Below, one piece after another: positions 1 to 64,000 of a stretch of 64,000 nt of DNA; position 1 is the stretch's first letter; the number at the start of each line of letters is the position of its first letter. A model generated the notes under the pieces. That model was not told the DNA's origin. It ran no database searches and saw only the letters and a list, made by a program, of their open reading frames with translations. This stretch comes from Nannochloropsis oceanica. Lineage: Eukaryota; Sar; Eustigmatophyceae; Eustigmatales; Monodopsidaceae. The stretch lies in contig CP038132.1 in the NCBI GenBank assembly GCA_004519485.1, positions 429,001 through 493,000 of the forward strand, read 5' to 3'. The position numbers were made by a program, and so were the translations under genes.

Positions 1-662
1 GGGGAAGTTAGTGTCTTCTGGGTCCACGTCCATCGCCCTCAAGACTGCCTGTGGAGGCATGAGATTAAAATAAATGTAAGGGGGAGGGTAGGGAAGAGGT
101 ATGAGACCGTTTTCTTCCTTCTTTCTTGTCTTTTGTTCCTCCTAGGTTCCTACCTTGATGATGTCTTTCAATGCGTCCCGCGCCGCTGGCGTGCCGTTCA
201 TTTGAGTCAGTTGCTGCTCGTACTTTTCCAACTCCCCCACTTGCGACTTCAGGTTCTTGACTTGCACGCGGAGCTGGATCAGCAAGTCGTTTACGTCATC
301 AATGCTGCACTCACCGTTCAGGCAGGTGTCAGCTTGCTGTCATGTGTGGGGTAGAGGTGTAGTTTAGATGAGTGGCGATGAAGTCAGAATGTTGAAGAAG
401 GGCGAGGGGGAGTGAGGTGTGGCAAAGTACGGAGGCGAAACCGACAGAGGCAAACCCATGCTTTGAGGACGACAATGTGGTTTATTTCTATGCTGAATTG
501 GTCGATACATGATCAGTGCAGAGGACGGGGACGTACCACGATGATATTCTTCTCCGCGTAGACGGCAGTCAAGGCGGGGCGAGCGACACGAGGGGTAGGG
601 GGCATGAAGGAAAAGGCAGAGGCGGCCAGGAGGGCGAGGACAGAGAAACGCAGGTAAAGCAT
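1..662 (-). CDS. Small plastid-targeted hypothetical protein, 3' end outside the window
   Basis: Three exons join in phase: 662-537, 336-154 and 48-1, with GT-AG borders (GTACGT and GTAGGA donors, ACAG and CACAG acceptors). The protein starts MLYLRFSVLALLAASAFSFM, a hydrophobic signal peptide ending in an ASAF-type motif, which in heterokonts marks proteins entering the secondary plastid. The mature part opens with a short cysteine pair (CLNGEC), then a charged helical stretch of about 45 residues likely to form a coiled coil, and continues into DVDPEDTNFP at the window edge. I do not recognise a named family. Plastid location is inferred from the leader only. The start is the first ATG in front of the hydrophobic run; a longer frame upstream lacks a leader and is less likely. 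Confidence 0.6.
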
Positions 663-1440
663 GGCTGCAAAGCGGTTTGCTAATGTGTGGCTGTATTGTT
701 GCCGTGTGTACAGAGCGTTTGTTTGAGGGTTCACTTGGTTGAATAGAATATTGAAGAGAAGGACTCGGGCGGATGACGGTTCAAACGCGGTCGCTCTGGC
801 GTCCGGCTACCCCATGCACGACACTCCGCCGCGCCACTCCCACGGGGAACAAAAGAGGCGGGCCATAGAGTCTAGGATCTGTCATGGGGAGAGCACGTAA
901 GGCACGCGCGGTACTGGAACATTTCTGAATGTAACTGAGACGCCGCCAGGACTAGAAACTTTCTTCGAGAAGAGAAACAAAAGAGAGATATCGGTAGGAA
1001 CACAGGACAGTCAATGCAGCAGAGCTGCAACGCCCTTATAAAGAATACATACACAGCGTGGCATGGCACTCCAGGGCTCCGAGCAGCCACAAATTCAGAA
1101 TTACTAGCGTGCGAGACAGATGTTGTGCTGTTCTCGCTTCGCTTGATTCCCTTTCTCCAAGTTCAACCACGGGAACCTCAACAAGCCTCCTCTTCTCGAC
1201 ATGGCTCCCCGATCACCAATCCATATCCTTACTTTCCTTCATTTGATTTGTTCTTTATCCCTTGGTTTCTTGTGTACCAAATTCAAAGTCCTTGACTTTT
1301 CATAGTCCTCAAGCCCACCCACCTAAAGTCGCTGTCGGTTGCGCCCCAGTAGCAACATGGCATGGTCTTCGCCCTCCTCCTCTTCGTCCTCCATCAAGCT
1401 CCGCAATGAGAAGGAGAATGAAATGATGCTGTGTATATCG
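663..1440. other. Intergenic between two minus-strand genes
   Basis: Holds the promoter and 5' leader of the small plastid protein gene and the 3' flank of the next minus-strand gene. No conserved ORF, RNA gene or repeat was recognised; the short ORFs here show no family resemblance. Confidence 0.5.
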
Positions 1441-3260
1441 TCATCCCGTGCTTCTCCTCTGCCTACACTTCCACCTGCGTGCTTCTGACCGCGCGATGGT
1501 GGTGGTGGCACTGACAACGAGGATGACGAGGAGGCCAACTTTTCTTGCGCGAAGTTGATGAAGGACACGGGTAGCAGCATGAAGCAGCATCCGTACAAAT
1601 GACGCAAACACCATAACCCATCGCTCCTACTCACCTCCTGGCCTTTGTCCCCATCATTGCTGTCCCCTCCACAACTACCGGGCTGCAAATGTGACAAACC
1701 AAACAGCAAAGGTGGGGCCCTCCCCTGCGTTCCAGGTAGAGGATCGTCTCCTCCTCGATCTCCTCTGTCCTTTTTCATCTGGTACAAAGGGGAATATGAT
1801 GACGACGAGCAAGACAATGTTTTGTCGCTCTACAATTTAATGTCGCTCCTGAGGGTACCTCGAACCCTCCGGCTGGTAATGGCGCACCGCTCTCGCTCCC
1901 TACCACTTCCTCCTCCTCCCCCCATGCGAAGCAATGGCTGGTGCTGACGCCGCATCAAACGGTCCAACGCCATATGCGATTTCTAATGAACTCGTCAAGA
2001 GATTTCCCTGACTGCAGACGGTGGGACTTCAGCACCGTTTACATTTGTATGAAAGCGGCAAATAATCACATAGCTCGATGCCATGGTTGTTGATGATTTC
2101 TTCCCCTCTTATCATCCCTGCCCTCTAAATCAACCGTGCCGTAGAGCAAGCAGAAAATAAACCATATCGTGGGAAAGATGGCAATGTAGTCCACGTCAGC
2201 CACCAGGCCTTGACGGACTCGCAGGGTCCCGAAGGGTGGTACTGGAGGGGAGGGGTGGAGGGGGGGACGCGGCGGCGCCGAGAACGTAACTGTGTAGGTA
2301 AGGGAGGAAGGCAGGCATAAAGGAACGCTAGTACAAATGATGCAACGAGTGCGACAGCGATGGACGAGAGGCTCGACGTCTCCAAACATGCACACTGTCT
2401 TACCTCGACCAAGTCCGGTACCATCCGGCGTCAAGGATGAACCAGCAGAACTTGTCCGCGACCGCGACGCCTGATTCCCTGGCCATGTGCTTGGCAATGA
2501 GCCGACTTTTAAGTTGCCTAAAAGTACGCCCGGCACTGCAACGAATGGTACCGCTCCTTGCGATGGACAACGTGGAAAGAGAAGGCAGGGGTGATAGGGG
2601 GAAGGAGGGACCATCCGCGGCCGCTGGCTCCAATGATGCTGCAGGCGTGCTGGTAATGTGTCGCAGGGCCTCATGCACGGCAAATTCCGTGTCAAAATAA
2701 CCCAAAAAAACATCGTTGTCGTCTTCTTGGGCGTCGGCATCGTGGGGTCGGGCAGTAGGGCGGACTACGATCGTGCTGTATTGGTGTGGAAAGTCCCCGG
2801 TCGCAGTAACAGGAGGAATCTCCAGCATCCTCCGCCCCATAACGATGGTTCTATTGGTATAGTTGTTGATGCGGAACTTGTGAGTGTGTGTAAGTTAGTA
2901 CGTACATAACGGGAGCGGACGCGGCGAATGCGGGGCTTCGCGCCTTCAATTCTCTGTCCCTGTTACTGCCACGTCCCCACACAACACATCAACATATGTG
3001 CGTCATTTGTACCTTCTTTACTTGCTCTTATCATGCCAAGGCATCACCATAAACCACCCGAGTCTCCTTTACACGCTCTAGGGTAGGATCTTCGGCCATG
3101 ATGGCCATGCCCATGGTAAATGGCGTTGCAGACAACCACCTGGCCGCTTCTTCGCTCATCAGACACATGATCGGAGTATTTCTGCCACGCACCATGATTT
3201 CATGTCCATTTTCTTTTATGGTGGTCGATCACGAAACCCCAACCCCTCTGGCCAACGTGA
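1441..3260 (-). CDS. Multi-exon hypothetical membrane protein, exon structure only partly resolved
   Basis: Several coding-looking blocks lie in order on the minus strand. Block 1 (about 3235-3075) contains an IMVRGRNTPIMC / EEAARWL / AEDPTLERVKETR stretch. Block 2 (about 2960-2906) is followed by a candidate 29-base intron, then block 3 (2876-2417), which contains RINNYTNRTIVMGRRM and ends at a GTAAGA donor. Block 4 (about 2351-2100) has a hydrophobic segment DYIAIFPTIWFIFCLLYG. Further blocks near 1770-1645 (with CCLVCHIC) and 1557-1441 (with a VGLLVILVV membrane helix) end at a TGA at 1441-1443. The start codon and at least two junctions are unclear, and a stop codon precedes block 1 in its frame. 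I do not recognise the family. It could be two genes. At least two membrane helices are visible. Confidence 0.35.
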
Positions 3261-3518
3261 ATGTGTACATTCTGAACGCGACAATACTCTCTTCTAGGCA
3301 TGAACTCAGAAAAAGGAAAAACTTTGAGTGTGTAGCGGGTTACGGCCAAGAAAAAGAGACATACCACATCACCATAGACATCAGACACTTGTTCAGACGG
3401 AGTACGCGTTCCCCACCACAATGACGCCCACGCCCTTCCTTTCTGACTCTCACTTTCCTATCTTTATGCACACATCAGACAGCTTTTGTCCAGTACAATC
3501 CCAGACACCAAAAACATC

Positions 3519-3893
3519 ATGTCCCGCTCTGTTGCCTTCCTCTGTGCCATGGCCCTCGCCTCCCTGTGCGGCCTCGTCGCTGCCTTCAGACCAGCAGGCT
3601 TCCTGCCGGCAATCAGCGCCAGCACCGCTCGGCCTGTCTCCGTCACCCGTTATCTCTCCCCCTCCACCTTCTCCTCAAGACAGAGCAGGAGCAGCAGGAG
3701 CAGGTTGTTCGAGGGGCCCCCTTCCCGCCCTACCCGTGAGAATGAGCCAGATGAGTATTTCAAGTCCAACCTGGAAAAGAAGGATTTAGCCGAGCGTCTC
3801 GTCGACCCACAAGTTGTTATTGCTGTGGTGAGCATCCTGGCACCTTTTGTGGCCGTGGGGGTGTTGCTGGGCGGTGGGTTTTTGACCCGATAG
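3519..3893 (+). CDS. Small plastid-targeted single-helix membrane protein
   Basis: An intronless 124-residue protein starting at ATG 3519. Residues 1-23 (MSRSVAFLCAMALASLCGLV) form a signal peptide ending in an AAF motif. A Ser/Arg-rich transit-like stretch follows to about residue 65. The mature part is short: an acidic, charged helix (EYFKSNLEKKDLAERL) and one C-terminal membrane helix (VVIAVVSILAPFVAVGVLL) ending GGGFLTR. The layout is that of a small thylakoid or plastid-envelope protein, such as a photosystem or light-harvesting accessory subunit, but no named family can be assigned. It probably shares a divergent promoter with the minus-strand gene to its left. Confidence 0.7.
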   Translation: MSRSVAFLCAMALASLCGLVAAFRPAGFLPAISASTARPVSVTRYLSPSTFSSRQSRSSRSRLFEGPPSRPTRENEPDEYFKSNLEKKDLAERLVDPQVVIAVVSILAPFVAVGVLLGGGFLTR

Positions 3894-4659
3894 GCAATCA
3901 TCGAAAGGTATCAGAGAATGAGGAAGAGAACAGCAGCAGCGAGGGGGGGGGGTGAAAACGAGGACAAAGGAGAACGAACTAAGCCACCATATAAAGGATG
4001 AGGACCGTGCGTGAATCATTGTTAAACTTGCAGCAAACAGCAAAGCTGAAGCCAAGAGGAGTGCCCGCGCAGAGCACATCCGAAGTGGCAGGGTAGAGGC
4101 GCGAGGTGGAAAGATAAGAATAGGATGAGGAGGTGCTCACTCGGTAGCAGTGAGAGAGATGGATGGCCTCACAAACTTTTTTGTACAAGCGGAGAGAGTT
4201 CTCTTTTAATTTTAAAAAAAAAAAACTGAAAGATGATTTAACAAACAAGGCTCACCAATTGAGCTCTTTGATTTTAAGACTTTCTTACTTTCTTACGCGC
4301 TACCGGGCTTTCCACTACGCGGCGACTTTTTGTAAAGCGCGTTACACTACCAAGATATAGAAAGGATGGAATGCGGGGTTCAGTTGTGAGTCCCAAAAAG
4401 GGTTGCGAGCGATGGGGAGGTCGTTGTCGACAAGCACTACACACCCGGAAGTGAAGTCTTCCTTCCGTCTAGCGCGGCACCACACCATCCACTCACGGCG
4501 CATCTTTCACTTTTCATCTCCCACACACAAATCATGCCTGGACAGAAGCGACGCGGAGGACGATCTCGATTGCCTGCCAGAGCGTGCGGCTTCGTCCGCG
4601 GCATCATCATCCCGTCAGCCTTCCTTCTTAGCTAGGAGCCACAAGGCAAGGCCAAAACC
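3894..4659 (+). other. Intergenic and MFAP1 5' leader, with a short upstream ORF
   Basis: Contains the 3' flank of the small plastid protein gene (A-rich near 4210) and the likely promoter and 5' leader of MFAP1. An ATG at 4533 opens a 33-codon reading frame (start MPGQKRRGGRSRLPAR) that stops at a TAG near 4634, before the MFAP1 start. No other gene was recognised. Confidence 0.4.
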
Positions 4660-6680
4660 ATGTTTAGCAAGCGTGACCTGGGCCTCGCCCTGTCGGACAA
4701 GATCGAAGACAACGTGCTCACGCACACGCATGACGAGTAAGTGTCGTTCTGGCTGGGTGTCTGTGATAGAGAGCAGGAGGTTGAGCCCGAGCTTGGGGGA
4801 AAACAAGGCAATGATGGGGGGCGAGTGAAAGAGGCCATGCTTGCGCTTATTCCTCTACAGTGGAGTTGTCACTTGCTCCTCTGTGTGTTACTCTACTTTG
4901 TCGAGCGCTGAACGGGCCGGAAGCGAAAGCAAAAGCCTGGCAACTGCGCAACAAACCCATACTTACCCATCCCTTCCTCATGCGCTCCCCTTCTTCCTGT
5001 CTTATCTCCATCTCCCTCATTAGTACTGCCACCGATGTCACCGACCATGCCCTTCGTGTCAAGCGGGATCCCACACGCAAGGTGCAACGACTGAGGCCCG
5101 GGGAGATGCCTGCATGGGTGGGCGAGGCAGAGGAAGAGGAAGGCTTTGCGGCTGCTGCGGCTGCTCCTCCTGCCATTACTTCCAGCAATCTGGGCTCTTC
5201 TCGTGCCAGCCGCTGGGAAGGTGAAGAGGGTAGTATTGTGAAGGAAGAAAATGAATATGTGCCCGCGCAGACAGCCCAGAAGGAGGACAGGAGGCTTTTA
5301 AGGCTGGAGCAGGCGAGGCAGGTGGCGTTGGAGGGAAGGAAAGGTCGAGGAGGAGGAGGAGGAGGAGGAGGAGGAGGAGGAGGAGGAGGAGGAGGAGGAG
5401 GAGGAGGAGGAGGAGGAGGAGGAGGAGGAGGAGGAGAAAGCGGAGAAGGAGGACGACGACGACGGCCCGTGTATGAAGCGGAGGTGATCGAGGGTGGGGA
5501 AGAGAAAGATGAGGAGGAGGAAGACAAGGAGGAAAGAGAGGAACGGCGACAACGAGCGCGGCGGAGAGGGAGGAAGGCGAATGACGAGCAAGTGGAGGGG
5601 GGAAGAGAGGAGTTTGTAGAAGGCGATCTGGCGGGAAGGCCGACGGTGAAACTTGAAGTAGGGGGAGTGGAGGAGGAGGACGGGCCCGTGGACGAGGACG
5701 ACGAAGACGCCATAGCCCGTCGGCGGGCGGCGATACGGGAGCGGCTCAAGAATCTACAGATGGAGGAAAAAGCGGCGGCAGCAGCAGGAGGAGGGGCAAG
5801 AGCCGACGCCAAGCCGGAGAGTGACACGGAGGAGGACGAGGACGGGGGGGAGGATGAGGATGACGACTCTGAGTACGAGACAGACAGCGACGATGAGAGT
5901 GAGGAGGAGGGAGGGGGAGGAGGCGGGTTGTTCGCCCTACCCCGGCCTGTATTCATTCCTAAGCACAAACGGGAGCTGGTCCAGCAGAGGGAGCAAGAAG
6001 AGAGGGAGGAAGCTGAGAAGGAAAGCAAGGCCGTGCTTGCTAAGGAGCGAAGAATACGCGATACCCGGAACCTGGTGGCGGAGGAGGTGAGGAAGGAGGC
6101 CGAGGGGGCGGCCGCGTTAGAGGGAGGGGGAGAAGACGGTTATGGGTCTGACGAAGGAGCTCCCGATGACACGGACCGACCGGAAGAAGACGCCTTGGAG
6201 TTTGAAAACTGGCGGTTGAGGGAGTTGGGGAGGGTGAAGAGGGACAAGGAGATGAGGGAGGCGAGGGCGAGGGAGAAAATGGAGGTGGCGAGAAGGAGAG
6301 CAATGACGGAGGGGGAGCGAGATGCGGAGGACCGACGGTTGGGGCGGGGGGTGTATGCGAAGCCAGAGGTGCAGAAGACGAAGAGGAGGTTTATGCAGAA
6401 ATACTACCATAAAGGAGCTTTCTACATGGACGAGGAGAGCATCAGGGAGAAGGACGACGTGAGAAGGAGGGCGGCGGATGACGCGACTGGGGAGGACAAG
6501 TTCAATCGTGCAGCGTTACCCCAAGTGATGCAGGTGAAGAAGTTTGGACGAGCAGGACAGACGAAATATACACACTTGCTTGACCAGGACACGACACGGG
6601 CGGAGGTACGTCCTTTGACGAGGGGGGTGGGGGAGAGGAAGAGAGTCAAGGGCAGAGATGGGTTTTTGGTGTATCTGTGA
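4660..6680 (+). CDS. MFAP1: MFAP1-family spliceosomal protein
   Basis: Two exons, 4660-4736 and 5024-6680 (GTAAGT donor, CATTAG acceptor), give 577 residues. The C-terminal third is diagnostic: residues about 470-560 contain FMQKYYHKGAFYMDEE, then FNRAALPQVMQVKKFG and TKYTHLLDQDTT, matching the conserved end of microfibrillar-associated protein 1. In metazoans MFAP1 is a nuclear component of the spliceosomal B complex that works with PRP38, so a role in pre-mRNA splicing is inferred. The N-terminal half is acidic and Lys/Arg-rich, with an arginine-based motif near residue 35 (ALRVKRDPTRKVQ) resembling the start of other MFAP1 proteins. A run of about 30 glycines encoded by (GGA)n is inserted at about residues 133-163. 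The long minus-strand frame opposite this gene is only its shadow. Confidence 0.9.
5346..5436 (+). repeat. (GGA)n microsatellite inside MFAP1
   Basis: About 90 bases of uninterrupted GGA repeats, read in frame as poly-glycine in MFAP1. Read on the other strand it gives poly-Pro or poly-Ser frames, which explains the long artefactual ORFs there. Confidence 0.95.
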
Positions 6681-6844
6681 ATGTCTCTGTATCAGCGTTT
6701 GCGTGTGTATACCCATGTATTTCTCATTCTGCCCTCCCCTCCCCTTCCCGCCTCCCCACCTGATGACACCACTATCGACCTCCCCTTAATTTTTCCTTGA
6801 TACATTCCCCCTCAACCGAAAAATAACAGAAGCACAAGACGGGG

Positions 6845-6941
6845 TCAGTCTGGCAGCAACGAGACCAGGATAAGCGCCAGGGCGTAGTGGGGGAGGCCAA
6901 GAATCGATTTGCGCACAAGCTGGGTGGTACGGGCGACATTG
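6845..6941 (-). CDS. Possible 3' exon of a small membrane protein
   Basis: A minus-strand exon candidate begins after a CCCCGCAG acceptor and reads VNVARTTQLVRKSILGLPHY followed by ALALILVSLLPD and a TGA stop. It looks like the amphipathic and hydrophobic tail of a small membrane or tail-anchored protein. I could not find a convincing upstream exon; several donors exist between 7,200 and 7,620 but none gives a recognisable protein. No family is assigned. Confidence 0.25.
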
Positions 6942-6947
6942 ACTCTG

Positions 6948-7901
6948 CGGGGCGGCGGAAAAAGCAGGGGTAGTGATGGGAAGGAACAAAGACGGAAGGC
7001 GGGAGGCGGGGGGTGGCGGGGTTGTAGATGTGCGCGTGGTGCTATAGCAATACATGTACGGGGCAGGAGAGGGAGGCACATATGAACAGAACAGCGAGAA
7101 GACTAAGACATGATAGGAAAAGCATTTTTTCTTCTTTAAAAAAGGAACAGGCAAAGAAGACGAACCAAGAAAGAGTTTTGCTTTGCACCGTTCGGGGAGG
7201 TCGGCATTGGGTGTGCCCATAAATATGGGGAAACGGCTTGTTGGATACTCCCCGTAGCGTCGAGAGCAAGAATGAGACCCACAAGACGGTTTCGTGTGCA
7301 TGGTGGTGCCCCGCATTTGAATCTTCCAATGCCCAGCGGCTTCGGAACTTTGGGGCAGCATGAAGCATGTGCAGCATGTTGATGGGTACTTAGACGGCTT
7401 GCGACAAAAATGCTGGCTTCTCCTTGAAAGCGTCGGCTTCAAGACACCTCGCCGAGTGCGAACGCGTTCTCCACCTGCCCATGCAATGACCCGAATGTCA
7501 CACCCACCTTTGTGCCCACACACAGGCGTAGACATACAAGCATCGTTGTCAACACCGTTTGTTAGTGAGCAACGGCAGAGATCGGGCGCAGCGGCAGCCG
7601 CGCCGTCATGTTGAGCATCATTAAGCATCACTTTGGGCTGCCGCCCACGACTTGCCAGCGTCGTCGTGTGCAAGCCCTCTTGGCAATCACATTGAACAAA
7701 CCATGTGCATGGCAGAGCTTTATTTCTCTCTCGGTACTTATTCTTTGCTCCCCTACTTGCTCTCCAAACCTTGACACACAGGCTCCGCAGGGCTCGGACT
7801 GGACGAGAGGCTTTCGCTTGCCGCCCCTGCCAGCGGAGATCCCCGTACCAAATACCAAAAACACTCGACTTTGCGCACACCGCCGATCAGTAGGCCGTAC
7901 A
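6948..7901. other. Unassigned region upstream of the GH1 gene
   Basis: Contains the promoter and leader of the GH1 gene and, probably, unresolved 5' exons of a minus-strand gene. A 364-codon open frame spans much of it on the minus strand but has a low-complexity Cys/Arg/Ser/Pro composition and no family resemblance, so it is not called. Confidence 0.3.
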
Positions 7902-10386
7902 ATGAGGTAAGATCTTCCTGCCGCATAAAAGTGTGCAGGGACGTGTATGTGTGTGCCCGTGTATGTGTGCTCTCTGCGCTCTGTCTTTATCCCCGTGTTA
8001 GGCGTGCCCATAGTAGTGGGGAGCTCGAAATACCTGACCGGCACTGCACCTGACGCGACTGCTTGGCCCGCTTGATTTGGCGCTGACCGTACGATCCCCT
8101 CAGCTTTGGGGATCTGATTTTGTACATCCACGTGCATCAACTTTAATCACCGATCAATGTGGAAAAGGCGCGCGTCCCGGCTGCTGCACGCAGAGCACTG
8201 GGAGAGATTCATCCCTCGACACTCACCACATCTAACGCATACACGCACACTTCTCCTCCACCCACAACAGGTCTATTACAAGGACGCTGTTGGCAGTCGC
8301 AGCTGCCTCCGCCTCCCTGCTGCTGTCCGTCAGCGCGGGGTCCAGTTCTCCTTACCCCTCTGACTTTGCATGGGGTGCGGCCACTGCTTCCTACCAGGTG
8401 GAAGGCGCATACAACACGGATGGGCGTGGCATGAGTATCTGGGATACATTCTCGCATATCCCAGGGAAAACTGCGAACGGCGATAACGGTGATGTGGCAG
8501 ATGACTCTTATCATCGCTACAAGGAGGACATAAAGCTTGCGGTTGAGATGGGGCTTACCCATTATCGCTTGTCCATTTCATGGTCCCGCATCATGCCTGA
8601 CGGCAAGTTTCCGTTGAACGCTAAGGGGGTGGCGTACTATAACGACGTAATCAACACGCTGCTCGCCCATAACATCGAGCCTTTTGTCACGCTTTACCAT
8701 TGGGACCTGCCTCAGGCCTTGGCGAATGACCCCAAGGGCGCCTCGGAGGGAGACAAGCTCTTTGGGAAGGGCTGGTTGGACGCAAGCATTGCTGACGATT
8801 TCGTTACGTACGCCGAGGTCTGTTTCCTTCAGTTTGGGGACCGCGTTTCGAATTGGTTGACGTTTAATGAGCCTTTGACCTTTGTAAATATGGGGTACAG
8901 CGCTGGGATTCACGCGCCCGGCCGCTGCTCTGGTTGTTCGCTTGGGGGCGACTCGGCGACTGAGCCGTACATCGTAGCCCACAATGTTTTGCGGGCGCAC
9001 GGAAAGGCGGTAGCGAGGTTCCGCCAATTGAAGCAGGCGTCCCCTCATCTGTTGGACGGCAAGATCGGGATTACCTTGAACTGTGACTGGGCCGAGCCGT
9101 TTACGTCGTCGCAGGAGGACAAAGACGCCGCCACTCGTTATTTGGAGTTTCAATTGAGCTGGTATGCGGACCCGGTGTTTTTTGGGACGTACCCGGCGTC
9201 GATGGTGGCGTTGGTGGGAGACCGACTGCCCAAGTTTACAGAGGAGGAGTCGAAACAGTTGAAGGGGTCGTGGGATTTTTTCGGGCTTAACCACTACACC
9301 TCGACCTACGTCCGCAAGCCCGATTTTCCTGCACCGCTGCCAGGGATGGGGGGCTCGTGGGGCGCGGATTCGTACACGGCGCAGACGGCGACGAGCATTG
9401 ACGGCTTGCCGATTGGCGCCCTGGCCGATTCGGGGTGGCTGCACGTGGTGCCGTGGGGCTTTAGGAAGATGTTGATCTGGGTGGCGGAGCGGTATGGAAA
9501 TCCGGGTATCTACGTGACGGAAAATGGGTGCGATGTGCCCAACGAGAGCCAGTTGAGCTTAGCAGAAGCGTTGGATGACCAGTTCCGGATTGATTTTTAT
9601 AAAGGGTATCTGGGGAACATGGCTGAGGCGATTAAGGATGGTGTGAAAGTGAATGGTTATTTTGCTTGGTCCCTGCTGGATAATTTTGAGTGGGCTGATG
9701 GATACAGCAAGAGGTTTGGACTTCACTACGTGGATTACACGGACAATCTGAAGAGGTATAAGAAGGCCTCGGCGAAATGGTACCGGGACTACATTCGGGG
9801 TAACTCGCCTTCGAAACGGCACACGCTTCGGTTAGGCGCCCCTGGAGGGGCAGAGGGAGGGGATGGCCCTACCAGTCTGAGACATCGCACGGTGAAGGCC
9901 TCGATTGCGAGTGCAGTTTTGGGATTCATGGCTGCCTTGGTGATGGTTGCTGCCGTGATGACCGGAAGGGCACTCTTGAGGCATAATCAGGTTCAACAGC
10001 AGCAGTCGCACTTGCAGGTGGCGAGTGGAGAGAGGGAGGGAGAAGAGGAAGACGACGATTATATGTCTGTGCGGTCCGATCTGTTGTCGCCGCGGTTGGG
10101 AGGGATGGGGGAGAAGAGCGTGTCGTTCTCTGCCCTGGGTCCTTCGGCTGCCTCGTCGGCTGGTGGGGGGAAGGTAACTCGTCGCAGTCCGCGTGGAGCT
10201 GGTGAAAGTGCGGCTAGCCGGATGCAGAGCTCGGTCTCGATGGGGGTGCTTGCAGGAGGGAGGGGAGCGTCGAAAAAGATGGGGCCGAGCAAGAGCATGG
10301 GACAATTGCATCACATGTCGCAACGCAAGAGTCATACCAATTTGGAGGACTTGGCGTTGCAGAATGTGGACCCGGACATGTTTTAG
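7902..10386 (+). CDS. GH1 beta-glucosidase, membrane-anchored
   Basis: The first exon is only five coding bases (ATGAG, 7902-7906); a GTAAGA donor and ACAACAG acceptor join it to 8271-10386, giving 706 residues starting MRSITRTLLAVAAASASLLL, a clear signal peptide. The large exon has no ATG of its own before the catalytic domain, which supports this tiny exon. The domain is glycoside hydrolase family 1: it opens FAWGAATASYQVEGAYNTDG, has the acid/base motif TFNEP with Glu202, the nucleophile motif YVTENGCD with Glu419, and the substrate-binding WSLLDNFEWADGYSKRFGLHYVDY block. Retaining hydrolysis of beta-glucosides outside the cytosol is the expected activity. After the domain a single membrane helix (about residues 545-570) is followed by a tail of roughly 130 residues rich in Ser, Arg and Gly. 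The protein is therefore probably a type I membrane enzyme facing the secretory lumen, vacuole or wall. Confidence 0.9.
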
Positions 10387-12035
10387 GCAAGGAGGGAGGG
10401 AAGGAGGGCTCTTGTAGCAGGGCCTCCTTCGCCCTTTTTGGTCGCAATAGACTGGATATAATGGTGTAGGGTCCAGCACAGGCACTTAAGAAAAGAAGCG
10501 GTTGGAATTTTGTGAGTGCTCGTGTAAGTGATAAAGGGAGTGAGGGAGAAAGGGAAGCAGAAGACTTTGTGATTATTTACTCAGTGTGTTATCATTGTAG
10601 AGGAGAGAGAGAGAGAGAGATAAGGCATACAATGGAGTCCAAAAGATAGAGTAGGGAGAGAAGAAAGACGTGTGTCATAGCGTGAAAGAAAGAGGGCCGA
10701 AATGAGAGCACACGTACACCAGGTGAAAGAAGCTGCTTGTATTGGAACGCGGAAGAAGGACGAGACTTACGTTTTCTCATTTTGTCACTTGTCCAGCTTG
10801 GTCTCAGTTGAGTAAGAGCAAGAAAAGAGAGGAAAGAGAAGGAATGGTGCGGTTGAGAGAAAGCGCGAGAGCAGCATCGTGGGAACGACTGCCACTCTCT
10901 TCCTCTTGGCGAGAGCCCCCTTTTAAGAAAGAGAAAGCGAAATCAAAGTAATTAGATGTGCAAGGGGTACGATATCTACCAGCAGAGAATTTGAAGGAAA
11001 GCAATGAAACGGGGGGGGGGGATGGGAGGCCACACAACAGCTTTTGTAACTTTTGGTTACCAGGCAAGAAACAAGGAGAGAGAAAAATGGAGCTCGTCTC
11101 TGAGCCCATTTCTGTTCTTGTTAGCTTAAGAGGTCAGTCTGAACGTGTACTGCAGTGGGACTGCGGAATCATGGCTAGCTTCGACGGGGGGAAAGACGTG
11201 AATGGAAAAGGGGGGCACAGAGAAGAAAAGGCAACGGAAGAGAGAAGGGAAGGAAAAGAGGGACCTCACACCAATTAAACAAAAGGACAAGCAGGAGACA
11301 CTCAGAAACAGCCGATCGAAGGGGACGGAAAAGGGGGAAATTAGATGCAAGAAAAAAAAGTCAAAATATGGGATCTACTTATGCGTCCACTCAACTTTTG
11401 CTTCTGTACGTCTGACTCGTTTCTTTTTTTCTCTGTCATTCAGCCTCTGATGTCTAAATGTGAATGATTGATTCGTTTCTCTCATCCTAATCACCCTTTC
11501 CTTGATTAATTTTCCTGCCTATGAGTGTTTCCCACTTTTGTGCGTTTTTTTGGTTTCCTCCTGTTTCCCTCTTTCCTATTTGATTTCTCTACTTGCACAT
11601 GAACATTTTTTGGGTCCTTGCCTCTTGACGCGCTCTCTACCTCTCCCATCACTTGTGTTTTCTCGCCATTTCTTTTTCTATTTCTTCTGATTTTGCTCCC
11701 ATCCGTAGAGTCACAACTGCTGCTGCTCCTCCTGCTGCTCCTGCGACTACTACTAAATTAATGGTCCATTGAGATGCGTGAACCTTTCCATTTGTGAGCC
11801 ATCGGGTATGTTCCTCGCCCAAATTAGTCTTATAAATCCTCCTCTTTTGCTCCTCGTCCTATTTTTGCACTTCCGCTTCTCTCTGGGATACCCAGCACTT
11901 GCTCCTGCTATTTCTTCTGGCCTTCTTTCTCTACTTGTTTTGCTATGTAAGTATTTGTCTGTTTTTATACATTTCCCTTGAAATCCAATATTATCAAATA
12001 TCACCTCCCTCCTCCATACCTCCCTCCCTCTCACC
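10387..12035. other. Convergent 3' intergenic region with purine-to-pyrimidine switch
   Basis: A 1.65-kb gap between two converging genes. From about 10,390 to 11,370 the + strand is strongly purine-rich (GA-rich); from about 11,400 to 12,030 it is pyrimidine-rich. ORFs across it are low-complexity and unconvincing. The flip point near 11,390 probably separates the 3' flanks of the two genes. Confidence 0.7.
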
Positions 12036-14185
12036 CTACTCATTCAAAGACTGATAATCCATCACCTGCATTCTCACCCCCCGCGCCTCTCCTTCCCCCT
12101 CTTCCTCCTCCTCCTTCTCCTCATCCTCCTCCTCCTCCTCCCCCCCCACGCCCTCATACGACACGTCCTCCATACCCAAACCATCATCCCCCTCCTCCTC
12201 GTCATCCTCCTCCTCCCCATCATCGTACACTAAAGACGGCACCGGCTTATACTTGGACGACGCTACACACCACCCTACCCTCGGCGGCAAGTTATCAGGT
12301 ACAACCCGCACTCCATCCTTCATATACTTCTTCCCTCCTCCCCCACGCTCGATTCCTTCCCCCCGCCACGGGTACCATGGGCAATTGGCGTAGTAAAAAT
12401 CCGTGTCCGCGCTCGTGCCCGGCTGTCTCCCTGCCGGAACGAGGCTTAAATACCATCGCATACCGCCCCTCTCCATCTCGCACCGGTAGAGACACAAAGT
12501 CGGCTTTTTCGCCCACAATTTTCTTCTCTCTTCCTCTACATCCCGGTCACAATCCGCGCTGCAGTCATATCCTCCCACCCGCCTATACCAGAATGCGTCA
12601 TTGACCAGCCTCTTTCCAATCAAATACACACCATTCACCTCCGGGACCCCCGCGTCCAACACTCGAATCTGCCTCGGTGGCAAATCATAAGGAAGCGATT
12701 CATCATCACCGTCATCATCATCTACCTCCTCCTCCTCCTCCTCCTCCTCATTCTCACTCAAATCCTCAAACCCGCCCTCCTCATACTCATCCTCATCCTC
12801 ATCCTCCCCCCCATAATTCTCATCGCTCTCTCTCCCTTGTACGCCTCCATACGCCCTTGCGACCCCACCCATCCGTCCTCCCCCCCTCCTCACCCCACCC
12901 CTCCTCCCTGAATCTCTTCCTCCCCCTGTTCCTTGTCCTCCTCCCGCTCTTCCTCCCCCCCCCCTCTCATTCACCATCTGAGACAATCGCGCAAAGTCAT
13001 CCTCCCTTCCCATAACCTCACTCATCCCCCTACTCACACTCGGACACTCCCTCACCAGCTCTTTAAGAATCGGCTCAATGTGATTCCTAAAAAACACCTG
13101 CCCCATCACCAGCATCTGTCTCTGGTTCCTTACTTCCCCACTCTCCCTCCCTCGTGCAGCGAGCGCATCAAACCGTGCCAAGGCAACAGCAAAAATGCCT
13201 TCTCCCTGTCCCCAAAGCACTTCACTCAGCCTCTCCCCTTCCAAGCTATCTTTTATGTTGACCAGGGCACATAAAAAACAGGCGATCGCCGAGTAGCTCG
13301 GCGGGACGTGAAGCGAGGACGTGGAAGAGGAAGAGCAAGTAGAAGGAGGGGTGGGAGTTGGGAGGGGCACCGACACGGAGGGCATGGCAGCCGAGTGGGA
13401 AGGAGAGAAGGGAGGAGGAAGAGGAGGATAGGAACGCTGCAACTCCGCGAGCATCTGCCCAATCAAACACCTTGAAGTCACTATATCCTCCCTGGCAACC
13501 CTCTGCAGAATTGACACCACCTCCTCCCTCAGCACCTCGACCATCGGCACGTAAAAAGCCAGCATTCCCAGCGCCAGCCGACTCTTCACCGGTAACTCCA
13601 CCTTGCCGCCCTTCTTCTTCCCTCCCTCAGGCCCGCCTTCCTCCATCTCTTCTTCCTCCTCCCCTTCCTCCCTCCTTCTCCTCCTCTTAAGATCATTCCC
13701 GAACCCACTTGCACCTAGGTCATGCCAGACGGTCTTGGCCTGCCACTGTGCTTGATCCCGGTAGTAGCTTAAAAAGCCTCCAAGGGTCAAACGGTTATCC
13801 ACCTGGCTTTTGGCGTATTTGGCCATGATATTCTTCAAAGTGAATTGAGAAACCTGCTGCTGATACTGCTGCTGGTTGAAGCCACCACCGCCGCCCATCC
13901 CTCTTCCTCCCCCTCTTCCTGCCCCCAGACTCGCGCATTTTTCTAAGTACTTGGCCAGATCCTGCATGCCTATCCCTCCCTCTCTCGAATTCTCCTCAAA
14001 AATGATTGTGAACGCCTCGCGTGCCGCCATAGTCAACCCTTCCCCTCCCGCTCCCCCGCCCTCCCTCCCTCCCTCCCCTGGTGTTTCCAAAAGAGGGGCT
14101 TTGGGAGTTTGAGGCACACCAACCAAGGTTGCGATTGCTTCGACCAAATACAAATAATCAGTGGCGCTGTGCGGAGGAGAGGACG

Positions 14186-14217
<32 letters not shown>

Positions 14218-17200
14218 ACGCGAAGGGGGGAAGGATGGAATGTGGGGGAAATGGGATGACCGTGTCTGTCTCCGCCGCCTGAAGGGGATCTGGGAGGAGG
14301 GAGAGGGGTCGGGGTGACCCCAATGGTGGACACAGCAGCGCCCATAGGAAGAGGAGGAGCAGGCGTGAAGGAGGAGGCATAGGGGAATTCTAATTTCAGA
14401 GCAGGCGCGGCGGCGTCACCCAGGACGTACATGGCCAGATAAAACACAAAGTCCGCTTTGACTAGGTAGGCACGGATGGCCTCTGACCCCCGGGCGACGT
14501 CCCGAAAGAAGAGGAAGAGCTCATCGATGTGTCGCCAGTGCTTTCCGTTCGTGTTGGCGTCCTTGAGCAACTCCCCGACTGTTTCCAAGAAGGGTGCCAC
14601 CAGACTCGACGCCCGGGCTTCTGCCACCGTGGCATGGGCCAGTAAACGGATCTCTTCTTCCCGCGCCGCCACAGCTTCAACCGCCGTCACCACCAGGAGC
14701 AACACACATTGACGGGCCGTACAATCACTGCACTCCAAAAAGTACCGCCGCAACCAACTCGTCCGCCTTTCCGCCTTCGCTTCCTCCATCGCCTCGGAGA
14801 CAGGGAGGGAAGGAGTGGTCATCACCAGCGCCTCCAACAACCACGGGCCCACCTGAGAGTCTACCTTTATTGCCAGCCTGAGCAGATTCATCCAGGCATG
14901 TACTCGCGGCCGATCTCTCGAATGCAACATCACGTCCAGCAGGAACGAGATGCCGATTCCAATCACCTGCCGACGCAAAGGCGCGAATTCAGTATCGGAG
15001 GGATCCCATAAGAGCTTGCTCTCTCCCGTCTCTGCTGCTGCTGCTGCTGCTGCTGCCGGTGATGTGCTGTTGCTCTGAAAAAGGTTGGTGGAGTTGTTGA
15101 GCGCCGAGGACGGGGCAGGGAGGGAGGGTCTATAGACGAGTTGGAGCAATTCGGTCAAGAAGGAGTGAAATTGCAGATCGAATAGGTACCGGTGATAAAT
15201 AAATGCGACATTGGCATGCCATACCTCCTCCTCAAAGGCTGCCCGTCCATCCAATCCGTACTCAAAATCATTATCCTCTTTCCCAACAGAAGACGCAGCG
15301 GCAGCTGCCGGGTCAATACTGCTGCTGCATTCTCCTCTTGGACTCACGACCATGGAGCTGCCCTCGTCCTCACCCATCGTCTCGCCCTTTCTCTCCTCCT
15401 CTTCCTTCGTCTTGATTTTCTTAGATCCTGTCTCGGTGGCCCCAATCCCTTCGCTTTTCTGCCCTCCTCTTCCTCCATTTCCTACTCCGACTACCTCCTT
15501 CCTCTCCCCCTCCTCCTTCTCCCCCTCATCGGCGCCTGCAACACAAGCAGCGGCGGCAGCGGAGGCACCACGTGGTCGGACTTTCTCGTAAAAAAGCATC
15601 AGGGCATTATGCACCCTCTCCTGCTCCACCGAGCTCACCACGCCATTCCAACTCGTCGTCGTTTTCAGGAAAGTCCCTCCGAAACATTGATTTTCGAGCC
15701 AAGCGGGATCAAAGTCACTCACGTCTTCATCGTCGAATTTGTACCAGCAATCTGGCCGTTGCCTGTCCTTGATATAACTGTAATAGTGTCCCCCCTGCGC
15801 AATACCTGCGTGAATCACCACCCCCTTCAACTCATAATCGTACTCCCCCTCCTCCAACACCAATGGCACCTCTTTCAGACTCCCCAGCCGCCCCTCTCCC
15901 TCCCCCTTTCCCGTCACAGAAACAGAGTCATAAATCTTGTCCTGCTCCAGCAGGAGCTTCGCTTGCTCCGCCTCCTCTAACCCCTCTCTGGTGTAGGGCT
16001 TCACATTCAGCCTCATGGGGAAAGCACATCGATTGTTCAACTTGACTGTCTCAAATGTGCTAAAATCCAGATCGAAGCGCTTCAGATGCAGAATCAACAG
16101 ATTCGGCAACGCACCTAGGCAAATCCTCCTGACCGTTGGCTTCTTGGTGTTGCAACTTTCGCACTCAACCTGATTCTCCCCATCCATCAACTCCCCCTCC
16201 ACAAACGCCGCAAGCGATTCCTCGATACTCTCCTTCCCTTTAATAATTAACTCAATCTTAATGAACGGCTCTTCCCGTTCCGCGCGATGCTCACACCCCT
16301 CGGGTATCTTCTGATAAGCAAGCTTCCCGCCAAAACACCCAAATTCCAATTCATCCCTGTGCTTAGTCCCTTTCAAAGCAGCCTCAAGAGAATCTAGCAA
16401 TTTATCGCAAAACTCCGAAGCGTCGTTCTGCTGGTACACAGAATAATTAAGATTCAGACACTTGCAAGCTTCCACCAAATGCCGAGGGTCAAAATAACGC
16501 TTTTCACTACTGGCGAGATAGCAGAATGTACGTTGCATCTGTTCCAGCACCCTTTGTGCTGACTCGATCTCCTGAGCTTCCGACAAGGAGCAATGCTTCG
16601 GCGGGGGAATAATGTGAAAGATACACGACTCCTTCCCCATCCTCTCATTCCTCAACCTCACCCGTAGCCCTTTCTCCTTATCCCCCATGCCCTCATACTT
16701 AATCACATGCTCCCTCGTCCTCTCCTCAAAGCCAACCACGAGACCCTCCCTCGCTCTCTTCCCTCCCTCCCACTCCACCAACACGCGGTGCCCCACCAGC
16801 TCAGCATCCGCAGTCTTGTCCCCAGATACCAACCTCCTCTTCTTCACTCTCGCCGCCAGCACCGATTCTCGCAGCCTTGGAACCATGAACAATTGCTGCA
16901 AGAGAGAATTCATATAACACGTACAACCCTGATTCCTCAACCCCACATACTGCCCTGGATGAAGCTTCGCCTCATGTGAGCACTCATAAAACCAACATTC
17001 CCTCAGCCCCTCGCTCCCTTTCTCGATCAACATGGCCACTTGCTCCGCCACTTGCTGCAGCCGCCGGGGACACTGGCGCGCTCGTGTCAGTAGGGTGGAA
17101 AACACTAGGTCGCGTGATTCCTCTTGCCCCGCGGAGCAGAGAGGGCGGTGGGCGCCTCCAAATTGTTTTTGGAGGGTAGGGACGGTGAAAAGAAAGTCGG

Positions 17201-20200
17201 AGAAAGCTTTGGGAATCATGTGGTGGGTGTCGAGTGCGGTGGATTGGAAGAGCGTCTGGTCGCAGTCGGTTTGCACAAGGCTGTTGAGGAGACGGAGGCA
17301 GCCGAGAAGGAAGTGAGGGGGACTGCTATTGTTGCTGATGTTGCTGGTGTCCCCGTTGGACTTTATGTGGTCGTTGCTGCTGCTATCACTGCTGCTGTCG
17401 CTGCTGTCGCTGCTGCTGCTGCTGCTACTGCGGGGGTAGAGTGTCAGACGCTGGGAAACCAGCTTGGCGAGCGCTTGGACCAGGTCGACCTCTCCACCAG
17501 TGGGAGGAATAGGTGCTCTTACCGTCGAAATTGAAGACTCTCCCCCCGCCGAGCCCCCTAACCTCCTCCTCCTCCTGCTGCTGCTGTTGCTGCCTGTCGA
17601 GGAGAGCTGTTGGAGGACATCGAAGAACTGTTGGCAGGTCTTGCAGTCCGCTTCCAGGGTATCGAATGCTGCAATACACCAGGTGAAGGCAGAGTGACGA
17701 AGGAGAGGAGAATGCATGGCAGTGGTAAAGATGAGGGTGCGAGTTTGTTCGCGGACTTGTACAAAGGGATTGCGGAGGAGGAGACCAAGCAGGAGAGAGG
17801 GAGTGGTGGTGTGCATCAGGAGAGAAGAGACAAGGTCGCCACCATTACTATGGCTGCTATTCCTGCTGCTGTTGCTCGCCTCCTCTGCCACTACTGCTGC
17901 CGTCGCCATCTCCTCGAGACACGAGTCTACCCCTGCTGCTGCTGGTGGTGGTGCTGGGCTCGCTGGCCCTGCACCGCCCTCCATCGCCGGCTGGCGTAGC
18001 AACATCTCGATCAACACCAGGGCATCCACTGTCACTTCCCATCCCGTCTGTCTCTCCTCTTCCTCCCTCAATCCCTCCCTTTCTCTTCCTCCCTCTCCTC
18101 TTTCTCCTCCCCCTATTGCTGTTGATGCTGCTGTCGCTGCTACTGCTGATCCCGCCCTCGTAGATATGGCTGCCTCGTGAGTTTCAGCTAATATTTGAAT
18201 GAGGCGGTTCAAAAGCTGTCGAAGCCTCTTTTCTCCTCCCAACAGCTCGGTTGGAATGAGTGTTTTGACCGTTGCTGCTGCTGGTTCAGCTGCTACTTCA
18301 GCTGCTGTTTGTTGCCCGGTTTGAGGAGAGGATGCAGGTCGGTCAATACCAATTGTAGCATTACTGTAGCTACTGCAGCTGCTGCTGCTGACGACGACCT
18401 CTCGCTCCATCCCTCCCATTTGCTGCACTTGCTGCTGCCCAAACATGACGAACTTGACAATCCTCAAAGCCACGGCCGTTGCCATGTGTTGCACCATCGA
18501 CAAGGGCAGGTCCTTCCCTTCTGTCTCTTTTCCTCCCTCTCTCCTTTTGCTGGTGCTACTGTTGCCGCTGCTGCTGGTGCTTGTCCGCATCAACACGTCA
18601 AACACATGCGAGAAGCCGCCCGTCTGTAGAAACAGAGACCGGAATTTATTCGGTTCAATGATGGAAAACATGTCAGGGTGAGAAGCAACGTCCTCGCAGG
18701 GTTGCAGTAGCGCATCGACTATTTGCATGGAGTACACAGCACGATGCCAGGCAGAGGGGGAGATGAGGGTCGACCACGAGGGAGGGAGGGAATGCGGGGA
18801 AAGTGGGGTAGGAGGAGAAGATTTCGGTCTCCTGGTGGAGGAGAAATAGGAGGAGGGAGAGACGGTGGCTGCTTGTTTGACAAGGTTCAAAGCGTGTTTT
18901 TGAGTGGGGAGGGCAAGAAGAAGGCTCCAGATGAGGTTGACTATGCCGACACCACTGCTCCTGCTACTACTACTGCCGATAATACTGCTGCCACTTTCGT
19001 TATTTCCATCGGGAGGAGAGATCGCGGAGTAACGGGAAAATGACGAAGAGGAATAGACAGAGGAGCAAGAAGAGGAGGAGGAGCAGCACTCCAGCAAATC
19101 AAACAAAATCGAACAGTACTTCTCCTCTTGAGAAATAATGTCGTCAATAGCAGCGGCTTCACCAGCACCAGCAACAGGAGAAGCTAAAGGACCAGATGCA
19201 ATAGCCTTCCCCTGCATCGTTGTTGTCGTCGTCGTTCTCAATGAGGCCTCCATAGGCAGCTGCGGCGGCTGCTGCAGTGGCTGCGGCAGTGCCAGTAGTG
19301 GTTGGGTATCCCCAACTGGGGCAGCAGCAACAGAAGTAGGCTGCGGAGAAATTAAGCCTGCTTCTGCACCGTCCTCCCCTTCTATCATTCCCTGAGGCCG
19401 CTGTTGCATGGCAGGGTGAGGAGCGGGTCTAGCGGCGTTGGCGTCGCTCTTTTCTGCAGAGCATTCCCCTGGGGAAGAGGTCGGCAAAGGAGAGACAGCA
19501 GCCGCGTCGATGGAGGTTGAGGGCTGCTCTCCTTCCTCTTCCACCGGCAAATGAGATGGTCCATCTTCAGTCACGTCGCCTGCAATTTGCGGCGGTGGTA
19601 AAGACTGAGGTTGAGGGAGGAAGGCAGGGAGGGGTGGCAAGTTGCTCCCCGTGGCTTGAGGGGGGAGGGTTGGAACAGCTTTGTTGAAAAGGTAGGCGGA
19701 GACGTGGACGGGGTCAGGGAGGGAAGCAGGGAGGGCACCGAAGGGGAGGTCAAATTGATTGAGATGTCTGGGGAGAGAGGGAATGACGAGGCGGATTTGC
19801 TGGTGGGGGGGAAGGGAGGTTTTTGTGGCGATGCGACGGCGGAGGACAGCAATGGTTTCAGATGGGTGCATGTAGATTTGAAGCGATGGGAGTTTGAGAG
19901 CAGCAGGGGTAGGAGTACTGGCCAAAATGGTGCTACAGCTGTTGGTTGGGGGAGGGGGGAGGATTCTGCGTGGTTCGACAACAACCAGGCGACGGCCGGC
20001 TTGTCCCCTGAGGATGTGAGGGATGGAGGGGTGAAGAGCTGCAGCGGCATCTGCGGCGGCATTTGCGGCCGTGTTGGGGTTATTTGTCTGGTCGTTATCG
20101 CTGTTGTTACTATTGCCGCTGCTTTTGCTATTGCCGCTGTTGCTATTGCTGTTGCTATTGATGTAGCTACTGCTGGAGCCGATGGCCCCTTGGATGAGGC

Positions 20201-22037
20201 GGAGGCAACGCTCAGCTTTGAGGATTGTGTCTTGGGACTCCTGTGAGGGAACAGAAAAGGCAATGCTACCGTTGCTGCCATCGCTACCATCGATGCTGCT
20301 GCTGCTGCCATTAAGGGTTGATTTAGATGGAGGAAGGGAAGGAGAAGGAGGAGGAGCAGGAGCAGGAGCAAGAGAAGATGCGAGCATTGCGCGGCATGCA
20401 TCCAGGTTCTCGAAGACACGTTGAAGGAAGCGGAGGCGACGTTGAGTCAGTGAGATTCCTCTTTTTTTCCTTTCCTCCCATCCTCGCCGTGATTTTTGTT
20501 GCCTTGGCTGCTGCTGCTGCTTTGGTTGTTGCTGTAATAGTATTGTGGGTGGTAGCTGAGGCTCATCCATCACCGCCGTCGTAATTGCCTCACTTTTCTC
20601 CCCTTCCTCTCCTCCTTCACTCTCAACCCTTTCTCCGCATCTTCCTGTGTCTCCTTTTTCTCGGTCCCCGTACACAGAAAGCAAATCCCGTGTCGCTGCC
20701 TCGGCCACCGTCTGCGTGCGTGCCGTCAGAGCAATTCGCCAGAGCGCATCCAAACCCACCGCAAAGGTTGCCTCGTACTCCCTCGCTTCCTTCTCCTTCT
20801 CTTTCTTCTTATTCTCCTTCTCGTAGTGATGCTCCGCCTGAGTAGCAGGAGGAGGAGGAGGAGGAGGAGGAGGAGAGGCAAGGGGAATAGGGTTCACCGC
20901 CGCCTCCTCCCCATCCTTCTTCTCCTCCTCCTCTTCCTCCCCCGCCGCCACCAGAGGATGCTGTGTAACCTCCATCCTCTCTTTCTCCTCTTCCTCTTTT
21001 TCTTCCTCCTCCTCCTCAGCCTCCTCCTCGGATTTCTCCCATTGTCTCAACGCCGTAAAGTAGGTATTGAAACATCCGTAGGCTTCTTCGCCTAGGCCCG
21101 TCCAATCCGCCCGCTGAGAGACAAGATCTTTGAAAGCCGCCCACATCACCTCTGGTGAGAACGCCAAGGGCATCAGGCCCCATTTTGCTGCTGTCGAAGA
21201 AGCAGCGACAGCGGTAGCAGCAGTAGGAGTAGTCGGAGTAGGTTTGTCGTCTCCAGAAAGAGGAGAAGGGAGGGGACGACAGCATTCCGACAAGAAGAGG
21301 AGGAACACGTTTTTTTCGGCGGGTGAATCCAAGACATCCCACAAGACCACGAGTTGGTCGAAACTCAATTTCACAGCATCTGCGTGTGAATGCACGTACC
21401 GAATAACATCCAAACGAAGCTTGACCCTCTCTAACAGCACTGCTGAAGGCGCTGCTGCTGCTGCTGATGCTGGGGATGCTGCTGATGTTCCAGTCAGAGT
21501 GGCTGGCACCAGTGGAGGCGGCGTCATGCCGGTACCAGAGGGAGAGGCAAGTATTGCTGCTGCGCGTTGTTTGAATGCTCGGAGCTCCTTAAAGAGGAGG
21601 GAGGGGAGGTGGTTCCGCTCCGTGAGGACTTGGAGGGCGACAGGGAGATCGAGAGGAGGGTAGACCTCCAGGAGAAATTGCGCCATGCGCAAGGCAGTGA
21701 TAGTTTCTTCTTCATCGAAAGCTGAGGCTGGTGTTGGAGAGGAGTGTGGTGGTGGATGCTGATGCCGTGGCTGCTGTTTATGCTGCTCGTGGTACGTGGC
21801 TTTTGTCCCTAGCCCCGGAAGAGTAGCAAGTGGGGCAATGGACAAGTCGCCTACCCCTGATGCTCCTACCGCTCCTCCTCCTTGTCCTCCTCCTGCACCA
21901 CAACTTCCTGTTGTGGTCGTCATTGCCGATTTCTCAATCGTTCCAAAGCATATACTCAGAAATCTGGCCGGTCTCTCCGTACCCGGTAAGGCCTGTAACG
22001 CCCATGCGAACAAATCCATCACCACCTTTATCCCTCC

Positions 22038-22073
<36 letters not shown>

Positions 22074-22098
22074 TTGTTGTTGCGGCTGTTGCTGTTGT

Positions 22099-22149
<51 letters not shown>

Positions 22150-24440
22150 TCTCTTATCCCTGGGTGCTGCAGTACCCCCCACAAGAGCTCTAGGAGGCTG
22201 TCTATTCCTTCCTCTCCGTTGAGTGATGCAAATTCCTCAACTTTTATCATCAAGGCTAGCTTTTCAATAAAAGCAAGAGCTTCGCCTAGGGCCCCTTGTT
22301 CCCTCACCGATCGTTGAATGATGTTTCCAAACAAATGCTTTGTCAAACTCGGGCTCAAATGTAGAGGTATTAGTCCCGCCAATGCACCATGGCACTCCCT
22401 CACTAGCTCCGCCTCCTGCTGCCCCAACCCCGCCCTCCAAAGCTTCTCCAGGTGTGCTCCCGTCAAACCATTCATCAGACCCATCAGTTTCAACAACCCC
22501 CCCGCTCGACCCACCACCTCCCTATGCATGCTCGGGCCAAGCAACTCATCCTCCACAATCCTCTTCTCTAGTGCCCAGCGGACCACCTGGTGCTCAAGGG
22601 AAGATTCCTCCATCCCTGCGTCCACAAGCGGATCGAGCCTCTGCAGAGTAGGGGGCGGATCCACCCCCTTCCCCCCGCCTGAACTAACCGTGTGCCACCC
22701 CACCGGGTGCGGTTCGTCCTGCTCTCGGAACAGCGATCGGTGCTGGTAATAATCCACATCCTTATCCGTCCCTGGGAGCGCGGGATCTGCCTCACTAATA
22801 AACCACCATTTGGCCTTACTCCGCATCGAGCACCGAAACAGTGTGAAGAGAACCCCGTCATCCTCTCCCCCTGCCCAATGCTGGTACTCCGGCGCAAAGT
22901 TTCTCTCCCTGACGAAGGTATAGATGCCATTCACCCTCTTCACCCCCGCGCCTTTCACTAGGTACCTCCTCGCGAACGGACGCGCCTCCTTCGCGATCCG
23001 ACATATGTCCCCAAGTTGCTCCCACGCAGACAACCGCAACGGCAACGACGAACTGCGGACAAGCGCATGCACAAAGGCTAACCAAAACTGTAGCAATATC
23101 TCCTGATCCCCATCCTCCTCGGCATCACTTAACTTCTTCCTCGTGTAATCCACCATTGCCGAGATTGACAACCCCGACTCCTTCTTCAACTCCTCCTCCC
23201 CTACCCTCTCCAAAGGCTCCCTCAAGCATGCCACAACCTCCTCTAATACATTCTCAGTCGCTCGGGCCATCGTTTGCGCCACGGCCTCCCATCCCTGTTG
23301 CTGACCTTCTCTCACCCTCTTCTCCCTCTCCATTACCTCCTCCCGCCCCTCCATCACTGCCTGGAGCAAGACCTTGGTATTCTCCGCCCCCAACCACCCA
23401 ATACTCCTTGCCCTCATCGTACGGCACAGTAAGTCGAACCCTCCCCTCTCCACGAAATCTGCCTCCAACCTCATCCTCATCTCATTCGGCGACACGGCTC
23501 CGTGCCAGTAACCTCCCACCCCCTGCCCCTTGTAGAATGCCCTCTTGCGATTGAAAATCATGATCAGCGTCGGGATAAACTCGGCCTGTTGCCTCTCCAT
23601 GGCCAACACTAAGGTGTGCAAAGCCCAGCACAGCGAGCTATCAATGCACGTCCTCTGGTGGGGCTCGATCCGGAGTGCATTTTGATCGAGTAAAATCCCC
23701 ACAATTTGCTCCAAGTGTGCCTCCAAGAAAGACTGTGTCACAGGATTATCATAATTCTCATAGGCTAGACGCATACAATTCACTGCGTTATCCCATCCCA
23801 CGCTAGAGGCTTTGATCAAGCCCTCAATCACGACCTGAAACAAACCTAGGGAGGTACGTGGCACCTCCTCCTCTTGCTGCATTGTGGCACCTTCCTCCTC
23901 TTCTTCCTCCTCCTCGTCCAAGTCCTCCTCTTCTTCCTCCTCTTCCTTTTCTTGTTGTTTTTCTTCTTCTTCCGTTCCCTCGCCTTCTTCCTCTCGCTTT
24001 TCCTCCCCGACTATGTCCGCTAGTACAGGACGTGGCGGCGGAGGTAGTGGACGCGACTGTTGGCGCGGGCGCGGTGGAAGAGGCGGTTGCTGTTGCTGCT
24101 GCGGGAGAGGAGGTGGAGCTGCACGAGATCTCAAGGTGCCAGTTGAGGGTGGAGATGTTGATGAGGGGACGAGGCTCTGGTGCTGCTTTGGTGAGTGTTG
24201 AAGCGGGTGCTGGTGCGGCGGCGGCGGCGGCAGCGGCTGCGGCCCGCCGCTGCTACTGCTATTGTTGCTTTTGCTGCTCCTCGGACCGCTGCTGGTTGTG
24301 GTGCTTTCAATATTTTCGTCCGCCTCGTCCACGGACGGACGGCGTCGCTTGTTTAGGGCCCGCTGTCCGGTCCTGTACGGGTTTGTTTGAAGAGAGGAAA
24401 CAGGAAGGGAGGGGGAGCCGTGGTTGATTGGTGGTCCCAT
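12036..24440 (-). CDS. Giant ubiquitin-specific protease (USP9X/USP24/USP34-like)
   Basis: One uninterrupted 12.4-kb reading frame encodes 4,134 residues from the ATG at 24440 (MGPPINHGSPSLP); the frame stays open for 30 more codons upstream, but those look like leader sequence. The catalytic domain has the Cys box GLRNQGCTCYMNSLLQQLF with Cys2508 and the His box GGHYYSYIKD with His2885, the hallmarks of a C19 deubiquitinase that cuts ubiquitin-protein isopeptide bonds. A long helical N-terminal region, a ubiquitin-like segment at about 1515-1560 and large C-terminal helical regions fit the very large USP9X/24/34 group. Extra features are a polyGln tract at about 765-800, many Ser, Asn, Glu and Pro runs, an EF-hand-like stretch near 3475-3500, and two copies of a VNGxY-type domain at about 495-600 and 3920-4070. 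Predicted to act in the cytosol; substrates are unknown. Lack of introns over this length is unusual beside its intron-bearing neighbours. Confidence 0.9.
22043..22146 (-). repeat. (CTG)n tract encoding polyglutamine in the giant USP
   Basis: On the + strand CTG repeats, broken by TTG, CGG and TGG units, encode about 35 Gln with a few Pro on the minus strand. A shorter pure CTG run of about 9 units lies at 14191-14217 in the same gene. Confidence 0.9.
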
Positions 24441-24879
24441 CTTCTCCTGCACGGTGCCACACGCACGCGCATGCAGGTACACAGTTACAATCACTATAGC
24501 CGCGTGTCTACGCGCACACATGCCGCACACACATATGCCTCCGTCGCATGCCAGCCCCCCAATATTTCCCTCCCCTCACGTACCTCTCTTCGTTCTCACT
24601 AATTTTTAACTCCGGCCCTGAGGCGCATACACAATTATACAAGTCCGACCCCCCCGCTCGCCTGGCTATGGTGATAATAGTGTGATCGACAAAGATGATA
24701 TGTGAGATTGATCGCTGTAGACACAAGATAGGATGCATGTTGCTGCCGCAATTGGAATCGGAAAGGGGGAGGCATGAGGAGAGGGTGAGGTCCTCATACC
24801 GAGGCCTGTCCCGCCCCGACACATTAGGCCAGCGCTCCCTCTCTCATTCTTTTATGCTCTTGCAGTGCGCTCGCGCACC
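24441..24879. promoter_or_regulatory. Divergent promoter region between USP and NDUFAF3 genes
   Basis: About 440 bases separate the USP start (minus) from the first ATG on the + strand. No core element could be named with confidence. It is assigned as a promoter only because both flanking genes point outward. Confidence 0.4.
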
Positions 24880-25017
24880 ATGCTTTCGCTCACTGGCTCT
24901 GGTGTGCCAAAGCTAGTAAAGAAGCTTTGGGCTCTCAGAGAAGAAGCAAACCGACGATTGCTGGAGAGAAATCCGCATCTCATGCCTCTCCTCAACAGCG
25001 CCTTTTTCTTAACCTGA
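24880..25017 (+). CDS. 45-codon ORF just upstream of NDUFAF3
   Basis: ATG 24880 opens a 45-residue frame, MLSLTGSGVPKLVKKLWALR and onward, ending FFLT and TGA at 25015-25017, only 45 bases before the NDUFAF3 start. It has an amphipathic, basic, Leu-rich composition that could be a mitochondrial or membrane peptide. It may be a regulatory upstream ORF or a real microprotein carried on the same transcript. I do not recognise a family. Confidence 0.35.
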   Translation: MLSLTGSGVPKLVKKLWALREEANRRLLERNPHLMPLLNSAFFLT

Positions 25018-25062
25018 ACATCCCAAAATTGTACACTCGGGCACCAGGACACCCACAAGCAA

Positions 25063-25701
25063 ATGTTGCCGCGTATCGCAAGACGAATCCGGCCCTTAAA
25101 ATGCCATGTAGTAAACTCCTCGTCTTCGTCCTCGTCTTCGGGTTCGCCGCAGCAACGGCCAAACGCCTCGGCATCATCAGCGTTCCCCCTCCTGCCATCT
25201 TCGACCTCATTGAAACACCACCAGCACTTCAAACAGTACCGCCAGCAGCAAATACGTGGTCTGGCAGATTTGGGCAAGGGTGTCGATATCTTGGCGCCGG
25301 GGGAAGAAGAAACGGGGAAGGATCGAACGTTCTTGCTGGGCTACGATGGGGGAGGCTTCGAGGTGCGGGATATCAATTATCGGGGGTCCATTCTTGCCAT
25401 GCCCTCGGCCTGCTTCTTGTGGAAGCCACGCAACGTAGAGGAAATCACACCCGAGTCATTGACAGCTTTGATGGTGGTCAGGCCGCCTATTGAGATACTG
25501 GTGGTGGGCACGGGGGAAGACTCCGTGAATCGCCCGTTGGCCCCTGCCACGCTGGCGTTTCTTGCCGCGAATGGCGTGGCAGTCGAACACATGGACACGA
25601 CATCCGCGTGTTCTACATTCAATATTTTGAACCAGGAGGACCGGCGGGTGGCTGCTGCTTTGCTGGCAGTGGACACAGCGGCGGAAGAGAATGAGGAATA
25701 G
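25063..25701 (+). CDS. NDUFAF3: NADH dehydrogenase (complex I) assembly factor 3
   Basis: A single exon of 212 residues from ATG 25063. The first 60 residues are rich in Arg, Ser and Gln and lack acidic residues, as in a mitochondrial presequence (MLPRIARRIRPLKCHVV). The rest is the DUF498/Mth938 fold: LLGYDGGGFEVRDINYRGS, then EEITPESL, the strand-loop IEILVVGTGEDSVNRPL, and AVEHMDTTSACSTFNIL followed by EDRRVAAALL. In animals NDUFAF3 pairs with NDUFAF4 in the early assembly of mitochondrial complex I, so the same role is inferred here. The gene diverges from the giant USP gene and converges with the RFD-domain gene. The ATG chosen directly precedes the basic presequence. Confidence 0.88.
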   Translation: MLPRIARRIRPLKCHVVNSSSSSSSSGSPQQRPNASASSAFPLLPSSTSLKHHQHFKQYRQQQIRGLADLGKGVDILAPGEEETGKDRTFLLGYDGGGFEVRDINYRGSILAMPSACFLWKPRNVEEITPESLTALMVVRPPIEILVVGTGEDSVNRPLAPATLAFLAANGVAVEHMDTTSACSTFNILNQEDRRVAAALLAVDTAAEENEE

Positions 25702-26403
25702 GCAGGCAGGTTGTGTATATAGATGAAGATAAAGATGAACATGACAAGGGAGTGATAGAAGAGCCCTCTAGTATATGACGGGGGGGAAACTCTTGACACT
25801 GCAATGGTGGGCGTCTTCTTTCTGCTTGCCCTCTTTCTCCGTTGTGTTTTTTTCCTTTTTGTATCCTCCTCCCCTCCTCTATTTATATCTTCTAATTTTC
25901 TGTTATTTCTCTGTGCTTCAAATCGCGCAAGGACAAATGGCATGGGCAGGAAGATATAGCCGCACTTATTGGTGGGCGAGACTTTCTTTTTTGAAAGTTT
26001 GCCCTCTTCCAGTTGTTTTTGCTCCTGACAAGATGTGTTTCTCTTCTTTTGCTGTTGCCCTTTCCTCTCTTTATTCTATTTACCTCTTCGCCCTTCCTTT
26101 CATCTTTTTCTCTCTCATTCTCCCTCGCATTTTACTCGCATACACTACTTTTTGGTGTCAGCCATTTGCTGCTGCTGCTGCTCCTTGTTACACGCTCTCT
26201 TTTTAACGCGGTCAAGAACTGTCTCACACTCACAAACAAATTCATACACATACAACTACACTTGCTCCTTCCCGTTCAATCTATTCTCCCAGCCATTAGA
26301 TCTTTCTCCATTCCTTTCTCCTTTCCTCTTTCCTTGCCTCTGTCACGGCACAGCCCGCGCACCAAGAGTAGCACTGCTGCTAGCGCTGCTGCTCCTGCTC
26401 CTC
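25702..26403. other. Convergent 3' intergenic region
   Basis: The + strand is purine-rich for about the first 100 bases after NDUFAF3 and strongly pyrimidine-rich from about 25,800 to 26,400. The ORFs present are low-complexity Ser/Leu/Phe/Pro frames and are not called. Confidence 0.6.
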
Positions 26404-28963
26404 CTACTCCTCCTGCCCCTCCTCCTGCTCCTCCTCCTGCTGCTGCTGTCTTGCTATCAACCCCGTCTTGGCCAACTGCACCCCTCCATTTGCAGAAGGC
26501 GCGCGACGACCACCATACATCATGGGGCTCAGCGTGCACTTGCTCTCCTCGGCGCCCTTCAGAAACGACGACAACAAGGAATCATCCGTCCTTCCCGAGG
26601 CAGGCGAGATAATCCCACCCCGCCTAGCCGACAGCCCAACCTCCATTCCCTCCTCTGCCATCCTTCGTTTCTCTCCCCGAGACATGGCCGGATTCACGTC
26701 AAAGTCCCCATCCACCTCAATGTCCATCCTCGCGTCCTCTTCACCCACTGCTGCGGCTGCTGCTGCTACTGCTGCTGCTACCCGCTTGGCCCCCCGTGCC
26801 GCCGCCTTGCCCGCAGCTTTCTCCTCTCGTCGAGCCTCTTTTCTCGCCTCATGTCCTCTCTCCCACTCCTCCCTTCGGATTGCCCGCTCCTTTCGCCGAA
26901 GCATTCGTTCCTTTTTCGCCAGATTTTTCTCCGCCTCCTTCAACTTCCTCACCTCCGCTCGCTCAAGCTTCAACCGCCTCAACTTCGCTTGCATCCACCT
27001 GAGCTTCTCGGCGTCCTTTAGCGCACGCACCTCCATACAGACGCTCCCCCTGTTCTGAATAAACCACAAATCCCGGAGTACCGGCGTGGTAAATTCGCCC
27101 ACTAGACGGACACGCAACGCAGCCACCCGCGGCTTATACTGGTCGGGGCATGTCAAGCGCACGCGTTTCAAGAGCCGGTACAGGTCAAAGAAAGCGTGGA
27201 AGAAGCTTTCGCCCGAATGGATCCCGGAGAGGAGATAGTGCATGGGCTGAAAATCGGCCTTTGTTAGGCCGTCCAGTATTCTCTCGAACTCCCCCAAATA
27301 CTTCGCGATCACCTCCGCGGTACGCTGCTGCTCGATGGCGACGAGCAAACGACGATTATGCCCCGAGAGGCTGTTTATGAGCTTGGGAACTTCACGCGAT
27401 AGGTGCAAGAACGGGCAACCAGGCAGAGTCAGCAACGCATCTTCTTCCGTATTGCTGTTCTGGGGGGGCGGGGGCTCGGTGTGGTGCAGGTGGTGGTGTT
27501 GTTGTCCGTTCGAAGAGGAGGAACAAGCGCCATGACTTGAGGGTGAATCAGCATGCGCAGATAAAGACAGTCCCACCCCACCTCCACTGACCTCAGCTTT
27601 GCGTCGCTTTCTTTTTTGTCTCTTCTTGGACTCTTTGGCCTCCTCATTTACCTCGCCCGCGGGCCCCTCGTCCATTCCGCTTACACCAGCCGCTGCGTTG
27701 GCATCGATGCTCCTTTCTCCTGGCGACGTCATCGCTTCCGACTTGGCCGCGAGTGATACGCGGGAGGAGCGCGCCTGGGACTGAGAGGGCTTGTCACCCG
27801 CGGTGCTACAGTGAAGGACTTTTTTTCTGGCGCCGCTGCTGCTGGCATGTACGGGAGCGGTACTCTTTGTTGAGGTTAATGAGGAGGAGGAATTGACAAC
27901 AGCGACGACGGGTGCGCGCATCTTGCTGAGTTCAACCATGAATTTTAACTTTTTGTTCATCGTCAGGTCCCGCAACAGGTCAAAGAGCGCTGAGCCATTC
28001 TGGCGAACAAAGCCCATGTCGAGGTTCTGCTCAGTCATCATGCCCATCAATATCTCCAGGTCCATCATGTGGTCGTCCTCAGCGTCGCCAACACCGACCA
28101 CGTCGGTGACAAATAGGTGGATGGCTACAGCATATTGCACGCAACGGACAAAGTCATCCGCGTACGGCGCGTACTCGGTCGAAGGTTTCATTAGCCGGTA
28201 TTCGCCATACTTGGAGTGAAGCCACAGGCCTTGATACTGCTCTTGTGGGTGTGCGTAGATGCTCCAGGTCTGCACAGCCACTTCGACCGCCAATTTTGAG
28301 GGCGTGTTCGCCGGAGCGCCTGGCGCGGGAACGATATTTCTGGGGGGGGGAAGGGTTGTTGTGCGGTGGCGCGCGCGCGGTAAGTGAAGTGGCTGAGGGA
28401 GGCATATTTGCCCCGAAAACTTGTTTTTTCTTTAAGAAGGGACGATTCGAACAAGAAAGAAAATGACGCACGAACTTACCCGTAGAGTATCATGTTGAGC
28501 TTGCTCCGCTTGTGCAAATAGTTCAGGCTCTCAATATTGCCCTGTACAGGTTGCAGGAAGGGGGGGTAGGTGGGGGGGCGAGTCATGTCATATCATGCCA
28601 TCACACTCGCTCTTATGTTGGGAGCCAAAACATAAAAACAAACATAGATGTCAGTGAAGTATAAACATACAGAACCGCCAGACAAGTATGCGCGCGATAA
28701 TACAATACGCACGTTTGAGCCTCTTTTTTTGCGTTCCGATGCTCCTCCGGCTTTTGGTTATGTAGACATCCAACCTTTGTCATCTTAACGATTCATACCT
28801 TGATGTCCTTGAGGGAATAGTTTTCGATGTAGCGGTAGGGCTTATTTGAGACACCGCTGCCTTTGCCTCCAGCCGCGGCCAGCATGACAGTCTCGGGGTC
28901 CTTGTCGTGCTCGAACGCCTTAGACAGCTTTGTGTCCTTCGCCAAGGCCTCTTCCTTCATCAT
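26404..28963 (-). CDS. DNMT1-RFD-like domain protein without a methyltransferase domain
   Basis: Three exons, 28963-28799, 28541-28480 and 28339-26404, join in phase to give 720 residues. The joined N-terminus reads PYRYIENYSLKDIKGNIESL, then KRSKLNMILYGNIVPAPG, and later WLHSKYGEYRLMKPSTEYAPY. This resembles the replication-foci targeting (RFD) domain of DNMT1, with the 'ILYGNIVP' strand and the 'Y.L..PS.EY.P' motif. No cytosine methyltransferase motifs (PCQ, ENV) are present. After the domain come a Ser/Ala-rich linker, a helical region near residues 345-480 (HLSREVPKLINSLSGHNRRL) and a long Arg/Lys/Glu coiled coil (about 490-590), then a low-complexity tail ending in Gln/Glu repeats. A nuclear role in chromatin or replication is inferred. 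The start is the ATG pair at 28963/28960; an upstream exon cannot be excluded. Confidence 0.65.
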
Positions 28964-29953
28964 TGCGTTATGAAGGGTGGGGAGGGTGGTAACGGTGCTT
29001 GTGGTTGTGGCGGGTTGGCTGGTCCGTTGGGATGCGGGCGTAAGTTCTTCGTTGGAGTTTTCCCACGCTTTCTACGGCTCTGTGTGTGCGGCGGTCGAAA
29101 GTAGACATGAGTATAATTTGTGGACACACTGTTATAAGATCCGCCTCGCTGCCCTCATAACAAGCCTGTTTGGAATGATGATGCCTAGGGCCTATGTTAC
29201 CGGGAGGTCGTGTTCACAATTATGTAGAGGGACGACGAAAGTAAAGAGGGATCCGCGAAAAGGGAAGAAGGACGTGTTCTGGTATAATTCAGCGGTCCGT
29301 TCCGAAATGCGCGACTTCAAGGCCCGGCACATTAAGGCATGTGCATGCCTCTATGCCAGAGTCCTGTGTCCCAGGCTGTAGTGTGGTGCTGTCTTGCGTT
29401 GCCGATCAGTAGAGAAATGAGTGAAGCAGGCAACGCCTGGCAACGCAGCGAGGCCTTCCATCTGCCTCAAGTAAGGGAGGAGGTTTTTCCTTGTGGGTGT
29501 GGCTCGTACCGGGCCCTTTTTGTGAGATGTACACCCGCGACTCCACAGCAAACGCTTGTCTAACAAGTGTTTGACAGCGCGCAAGCGATTTGTCTAGATT
29601 CTGGTGGATTGTAGAGGATCTAAGTATTTTCTATTCCTCCTCTTTTTCTTTCTCCTTTGGCCCCCCCCATCCCCCGATGTTCGATGGTCATCAACAAAAG
29701 TGTCGCAAAGTATTGGTAAGAGGAGATAGATGTAAATTATGCCTGAAATTTTTTGTACTACTGCCATGTTCTTCGTGGCCCTCTATTTTCCACTTCCGAT
29801 GGGAGAGAGGGTGGAACTCAGAGTTAGTGAAAAGGGGGCAGAAAAAGGACCAAAAAAGAAGTGACAGCTAAGAATGAAATATAACTTAAATCACTTTGTG
29901 AGGTGATAAGTTTTGACACAAGGCTAATATACTTTCTTTGTATATGATTATGG
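28964..29953. other. Intergenic between two minus-strand genes
   Basis: About 1 kb holding the promoter of the RFD-domain gene and the 3' flank of the beta-propeller gene. No coding sequence, RNA gene or mobile element was recognised. Confidence 0.5.
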
Positions 29954-32668
29954 TCAAAATGCAAAGTTCCGCGCTTGGCGTGCCCGCAAGAGTCCGCGCA
30001 ATTGGCGATTTTGCTCGTCGTCGTCGTCGTCTGCCCCTGCCCTCCATCCAGGTTCGTCTTCGCGCTCCTCCTGACCATCCTCATCTTCTTCCATCAGGTC
30101 ATACATCCGTCTTCCACTGGGCCGTAGTCCAATGTTGCCCAGCTGCGCTCCCTCTTGTATGGGATTCATAGCTAGTCCGAGCCGCTTGCCTCGTCTTTCT
30201 TTCGAGAAGTGCCAAAAGAAGACCAGACCTAATGCCAGGCAAATGAGTGGAAGACGAATCCAATTGAATTCCAAACCCTTGGGTCTACGGTAGGGCAATA
30301 TGGCTTCAAACAGCACCAGTTGTCCACCGTCGTCCCTTAGACTTGCGTGCTTATCTATTAATGGGTTCCCGCTTGTCCCTAGGCCCATGTACACGACAAA
30401 GGTGGGGGATATGCGACTGGAAGACCCGGCACCACCACCATTTGTCGAAAAGATAATCCTAGGACTCTCCTCTTCTTTCGATAAAGCAGGGGGAGGAGGA
30501 AACTTAAGTTGAAAGACCAACGGCAACGGCGAGGCGGTGTCGCGTAGTCCAGTTGTGTTATATGCAAAGATGTTCCCACGCATGGAGACAGCCAGTAAGT
30601 AACCACCGGGTACTGTTGCAAGAGATACGGGCGCGGAGCCTTGTATATCGCGTGTCATTTTTTTTTGGGATTTGGGAAAAAGGGGATGTAATGAACATTA
30701 ATCCACAGACTCTGTCATCAGACCATCTCCGAACTTAACGCTCACAATTTCATACCTCTGCGGCACTACAAAATCAATCTTTAATCTTCACACGCTCCCT
30801 GCTCTTACCTCCGGTGCGTGAAGCCAGTTTTTTTAGCAAGGCGCAGTTGCCTTCAGCTGCAGCTCCACCATACATAGGCTGCTGCTGCTGGTAGGGATGT
30901 CCCCGCCGCGCGTGAGGTGGGCTAGTATCGAAGGACAATATGTCGCCTTGAGCCGAGGAGGCGTGCAGAACTTGTGGGGAGAAAGAATCCCAGGCCAAAG
31001 AAATCAAGGGTCCGTGTCGTCCGAGGCAATAAGCAGTCCTGTATGGTTCCAGAGTCATGGCGCTCAGGAAGTGCACGTCCCTGTGTTGAAAAGGAACACG
31101 CGTGGCATGCTTACGAAACCCACAATCTTTAAAATTGTAGTCTTTATTAATCAGCTCCCGCTTACCTGTCAGCAGTGTATAAAAGGGTTTTGCCGTTTCT
31201 TATTAGGGCGTAGACGGGGTGGCCCGTGTCGATCGCCTGTGAGTAAAAAAGTGGGTTTAGAGTCTGTAAAGTGCGTGCTCATTGGAAAAACTGAAACCAG
31301 AAGCTTCAGTGTTCTTATTTATCTGAAGAATGTCCAATCAATGAAAACAAGCCTTTGAGTGCTATTGCATTTTTATTTTAGTCCCTACCTTGAACAAAGT
31401 CCCGTTTCGGAAATGGCACTGAATGTTGCCGGCTGCATCCCCAGAAAACACCAACCAGCCATAGCTTCGATGCTGGTATAGAAGCGCGCTCAACACCGGT
31501 GAGCCTGCGCTTGTCGCCGCTGTTTCACGGGCTTTGACTGGTGGTTGTAAAGCTGATATGCCCTCCTTCGTTTGGGCTTTGACTGGTGGTGGTAAAGCTG
31601 ATACGTCCTCCTTCGTTTGGGCGTCTAACGGCAGCAAGGTGGCCTCGTGCGCTATTTGCATTCCGAACCCATCTGAAGAAGTAATATTGGGAGGTACAGC
31701 AAAGAAGGGAGGGCTTGAAAACGACTCTGAAGAAAGAATTTTTCTTCTTCCCGCGATGATTTTGCCATCTTTCCATAGCTGAACATTGTGTAGGCTCAGG
31801 GAACCGTCCCGTCCCCCCGTAACCATCAGGGCGTCCTCTCCGTCGACTGCCTCAAACGCTATAGAGGTTATGGCTGCACTAGAATGACCAACCGGAGTGT
31901 ACTGACTTAGGAGCTGACCTTTGAGGTCGTAGAAGTAAAGCGAAGAAGCGCGACAGCTGATGTTACTTGCGATGCTGTCATCGCTCCGCTTTCCTGCCTT
32001 CGTGTTATCGGCTGTATCGGCGCGTGCAACAACAAGCACGTTCACGGCCTTGCTGAACTGCATGTGGCTACCTCGTGGCGCCGCCTTATCTCGGGCCCGC
32101 TGGAGTGTAAGCAACTTCACTGCAGTCACTCGGCTATTCTTGCCTGCCTCAGTGCTTTCTGTACCCCCTTTCATATTCCCGGTCCCAGGCAAGGCAGCCA
32201 ATCGCACGAGATAATCCTCGGCCAGAGCGTTACCTGTGCCGCCGTTACTGCTGCCGCTGAGCGACAGGGTTGATGACTCAAAGACAGGTTCCATGCATTG
32301 TGAGGTTTTGGTATCCCTTCCTTCGCCTTCAATGGCCCCGGCGGCGACATGCCTTCGGTAGGCCTCTAGCAGGCGGAGCTTCGTGGTCTGTAAACGAATG
32401 AGTTCTGCTAGCTCGGCAAGCTCTTCATCTAAGGCTTGAAGGGATGAGCTGCTTTTGCTATTGATAACGGCACTACCGGTGGTGGATTTAATACCCCCAC
32501 CGAATTTCTGGAAGGGTATCAAGAGAAGAATGGGAGCGGTTGGGTCTCAAAGGGGGCGGGCTGTTTTTAAGCTGTATGTACATCATCAGTACTTACCCAG
32601 GCTGACGATGGCGACAAGACAATAATTAACAGGAGAAGAGGCTGAAAGGTGCAATAGTTTCTGGCCAT
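29954..32668 (-). CDS. Secretory-pathway beta-propeller (WD/PQQ-like) type I membrane protein
   Basis: Five exons (32668-32597, 32507-31389, 31236-31166, 31080-30809, 30639-29954) join in phase to 739 residues. Residues 1-24 (MARNYCTFQPLLLLIIVLSP) form a signal peptide. A short coiled coil (EELAELAELIRLQTTKLRLL) is followed by propeller-like strands: SSLYFYDLKGQLLSQYTPVG, VTGGRDGSLSLHNV, GWLVFSGDAAGNIQCHFRNG, GHPVYALIRNGKTLLYTADR, PLISLAWDS and VPGGYLLAVSMRGNIFAYN. One membrane helix near residues 635-655 (LPLICLALGLVFFWHF) precedes an acidic cytosolic tail. A lumenal propeller with a membrane anchor is the layout of several ER and cell-surface proteins, but I cannot name this one. It shares a divergent promoter with the sterol methyltransferase gene. 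A 13-residue unit (QTKE.(V/I)SAL.PPVKA) is tandemly repeated near residue 335. Confidence 0.7.
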
Positions 32669-33363
32669 CGTAGTCGTAGGACCCCTGGGGCTTGGGTCAG
32701 TGCTTGCACAGGGAGCTTCTGCTCCTCCAAGCGCGCTGTCGGCTGTCGGTTATTTTTATCAAAGGCAAGCGACGATGACACCTCCTGAGGAACGCGGTGC
32801 CGGATTTACGGACACTTTCTCCTTAATGTCTTCGTCTTCTTCCTGTATTTTTTTATTCGTGGTTTTCAAGTGAAAGTGAAGTTTGGCTTGTAGTAAGTGC
32901 TTGTGATAACACACAGAAATGGGCAGGAGGCAGGAGGTCGGCGAGTCGACTCGGACGCGGAGCTCACACATATTGTCTACATTCGAAATATTGCACCCGT
33001 GTTTAGACGCCCACAGACACATGCTACCGAAACTTTCACGGGTCGTGTTGGTCAAATCATTGATTTTGTTGCCCTTGCTGCCCGCCTTAAGGTGGCCTGC
33101 TGTGCCGATCCCAGTTTCGTCATTATTACCGTCACAAGCAGTAACTCGATGTTCCGCGCCCAAGACACCACATGATCGTGCCGCTGCTCCGGTCACCTAT
33201 TCGCACGACCTTCGGCTGTTGTAATTTTCTGCTGTCTTGCTTCTGACTTCTCCTATTCCCAAACAAATAACAGAGTTAGGGCAAAAGAACCGGTCGGACT
33301 TGCCACGGACTTGACAGACGCCTCTGGTCACAGCGTCCTTGTGTGTCCCACGCAAACTCCATC
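32669..33363. promoter_or_regulatory. Divergent promoter region, propeller gene / sterol methyltransferase
   Basis: 695 bases between two outward-facing starts. A 145-codon minus-strand frame crosses it but has no family features and sits where promoters and 5' leaders are expected, so it is not called. No core element can be named. Confidence 0.4.
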
Positions 33364-35219
33364 ATGTGCAGGACCACCACACTACGATTCCCCCTCCTGC
33401 CAATCCTGGTGGCTTGCGCTTCCACACTTGCCCACAAGCAGCTTTCGTCCTTCCCCGAGCATGGCCATTTCGCAGTGGCAGCGCTCATCATCGCTCTAGG
33501 CTTCGGTATGTTTTTTTCTGTTAGGGCTCGAGAGGCGCAGATTTAGTTTGCATGTCATGATTATTAGTCGACTTTATTCGACTGACACGGGTTGATCAAC
33601 TTTGCCGAGGCAGCTGTAGGCGCTATGTTCCTCCTTTTACAGTACTGCCGCTTTGCGTATGTTCCTCATTTTCTCTCTCACCCTCCTTCCCTCCCTCCAA
33701 GGCTGCTATGCCCTCCTTTCTCTTCTCCTCCTTACCACCTGCGAGTCCGATCCTATATCAGAAACACGAAAACTGATGGGGAAATTTACATGCCAAGAAG
33801 CGAAGCAAGGGATAAAGGTTGACAGTGTAATTGATGATTATAATCGGTTACAAAGTGACGCGCACACAACTCAAAAAGACCGGAATAGCAGCTATTCGGC
33901 ATTAGTGAATGCGTACTATGGTGAGTGAGAACAAGCAGGCAGAAGGGAGCGAGAAAGGAAGTGTAGAAGTGGGGATCGTAAAGCTAATGGCATTATTATT
34001 TTCCTTACCATTTGTTTCTCCTCACATATCAAACATCCCCTTTTCTTCCCTCATTTTAGACCTGGCGACATTGTTTTACGAATGGGGATGGGGTCAGTCT
34101 TTTCATTTCGCAAACCAGCTCCGAGACGAGAATTTCAAGCAGAGCATTCGGCGGCATGAATATTACCTGGCTTCGCGGTTGGATAATTTGCAGACGGGTG
34201 CGAGTTTGTTGGATTGCGGGTGTGGCGTGGGCGGGCCGATGAGGTATGATTCTGATTTGTTGTGTCCTCTTTTCAGGTCTCACTGCTACTTGTCATGTTT
34301 TTGAAACGATCTTCGCTTCGAGACCTCCCTCCCTCCCTCTCTTATCTTCTACCCTACCAGGAATATCTCCCGTTTTACTGGAGCCAAGATCACAGGTGTA
34401 ACCATCAACAAATATCAAGTCACGCGTGGGAACGAGCTGAATGCTCAAGCGGGGCTGGAGGCGATGTGTAAAAGTGTACACGGAGACTTCATGGCACTGC
34501 CGTTTCCCGACTGCTCGTTTGATGGGGTGTATGCGATTGAAGCGACGTGCCATGCACCCGACCGGACGAGGGTTTTTGCAGAGATTTTCCGGGTGCTCAA
34601 ACCCGGGCAGAATTTTGCCTGCTACGAATGGTGCTTGACCGGTGAGTTTCCCTAGTCTCTTTTTTTTGTTAACGCTGTCTCGGTATTGGTAAATGCCTCC
34701 CCAGCATAGATGTAAGTCGCCACTCATCCGTCGTCGCCTTCATTTCGACATCTATTCCCTCCTTCCCTCCTTCCCCTCCCAGACAAATATGACAAATCCA
34801 ATCCTGCGCACCGCCAAATCAAAAAGCAAATTGAAGAAGGCGATGGGTTGCCCGACACGGCTCAAACCCACGAAATGGACGCCGCGCTAAAACAAGTCGG
34901 CTTCACTTTAATTGAAAGCAAGGACATGGCCGTAGAAATGACCGAGGAGGAGTTAAACGCAGGAGGAAAAACGTGGTATCACCCATTGACCCCGTCCTAC
35001 AACGTGCTCTCTCAACGGTTTCAGTTTACCCCGGTGGGAATGCCGTTGACAACGATGCTTTTGAAGATGTTGGAATTTATGCGATTAGCCCCGACAGGAA
35101 CTAGCAAGGTGCAAACTATGCTACAGCAAGGGGCGATTGGTCTAGCCAAAGGGGGAGAAAAAGGCATTTTTACCCCGATGTATCTATGTGTAGCACGCAA
35201 GCCGCTGGGGAAAGAGTGA
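33364..35219 (+). CDS. SMT1: Sterol 24-C-methyltransferase
   Basis: Five exons, 33364-33505, 33702-33920, 34060-34243, 34361-34641 and 34783-35219, join in phase to 420 residues. The SMT signature [12 protein letters not shown] (residues 127-138) is the conserved sterol-binding region I. It is followed by the SAM-binding [13 protein letters not shown] (about 170-182), then [22 protein letters not shown] and [12 protein letters not shown], and the SMT-type C-terminal half ([14 protein letters not shown] and [17 protein letters not shown]). The enzyme transfers a methyl group from S-adenosylmethionine to C24 of a cycloartenol-type sterol, the committing step to C24-alkylated sterols, at the ER. 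The first 70 residues carry two hydrophobic segments, probable membrane anchors; that is longer than in yeast ERG6 and similar in plan to plant SMT1. Confidence 0.93.
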
Positions 35220-36008
35220 GGGAAAGGCTGAAGGAAGGTAAGAAGAAGGAATAGAGGGAATTGAGTAGAGAAGGAAGAAGAGAAGAAATAAGAGCAGATA
35301 GTAATGCACAACAACAAGAACAACAGCAACAGCAAGGAATGAGGGTTTAAAGGAAGAGGAGGAAGAGGAGGAGGAGGACATAAGGGCGGACGATGGTCTG
35401 CATGTATTCCGCAGTTGTTTTTTGTTGGCAAATAGAGACGGAGAAGTTGAATGGGAAAGGTAGGAAAAGAAGGCTAAAGCAGGAGGAGATGGAAAAGAGA
35501 TAATATCTTTATCTGCTCGTGTGGGCGTGTGTACGTAAAGATTTATTATCTCTCCGCGGTCAAACAAGGAAGCGAAATTAGAACAACAATTTATAACCCC
35601 CGAAAACCATGAGAGCGCGCGGATAGTAGTAAGAAATCAAGAATGGAAACAGTTTAAACCAGATCCTTGAGTCCAAGAGCAGGTACGAATGTGAAAGAGG
35701 GAAATTTAACCAAAGATAATTCAAAAATTAAATTTAAAAAAGGCCTCGATCAGGCGAGGACCGGGAAGGAAGAAAAAAGAGATATGAAGAAAAAGGGCAA
35801 GTTGCATTAAGTATTCTCCTTTCCTCCTTTTCCCGCTTTTGAAAAGTAGGTGTGGCTTTCATTTCATTTTCTTCTCGTAATTATTCTACTCATTATCATT
35901 ATTCTTCCTCTTCCTTTTCTTCCTCTTTCAAGAAGTAAATCTACATCCTCCTATCCAAGCACGCACGCACACGCATTGTACGTATTCTCACCATTTTTCC
36001 AACCAGCA
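35220..36008. other. Convergent 3' intergenic region
   Basis: Purine-rich on the + strand from 35,220 to about 35,800, then pyrimidine-rich to the PsbQ stop codon. The open frames in the GA-rich part are low-complexity shadows. No gene was recognised. Confidence 0.6.
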
Positions 36009-36834
36009 TTAAAGCTCTGTGCTGGCTGTTTCCAACCGAACACTCACGGGCTCGGTCGCATAACGCGTAGTCGAAATCAATTCCAACACTTTCTGGAGCT
36101 TCACTTGGGCATCCGTGAATCTTGCAGCCATCTGCGCCAGCTCTTTATCTCCCGCTTTATTATCATTTTGAATTGCTTTGGTAGCAAGGAAGTCGACTTG
36201 TTCCAGATTTTCAATAAATTGATTATAAGCCTTGTCGGTGTCCTTTTTGATAGGGCCGTCCAACCCAGCAATGATGCGCCGGCAATCCCTTCGAATTTCC
36301 GAAACGGGGGGAACTCGCAACGACTTCTTAATACCATAATAATCCTTAGTGGACACAAAATCTTCATACAGCTTTAAAGCTTCCACGCTATCTTTAACCC
36401 CCTTGACACTCTCCCGAATTTTGAGCTCGCTTATAACAGGGGAGGCAGCACCGGCCGCGCTGGGGAAAGAAGCGAGGAGGCTACCCAAGGCACCCATGGC
36501 ACTCAATGCGGTGGCAGAATACTGGAGCACTTCTCTATGGATGAACAAGGTAGGTGGGACAAGAATGGAAGCGTGTGTGTTTAAAGGGGGGGGGGGGGGG
36601 GGGAACCTATCCGCCACGTACCTTCTCTCCATGCCGTTGTCGTCGTTACGAGAGGCCGCCAGTGGTTGTGTCCGAGGGGAAGGGCTGCGGAAGTTCAAGG
36701 GGAGCTGGAAGGCCGTGGTCGTGGCTGTGTTTGTATTCAAGCAACGCGGAAAAATAAGGCCATCGGAAAGGGGGTTGGAAGCTTTTTCCCTTCGACGTAC
36801 CAGCTACGAAGGCCGCAATGACGATGATGCGCAT
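36009..36834 (-). CDS. psbQ: PsbQ-like photosystem II lumenal protein
   Basis: Three exons, 36834-36801, 36724-36622 and 36534-36009, join in phase to 220 residues. The leader has three parts: a short signal peptide (MRIIVIAAFVAATTTAF), a basic transit segment, and a thylakoid-transfer segment starting GMERREVLQYSATALSAMGA and ending at an Ala-rich AGAA cleavage-like site. The twin Arg before a hydrophobic run suggests the thylakoid Tat route. The mature domain is a four-helix-type protein of about 145 residues (SVKGVKDSVEALKLYEDFV; PPVSEIRRDCRRIIAGLDGP; AYNQFIENLEQVDFLATKAI; DAQVKLQKVLELI), fitting the extrinsic PsbQ subunit that stabilises the oxygen-evolving complex. The assignment rests on length, helix pattern and targeting; other small lumenal helical proteins are possible. 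It diverges from the phosphoglycerate mutase gene. Confidence 0.75.
36586..36603 (+). repeat. 18-base poly-G run inside a psbQ intron
   Basis: Lies in intron 2 of psbQ (36535-36621). Read on the transcribed strand it is a poly-C tract 5' of the acceptor region. It is prone to length change and sequencing error. Confidence 0.9.
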
Positions 36835-37333
36835 GATGATGGGACTGTGGGCAACTGATGGGGGAGAGCGCGGTAGAAACGTGGCTGTGGGTCATCGGAG
36901 AGGAAGATGGTAGAGAATTTGAGCATAATGTCACAAGTTTTATGGTACTTGGAGGCAAAAGGCAGGTCGTGGAATGCCACGGAGACGTGGCGAATTGGAT
37001 TGTCCTAGCCCGTCGCCAACGCCCTCTAGAGGCCCTCCGATTCATGACCTCTGTACATATGTGACCAGTCCTAGGCCTCCAGCCTTGTGGTGTCCACCAC
37101 GAAATCCATCTCTGGCTTCGTATGCCTGGGTGCTGGTTACCAGAGAGGTCTTCAGGAGACGCACACAGAATGCCTCCTCGCCCTCGCCCTCGCCTCCCCT
37201 TATCCTCCACACACCGCCCTACAACAACACCCTTATGTTTTCCTCGCGCACTTCCACCACCCGCCCACCCATAGTATTATAATAGCTCACGCCCTTCGTT
37301 TCTACTTCTATTCCGCCTCGGACGCAAGCTTCC
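36835..37333. promoter_or_regulatory. Divergent promoter region, psbQ / phosphoglycerate mutase
   Basis: 499 bases between two genes for predicted plastid proteins that point outward. This arrangement would allow co-regulation, but no shared motif could be established by eye. The minus-strand 157-codon frame overlapping it lacks any family resemblance. Confidence 0.45.
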
Positions 37334-38681
37334 ATGTCTCGCGGAGTGGTATGTAGCAAGGATTGTCGGAGTAATCGAGCAGCGTGCTCGTGACTGCAGG
37401 TGCTCTAGATGCCCTGTCCTCCTTTTTTAACTTGAATCTTAACAAGTCACGCCACATTCTACTCTGACAGATTCTAGTGCTGGCCTTGCTAGCCACGGCA
37501 TCGACCACCAGAGCTTTTTTCGGGCACGTTGGTCCTCGTACCGCGTCCTCCGTCGCCAACGCTCTACGTCTCGGAAACCGTCACGCAGCCACATCTGCCC
37601 TCTCTATGATGGCAGGCGAGAAAAAATACCAGGTGGTGTTGGTCCGGCATGGAGAAAGCACGTGGAATGACGAGAACAAGTTCACGGGGTGGTATGATTG
37701 CCCCTTGTCGGTCAAGGGGTTGGAGGAGGCTAAGGAGGCAGGCAAGGCGCTCAAGGCGGCAAACTTGAAGTTTGATCTGGCGTACACCTCGGTATTGCGT
37801 CGGGCGATCCACACCTTGTGGTTGTGTTTGGAGGAATTGGATTTGATGTGGATCCCGGTGAAGAAGAACTGGCGATTGAACGAGGTAATGCGGGATGATT
37901 GTGGGAGGGAAGGATAATTGTATAACAAATTGGGAATGAAGCTTGAGCGGAGATGGCGAGTTTTTGAAATGTATGCTTTCGGAAATTTATATTCCCCGTT
38001 GTGTAAATATAATGCCTTTTACTTTATTGAAGGACCAGCAAAAAGGAAGTTGTCGGACTCTATGTCTACATAGAGTGGATAGGGTCAAATTCGAGATCGA
38101 TTTTTTTTTCCGTGTTCTCCTCTCACTTCCCTTGTCTTGTCTTCTCCTCCCCCCCGCATCTATAGCGGCACTATGGCGCTCTCCAAGGCTTGAATAAGAA
38201 AGAAACCGTGGAAAAGCACGGCATCGAACAAGTCAACATTTGGCGCCGCTCCTACGACATCCCCCCTCCCGTCGTCGATACCTCCTCCGAGCACTACCCA
38301 GGCAACGACCCCAAATACGCTGATGTTCCCAAGAGTGAATTGCCGTTGACCGAGTCTTTGAAGACGACCAAAGCTCGTTTTTTGCCTCTGTGGGAAGATG
38401 AGATCGTGCCTGACATCAAGGCAGGGAAGAAATTGGTCATTGCTGCGCATGGCAACACGATTCGGGCGCTGGTGCAGCACTTGGACGGGATCTCCGAGGA
38501 GGTGATTTGTGAGTTGAATGTCCCAACAGGCGTGCCCCTGATTTATGATCTAGATGAGAACATGAAACCGGTGAAGCATCCCGATGCGATCGCGCCGTTA
38601 CAAGGACACTACTTGGGGGACCAGAAGAAGATCCGCGAGAAAATTGCGGGAGTGGCGGCGCAGACGGGACCCAAGAAGTAG
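37334..38681 (+). CDS. Phosphoglycerate mutase (dPGM type), plastid-targeted
   Basis: Three exons, 37334-37348, 37471-37884 and 38166-38681, join in phase to 314 residues. The first exon (MSRGV) completes a signal peptide [20 protein letters not shown] followed by FF, an ASAF-like plastid motif. The enzyme starts near residue 55 and has the catalytic [11 protein letters not shown] with His65, then [12 protein letters not shown], the substrate-loop [11 protein letters not shown] at the exon 2/3 junction, and the second active-site block [20 protein letters not shown]. It interconverts 3- and 2-phosphoglycerate in the 2,3-bisphosphoglycerate-dependent manner. Plastid location is inferred; it would link Calvin-cycle 3-phosphoglycerate to plastid pyruvate and fatty-acid supply. 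Intron 2 is 281 bases with no ORF. Confidence 0.93.
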
Positions 38682-39190
38682 AATAGCGCAGATGAAACGT
38701 AGGTTATCTTTATCGTCATTTATGTATGTGTGTTCTTCGTGATTTGATTAGCCCTGAGGGAGGGGTGGGTAAGATGAGTGGAGGAGGCCAGAGGTGTAGC
38801 TGGAGAGCGTTTCGCAAATGCGAGGTGTGTGTGGATGCCGGGTTTGGTCAAATGGCTGTGTAATTCCCATTTTTTGTTCTTTTCAATTAAAAAAAGAGAA
38901 GTTGGAATGGAGGGTGTGTGAGAGTTCAATTTAAGAAGGGGAAGGGTCGTCATTCGCTGTCGTGGTTGGCAGCTCTTCTCGACCTCCCCACCAAAAGGAA
39001 GAAAGAAAGAAAAAGAGACGGGTGGAAGGCAAGGAGAAGGGGAATTCGGCTGTATGTGAAAGAAATTACGTTTTTGTTTAATAGGAGGTCACTATCCAGC
39101 ATGGGACTTGTACAAGGGGGCTGTTACCCGCCCTAATTTCGGTCTCCCCCAACCCCCATTTTTAAAAAAAGTAGCGTTCACAACGGGTTC
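38682..39190. other. Intergenic 3' of phosphoglycerate mutase
   Basis: About 500 bases of AT- and purine-rich sequence with no gene recognised. Confidence 0.4.
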
Positions 39191-40611
39191 CCCCCAGCGT
39201 TTCGCCTCTCATTTGAACCGGACAGGATAGAAGTGTGGGAACGATGGCATGATCAGGTTAACCCGGAGATAAATCACAGTGCGTGGATTATCGAAGAAGA
39301 GAATATGTTTGTGATACTTACGGCGAATGACGAGCCCATGGGCGGAGATAGGAAAGCTTTTGTTTGGACGAATGGCGAACAGTATCAAGAAAAGGTCGCA
39401 CGGTGTGCAGGGGCGAAAAACAGGCGAAAAGCACGGAAGCATCGGTGAGGAAGAGCAATGATGCAAGGAAATGCATCGCTGCTGCTCTTGCTCCTCCTCC
39501 TTCTGCGGTCTCGGTTCTGTACCGCTTATACACAGGCCGGGGAGGTGAGGCACACAAAGAGGAAGACGAAAAAGAAGAGAGGGGGGAAGAGCAGCACCTG
39601 TCGGTGCATCCAGCAGCACCTCATCTTTACATGAGTCAACGAATTATTGGCAGCTGTAGCAGCAGCGGTGACGGCGGCTGTGGGGGTGATAGCAGCAGCA
39701 GCGACATGCGCTGGTGTGCTTATGCGTCGACATGGATGGAGTCGTGCCTGAATCTGTAGGCGACTAACCAAAGTGAGAAAGGGCATGAGAAGGAGGTGGG
39801 GGAGCCTTAGGATGAAGAAGAAGACGAAGAAGTCGAACAAGAAAAAGAATGGAAAGACGAAGGAGGAGAAGAAAAAGAAGAAGAGAAGGAGGAAGAGGAG
39901 GAGGAAGAGGAGGAGGAAAAGGAAGTGGAAGAGAATGAGCGTGAGATATCGAAGGGGTGTACATGCCCTCCTGTGAGCCCTTGGAGCGCTTCAGACTCTC
40001 CTCTGCCCTGTACGCCCATAAGTATTTGCTCGAGGTTTCAAGTTTTTTTGCGGCACACACTCCCTGTAAATTGTTGCTCTTGTCTGTCCTCCCCTTCACA
40101 AGTTGGTCCCATTCTTCCTCTTACCCCCGAACTGATGCCTATCCCATCTGTCCGCCTCAGCCAGCTCCGACAGACGCAAATGTTGATCGCCAGTTTCAGA
40201 AATGTTATCATCGCCAGCAGCAGCAACAAGAACGATAACATCGGCAGCAGCAATAATACCAGGTACAACGACAGGAGCAACCTGAAAATAAGCTGCAATA
40301 TCAACAACAACACGCGTCGGCTTTGGCGCATTTCATAACGGACTCGGGTGGGGAGAAGCAGCAGCGACTTTACCAACAGCAACAGAGACAGTCACCCCAA
40401 GAAGTGACATAAGCACATGCTCGCACCAGCGGCCGATGCCATGCAAGTGAATAAAGGAGGACCACAACGACAAGGAGGAGACCTTGGAAGTGCTAGTAAA
40501 AAGGATATCAGAAAAATGCTGATGGGAGAGGAAGGTGTCGTAAACACAGCCCGCTCGCTAGATTTGCTTCGGAGAGCGGTAGAGGAGAGAGATGAGGTCC
40601 TAAGCTAAATG
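39191..40611 (+). pseudogene. Decayed MYB-like transcription factor gene
   Basis: From about 39191 the frame reads VWERWHDQVNPEINHSAWII then EEEN, closely matching the R1-R2 linker and R2 start of MYB proteins (ERWHNQ.NPEINHSAWT.EEE). The rest of the repeat is in another frame from about 39,331 (SPWAEIGKLLFGRMANSIKK), which matches the R2 recognition helix, so the MYB repeat is broken by a frameshift near 39,330. Further down are an acidic Glu/Lys tract (39,811-39,960) and a Gln-rich stretch (40,200-40,410) broken by two TAA triplets where CAA would fit, then a short open block KKDIRKMLMGEEGVVNTARS to 40608. Acidic and Gln-rich tails are common in transcription activators. A multi-exon live gene is a weaker alternative, because the shift and the stops fall inside the conserved pattern. 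Confidence 0.5.
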
Positions 40612-41282
40612 CGCGGGTGTTGCGAGTAGCTCAATTGTTGCTTAAGAGAGGTGATTATTTCTGGGAGAAAATGAACGCATGAGCGCAGTTTCAAGGTTTA
40701 TCGAAATATGTTAGTGAAAGAAAGCTGCATGTTTTTATTTTCCCTTCGAGTGAATGGGAAGTGGATTGAGTCGTAGGAGGGAGTGATGGAGTCGTGCGAG
40801 CTAGCAAATTTGGAAGTATAAAGAAGTCATCTAACGCTTTGCGCTTTTATTGACGATGTGCCCTTTATTTTGAATGCGTGCTCGTATGGAAAGTATGAGA
40901 AAAGGGGAAAAGGGAAAAAGGAGGTGGGAGGTTGGAGGCGGGAGGTTGGAGGCGGGGAGCCCCTCCAAGGTATGAGAGACCCCCTCCCCACTTCACAAGT
41001 TAAAGGACGTACATACACCCATTCAAATAGATAGTATCATTCTATAAGGCTCAACCATGTCCGGGCCTGCATCGATCTCATGAAACAATAAAATTAAGCC
41101 CATTGCATGGGCCAGTTGGAAGGGCCAGCTGCCACCGAGCCAGATCGACATCTACACTGTGAGCTGGCCTTCCATTGGATCTCCTTCTGCTCCCTTTCGT
41201 ACCCGACGCTGCCCACACCACTCACCACTGGGTACACGTTCCACGTCACAGGTATTTTAACACTTTATCGACACCTCGCACC
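40612..41282. other. Intergenic with a short tandem repeat
   Basis: Holds a two-copy 14-base repeat (gggaggttggaggc) at about 40926-40957 and the promoter and leader of the ferredoxin gene. No coding sequence was recognised. Confidence 0.4.
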
Positions 41283-42075
41283 ATGTTTGTCGCCCGGTCC
41301 TCTTTGCTGTGCGTCGTGGCCGTCGTCCTTGCTTGCGTTTCCCAGGCCTTCATTATCCCAGCCCCAGCCCCAGTCTCTGCCCCGTCGGTCCGCCATAGCC
41401 GCAGTCGGATGGCGCCTTTGCAAATGGGTTTTTTCGACTCCATTAAGAAAGGTTTTGAGAACGAGGCACAAGTCCAACCGGCACCCAATGCCGGCCTCAA
41501 GAATGTACGTGCAAGTGAAAGGACAAGGTCGAGGTAGTGAGACGATGACGTCAGGCCTCTATGAGCGGAATAGACACTACCACGCAGCAATGCGCTCTTA
41601 TATTATCGAATGACATGCATCTAGGATCGATAATGCGGGAAATGGTTAGTGTAACCAAGGCCTACAGGCCTCGTACCTTTGTGTAGCCTATACTCGTGCC
41701 TTCTCCCCTCACACACCATCCCCTCTCCAAGCATGCACCCCACCCCATGGCCTTCATCATCTTCCCTCTGCACTCGCCTACACAACCACTCACGCCCCCG
41801 CCTATCTTCCTTTTTTTTCTGTCCCTGCATGCACTCAGGGCCCCCCCATTGTGACCATTACGTTTCTCCCCGCCAACAAGAAAGTCCAAGCCGTGGCCGG
41901 GCAAAACTTGAAAGACGTCGCTCTTGCCGCCAAGATTCCCATCAAGTACAACTGCAAAAAAGGGGAGTGCGGGACTTGCGAGATCGATTTGAATGGGAAA
42001 AAGGTCAGGACATGTGTCGGCATTGTGCCCCGTGGGGCCCGTAAGAATGAAGTGACAATCAAGGTGCTCAAGTAA
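41283..42075 (+). CDS. Small plastid 2Fe-2S ferredoxin-like protein with shortened Cys spacing
   Basis: Two exons, 41283-41504 and 41839-42075, give 152 residues. The leader MFVARSSLLCVVAVVLACVS, followed by QAFIIP, is a signal peptide with an ASAF-like motif, so plastid targeting is inferred. A linker with FFDSIKKGFENEAQ follows, then a beta-grasp ferredoxin domain: PIVTITFLPANKKVQAVAGQ, AKIPIKYNCKKGECGTCEID, and KVRTCVGIVP. The four cysteines are spaced C-x4-C-x2-C-x11-C. Plant-type ferredoxins keep the first spacing but have about 29 residues before the last Cys, so the loop between them is largely missing here. Cluster binding and electron transfer are likely but not assured. It stands alone on the + strand and converges with the ZIP transporter gene. 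Confidence 0.8.
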
Positions 42076-42812
42076 GGAAGAAGTGCAGCAGCAGCAGCAG
42101 CAGCAACACCAACGCTGCTGTTACTGCCGCTGCTGCCATATCGAGATCTATCCATCCTTCCTCCACACGTGCATATAGAAAAGACACAAGATATGAGAAG
42201 ATTAGGGAAAAAAGTGCCTCCTATGAGTCCAATAGTCTTTGTATACTTCCCTCTTTTGAACCGTACACCAAATCCTTCCCTGCCGTCCCTCCCCTCCCTC
42301 ACTTTCGCTTGGCCACCCGCCTTGTACCCACCCTGTGGAAAAGATGGCGAAGCGGTTATGCCTGCATGCAGATGAAGATGAGAATAGAAGAGAGAGCGGA
42401 GAAGGGAGAACAAGCAATCAAATGTCCTTGATAATACAGCTCAAACTCATATCGTTGCTCTTTACTTTCTTTGATTTTCCTATCCCACGATGGGATCGTG
42501 GGATGAGTATCGGGTACTTTCTAGTTCTTAATTCGATTTGAATTTCTTTTTCCTATAAATCGCGTACATATGTGTGAAATTTCAAAATACCATTACTTTC
42601 CTATCACTCTCATTCGCACACACGCAAACACACACACTCACACCCGTACACACACGCAGGCACTCACACACGCACATGTGCGTACAATAACTCAACATTT
42701 TTTCGCCGTCATTGCCTCAATAGTTGTCGCCAATGCCACACCTCCATCTTATTATCTCATTGCTACTACTATTTACTCCCCACCCACCCATCCTCCCTCC
42801 CTCCCTCCTCCC
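42076..42812. other. Convergent intergenic region with simple repeats
   Basis: Contains a (CAG)n run at about 42086-42106 and a CA-rich stretch at about 42616-42690. No gene was recognised. The purine/pyrimidine switch is present but weaker than at other convergent gaps. Confidence 0.5.
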
Positions 42813-43937
42813 TCACACATGCATCACCCCCAAAACAAAACTCATTACCAAAAAGCCGACTCCTCCCGCAAACACCGCCTCCCTTTTCGACGCGAACTCC
42901 ACCGCTTGGGGCGCCAGTTCGAAAACACTCAACCGAATCATCACGCCCCCCACCACAGAAAGCAAGCCCGCCACCACTGCAGGCGTCAAGGACGAGGGTC
43001 CCACAAAGGCAACAAACAACACTCCAGCTGGCTCAGCCAGTCCTGAGAGTAAGGCCACAAGCAGGGCTTTTTTCCGACTCCCCGTGGCGACATAAATGGG
43101 TATGGCACATGCCGCGCCTTCGGGGAGATTGTGAAGGGCGATGCTTATGGCGAGGGGTAGACCTAAGTTCAATCCCTTTAAGGAAGCGGCGAATGTGGCA
43201 ATGCCCTCGGGAAAGTTGTGCAGAGAAAGAGAAAGGGCTACTTGAAGGCCTGACCAAAGGAGGGAGTTGCGTCGCTGTCGTTCGAGATGGGTGAAGGAGG
43301 GGCTGGTAGTGGTTAGAGAGGAAGAGGGAAGGGAGGCAAAAGGCTCCGTGGTCCCGCTGTCGTTGAGCGAGAAGAAACCATCTTCGTCAGCAGTGGCAGC
43401 AGCTGCAGTAGTGTCTGAAGAAGGCTCCCGACGAGAGTGCTGTTCATTGATGTTGCTGCCGTTGTTGCCGCTGCTGTTGTTCCTATTCCTGCCGTTCCCT
43501 CCTCTCCGCTTCTCTACCATCTCAAGCCCTTTTCCCCCATTCCGCGCCTTAATCCAATCTGCCTCCCAAAATGCACTCAGATCCGGTTCGGGCAACAAAA
43601 GCTTCACCATGGAAATCGACGCTGCCCCCATACCTGCCAAGGAGATACATTGCCACACCTGTATTCCCTCCAAGGCCTCTGGTATTATCTCCAAGAGGGT
43701 AACAGCGATCATGAAACCCGCAGCCATTCCTTGTGCCAGTCCCAATCTACGACCCGTCATGCCATTGGGCTCTAAGCAGACGATGAGGGCGCCCAAGACA
43801 GTTGCGAGTCCAGAGAGGGTGGTGAGAAAAAGGGCGAGAGGAAGGGAGGAGATGATGGAGAGGTCTTCAGCTGAGGTGGGGTCGGGGGAGTTGGGTTGGG
43901 AGTGGAGCAAGTGTGCTGGTCGTTCTCGAAATAACAT
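42813..43937 (-). CDS. ZIP-family metal transporter (ZupT-like)
   Basis: An intronless 374-residue membrane protein. About eight helices are visible: three before residue 115, a long loop at about 125-225, and five after it. The family motifs are in helices IV and V: SLSLHNFPEGIATF (His240) and SIALHNLPEGAACAIPIY (His269), both with the HN-PEG pattern that lines the metal path of ZIP transporters. These import Zn2+, Fe2+ or related divalent ions into the cytosol. The large cytosolic loop is rich in Asn, Ser, Gly and Thr rather than the usual His-rich sequence. The motif order and double PEG are closest to the ZupT/GufA group. Membrane location (plasma membrane, plastid or vacuole) cannot be told; no targeting leader is visible. 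Confidence 0.88.
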   Translation of the reverse strand: MLFRERPAHLLHSQPNSPDPTSAEDLSIISSLPLALFLTTLSGLATVLGALIVCLEPNGMTGRRLGLAQGMAAGFMIAVTLLEIIPEALEGIQVWQCISLAGMGAASISMVKLLLPEPDLSAFWEADWIKARNGGKGLEMVEKRRGGNGRNRNNSSGNNGSNINEQHSRREPSSDTTAAAATADEDGFFSLNDSGTTEPFASLPSSSLTTTSPSFTHLERQRRNSLLWSGLQVALSLSLHNFPEGIATFAASLKGLNLGLPLAISIALHNLPEGAACAIPIYVATGSRKKALLVALLSGLAEPAGVLFVAFVGPSSLTPAVVAGLLSVVGGVMIRLSVFELAPQAVEFASKREAVFAGGVGFLVMSFVLGVMHV

Positions 43938-44685
43938 AGTTTAAGCCGTGTCTGTGGAAAGGAGGAGAATGAAAAGGGTAAATGATTGGGTGAGTAAATT
44001 ACAGGTGCGTCGATTCGATCGCAGCACAGCTTTGTCCCGCCTCGGAGACCGAGGGCGTCGCAACGGTAAAAGTCAAAATTGGCCGACACCAACAGTACCG
44101 TCCCTCCTAAAAGAGGCGCCTGGAAGGCTCTCGAATGGTGCCTGCCGCTTTCGCTAATCCGAAGGACCGATTTTTGCCTGAGGTAGAGAAGGTGGAGGCC
44201 GCGTGGGTGGTGTAATAAGGCAGGATTCCGCAGAGATCGCTCAATCCAGGGGGTTAAGAGTCATACTGCCAATTCAGCGCAGGCCAGAGACAACAAAGTA
44301 GCCAGGCAGACGAGGGACAAAAGCTTGCACTGGCAGGCACGCGCGGTGGCCTAGCGAAGCTGGCGGGGCATGATGCTTTGACCAGAAGCGGAGGCTGGGG
44401 CAGAGAATGAAAAGTGTGCCCGTCTCCGGGAGGGAGGGAATAAACATCATGAGAGTTAGAATGGTAAGCTAGGCAGGAAAGGATATTATCAACCAAGGCA
44501 ATGGTATGCACCTTGACTGCCTCACGTAGAGGGTCGACCGTTCCGAGGTGCCCTTTTATCGCTGACGTTCACGCTGCGGCCTTCAGCGACAAGCACGGAA
44601 GTGATGCAGAAATTGTGTCTGTCTCATGTTCCCTCCCCCCCCTCCTCCTCCCACGACACACACGACACAAGACACAAGCATCATC
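43938..44685. promoter_or_regulatory. Divergent promoter region, ZIP transporter / sedolisin peptidase
   Basis: 748 bases between outward-facing starts. No ORF with family features, tRNA or repeat was recognised, and no core promoter element can be named. Confidence 0.4.
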
Positions 44686-46661
44686 ATGCGAGCCACCAAG
44701 TCGCTGCTGCCGCTGCTGCTGCTCCCCTTGCTGCTGCTGGTATTCGGTGCTGCTTCGTCTGCCTTCCATCCCTCTGCGCCGACGCAAACCTCGGAACACT
44801 ACAAGAACGAAGGTCGCATCCGCCTCGAGCCTGATGTGCCTGAACACGCTTTCGGTCGAGCCCGGCACTTTGTTCGTGAGTGCCGTGTCACCCCCACGGA
44901 CATGCTGCGTCTGCAAATCGTCCTTCGGCACGATCCTGCGGCGGTGGCGCTATTGGAAGGCACGCTCCTTGCCGTTTCTGATCCGCGGAACACGCGCTAT
45001 GGACAGTACTTGAGCATCAACGACATCACAGACATGGTGGGCCCTGATCCTTCTCATGCAGAGGCTGTGCGCGCTTTTTTGTTGGCCAACGGTGTCCCTC
45101 CTGTTCACATAGAAGTGAACAAGAACCGAGACATCATCACAGTGCGACTCCCCGCCATGCTTGCAGAGGACATGTTTGAAACAATGCTGTATCGCTTCCG
45201 ACACACGGCCAAGGTGGAGGCCTCCTTCATCCGGGCTATCAATTCTTACAGTCTTCCTGCGTCCATTGCTCCGCTGGTTGCCTTTGTGAGTGAGCTGATT
45301 CGCTTTCCCGCCATCCGCGATCTGCCTTTTGTGCCCGTCCCCCACGCTGCTACTGCTTCATCTTTTTCTTCCGGCTCCAAATCTGACGACTCCCCCTCAG
45401 ATGCAGCATTCCAAGCCTGCGGCCATGAATGCGCTGGATACATCACGCCACAAGTGCTCTCCGAGAGATATAATCTCCCCGCCTCCTTGGCAGATCCATG
45501 CGCGAGCAACAACTCGATTGCGCTGGCGGAGTTCCAGTTCCAATATTACGATCGGAGAGATTTGTTTATTTTCGCGAATACCTGTGGGGTGGACTCGGTA
45601 TCGGTGGAAAAAAATTACGCGCATAACGCCGCGATTGTTTGCACGAGAGGAGGAGGATGCATTGAAAGTTTACTGGATATTGAATGGGCGAATGTGGCGG
45701 CGGGTGGAGGTGCCATTCCTCTTTCCGTTTACTACTCAATGCAATACAGCATTTTGGACTGGGTGACGGCCGTGAATGACAATGACGACGCGGAGCTTGT
45801 GCATTCCGTGTCATATGGCAATGACGAGCTGCAACAAACTTCGACTGAATACATGTTAAGTGTGAATACCGAGTTCATGAAAGCAGGTGCTCGGGGAATA
45901 TCTATATTTATTGCCTCGGGCGACCAAGGCGTGTATGGAAGAGAGGGGCCGGGGAATAGCATTTTCCATCCTGATTTCCCTGCCTCTTCTCCCTGGGTGA
46001 CAAGCGTGGGAGGGACAGATTTCGTAACGCCGTCGGTAGTGGGGGAGGAAATGGCGTGGTAAGTTTCATTTGGGTTTGGGGGGAGGATGGAAGGAGAAGG
46101 CGCGTGTTGGTGCTTTCGATTTGTTCGACTCGGGTCAGGTCTCACCCATTTTTCTTCCTGTTCCTTGGTTCCTATCACATGCGAGACAGGGAGGGTTCGG
46201 GCGGCGGTTTTAGCAATACCTTCGGCACTGCCTCTTGGCAAGCTGCTGCCGTTGCGCAATACAAAATGATCGCCGCTGAAACCTTGCCTCCCTCGTTTAT
46301 GTGGAACGCCACTGGAAGGGGGTATCCGGACTTGAGTTGTTTAGGGGGGAGCGGGAATGCCTACTGCGTGAGTGCTGAGGTAGGGTCCCTGGCAGGTGTG
46401 TGGGGAACAAGTGCATCCACACCTGTGGTGGCTGGGATGTTTGCGCAGTTGAATAATGTCAGATTACATGCCGGGTTGCCTCCGATGGGGTTTGTCAATC
46501 CATTCATTTATCAGAATATGGATTGCTTCTTCGATGTTGTCAAGGGGGTGAATGACGGGGGCTTTAATTTTGGCTTTACGGCTGTAGAAGGGTGGGATCC
46601 AGCGACGGGTGTAGGGACGCCTGATTATGCAAAGCTTAAGGAAAGGGTATTGATGGTTTAG
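44686..46661 (+). CDS. Sedolisin-family serine peptidase (tripeptidyl-peptidase 1-like)
   Basis: Two exons, 44686-46058 and 46190-46661, give 614 residues. Residues 1-26 (MRATKSLLPLLLLPLLLLVF) form a signal peptide. A pro-domain runs to about residue 215 (LVLRHDPAA-type strand, RNTRYGQYLSINDITDMVGP). The peptidase domain carries the S53 catalytic set: Glu327 and Asp331 in CIESLLDIEWANVAAGG, the oxyanion Asp413 in FIASGDQGVYG, and Ser532 in WGTSASTPVVAGMFAQLN, followed by the calcium-site region near DVVKGVNDGGFNFGFTAVEG. Members are acid peptidases; animal TPP1 releases tripeptides in lysosomes. A vacuolar or secreted acid peptidase is inferred. The exon junction falls in the W-E-G-S-G-G-GFS stretch conserved in the family, which supports the splice site. 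It converges with the PhnP-like gene. Confidence 0.92.
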
Positions 46662-47254
46662 GTAGGAGGTAGAGAGAAGGAGGGAAGAAGGGGTGTAAAG
46701 AAAGAGAGGATTAGCTTTGAACTTCTGAGTGCTCGATAGGGATTGTGGCAGTGGAGGGTGAGACAGAGGCTGGAAGAAAGGGAAAGGAACGGTGTTTCTA
46801 TGCAAGTGCTCGAGAAGACATAAGTATGTCATTTTGGTCAGGAGGGGACGGGACCGCCGGCACATTTGTATAAATAAAGATGATGCGCGTGCGCACCGCT
46901 GTTTTGTCGTAAAGGCTGCAGCGATGCCGGTCAGGTAGATAGAAACATACAGAGGAAAACAAATAGATCAGAACGAGGAAAGAGAACGAGTGAGAAAGAA
47001 ATTGAAAAAGAAGGAAATAAAAATATTTTTTTTAAAAAAAGACGTAAAGGAAGGTCAAGATTAGCGTTGTTCTTCGAGTTTCTCTGTGATTGGTCATTCT
47101 TGATCCACGCTCTTATTTTCATTTTCATCTCAACACAATCAAACCGAAATGTCATTTCTAGATTTATCCTGTAGCAAACCATCGACTTATCTATTAATAC
47201 TGCGTCCCCTCCCCTCGCACTCTACCTATCTCCCTCCTTCCTTTTCTTTCTACT
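46662..47254. other. Convergent 3' intergenic region
   Basis: Purine-rich to about 47,060 on the + strand, then pyrimidine-rich up to the stop codon of the minus-strand gene. No gene was recognised. Confidence 0.6.
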
Positions 47255-48633
47255 TTACAGCGAAAAGCCCTCCACGTAAAGACCGTCATACGCCAACTCT
47301 ACCATCGGATACCCCATCTCATGTATCCTCCGATTTGCATCATCGTGCTCCCCGATCCCACACCCCATCCCCACCAACCACACCTTGTCCGGCTTCAATT
47401 CATCCACCCACCCCCTCACTTCCTCGAACGCCGCGTGCGCAAAATTCCCTGTGGTCATTTTAATGCAATCAACCACCAACGTCTTTATTTTCGGCAAAGA
47501 CTTCAAATAGCTCATAGTCTTTTCAGGGATATTCTTCACATCCGACAAATACACAAACTCCCCCGGCCTTCCCACCCCGAATCCTAAGCAAATATAGTCC
47601 CCTCCATGCAAAACAGGCAATGCTCTTACAGGCACCCCATCCGTTGCGCCCGAATCAATGTCCGCGTCCGTCTCAATTACATTGAACTTTAAATACGACA
47701 CCGGTCGCTCCAATACTCCCATCGCCTCGTTTAGATAGACAGGTTTATTTGTCAAATAATCGAACCGTAATTTAACCGCCGCCATGGTCGCCTCATGCAA
47801 AAACACATTGATCGGCCCCGAGGGAAACCTCACCCCCGGGTCGACGTGTTCATACAGTTGCAAATCTCTCAAATCATCCATCCCCAGAATAGCATCCGCA
47901 TGTCCATGCGTTAGCAACAATGCCCCTACTTCTTGTAGTCCATAGCGGGGGAACAGGTTCAACACGACTTCCCGGAAGGTCTTGCCGCAGTCGATCAGTG
48001 CAGCGATCCGTGGTGTTTCGCCGACGGGCGTGGACTTCTTCCGCTTGATAATAGCGCAGGAGACATTATTGCGCCTGCATTTTTAAGTGGGAAGAAGTTC
48101 GGTTTGGGGACGGGTTAGATAAGACGCAAGTAAAATTTGACATACAGCGGAGAAAGGACACAAGGGAGGAAGCGAGGAGGGAGGGGGCCCAAAATTGAAT
48201 AATTCATTATCATAGTTCACTCTCGTCTTTCCCTTCTGTCGCCCCGCCAATATCCCATTCACTGCCCGTCGTACTTGTTTTTCGATCCCGGCCTCATCAA
48301 GGCGTCGTTGCACACCTTGCACGTCCCTCGGACCGCGTGCTTGAGCAATGGCACGGATGACGATTGTCCGGTCCCCGTAAAGAGCACATCAAAGACCCAT
48401 TCGTCTTCCCCCGTAGCTGTCATGGCAAGACGAGGACTACAACGTCGAAAGTGCTGCTGGTGCTGCTGTCGCTGCGGCTGCCGTCGGCTGGTACCAATAC
48501 GCCGCGAGGGGCCGAGGAAGGTAGACATGGCGAGGCCGCGGTGTCCAAACCCGCTGACGTGTCTTGCTGCCAAAAGCGCCAAAATCAGGGGCGCCACGAC
48601 CACTGGCAGCGCCGAGAGAAGGACGGGGCGCAT
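47255..48633 (-). CDS. PhnP-like metallo-beta-lactamase-fold hydrolase
   Basis: Two exons, 48633-48275 and 48074-47255 (GTACGA donor, ATGCAG acceptor), give 392 residues. A hydrophobic leader (MRPVLLSALPVVVAPLILAL) followed by VSGFGH and a basic Arg/Gln stretch suggests organelle or secretory targeting. The domain opens VLFTGTGQSSSVP, has a CKVCNDA pair and PGSKNKRNNVSCAII, then the metal motif LLLTHGHADAILGMDDLRD (His176, His178, Asp180), VLHGGDY, FVYLSDVKNIPEKT, and LVVDCIK. This is the PhnP-like subgroup, marked by a GMDDLR motif after the metal site; bacterial PhnP is a cyclic phosphodiesterase. The usual final His of HxHxDH is Ala here, as I recall from eukaryotic relatives with HxHADA. 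The substrate is unknown. The ATG at 48633 was chosen because it starts the hydrophobic leader; the frame is open further upstream. Confidence 0.8.
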
Positions 48634-48870
48634 GCGAAAGTGCGCGTGGCCTGAACGCACTGTGCATGTGGGTAAGTATGGCTGAGGTCGATAGGCAGGG
48701 GCCAAAATGTGCGTTTTTTTTTTGTAGTAGGCGTCGATCGTTATAACGATCACTGATGACATGATACGTCAAGGCACCCTCGGTTAGGGGTCGTGCTCTC
48801 TGAGTTCTTGTCACTGTATCCACGGATTACATACCCCTTTCTCCTCCCACAAACCTTTACCAATACAGCC
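48634..48870. promoter_or_regulatory. Short divergent promoter, PhnP-like / PI31
   Basis: Only 237 bases lie between the two start codons, so both promoters and leaders must be packed here. The sequence includes a T-run at about 48,715. No named element could be assigned. Confidence 0.5.
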
Positions 48871-50358
48871 ATGCAGCAGCAGGATGAGATCGCCGTGGCG
48901 GATCAGCTTCTAGCTGAATGGCGGGTCCAAGCTGTCGAACGCTTGCCTGCCGAGGGGTCTGTTGTGCGGCGCATGCTTATGAAAGGTCTGCAAGAATCGG
49001 AGGCGCTGGTCGACAAGGTGAAACAAGCCGCGGAGATGCGAAAACAGATCGAGGGACTGCCTGTTGGCGTGGTAAAGGAGCACATGAGCAAGGCATTGGG
49101 CCAGCTTGAGACGGAGCTTGCAGCCACGGGACGTGGGGAGGATGGAACCGGGACGGGTACAAGGACGCTGGCTCAAGGCACGGAGGAGGAAGAGGCTCCT
49201 TCTGCTAGTAGTATTACCACTGCGGCATCCTCGGAGGGTGACACGACGTACAAACTGCTAGCGGAGCGGTTCGCGCAGGCAGACAGCAGCGTGCAGGTAA
49301 AGGGTCCGAAAGACTCTCTGGCCCTGGCCGTGCACGTACTGCTGCAGGAGGAAGGCTTTGTGTGCTATGGCGAAGATGAACAAAAAGGCGGGCCCACAGG
49401 CTTCGCCTCCCCTATTCGACCTGTGTCGCGCTCCCGCTTGGTGCCTCCCCGATGGAACGCCGACCCGGCCAACGTCTGCTTCTCCTATCGCCATGACAGG
49501 CTTAAAGGTCGCGATATCAAGCTCATGGTGCTCTGGATGGACGACGAACGCGTCGTGCTTGAGTTACAAGACACGGGTGGCGGTGGAAAGACTACCACGA
49601 TGACGATCAACGGGCCGGACTATGTCAAGATTGACAACAACAGCAGCAGCAGCAGCAACAACAGCGGCAGTAGTGGCAAAGGCAACCCTGCCAACGCAAA
49701 CAGCACCAGCCTCCTCACCCACTTCCGTCCCTCACACTTGAACCCACTGGCCGCCTCCATCCACACGGGTTTCATTGTCGAACTCTTGCCCACTCTCACC
49801 GCCAGTGCCGGGGCAGGCGCAGGCCGTGGTGCCATCCTTCCCACACCTAACCCCCCTTTTTCCTCTGACTCGCAAGGGCAAGCGCAACGTCCTCCATTTG
49901 ATATTCCTGTACCTAATCCGCTTGGTCCAATGGTGCCACCGGGGTATGGTGATTATGGGCGTCGTGGCGGGGGGTTAGTTCCTGATTTTGAGGGAGATTT
50001 GCAGCCGGGGGGAGGATGGGGAGGGCCCGGGGGAGGAAACCTGATGGGGCCCGGTCATCCTATTTTTACGGGAGGGGGGGAGGGACGGATGGGTGAAGGA
50101 GGAGGGCTAGGCATACCTCAGCCACGGTTCGATCCGTATGGGCCTGTGATTCCGCCAGGTAGGGGAGGGCCGCCGATGCCACCGGGAAGGGGAGGGGTGA
50201 TCGATCCTAACGATCCTCGGGGACCTAGAAGAGCGTTTCGTGAACCAGATCCGGACCATTTGCCGCAGCCTGGACCACCGGGGACCTTCAGCAGTGGTGG
50301 AGGAGGAGGCGGAGGAGGCGGGGGAGGCGGGGGAGGAGGTGGGAATTTCTATTTTTAA
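48871..50358 (+). CDS. PSMF1: PI31-like proteasome regulator
   Basis: An intronless 495-residue protein from ATG 48871 (MQQQDEIAVADQLLAEWR). A helical N-terminal region is followed by an FP-like domain (about residues 125-260): KGPKDSLALAVHVLLQEEGF, PPRWNADPANVCFSYRHDRL, IKLMVLWMDDERVVLELQD and TMTINGPDYVKID. The C-terminal half is Pro/Gly-rich with the PI31-type block PPFDIPVPNPLGPMVPPGYG and the DPYGP motif (IPQPRFDPYGPVIPPGRG). The last residues are NFYF, fitting a hydrophobic-Tyr-X (HbYX) tail of the kind that inserts into 20S proteasome alpha-ring pockets. PI31 modulates the 20S core and moves proteasomes in animals. A Ser/Asn insert at about 255-275 and a terminal (GGA)n poly-Gly run are low-complexity additions. 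No signal peptide is present, so cytosolic or nuclear. Confidence 0.85.
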   Translation: MQQQDEIAVADQLLAEWRVQAVERLPAEGSVVRRMLMKGLQESEALVDKVKQAAEMRKQIEGLPVGVVKEHMSKALGQLETELAATGRGEDGTGTGTRTLAQGTEEEEAPSASSITTAASSEGDTTYKLLAERFAQADSSVQVKGPKDSLALAVHVLLQEEGFVCYGEDEQKGGPTGFASPIRPVSRSRLVPPRWNADPANVCFSYRHDRLKGRDIKLMVLWMDDERVVLELQDTGGGGKTTTMTINGPDYVKIDNNSSSSSNNSGSSGKGNPANANSTSLLTHFRPSHLNPLAASIHTGFIVELLPTLTASAGAGAGRGAILPTPNPPFSSDSQGQAQRPPFDIPVPNPLGPMVPPGYGDYGRRGGGLVPDFEGDLQPGGGWGGPGGGNLMGPGHPIFTGGGEGRMGEGGGLGIPQPRFDPYGPVIPPGRGGPPMPPGRGGVIDPNDPRGPRRAFREPDPDHLPQPGPPGTFSSGGGGGGGGGGGGGGGGNFYF

Positions 50359-51240
50359 GCGGAGGGTGAGCAAGTGTGGATATGGGGTGGTTGGAGAATG
50401 GTGGGTAGAGGGTGAGCGAGTAAGGAGAATAGGAGCTAGGCAGAAAAAGACGGAAATATTTGCATTCTTTCTCTTCTTATTATTCAGTCACGACCATTCA
50501 TATGCTAAGCACCGCAAAAAAGGGGGGATGAGAGATTGGAATGAAGAGAAATGGAGGCAGATGTACATATCCCCAGGAGGTTGTGCAGGGTGTGGTGGTG
50601 CAAATCTTGAAATTTCCGGACACAGAATAGTCTAAAGGACAACGAAAAGACAATGTTAAGACTTGCAAAGAAGACCTTGAACGGGAAGCAGAATAAAAAC
50701 AAGGAAGATGTCTTGCGAGTCACTTTTCCAAAAATGAGTTAAAGTGTCACTCCCGGCTTGTTTTCGATTTTCTTTCCCATTTACATGCGTACCTTTTTTC
50801 CTGCCTCCCCGTCAATGTAAACGCTTATATCTCTGTGGATATGCCTCTGTATGTGCCATGCAAAGCCGTCCGAGGAACATTCGCTCGAAAAGATATGGTA
50901 AAACCAGTCAAGTCTGTGGTGAAGCCACGTCCGATCTGACTTTTTCTGATACAATATACTCTTTGCTTCTATATTTTGAACATGTGCTGTGTCTATCGTC
51001 TTTGTATATACACCTTGAGTCTTACACATTGTTCACAAATTCTATATCCCTCTCATTCTTGACCCGGCGGCGATAACGATGGTGAGGCGAGCGGGGCTGT
51101 AAAGGTAATGGTCATTGTCTAACGACACATTATCTCAAGTTCACCCGCGCTCCTTCTCCTTGGTGATTTATGCTTTGAAACATCTCTCTCCGCTTTCCTT
51201 CTCTCTCTCTTTATCTACACAAGACTTTCCCTTTACTTAT
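50359..51240. other. Convergent 3' intergenic region
   Basis: Purine-rich on the + strand to about 50,730, pyrimidine-rich from about 50,745 to 51,240. No conserved gene was recognised. Confidence 0.6.
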
Positions 51241-52628
51241 CTATTGCTTAATCGGTTGCGCCAATCCTCCATTCCCTCCTCCTCCTCCTCTTTTCCCGCG
51301 CAGCATATGCTTCTGAGCTTTCGTCCCGACGAGAGCTGAATGCAATTTCCCCTGCATCACCGGCAGTATCTCTACCATCGTTCCCTCCCTCCCACCCTCC
51401 CCCTCTTTCTGCAACATCAGCTTCTTGCCCCCTCCTCCGTGACCACAAAACCTCTGCCGAAATCCTGAGAACCGCAACTGGAGGTTCAAATGCCGCAACA
51501 AGCTATATCTCACCAACCGTCGTCGTGTCTGCGAGACCAATTCATGCGAGCACAACAATAAATTAACTTGCATTAGAAAGCTGAGGCCCGCAAACGGCAG
51601 GACTAACGACTTGAAATCATCGGCCACCCGCAAAAATTCGTGGTCCTTAAAAAACGTCTCAACCTCCTTGTTCAAATAACGCCCTATAAACGTGTCATGC
51701 AATCGCGTGTACGTACTTTTTGAATAGATGAGTAACGGCAATTGGGCTACTAGAAAGGTAAGGATGCACACAAAAAGCATTAAGGCCGACAAGGCCACTG
51801 CTGCGTAGCTAGCTGTCCATAAGACAAGCTGGCATGCTGTCACCAGTGCGACGGTGGACCCTTTCAGATCAAATTTCTCTCCCGCGGGTCGGGATTGGTT
51901 CAGGAGCTGTGATACCCGTCTGATTGTCGTCTCGCTGAAGGCAATCGAGAAAAAAATGACACCTAGATTGGTGCATTTGATCCACAAGAGCAGGGCTTTT
52001 GTTTGTTTGGCGCAATTCTCGAACCAGTCAGCATGGGTGATGTTAGAGGGGAGGCGTAGGAAGCCGGCTTCGACGGCGGTCTGGGTGGTAATGGAAGCCA
52101 CATAGGCATAGGTGATGCTGTGTTTTATTGGAGTGGAAATAGGGGTATGGGTTGGAGTGTGAGCCTGAGTATAGATGTAAAGTTCAATCTCAAATGATGG
52201 ACATGACGCCGCCATGCACACACAGTGCAAGCAAATACTTTTCCCCTCCCTCATTTCTTCGCGTACCTGTGAAGCGGTAGAGCCTTCAACCAGCTACGCA
52301 CGTGGTGTACAGACAACCAATGTTTAAGCGTCTGCCGGCGGCGCCGCGCCCAGGTTCGTCGTTTCTGTTGTGCCTTCTTCCACTTAGAGCCGTCGTCCGT
52401 TCCGTCTGGGGACAAGGCGTTTGCGAGAATGGTGACGAGGGCAAAGACGCCAAGAATCAAAACTAAACTCGCTAATGGAGGTAGCATTATGGTGGTTAAG
52501 GGGTCGTATAAAGCTTGCTCCCACAAGCACGAAAAGCTCCGTCGCACAGGCCGGCTTAGCAGATAGTCTTGAATCCACTGGGAGGTGGTGTCGTTGCCAT
52601 AGGTGCAGCTGTTCAAGGGATCTGTCAT
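51241..52628 (-). CDS. Hypothetical multi-pass membrane protein
   Basis: Two exons, 52628-52267 and 52117-51241 (GTACGC donor, ACACAG acceptor), join in phase to 412 residues. Visible membrane helices are TIMLPPLASLVLILGVFALV near residue 55, KALLLWIKCTNLGVIFFSIA near 160, a double span near 205-250 (LVTACQLVLWTASYAAVALS, then LMLFVCILTFLVAQLPLLIY), and LVLPFAGLSFLMQVNLLL near 310. The rest is basic and cytosol-like, with an Arg-rich stretch (RRTWARRRRQTL) between the first helices and a Gly/Lys tail. I do not recognise a family, and the location is unknown. The gene diverges from the coilin gene and converges with PI31. The ATG at 52628 is the only start before the first helix. Confidence 0.65.
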
Positions 52629-53031
52629 GGTGGGGGATTCAAGGGCACCCGTCGTACTTGAAAAATTGATTGGATGCCAGGTTGGAAAAGCGTGACCTGT
52701 ATTTATCAGTGGAGAGAGGGAAATGGTGGTGAGGAGAAGGGAGGGAAGGAAGGAAGAAGGGGGGGGAGGTTAAATCGTCGTGGTGCCCCATTTTTTGGGG
52801 GACGACGGCATAGTAAACTCGCACCAGGAAGTCTGATATCGCTGCTTGAAGTGAAAGGGCGGGGCCATGCATCCTAGTGGGGAACTAAATGCGCCGGGAA
52901 AATCGGAACGAGGAAAGCGCCCAGGGTTTTCTCACGAAGAACAAGCGAGGTTCACATACCATTCCTCCCCCTCCTCTAAGGATCGAGATACAATACTCAT
53001 ACTCACACTTATCACACACTCCTCCACCGCC
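52629..53031. promoter_or_regulatory. Divergent promoter region, membrane protein / coilin
   Basis: 403 bases between outward-facing genes. The coilin frame is open upstream to an ATG at 52867, so part of this stretch could be coding; the family alignment does not need it. Confidence 0.4.
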
Positions 53032-54301
53032 ATGCTAGATATGGGACGCATTGGCACGAAGATCATGGCTACGAAAAAGCGGAAGGAGCGCCCCGACCAG
53101 CAAGGTCATCAGGAGCAGGAGCAACAGCAACAACTCCTTACTCCTCCGCTGCCACAGCCGCTCCTTAGCCTTCCTCAGGGGACTCCCCATCCTTCTTCGC
53201 AGCCGACAACATTTCTGGCCTCCACACCACCAGTTCAAAGGCTACCATTGCGTCGCGTAAAGCTCCATTTCCACGCCTCTGTCCGCCCGTTCCTGACGCG
53301 TGGCCAGGAAGCAAAGCTGGTGATACTTCTGCCCCCACCCCTCGTCAAAGTGCACGATTTGGCTGATTTCTTGGCCCTGACCTACCTATCTTCTTCCCCT
53401 CCCTTGTCGTCACGTGCTACTATGACTGCCCCCCCTCTTTTCTCCGTGGCCCTTAGCATCGATGGCTTTCACCTTCCGCCCTCCCAAAAAATGGCTGTGA
53501 TTCGAGATGGAGACGTCATCCTCGTTCGTCGTCAGGGTACACCTTTGGACGAGGCAACCAGCCCCACCATCCAAGCTCCCATGTCACCGTCAGCAGTATC
53601 CACATCAATGCCTGTAGCAACAGCCGCCGTAGCCCCAGAGCGAGCAGCAGCCAGGACGAAGAAGCGATGCATCGAGGCTGCTCCTGTGAGAGGAAGTGAA
53701 GCTGCATCACCCGCAGTAGCGCCGCCAGCAGCAGCAGCAACGGCATGCATCTCAACCGCTACTAAGACAACCTTGGATAATACACCAGCTGTCAAGTCTT
53801 CTTTTGTGACAGCACCTGAGGCAGCGACAGAGGCGACCATAGCAGCCGTATCAAGGAGACAAGGGGCAGCAGCAGGGGAAAGGAACAGTGGAGGGAAAAA
53901 GAATCTTCCAATGAAGAAATTGACGTTCTCGTCCTCACGGAAGCATGTGCGTTTCACAGAAGAAGGCGAAGCGCTGGAGGAGGAGCCCGAGGAGAAAGAA
54001 GCTTCCCCAAGATCAGCAAAAGCGATGGTGCCTACATTGACAGCTGCTGTGACGGAGACTTTAGCTCCTACGTCTTCCGTTACAGCAGCAACAGCAGCAG
54101 CATCACTACCGCTACTATCACCACCAGGAGCAACAGCATCAGCGACAGCAGCAGCAGCAGCAGCAGCAACAACAACATTAGAAAATGATGACCCACGCGA
54201 CCTCGTCCTCAACCACGTGCACCCAAGCCGCCGAGTAAATTTCAGTAAGGGGCAAGATGGGGAATGGCAGAGCGACTACAAAGGTATCACCGCGAGGAGG
54301 A

Positions 54302-54335
<34 letters not shown>

Positions 54336-55347
54336 GCAGTACCTGAGTAAGCCTCCGACCGTTTTTTTGCCCCGGTGCTTGACAGTGGTGGGGAAGAGAT
54401 GTCCACCTTTCCTTACCTCTGTTACTTCTGCTCCTGCTTCTGATATCGCTCCTGCTCCTGTTATCGCCTTTGCCAGTGGTGCCGCTTCTGTGAACGACTG
54501 CAAAGAGGCAAGGAGCTTGGGCATGATGACGAGGGGGAAGAGGGAGGCAAGGAGTTCAGGTATGATTACGAAGGGAAAGAGGGTGAGGGGAAAGAAGGGA
54601 GAGGAGAAGGGGGAGCAGCTGGCTGCAGGCAAGAGCAGCAGCAATCTCAGCCGTGAAAGAAGCGGCGAGACGAAGGAGGAGGAGGAGGAAGAAGAGGTGG
54701 AGGTGGAGAGTGACGACAGCAGCGACAGCAGCTCCTCCTCTTCATCGTCTTCCTCCTCGTCCTTATCTTCGGGTTATGATAAAGACGAGGACGATGAAGA
54801 AGATGAGGATGAGGAAGAGCGTGATACTCGATCAGGTTATAAACGGCCTTACGCCTTGGTGGCCGTGGCAGGAGAAACCTCACTATCATCCTCTGCAGCA
54901 GGCGCAACAGCCGCAATAGAAGAGTTGCAGCAATTTCCCCTTTTCCCCCCCAACCAGCAAAGGCGCGGTCGAGCTGCTTTTTCCTCCTCTTCTTTCCCTT
55001 GTTTGGGTGATGTTCTACTATACAAAACACTCGAGCTGGATGGCGAGACGTGGAGTCCTGTCCTCTCTCCCTGGCAATGTGGTGTTGTTCGTGCGTTGCT
55101 CTCAGAAGGGCAACGGTTGGAAATGGGCGTGCTTCCTCTTAGTCTTGGGAAGGGTGAGGAGGAGAAGGGGAATATGGAGGTGGAGGGAGAGGTGATTGAG
55201 GTGGAGTGGGTAGAGATGGAAGAAGTGCGTATACGGGGAGGACCGACGTTTGAGAGGCTTAAGAGGCTGACGGATCGAGGGGAAAAGGAGGCGGAGAAAG
55301 AAGGCATTGGCGATAAGGGTGAGGGTGAGAATAGTAGTGGGAGCAAT

Positions 55348-55392
<45 letters not shown>

Positions 55393-55635
55393 GAGGAGGA
55401 GGAGGACAGTGGCGACGATGTGGCCGAGACGGAGGACGTGGTCCTCCAGGGAGCAGCGGAGGGACCGAGCGGGGAAGTGAATAGCACGATGAGCATCAGC
55501 AGCAGGCGTTTTGTCATTGAGGATGACAGCGAATTGGCGGATATATTGCAGCGGAAATGGGCACAATTAAATGGAAGTGGAGCGCGAGAGAGGCCCCATC
55601 GCCAGCAACAGGAGGAAGAGGAGATTGAGGTCTAG
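53032..55635 (+). CDS. Coilin-like Cajal body protein
   Basis: An intronless protein of 867 residues from ATG 53032 (an ATG at 52867 would add 55). Residues about 75-170 fit the coilin N-terminal domain: LRRVKLHFHASVRPFL, VKVHDLADFLALTYL, then FSVALSIDGFHLPPSQKMAV and IRDGDVILVRR, a ubiquitin-like fold that drives self-association. The middle is low-complexity (Ala, Ser, Thr, Gln, Glu and Lys runs). Residues about 655-740 fit the C-terminal Tudor-like domain: LGDVLLYKTLELDGETWSPV, SPWQCGVVRALL and VEWVEMEEVRIRGGPTFERL. Coilin scaffolds Cajal bodies, where spliceosomal snRNPs mature. The pairing of these two terminal domains with a disordered centre supports the call despite low sequence similarity. 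Together with MFAP1 it makes two RNA-splicing-related genes in the window. Confidence 0.75.
55348..55391 (+). repeat. (AGC)n serine-coding repeat in coilin
   Basis: About 15 AGC units in frame as poly-Ser, followed by an acidic run. A (CAG)n polyGln tract lies at about 54303-54341 in the same gene. Confidence 0.95.
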
Positions 55636-56113
55636 GGGGAGATGGAAGGAGGGACGAAGCCAACAGTAGAGTCTGTACATATTTCGCACAGGCTTTTTTT
55701 TTAAGTGAAATAAAGAAAATGCAGAATAAAAGCACTCTAAATATGTCAAAGTAAAGACAGCTTGCTCTGGGTGCGTACCGGTGTAGGGTGCAGTGAGACT
55801 GTCTTTTTGTCACCAAACGAGCATTTGCGAAGCTTATCGCAGTGACATCAGAATTATCAAAAATCAAGGATATACTGTAATCGTTAGTCTCTGCCCCTAG
55901 CGTCATTTCTACCAGCTCTCCACCCCTCGGCATGGCATTGGCATTCCCCGACATCGCGGCCCACTTTTTAATCAGTGAAGGGTCGAATGCCCATTCTAGT
56001 TCCTCGTCCCCAGCCAGCACTCAACACCACTCCCCCGTGGCTCATGCTCTCCACCAACCCGCACTTTCTTACACACTACAGGCAGCTATACTTCATAAGC
56101 AGGCGCGGCCACC
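55636..56113. other. Intergenic with a possible coding block on the minus strand
   Basis: Between two + strand genes. On the minus strand an ATG near 55952 opens a well-balanced frame, MSGNANAMPRGGELVEMTLG, then SISLIFDNSDVTAISFANAR, to a GTACGC donor-like site near 55,780. No continuation or homologous family was recognised, so it is not called as a gene. Confidence 0.3.
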
Positions 56114-57634
56114 ATGCTAAACGAGGCCTTGGTCGAGACGACGCCTTCGACACCCCAGCAAGCACATGATGCCAAGCATAGTCTGAAGCAGCAGCACTGC
56201 CACTACCAAAACCAAGGCAGCAGCAGCATGGGACAAGGGATGAGCACCGCAAGCGTCCCGTTGCGGAGCCTGGAGGAAGTGGTGGAGGCGGAGGAGATTG
56301 CTGAGATGTGGAAGGGGACAGTCCCGCCTCTTGGCCTCCAGATGCCCGCCCCGCATGCCTCCGCCTACATACTGTTCGGGGAAGACTCCGAAGGTGATCA
56401 CAAGTTGGAGGCTGGCAAGAAGAAAGAGACAGGAAGCCTCTCGACGGATGCGCCACCGGCGCACCATTTGCAAGGGGTAATGCGTACTGCCATAGCATTT
56501 ACGCGGTCTATGATTGGAACGGCCGCGCTTTACATGCCTCGCATGTTCTACACGGGTGGACTGGCCTTCTCAACTGTTACCCTCATCGCGGCCTGTTGTA
56601 TCAGCACCTACTCCATTATCCTCCTGTCGAGGGCTCACGATCGTCTGCCAGGCACGAAAAGCTATGGTGACGTCGTATTTTGCGCGTGGGGCCGGCCGGG
56701 CAAATGGCTTGTGGACTTCCTCCTCGCGCTCAACCAAATATCATGGGTCCCCGTCTATTTTCTCTTTGTGCAACAGAATATCGCACAAGCCATCCCGGGG
56801 CTCGATAAGGTGTTTTCGCGTGAAGCGTTAATCACCATCCAGTTGCTGGTGTACGTTCCTCTCTCCTGGCTCCGTCATATCAAGTACTTAGCCACTGCCA
56901 ACCTGTTCGCGAATATCTTTGTCGGCTTTGGGCTTGCTGCATGCTTGGTGTGGTCCTGCACAGTCCTTGCAACTGATGGGCCGGCGGCTGACATCCACAT
57001 GCTTAATCGCAACTCGTGTTTCTTGTTTTTGGGAAGTGTGGCAGTGGCGTTTGAGGGAATGAGCCTCGTTCTGCCAATAAAAAGGTCAATGAAAAGACCC
57101 GAGCGATTCGAGAGGCTGGTGGCTACGAGTATGGCGGGGTTGTGCCTTTTGGTCTGGAGTATTGGTGCGGTTGGCTACTTGGCTTTCGGGAATGATGTAG
57201 AGCCGTTTGTGACCAATGAACTGCCGACAAAGGGATTGTTGGGGCCCGCGGTGAGAATTATGTATAGTCTGGCCATCCTCGCAACGTATCCTTTGCAACT
57301 GTTTCCGGGAACTTTGATTTTGGAGGAGTATTTGGTCGAGCCTATGGGCTTGGTCCCGTCGAGGAGGAAGGTGGCGAAGAATGGGTTGAGGATGTGCGTT
57401 GTGTGCTGTACGTGCTTGACGGCCATTTATGCAGGGAAGGCCTTGGATCACTTTGTGAGTTTGATCGGAACGGTGGGGAGTTTGCCATTGGGATTAATGT
57501 TACCAACTTTGGTGCATTTATGTCTGTTTTGGAGAACGACGACGGTAGCAATGCGGGTGGTCCATGTCGGGCTTGTGCTTGTGGGTTGCCTAGCTATCGT
57601 GCTGTCGTGTGCGATTACGCTGTCAACGTGGTAA
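56114..57634 (+). CDS. AAAP-family amino-acid transporter (AVT3/PAT-like)
   Basis: An intronless 506-residue membrane protein with an ATG in good context (GCCACCATGC). The first 120 residues are hydrophilic (Gln, His, Glu-rich) and cytosolic. About eleven membrane helices follow, starting at MRTAIAFTRSMIGTAALYMP, with the family-typical GTAALYMPRMFYTGGL at the first helix and ISWVPVYFLFVQQNIAQAIP in helix 3. Later blocks SCFLFLGSVAVAFEGMSLVL and MYSLAILATYPLQLFP resemble the vacuolar AVT3 and lysosomal PAT groups of proton-coupled amino-acid carriers, which usually export neutral amino acids from vacuole to cytosol. Substrate and membrane are inferred from the family only. The protein ends shortly after the last helix. 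Confidence 0.88.
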   Translation: MLNEALVETTPSTPQQAHDAKHSLKQQHCHYQNQGSSSMGQGMSTASVPLRSLEEVVEAEEIAEMWKGTVPPLGLQMPAPHASAYILFGEDSEGDHKLEAGKKKETGSLSTDAPPAHHLQGVMRTAIAFTRSMIGTAALYMPRMFYTGGLAFSTVTLIAACCISTYSIILLSRAHDRLPGTKSYGDVVFCAWGRPGKWLVDFLLALNQISWVPVYFLFVQQNIAQAIPGLDKVFSREALITIQLLVYVPLSWLRHIKYLATANLFANIFVGFGLAACLVWSCTVLATDGPAADIHMLNRNSCFLFLGSVAVAFEGMSLVLPIKRSMKRPERFERLVATSMAGLCLLVWSIGAVGYLAFGNDVEPFVTNELPTKGLLGPAVRIMYSLAILATYPLQLFPGTLILEEYLVEPMGLVPSRRKVAKNGLRMCVVCCTCLTAIYAGKALDHFVSLIGTVGSLPLGLMLPTLVHLCLFWRTTTVAMRVVHVGLVLVGCLAIVLSCAITLSTW

Positions 57635-58287
57635 CGTGGGGGGGGGAGGGGAAATGGCAGGCGGGGAGGATGCAAGGAAATGTGAAAGAGGAGATGAAGT
57701 TGTAGGGGAGAAATGAGCAGGGAATTCAAGCCTGAAGAGAAGCACATACAGAACGGAGAGACGAGAAGCGCGTTTCGGCTTGAGAGTACTATTCTTTCGC
57801 GGCGGAGGTACCAGGAGAGTATTTGCTTAAGGCTTTGGGAAGTTTACGTACATGTCAATAGATAAATTAGACAAAATTATGAAAAGTACAATTTTAGATA
57901 TGTATAAACAGACACATGTACGCGAAACTTCACACACCCAAAAAAATAGAAAGAGATGGATTGATGGACGCCTAAATAGATGATGGGCAAGCCCCACACA
58001 TACATAAAGTTTCCTATAATGTTGGATCACTCAATTGTAATTTAAAAGATATGGGAGGGTGAAGGGCAGGTATGTACAGCAACTTTTCCAAGCAGATCAA
58101 AAGAAATAAAATGTGACGAGCATGTAAAATCGAATTCCATTTTTCCCTGCACTGTGCTTGTGCTGTTTCATTTTAAGTCTTTCGTTCTATTTCATGTTTC
58201 ATTCACTGTATTAAACAGAAGCTTCATTCGCAGCACATCTTTAAGAATATTTGACCTTTCGCCTCTCCATTTCAAAGTTTGATTTGT
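57635..58287. other. Convergent 3' intergenic region
   Basis: Purine-rich on the + strand to about 57,990, AT-rich in the middle, and pyrimidine-rich near 58,130-58,287. No gene was recognised. Confidence 0.6.
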
Positions 58288-61200
58288 CTACTTTATCGCA
58301 ATCTCTTCCATCCCATCCAACCACCCACCTTTCACCACTCTGGTTGCCGCCTCCGGTTTCTCTTCCGCCAACTGCTGCTGTTGCTGCTTTTTTCTCTTTT
58401 GCTTTACACGGGCCTTGGTTTGGGCTTGCTCGTCCTTGATGGACGGCGAAACCATCACCTCAACATCTACATTCCAAACGTCCTCCTCCTTTACATTGAG
58501 CGACACGCCGCCGCCGCCTCCGCCGCCTTTGATCGGGCTACCGGCAACGTCGTCATCTTTTCCTTCTTCCTCTTTCTCTTCCTCCTCTTTATTCTCAAAT
58601 GCAAGCTGCTGCGACCGCTGCTGCTGCTTTTGCTGCCATTCCACATGCATTTCGTGCCTTTCATCAAGTGCAACCCTACTGACATCCCCCTCCTTCACCA
58701 CCTCGTCCACAAAATCAAATGTATCCTCCAATTCAAATGCGGCCAAATCCTGCAAGATAACAATGGCCGTGTCAATCCCAGTACTATGTCCCTCAAATTG
58801 ACCGTCGCCCCCCTCCTCCTCCTCCTCCTCACTCTCTCCATCCTCCCTTCCCCCCTGCACCATAGCCCTCAACAACTTCCCCACCCTCGCTCGTCCGGCG
58901 CCGTCCAGATGATTCAACACTTCGTCAAGCACAATCAAGTTGCAATCCACTCTCGAGCGCAATCGACTAAGTTCCCTAAAAGCCATCAATGCCGCCAGGC
59001 TCGCCCGTCGCCACTGGCCCCCCGACAAATGCGACAAGGAACGATCAAGGAACACTCCATCTCCTCCCCTCACCTTCACCTCTTTCACAATTTTCTCCCC
59101 ATCCAAAGACAATCCCAATCTCAACCCCCCCTCCGACAAGATAGCCAAGAATCGATTCGCCAGTCGCTCCAGCTGTGCCACCGCCCCCCGCAACACAAAC
59201 GCCTGCACGCCCCGCATCCCAAATCTCTCGATTAAAGCTCGCAAAAGCAGTGCCTTCTCCTCTTGCTCTGCCTGTATCGCACGGATAGCTTCTAAGGCTT
59301 CTCGTGCTTTCGTCAGCTCTTCTCGTTTCTTGCCGAGGCGCTTGCGTATTTCTGATGCTACTCGTTCCCGGGCTTGGAGCTCGGCCGCTTGCTGGATCAA
59401 ACGAGGTCGTTCGTCCTGCAACTTGTTAAATTGCTCCTGCAACGTCCGGAACTCTCGTTCTCTGTGAGCAAGCTCGTCCACCGGCTGGTCTTGTCGTTGG
59501 CCGGGCTGCACTTGCTCTTCCTCCGTCCAGAGGGGCACGCCTTCTCCCTCCGCAATCTCATTCTGGAGCTCCACAAGCTCCCTGCCCCGGGTTTGAAGCC
59601 GCTGACAGAGCGCCTGCCAATCACGGACGTCGCGCAAATACTGTACGTGGGATTCAACCATCCGCGTCAGCACCAACTTTTGCTTCTCCAACCGGGGTTT
59701 CTTTTCTTCAGCCTCCATGAGTATCAAGCGGCACTTCGCAATTTCCCCTTCTAAATGACTGATCGCCTTGGCTTTTGCGTCCACCCCTCCCTCCTCCCAC
59801 GCTCGCCCACAAGTCGGACAACCATCCACCCCTTCCTCTTCCTCCTCCAGACCCTCCCTTTTTTCCCCCATTACCAAAGAATTCAACGCTCCCTCCACCT
59901 TCTTCAAATCCCCCCCCGCCGCCCCAATCTCCGCCAAGCACTTTGCCCTCTCCGCCTCCACCGTCGCTACTTTCTCCTGCCATTCCTCCACCCGCACGTG
60001 GGCTGCAAACGCCAATCCCAACGCAGGGTCTATCGTATCCTCTTTCCCTACCACCCCCCAGCGTTGCGACTCTGCCCAGTACAGATTCGGATCCCACCGA
60101 TCCTCCAGTACTGCCACCGCCTGTTTGTCCTCCTCCAACCCCACCTGTAAACTACGCAAACGCTCTCTCCGGATCCCGGCCGATTGGCCCGCTTCCGCCT
60201 GCCCCCTTGCCCATTCCTCCCTCCTTTCCAAGCTTTCTTTCCATGCCGCCCTTGCCTCCTCGACCTGTCTGCTCAATTTTCCTAATTCCATCTCGACTTG
60301 GTCCAACGTGCGAATCGTGCAGCCCAGTAATTGCGCTCCTCCACTGCTGCCACTACTACTGTTGTTGTTGCTGATGTCCGTCGACAACAATTCGAGCAAC
60401 TCCGCCTCTTCTAGTTCCTGCCTCTCCAAATCCAACTCACACACCCTCACCTGCGTCTGTGCATCCAATCCCTGCTCTACGTAGCCCTTTGCCATCTTTT
60501 TCGCCGTCTCTTTCAGATCCTCCCACACGCCCAGTCGCACGATTTTTGACAATCTCTCTTTTAGCCTCACGTCTGTTGCTTCCAACAAACCATTCATCTG
60601 GTGCTGCCCACAGAAAATCGCTAAGCTCAGAAAGTCCATGTCCAATCCTAGGGCTTCTTCCATCGCACTTTGCGTGTCTCTACTCGTCTGCCTTGTCAAA
60701 TCCTCCCCGTCCAGAACAAATCTCAACTGATTCGTCTTCAACCCCCTCTTTCTGATTACCTGGAAGGGTACCTTATTCACAGACCCCCACAGAGTGACTT
60801 CTGCATACGCCGCCTTTCCCCTCGACAGAATATCAAACGCTACATCCGTAACCTTGGAATCCGTCACCGGTTTCTCATCCCCCTCTCCCGTCAATGCCCA
60901 TTGGGCTGCCATTGCCAGCTTCGACTTCCCTGCCGCGTTGCTCTCAGCGCCAGGATCGTCCATATTCTTTCCCCTGAGCAACACCAACCCCCGTCCTGCC
61001 AGCGGGTACTCAACTGCCTTCAGAAAGGGCCCATATCCCGCCACTTTCACCTTTTCAAACTCCAGTCGGACGGTACGCGTGGACCCACCCCCAGCAGTAG
61101 TAGGAGTGACAGCAGCCGCATGTGCGCTAGGCGAGATTGTTTCCCCCTTATCTGTCGATGCCTCCCACGCCTCAATCAACTGCATCCCACCCTCAAACAA

Positions 61201-62892
61201 TTTTTCTATCCCACAACTGCTGCTTCCTCCTTCTGTAGCAGTAGAAGCAGCACTCTCAGCCATATACGCCCTCCACACTGCAGTCGTCCCCAACGTCTCA
61301 AAATCCATTAGTCCTCCCCTTCCCTCCTTCCCTCCCTCACCTCCCATTGGCCCCTCCAACATTTCTCTCCCGCGAAGCCCGTCCTCCTCCTCAACCATCC
61401 CCTCCCTCACTTCCAGCTCAGCCTGAACAGTGGCGATTAATTTTGCCCTCAATCCATCTACCTCCTTGCTCATTTTCTCTGCGGCGTCCGGCATCAGATT
61501 TAATACGACCCTGTCCCCCTTGCGTAGATACCCTTCACTCAGTAACTCATATGCCGCGTCTAAAGATCGAGGACGAAAATATCTTCTCCCTACATCAATA
61601 TCAATGTCTCCTACTTCAGTCCAGGGTAGGCCAGGTCCCAGGGGACTCCGAAGGAGAAGAAAGCGCTTTCGCTGCCCTGCCTCTGCTAAGCTGACTTGGT
61701 ATGGTGAGCCTATGTAGGTAATGGAAGTGCGAGGCACGCGATGGGGCTTGTGGAAGTGCCCAGAAAAGGTAGGGAGGTGTGGAGGGAAAACGGATGGGCG
61801 GAGACCGCGCCGGGAAGCGGTGTTATCGTTCATTGGGGCCCCTCTAACGTCAACGTGGCAAAAAACGGCCGACACTAGAGCTTGGTAGTAGTCGTCGTCA
61901 TGCTCTCTTTGAAGGTGGTAAGGAGCGAGGACTGATCTTGTGAGAGCCGAATCGCGAGCGTATGGAAGCCATAGGGCGTTAAGGAAAACGGTTGGTCGAG
62001 TGATGACCACGGCTTGGCCTTGCAGGGGCCCTCCAGTTCCTCGTAGCCCCCCCTCCGACGCAGAGCCAACAGCGAACCCTAACGGTGTCAAGGCATGCAC
62101 AGCTCCATCTAAAGTAACTTGGTCATGATTCCCGGGGATGAAAATGACGGGTTGTGTCCATTTCCCAAGGTCGGCCATGATGCTATTGAGGAGGTCCACG
62201 CGAATCGCCCCGCGAATGTGGAAGAAATCGCCGAGGAATATGATGCCTGCCCCCCGGGCTTGCGCCTCCCGATGGACGTGCTTGAGGACTTCTAGACAAG
62301 TGGGAAGGGTTTGGATGCTGCAATGAAGGTCGCTAAAGACGATCCATTCCTGCGTGGCTGCGTGCATGGGGTGTCGGAGGGTGGCATCCATGAAATTGGG
62401 TTTGGGACCATCCTCGAAACGACTTGGAACCTGGTATGTGCTGTCGCTGGTGCTATCGCCGCCGACGCCGATACTGCTGTTACCAGTGTTACTTTTACTG
62501 TTGGATCTCGCCTCTCCCATCGCCATGGCGGTAGACGTCGTGGCTTTGGGGGCCAGAGTCTTGCTTTCCAGCTCCGTTAACGCAGCGCCGCGTATCGACA
62601 AGACACGGTCATTACCTTCTTCTTTGACCCGCAACCAGCCCTTGTTGGCCGACAGTACCTGTGCCTTGCGTCCCGAATCCTTGAGCAGCACCCATTCTCC
62701 TATGCCAATTGCTTGTTGCAGTAATCCACGTCGCCTTCCACCGCCCGCAACACTATCACGGGGTCCAAAAAAACAATGCTGCAGTAGCCGTCGGCTGCGG
62801 GCAAAGGAAGTCGTCTGTCTCGCCAAGACCAGCATTACCACCACTAGATGGACGAGCGGAGACAACGATGATAGGACCTGCAGTCTTACCAT
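58288..62892 (-). CDS. Single-chain SbcD-SbcC (Mre11-Rad50-like) nuclease/ATPase with organelle leader
   Basis: An intronless 1,534-residue protein from ATG 62892. The leader MVRLQVLSSLSPLVHLVVVM, then LVLARQTTSFARSRR, is a signal peptide with an ASAF-like TSFA motif, pointing to the plastid. A small beta-rich segment (about 65-105, EWVLLKDSGRKAQVLSANKG) follows. Residues 180-430 are an SbcD/Mre11-type metallophosphoesterase: FSDLH (Asp188, His190), GDFFH (Asp222, His225), GNHD (Asn255-Asp257), FCHVD and SGHFHKPH (His379, His381). Residues about 610-1380 are an SbcC/Rad50-type ATPase: Walker A GAESNAAGKSKLA (Lys656), a Q-loop-like FCGQHQMN, coiled-coil arms, zinc hook GCPTCGRAW (Cys1025, Cys1028), signature LSHLSGGQWRRAS (Ser1290) and Walker B NLIVLDEVLNHLD (Asp1323, Glu1324). 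The tail (1390-1534) is acidic and then Lys/Gln-rich. In bacteria and phages the two halves are separate subunits of an ATP-driven nuclease that trims hairpins and blocked DNA ends. A role in organelle DNA repair or copy-number control is inferred. Confidence 0.9.
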   Translation of the reverse strand: MVRLQVLSSLSPLVHLVVVMLVLARQTTSFARSRRLLQHCFFGPRDSVAGGGRRRGLLQQAIGIGEWVLLKDSGRKAQVLSANKGWLRVKEEGNDRVLSIRGAALTELESKTLAPKATTSTAMAMGEARSNSKSNTGNSSIGVGGDSTSDSTYQVPSRFEDGPKPNFMDATLRHPMHAATQEWIVFSDLHCSIQTLPTCLEVLKHVHREAQARGAGIIFLGDFFHIRGAIRVDLLNSIMADLGKWTQPVIFIPGNHDQVTLDGAVHALTPLGFAVGSASEGGLRGTGGPLQGQAVVITRPTVFLNALWLPYARDSALTRSVLAPYHLQREHDDDYYQALVSAVFCHVDVRGAPMNDNTASRRGLRPSVFPPHLPTFSGHFHKPHRVPRTSITYIGSPYQVSLAEAGQRKRFLLLRSPLGPGLPWTEVGDIDIDVGRRYFRPRSLDAAYELLSEGYLRKGDRVVLNLMPDAAEKMSKEVDGLRAKLIATVQAELEVREGMVEEEDGLRGREMLEGPMGGEGGKEGRGGLMDFETLGTTAVWRAYMAESAASTATEGGSSSCGIEKLFEGGMQLIEAWEASTDKGETISPSAHAAAVTPTTAGGGSTRTVRLEFEKVKVAGYGPFLKAVEYPLAGRGLVLLRGKNMDDPGAESNAAGKSKLAMAAQWALTGEGDEKPVTDSKVTDVAFDILSRGKAAYAEVTLWGSVNKVPFQVIRKRGLKTNQLRFVLDGEDLTRQTSRDTQSAMEEALGLDMDFLSLAIFCGQHQMNGLLEATDVRLKERLSKIVRLGVWEDLKETAKKMAKGYVEQGLDAQTQVRVCELDLERQELEEAELLELLSTDISNNNSSSGSSGGAQLLGCTIRTLDQVEMELGKLSRQVEEARAAWKESLERREEWARGQAEAGQSAGIRRERLRSLQVGLEEDKQAVAVLEDRWDPNLYWAESQRWGVVGKEDTIDPALGLAFAAHVRVEEWQEKVATVEAERAKCLAEIGAAGGDLKKVEGALNSLVMGEKREGLEEEEEGVDGCPTCGRAWEEGGVDAKAKAISHLEGEIAKCRLILMEAEEKKPRLEKQKLVLTRMVESHVQYLRDVRDWQALCQRLQTRGRELVELQNEIAEGEGVPLWTEEEQVQPGQRQDQPVDELAHREREFRTLQEQFNKLQDERPRLIQQAAELQARERVASEIRKRLGKKREELTKAREALEAIRAIQAEQEEKALLLRALIERFGMRGVQAFVLRGAVAQLERLANRFLAILSEGGLRLGLSLDGEKIVKEVKVRGGDGVFLDRSLSHLSGGQWRRASLAALMAFRELSRLRSRVDCNLIVLDEVLNHLDGAGRARVGKLLRAMVQGGREDGESEEEEEEGGDGQFEGHSTGIDTAIVILQDLAAFELEDTFDFVDEVVKEGDVSRVALDERHEMHVEWQQKQQQRSQQLAFENKEEEEKEEEGKDDDVAGSPIKGGGGGGGVSLNVKEEDVWNVDVEVMVSPSIKDEQAQTKARVKQKRKKQQQQQLAEEKPEAATRVVKGGWLDGMEEIAIK

Positions 62893-63411
62893 TGGCCGCT
62901 GGCGTCTGTCACCTGTGTGCGTGTGGGGTAGGCATGAGCGTGAGTTTGTGAGGTAGCACTTGCTTATAAGAGTCCCGTCGCGGAGGGCACCTCGGCGAGT
63001 GGCAATTTTTCAATTCTACGTATTATCGAAGTCTTTCTCCTCTGTCCAGTTCCTAAGGAATGATTTGAGTGATATATTCAAGTTGAGCTTGTCGGTGAAA
63101 GTGCTTTGTAGGATCACGTGGAAGTGTTTTTGTGATCGAAGAGAGCGAGAGGGAGAGGAGGTTGACGAGTCGCTCTGGGCACACGCCCATGCCCATCTGT
63201 CCCTCTATGCAGATCACACGAGCACATCTCCACTAGCCCGTAGCAACACTTATACAGAGACAGCCATACAGATGTCCTCTATCGGGTGCTGCTCGTTTCG
63301 ATTGCTTGGGTGGTGGATTCAATCGACAATACTGCATTCAATTTTAACCCAACCACCGTGACGCCTCCTCTCCTCCCAACCTCCTTCAGATTAGTGCCAC
63401 CGCCCTTCACC
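62893..63411. promoter_or_regulatory. Divergent promoter region, SbcDC fusion / CREG-like
   Basis: 519 bases between outward-facing starts. A 133-codon frame on the + strand here has no family features. No core element could be named. Confidence 0.4.
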
Positions 63412-64000
63412 ATGCAGCCTGCTTCCGTCCTAGTCATGCTGGCGCTTATCCTGTCAAGCGTGGCCTCGCAAGCGGTGGGACGTCACCCGAGGCCTATCCC
63501 TTCCCAGCCGGCGCTGTCTGGCAGGTGGCTAATGCACGAGACCTCGTGGGGCGTCTTGTCCTCCATCTCAACCCTCCAAGGCATTGAGGGTGCCCCGTTT
63601 GGGAATCCGCAATCAGTGGTTGATGGACCTTATCATGACGGTCTGTTGGGCGACAACTCAACCGGCATTCCTTACTTCTTCGTTTCTGAGATGGATGTGA
63701 GCCAAGTGGACGCATTATCCAACTCCCTCGTCTCTCTCACCTGCTCCGAGGCTGCATTGGCGAACGGCTGCACGCTGACTGACCCCGAGAGCCCGGTCTG
63801 TATTCGTTTGACGGTGACGGGCGAGATGGTAGAGGTGGTAGACGAGGAAGAGAAGGCTTTTGCGATGCAAGCTTTATTTCAGCGCCACCCGAAGATGGAA
63901 GGATGGCCGACAGACCACGATTGGAAGGTGAAGAAGATTGTGCCTCGGCATGTTTTCGTGCTGGATATGTTTGGTGGCGTTAAGGCCGTGAGTGTAGAGG
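63412..64000 (+). CDS. CREG-like secreted protein, 3' end outside the window
   Basis: An open frame of 196 codons from ATG 63412 runs off the window edge. It starts with a signal peptide (MQPASVLVMLALILSSVASQ). The body matches the CREG family, a secreted or lysosomal glycoprotein with a pyridoxamine-phosphate-oxidase-like FMN-binding split barrel: GRWLMHETSWGVLSSIST, GAPFGNPQSVVDGP, the diagnostic STGIPYFFVSEMD, then DPESPVCIRLTVTGEMVEV, FAMQALFQRHPKMEGWP and KIVPRHVFVLDMFGGVKAVS. An Asn-X-Ser/Thr site (DNSTG) precedes the core strand, as in animal CREG. Animal CREG works in the endolysosome; the biochemical role is not settled, so none is claimed. Almost the whole usual length (about 200-220 residues) is present. 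Confidence 0.88.
   Translation, partial: MQPASVLVMLALILSSVASQAVGRHPRPIPSQPALSGRWLMHETSWGVLSSISTLQGIEGAPFGNPQSVVDGPYHDGLLGDNSTGIPYFFVSEMDVSQVDALSNSLVSLTCSEAALANGCTLTDPESPVCIRLTVTGEMVEVVDEEEKAFAMQALFQRHPKMEGWPTDHDWKVKKIVPRHVFVLDMFGGVKAVSVE

Follow-up and report, generated by a model that had tools for sequence, protein, structure and literature searches.

A single-chain SbcD-SbcC protein of Nannochloropsis oceanica, probably of phage-like origin and plastid-directed

One gene of Nannochloropsis oceanica encodes an SbcD-type nuclease and an SbcC-type ATPase in a single chain. It is probably a nuclear-encoded descendant of a phage-like gp47-gp46 module that was inherited together with plastids, and its product most likely goes to the plastid, where the ends of plastid DNA would be its substrate. 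In the window, by which I mean the whole 64,000-nucleotide stretch of DNA that was analysed, the gene occupies positions 58288-62892 on the minus strand as an uninterrupted frame of 1,534 codons plus stop with an ATG start (1,573 codons when taken as an open frame of the genome), and it is single-copy in the 29.26 Mb, 32-contig genome scanned. The chain opens with a leader and a small SH3-like barrel; next come a complete SbcD/Mre11-type nuclease and, carrying a CPTC hook, an SbcC/Rad50-type ATPase. The neighbouring genes look like ordinary eukaryotic nuclear ones, their products being an amino-acid transporter, a CREG-like protein, a ubiquitin hydrolase of great length and a PI31-like proteasome regulator. 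Within the window, ubiquitin C-terminal hydrolases are matched by an open frame of 4,164 codons (12036-24530, minus strand) that also shows a weak ARM match of the USP9X/USP24 type, and a Pro-kumamolisin activation domain at 44626-46062 (plus strand) perhaps marks an S53-type peptidase gene.

All parts of the protein are encoded on the minus strand. The nuclease (residues 180-432, 61597-62355) was delimited by profile matches, alignments and structure comparison. Behind it lie a capping-type segment (residues 444-497, 61402-61563), so named by analogy from the secondary structure of the model and the span of the SbcD match, and two predicted helices (residues 536-581, 61150-61287), which sit where Mre11 has its Rad50-binding helix-loop-helix and, by analogy, may play the role of that element (PMC3175470). 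The linker between the halves comprises approximately residues 582-607 (61072-61149; 28 residues, 582-609, in the alignment), with pLDDT below 50 at 584-604. The ATPase N-lobe, with Walker A and Q-loop, follows at residues 608-786 (60535-61071, from profile matches and alignments), and the coiled coil, predicted as long helices, at approximately residues 788-1215 (59248-60531), with the CPTC hook at residues 1025-1028 (59809-59820), both cysteines of which are invariant in alignments of 20 and of 38 sequences. The C-lobe (residues 1216-1412, 58657-59247) carries, according to the alignments, LSGGQ, Walker B, the D-loop and a glutamine at the H-loop, and a low-complexity tail (residues 1413-1534, with the stop 58288-58656) ends the chain.

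The protein thus has the make-up of the Mre11/Rad50 (SbcD/SbcC) superfamily, namely a calcineurin-like nuclease with the full set of metal ligands, and ABC ATPase halves divided by a coiled coil with a CxxC hook. D222, N255, H256, H346, H379, H381 and K656 are kept in all 46 eukaryotic rows counted (the row of the brown alga stands outside this count), and D188 and H190 in 44 of the 46, the other 2 being gaps. The claim of the first-pass annotation that the motifs of a complete nuclease and a complete ATPase share one frame was correct, as judged from the catalytic residues, the CPTC hook, LSGGQ and Walker A and B. The nuclear pair of the same genome is encoded by separate genes, Rad50 (L087) on contig C4 and Mre11 (L088) on contig C2, and the Mre11_DNA_bind domain (PF04152) that, together with a separate Rad50, characterises nuclear MRN matches the genome at C2:951853-952230 only and not in the fused gene. 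With Mre11 and Rad50 located on C2 and C4, I rejected a duplicate of the nuclear pair as the nature of this gene.

The histidine expected as the H-loop switch of such ATPases is replaced in the N. oceanica protein by Gln 1381 (codon 58750-58752, minus strand). Among 107 alignable proteins, 92 have Gln at this place, 11 His, one Pro (Chromera) and 3 a gap, and the 11 with His are the 7 prokaryote-type fusions described below and 4 cyanidiophyte-type reds. P0118, which stands beside Galdieria in the quick tree, also has His, as does P0085, the end of which aligns poorly. His is found in all 24 viral rows, in E. coli SbcC and in the genome's own Rad50. I treat the Gln as variation inside the fold family, and it makes it less safe to assume that the ATPase behaves identically; my guess is that ATP would be hydrolysed more weakly or more slowly, and a possibly altered ATPase is counted against the preferred explanation.

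Relatives were sought by a first search (20 proteins), a profile search (135) and a search with the prokaryote-type P0101 (17), which together returned 135 different proteins; eukaryote names were read among the 120 matches listed of the 135 from the profile search. On the green side the fusion is found in green algae, bryophytes and a lycophyte, among reds in cyanidiophytes, and further in diatoms, a brown alga, Chromera and a cryptophyte. The names include, for diatoms, Cyclostephanos, Skeletonema, Thalassiosira, Pseudo-nitzschia and a truncated label read as Detonula; for other red-derived algae, the brown alga Scytosiphon, an ochromonad, Chromera and the cryptophyte Hanusia; for reds, Galdieria and Cyanidium; for greens, among others, Chloropicon, Trebouxia, Chlorella and Volvox; and for streptophytes, among others, Sphagnum, Ceratodon, Physcomitrium, Marchantia, Riccia, Calypogeia and the lycophyte Diphasiastrum. 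Further label prefixes I take to stand for Euglena, Chlorokybus, Mesostigma, Spirogloea and Cyclotella. Every eukaryote named among the matches listed has plastids, and no animal, fungus, oomycete, ciliate or seed plant is among these names. The search for the same fusion in other ochrophytes, proposed in the first-pass annotation, thus found it in diatoms, a brown alga and an ochromonad. P0019, from Galdieria phlegrea, has an isocitrate-dehydrogenase-type C-terminal part (PF00180) and is perhaps a merged gene model.

The leader had been read as plastid-type, and this reading gains from its relatives. The signal-peptide-like start (residues 1-29, 62806-62892) has a hydrophobic core at residues 14-23 (KD 3.11), then TTS and, behind the presumed cleavage point, FA beginning with F30. 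Proteins of ochrophyte plastids are targeted by a signal peptide and then a transit peptide that starts with Phe (ASAFAP-like), and this is the pattern of the N. oceanica leader. In a list of 36 ochrophyte rows, based on names, search order and partly the tree, 35 have the nuclease motif and 29 a leader of at least 45 residues with a Met start; at most one acidic residue is found in 19 of the 29, and a strong hydrophobic core in 9. Directly after the core, [SGA]F is observed in 8 of these 9 rows, where shuffles predict 1.7 (p about 4e-6 if the rows are independent, and p = 0.002 for 4 of 5 after thinning of close relatives), in a test designed after the sequences had been seen, with the window tightened beside the core and a longer, hand-made list. 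An earlier, looser test with [ASGT]F did not discriminate (6 of 8 vs. 4.4 expected). The other 20 leader-bearing ochrophyte rows are without a strong core, and my guess is that they either count against the plastid or reflect wrong starts, many of them being metagenomic gene models with unsure starts. In the greens, 24 rows have the motif and 20 a leader of at least 45 residues with a Met start; none of the 20 has a strong core, and in 19 of them the first 40 residues include no more than one acidic. In 8 of 8 prokaryote-type fusions the nuclease is preceded by -1 to 17 residues. The red P0020, 7 of whose first 40 residues are acidic, has only 27, which also counts against the plastid. The type of leader is expected to differ between import across two and across four membranes, which predicts the change observed from greens to ochrophytes. 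These leader statistics are the main evidence for the plastid location, and they suggest that the leader most likely sends the protein there.

Alternatively, the single-chain SbcCD may work in mitochondria or in both kinds of organelle, not solely in the plastid, which I consider unlikely, if worth serious attention. A signal-peptide-like start with [SGA]F, as seen in the ochrophyte members with a strong core, fits import into complex plastids and not into mitochondria, and the restriction of the named eukaryotes to plastid bearers likewise argues against this reading. However, the leaders of Galdieria and of some mosses, Arg-rich and not hydrophobic, look mitochondrial as much as plastid, and putative dual-targeting sequences are frequent in the core enzymes that replicate organelle DNA in the green lineage, according to the sections of a review drawn on here (PMC4166229).

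Ahead of the nuclease, the ochrophyte members and the row read as Euglena have in common a GDxV...GW...R unit, which in N. oceanica belongs to the SH3/PWWP/KOW-like barrel (residues 65-107, 62572-62700). It is predicted as five strands with a pLDDT of about 95, and among the families displayed by a structure search, PWWP, KOW and SH3 barrels were matched weakly (best E 1.6e-3, no match at or below 1e-3); a Pfam search for a name gave only matches below the cut-off, of differing kinds. The row read as Euglena, with its ochrophyte-type barrel, falls among the ochrophytes in the quick tree, which fits a gene taken from an ochrophyte.

Two trees were made. The quick tree (80 rows, 623 columns) contains 53 of the 135 returned proteins, the N. 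oceanica protein, 24 viral rows, E. coli and the genome's own nuclear pair, the rows being picked by hand for breadth and length; the careful tree has 66 of these 80 rows and omits the nuclear pair, T4, E. coli, L084, L020, L026, L025, L050 and L018 as well as P0123, P0107, P0116, P0105 and P0118, so that the cryptophyte and Euglena rows are placed in the quick tree only. Cyanobacterial SbcCD, the fusions of giant viruses and that of Dictyostelium are absent from all trees. In the quick tree, 47 eukaryotic rows stand together (support 96), as do the greens (95) and the eukaryotes with the prokaryote-type fusions and phage L012 (100), the reds are not joined to the red-derived algae, and long branches lead to the nuclear pair, to T4 and to E. 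coli. In the careful tree, 42 eukaryotic rows form one clade (95/93), with the greens at 100/99, streptophytes and chlorophytes placed as expected, reds plus red-derived algae at 94/95, and the red-derived algae, like ochrophytes plus Chromera, at 100/100. The eukaryotes, 7 prokaryote-type fusions and L012 are united at 100/100, the prokaryote-type fusions adjoining the eukaryotes (90/81) and L012 lying just outside. The N. oceanica protein falls within the ochrophytes, where its position beside the brown alga is weakly supported (88/47). When the halves were analysed separately, the eukaryotes stayed together in each (84 and 82). The nuclease half alone did not recover the greens as one clade, nor the ATPase half alone the prokaryote-type fusions, and reds plus red-derived algae were supported at 91 and 10 by the nuclease and the ATPase half, respectively. 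This last grouping is not decisive: forcing the greens together with the red-derived algae without the reds gave p = 0.115, and if the grouping holds, it would imply that the H-loop changed twice or reverted.

That unrelated algae repeatedly acquired such genes laterally from viruses or plasmids, without a special tie to the plastid, as was proposed earlier (PMC3175470), I find distinctly improbable. Similar fusions do occur in viruses, a phage, plasmids and Dictyostelium (PMC3175470), and fused frames in viral contigs and models of viral proteins point the same way. However, all 42 eukaryotic rows of the careful tree, from which giant-virus sequences are absent, form a single clade, and AU tests, on groups defined once the tree was known, speak against a separate descent from the prokaryote-type group (ochrophytes and Chromera forced with the prokaryote-type fusions, p = 0.024; greens likewise, p = 0.045). 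The trees support, without proving, one old origin and descent with plastids over the scattered transfers of the 2011 proposal.

The prokaryote-type relatives (P0101, P0127-P0130, P0063 and P0082) are fused and leaderless, and no host was found for them when looked for. The search with P0101 gave one named bacterial match (P0135, Chloroflexota, E 5e-12), and scanning bacterial and archaeal genomes with exact short patterns yielded one weak Chloroflexota locus from 49 pattern matches. In IMG/VR, 57 of 119 pattern matches encode a relative. Frames with both halves fused were detected in viral contigs (L014-L019; L023 repeats L018, and L013 is cut by the contig end), and these six are the viral rows, out of 24, in which the D-loop Asp is changed to Gly; they are a separate branch of fused viral SbcDC. 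In L012, also from IMG/VR, gp47 precedes gp46 at 3965-7071 with an overlap of four bases (ATGA), a layout from which a fusion could arise; the pair belongs to a phage recombination module of SSB, a UvsX-like recombinase, gp47, gp46 and a RuvC-like gene. Scans of viral contigs with P0101 and P0129 confirmed no relative, and one with query A3 gave 13 loci, of which the 12 examined all have separate gp47 and gp46 frames and are more distant. The matches listed from phage and plasmid records are mostly separate genes, of less than 60% identity, and none covers 80% of P0101 or of the N. oceanica protein in one place. With Foldseek, models of viral proteins aligned over the whole length, including those of Harvfovirus, Tupanvirus, Tetraselmis virus 1 and a Listeria phage (a whole chain of 1,009 residues), none of them a row of the trees; TM-scores were low, at 0.28-0.45 for those named.

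A cyanobacterial source, in which sbcD and sbcC of the plastid ancestor were fused after their move to the nucleus, would explain why the distribution tracks plastids and why the order, D then C, is that of the bacterial operon. I nevertheless regard it as very unlikely, as the nearest relatives found are the leaderless prokaryote-type fusions and phage L012, in trees that do not include cyanobacterial SbcCD. In addition, the protein matches phage profiles (PHROG_77, E 2.3e-54; PHROG_100, E 7.6e-21) far better than bacterial SbcD/SbcC models (TIGR00619 sbcd, E 5.4e-4; Rad50_Halo, E 1.2e-4, both below the cut-off), in libraries that were built differently and are of unequal breadth.

An assembly or gene-model artefact joining two genes is hardly credible and was rejected, given the single frame and the full-length relatives P0001, P0002 and P0003 (99%, 71% and 73% identical). 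Both halves are also evident in one chain from GNHD with an [LF]SGG[QE] signature in 103 of the 135 proteins, and from GNHD with a P-loop in 122. The single polypeptide first proposed is thereby upheld, and among the relatives found the halves are not encoded apart, nor does the genome contain a second copy.

If the protein works as the SbcCD/Mre11-Rad50 complex does, two chains would pair through their ATPase heads and hooks with the two tethered nuclease domains sitting on the heads, and ATP-driven closing and opening of the heads would allow cleavage of DNA ends, hairpins or blocked termini by the nuclease. Its gene would descend from the phage-like gp47-gp46 module, fused before or upon entry into a plastid-bearing ancestor, and would have passed down the green and red lines and then, with secondary endosymbiosis, into ochrophytes, Chromera and cryptophytes. 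The enzyme sent to the plastid would process DNA ends and structures there, apart from the nuclear Mre11-Rad50, and may act on the inverted repeats or hairpins named in the first-pass annotation. A more detailed history, quite possible though short of probable, is that a phage-derived single-chain nuclease was acquired very early in plastid evolution, inherited with plastids and carried into complex plastids, that its H-loop changed from His to Gln, perhaps giving a slower clamp, that ochrophytes added the barrel, which would bind DNA or protein, and that the gene was lost toward seed plants.

If true, this would be the missing factor that resects ends and cuts hairpins in the chloroplasts of algae and bryophytes, similar in kind to the phage-type RNA polymerase and the TWINKLE helicase of plant organelles. 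In the sections of two reviews drawn on here, it seems undecided which factor opens the broken ends and hairpins of chloroplast DNA (PMC8383295, PMC4166229): the 2021 review assigns, in a hypothetical model, MRN to the nucleus and RecJ/RecQ to organelles (PMC8383295), and in those of the 2014 review of organelle replication enzymes the term SbcC is absent (PMC4166229). With a conserved, probably plastid-targeted SbcDC, a specific gene could be deleted in moss, Marchantia, green algae, diatoms or Nannochloropsis-like algae, and a natural tethered SbcCD would become available for structural work. The plastid-lineage account would also replace that of sporadic lateral transfer, and can be tested with more sequences.

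Compared with E. coli SbcCD and nuclear Mre11-Rad50, the N. oceanica protein has the same domain folds and catalytic residues, whereas those are two polypeptides of distant sequence. With gp47/gp46 of the phages T4, SPO1, A511 and L012 it shares the CxxC hook and the order 47 then 46, with L012, SPO1 and A511 also the SNGxGK-type P-loop (NGGGK in T4), and its best profile families are the phage PHROG_100 and PHROG_77; the phage proteins differ in being encoded by separate genes, in having no leader and in their His at the H-loop. The prokaryote-type fused SbcDC show the same fusion, with a linker of 9-11 residues, and adjoin the eukaryotic clade, but are likewise without leader and with His.

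The N. oceanica protein shares one clade (95/93) with Physcomitrium P0041, with the named diatoms and with rows that I take for prasinophytes, a comparison of organisms rather than of published accessions. The protein most likely belongs to the moss-diatom-prasinophyte group described in 2011 by Yoshida, Claverie and Ogata, who reported Mre11/Rad50 fusions in eukaryotes, among them Dictyostelium, which has no plastid, and in viruses, a phage and plasmids (PMC3175470). This rules out that the fusion is unique; the first-pass annotation erred in taking Mre11/Rad50-type proteins to be otherwise always separate, as the family is widespread. Alike are the nuclease half first and the ATPase second in one chain, the separate nuclear Mre11 and Rad50 alongside, and the grouping of the Physcomitrium and diatom proteins with that of N. 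oceanica, while the latter differs in its signal-peptide-like leader, its SH3-like barrel and the Gln at the H-loop. Yoshida and co-workers read the distribution as sporadic and due to lateral transfer, which differs from descent with plastids; the main text of that paper has no words on plastid, chloroplast, organelle, endosymbiosis or targeting (PMC3175470), and among open-licence PMC papers (a scope without subscription papers and preprints) no title or abstract links the fusion with plastids. The Mre11/Rad50 fusion as a kind, including that of mosses and diatoms, is thus already known, and what appears to be new is the plastid reading, the single-clade tree with its phage-like neighbour, the changes of leader and H-loop, and the ochrophyte barrel.
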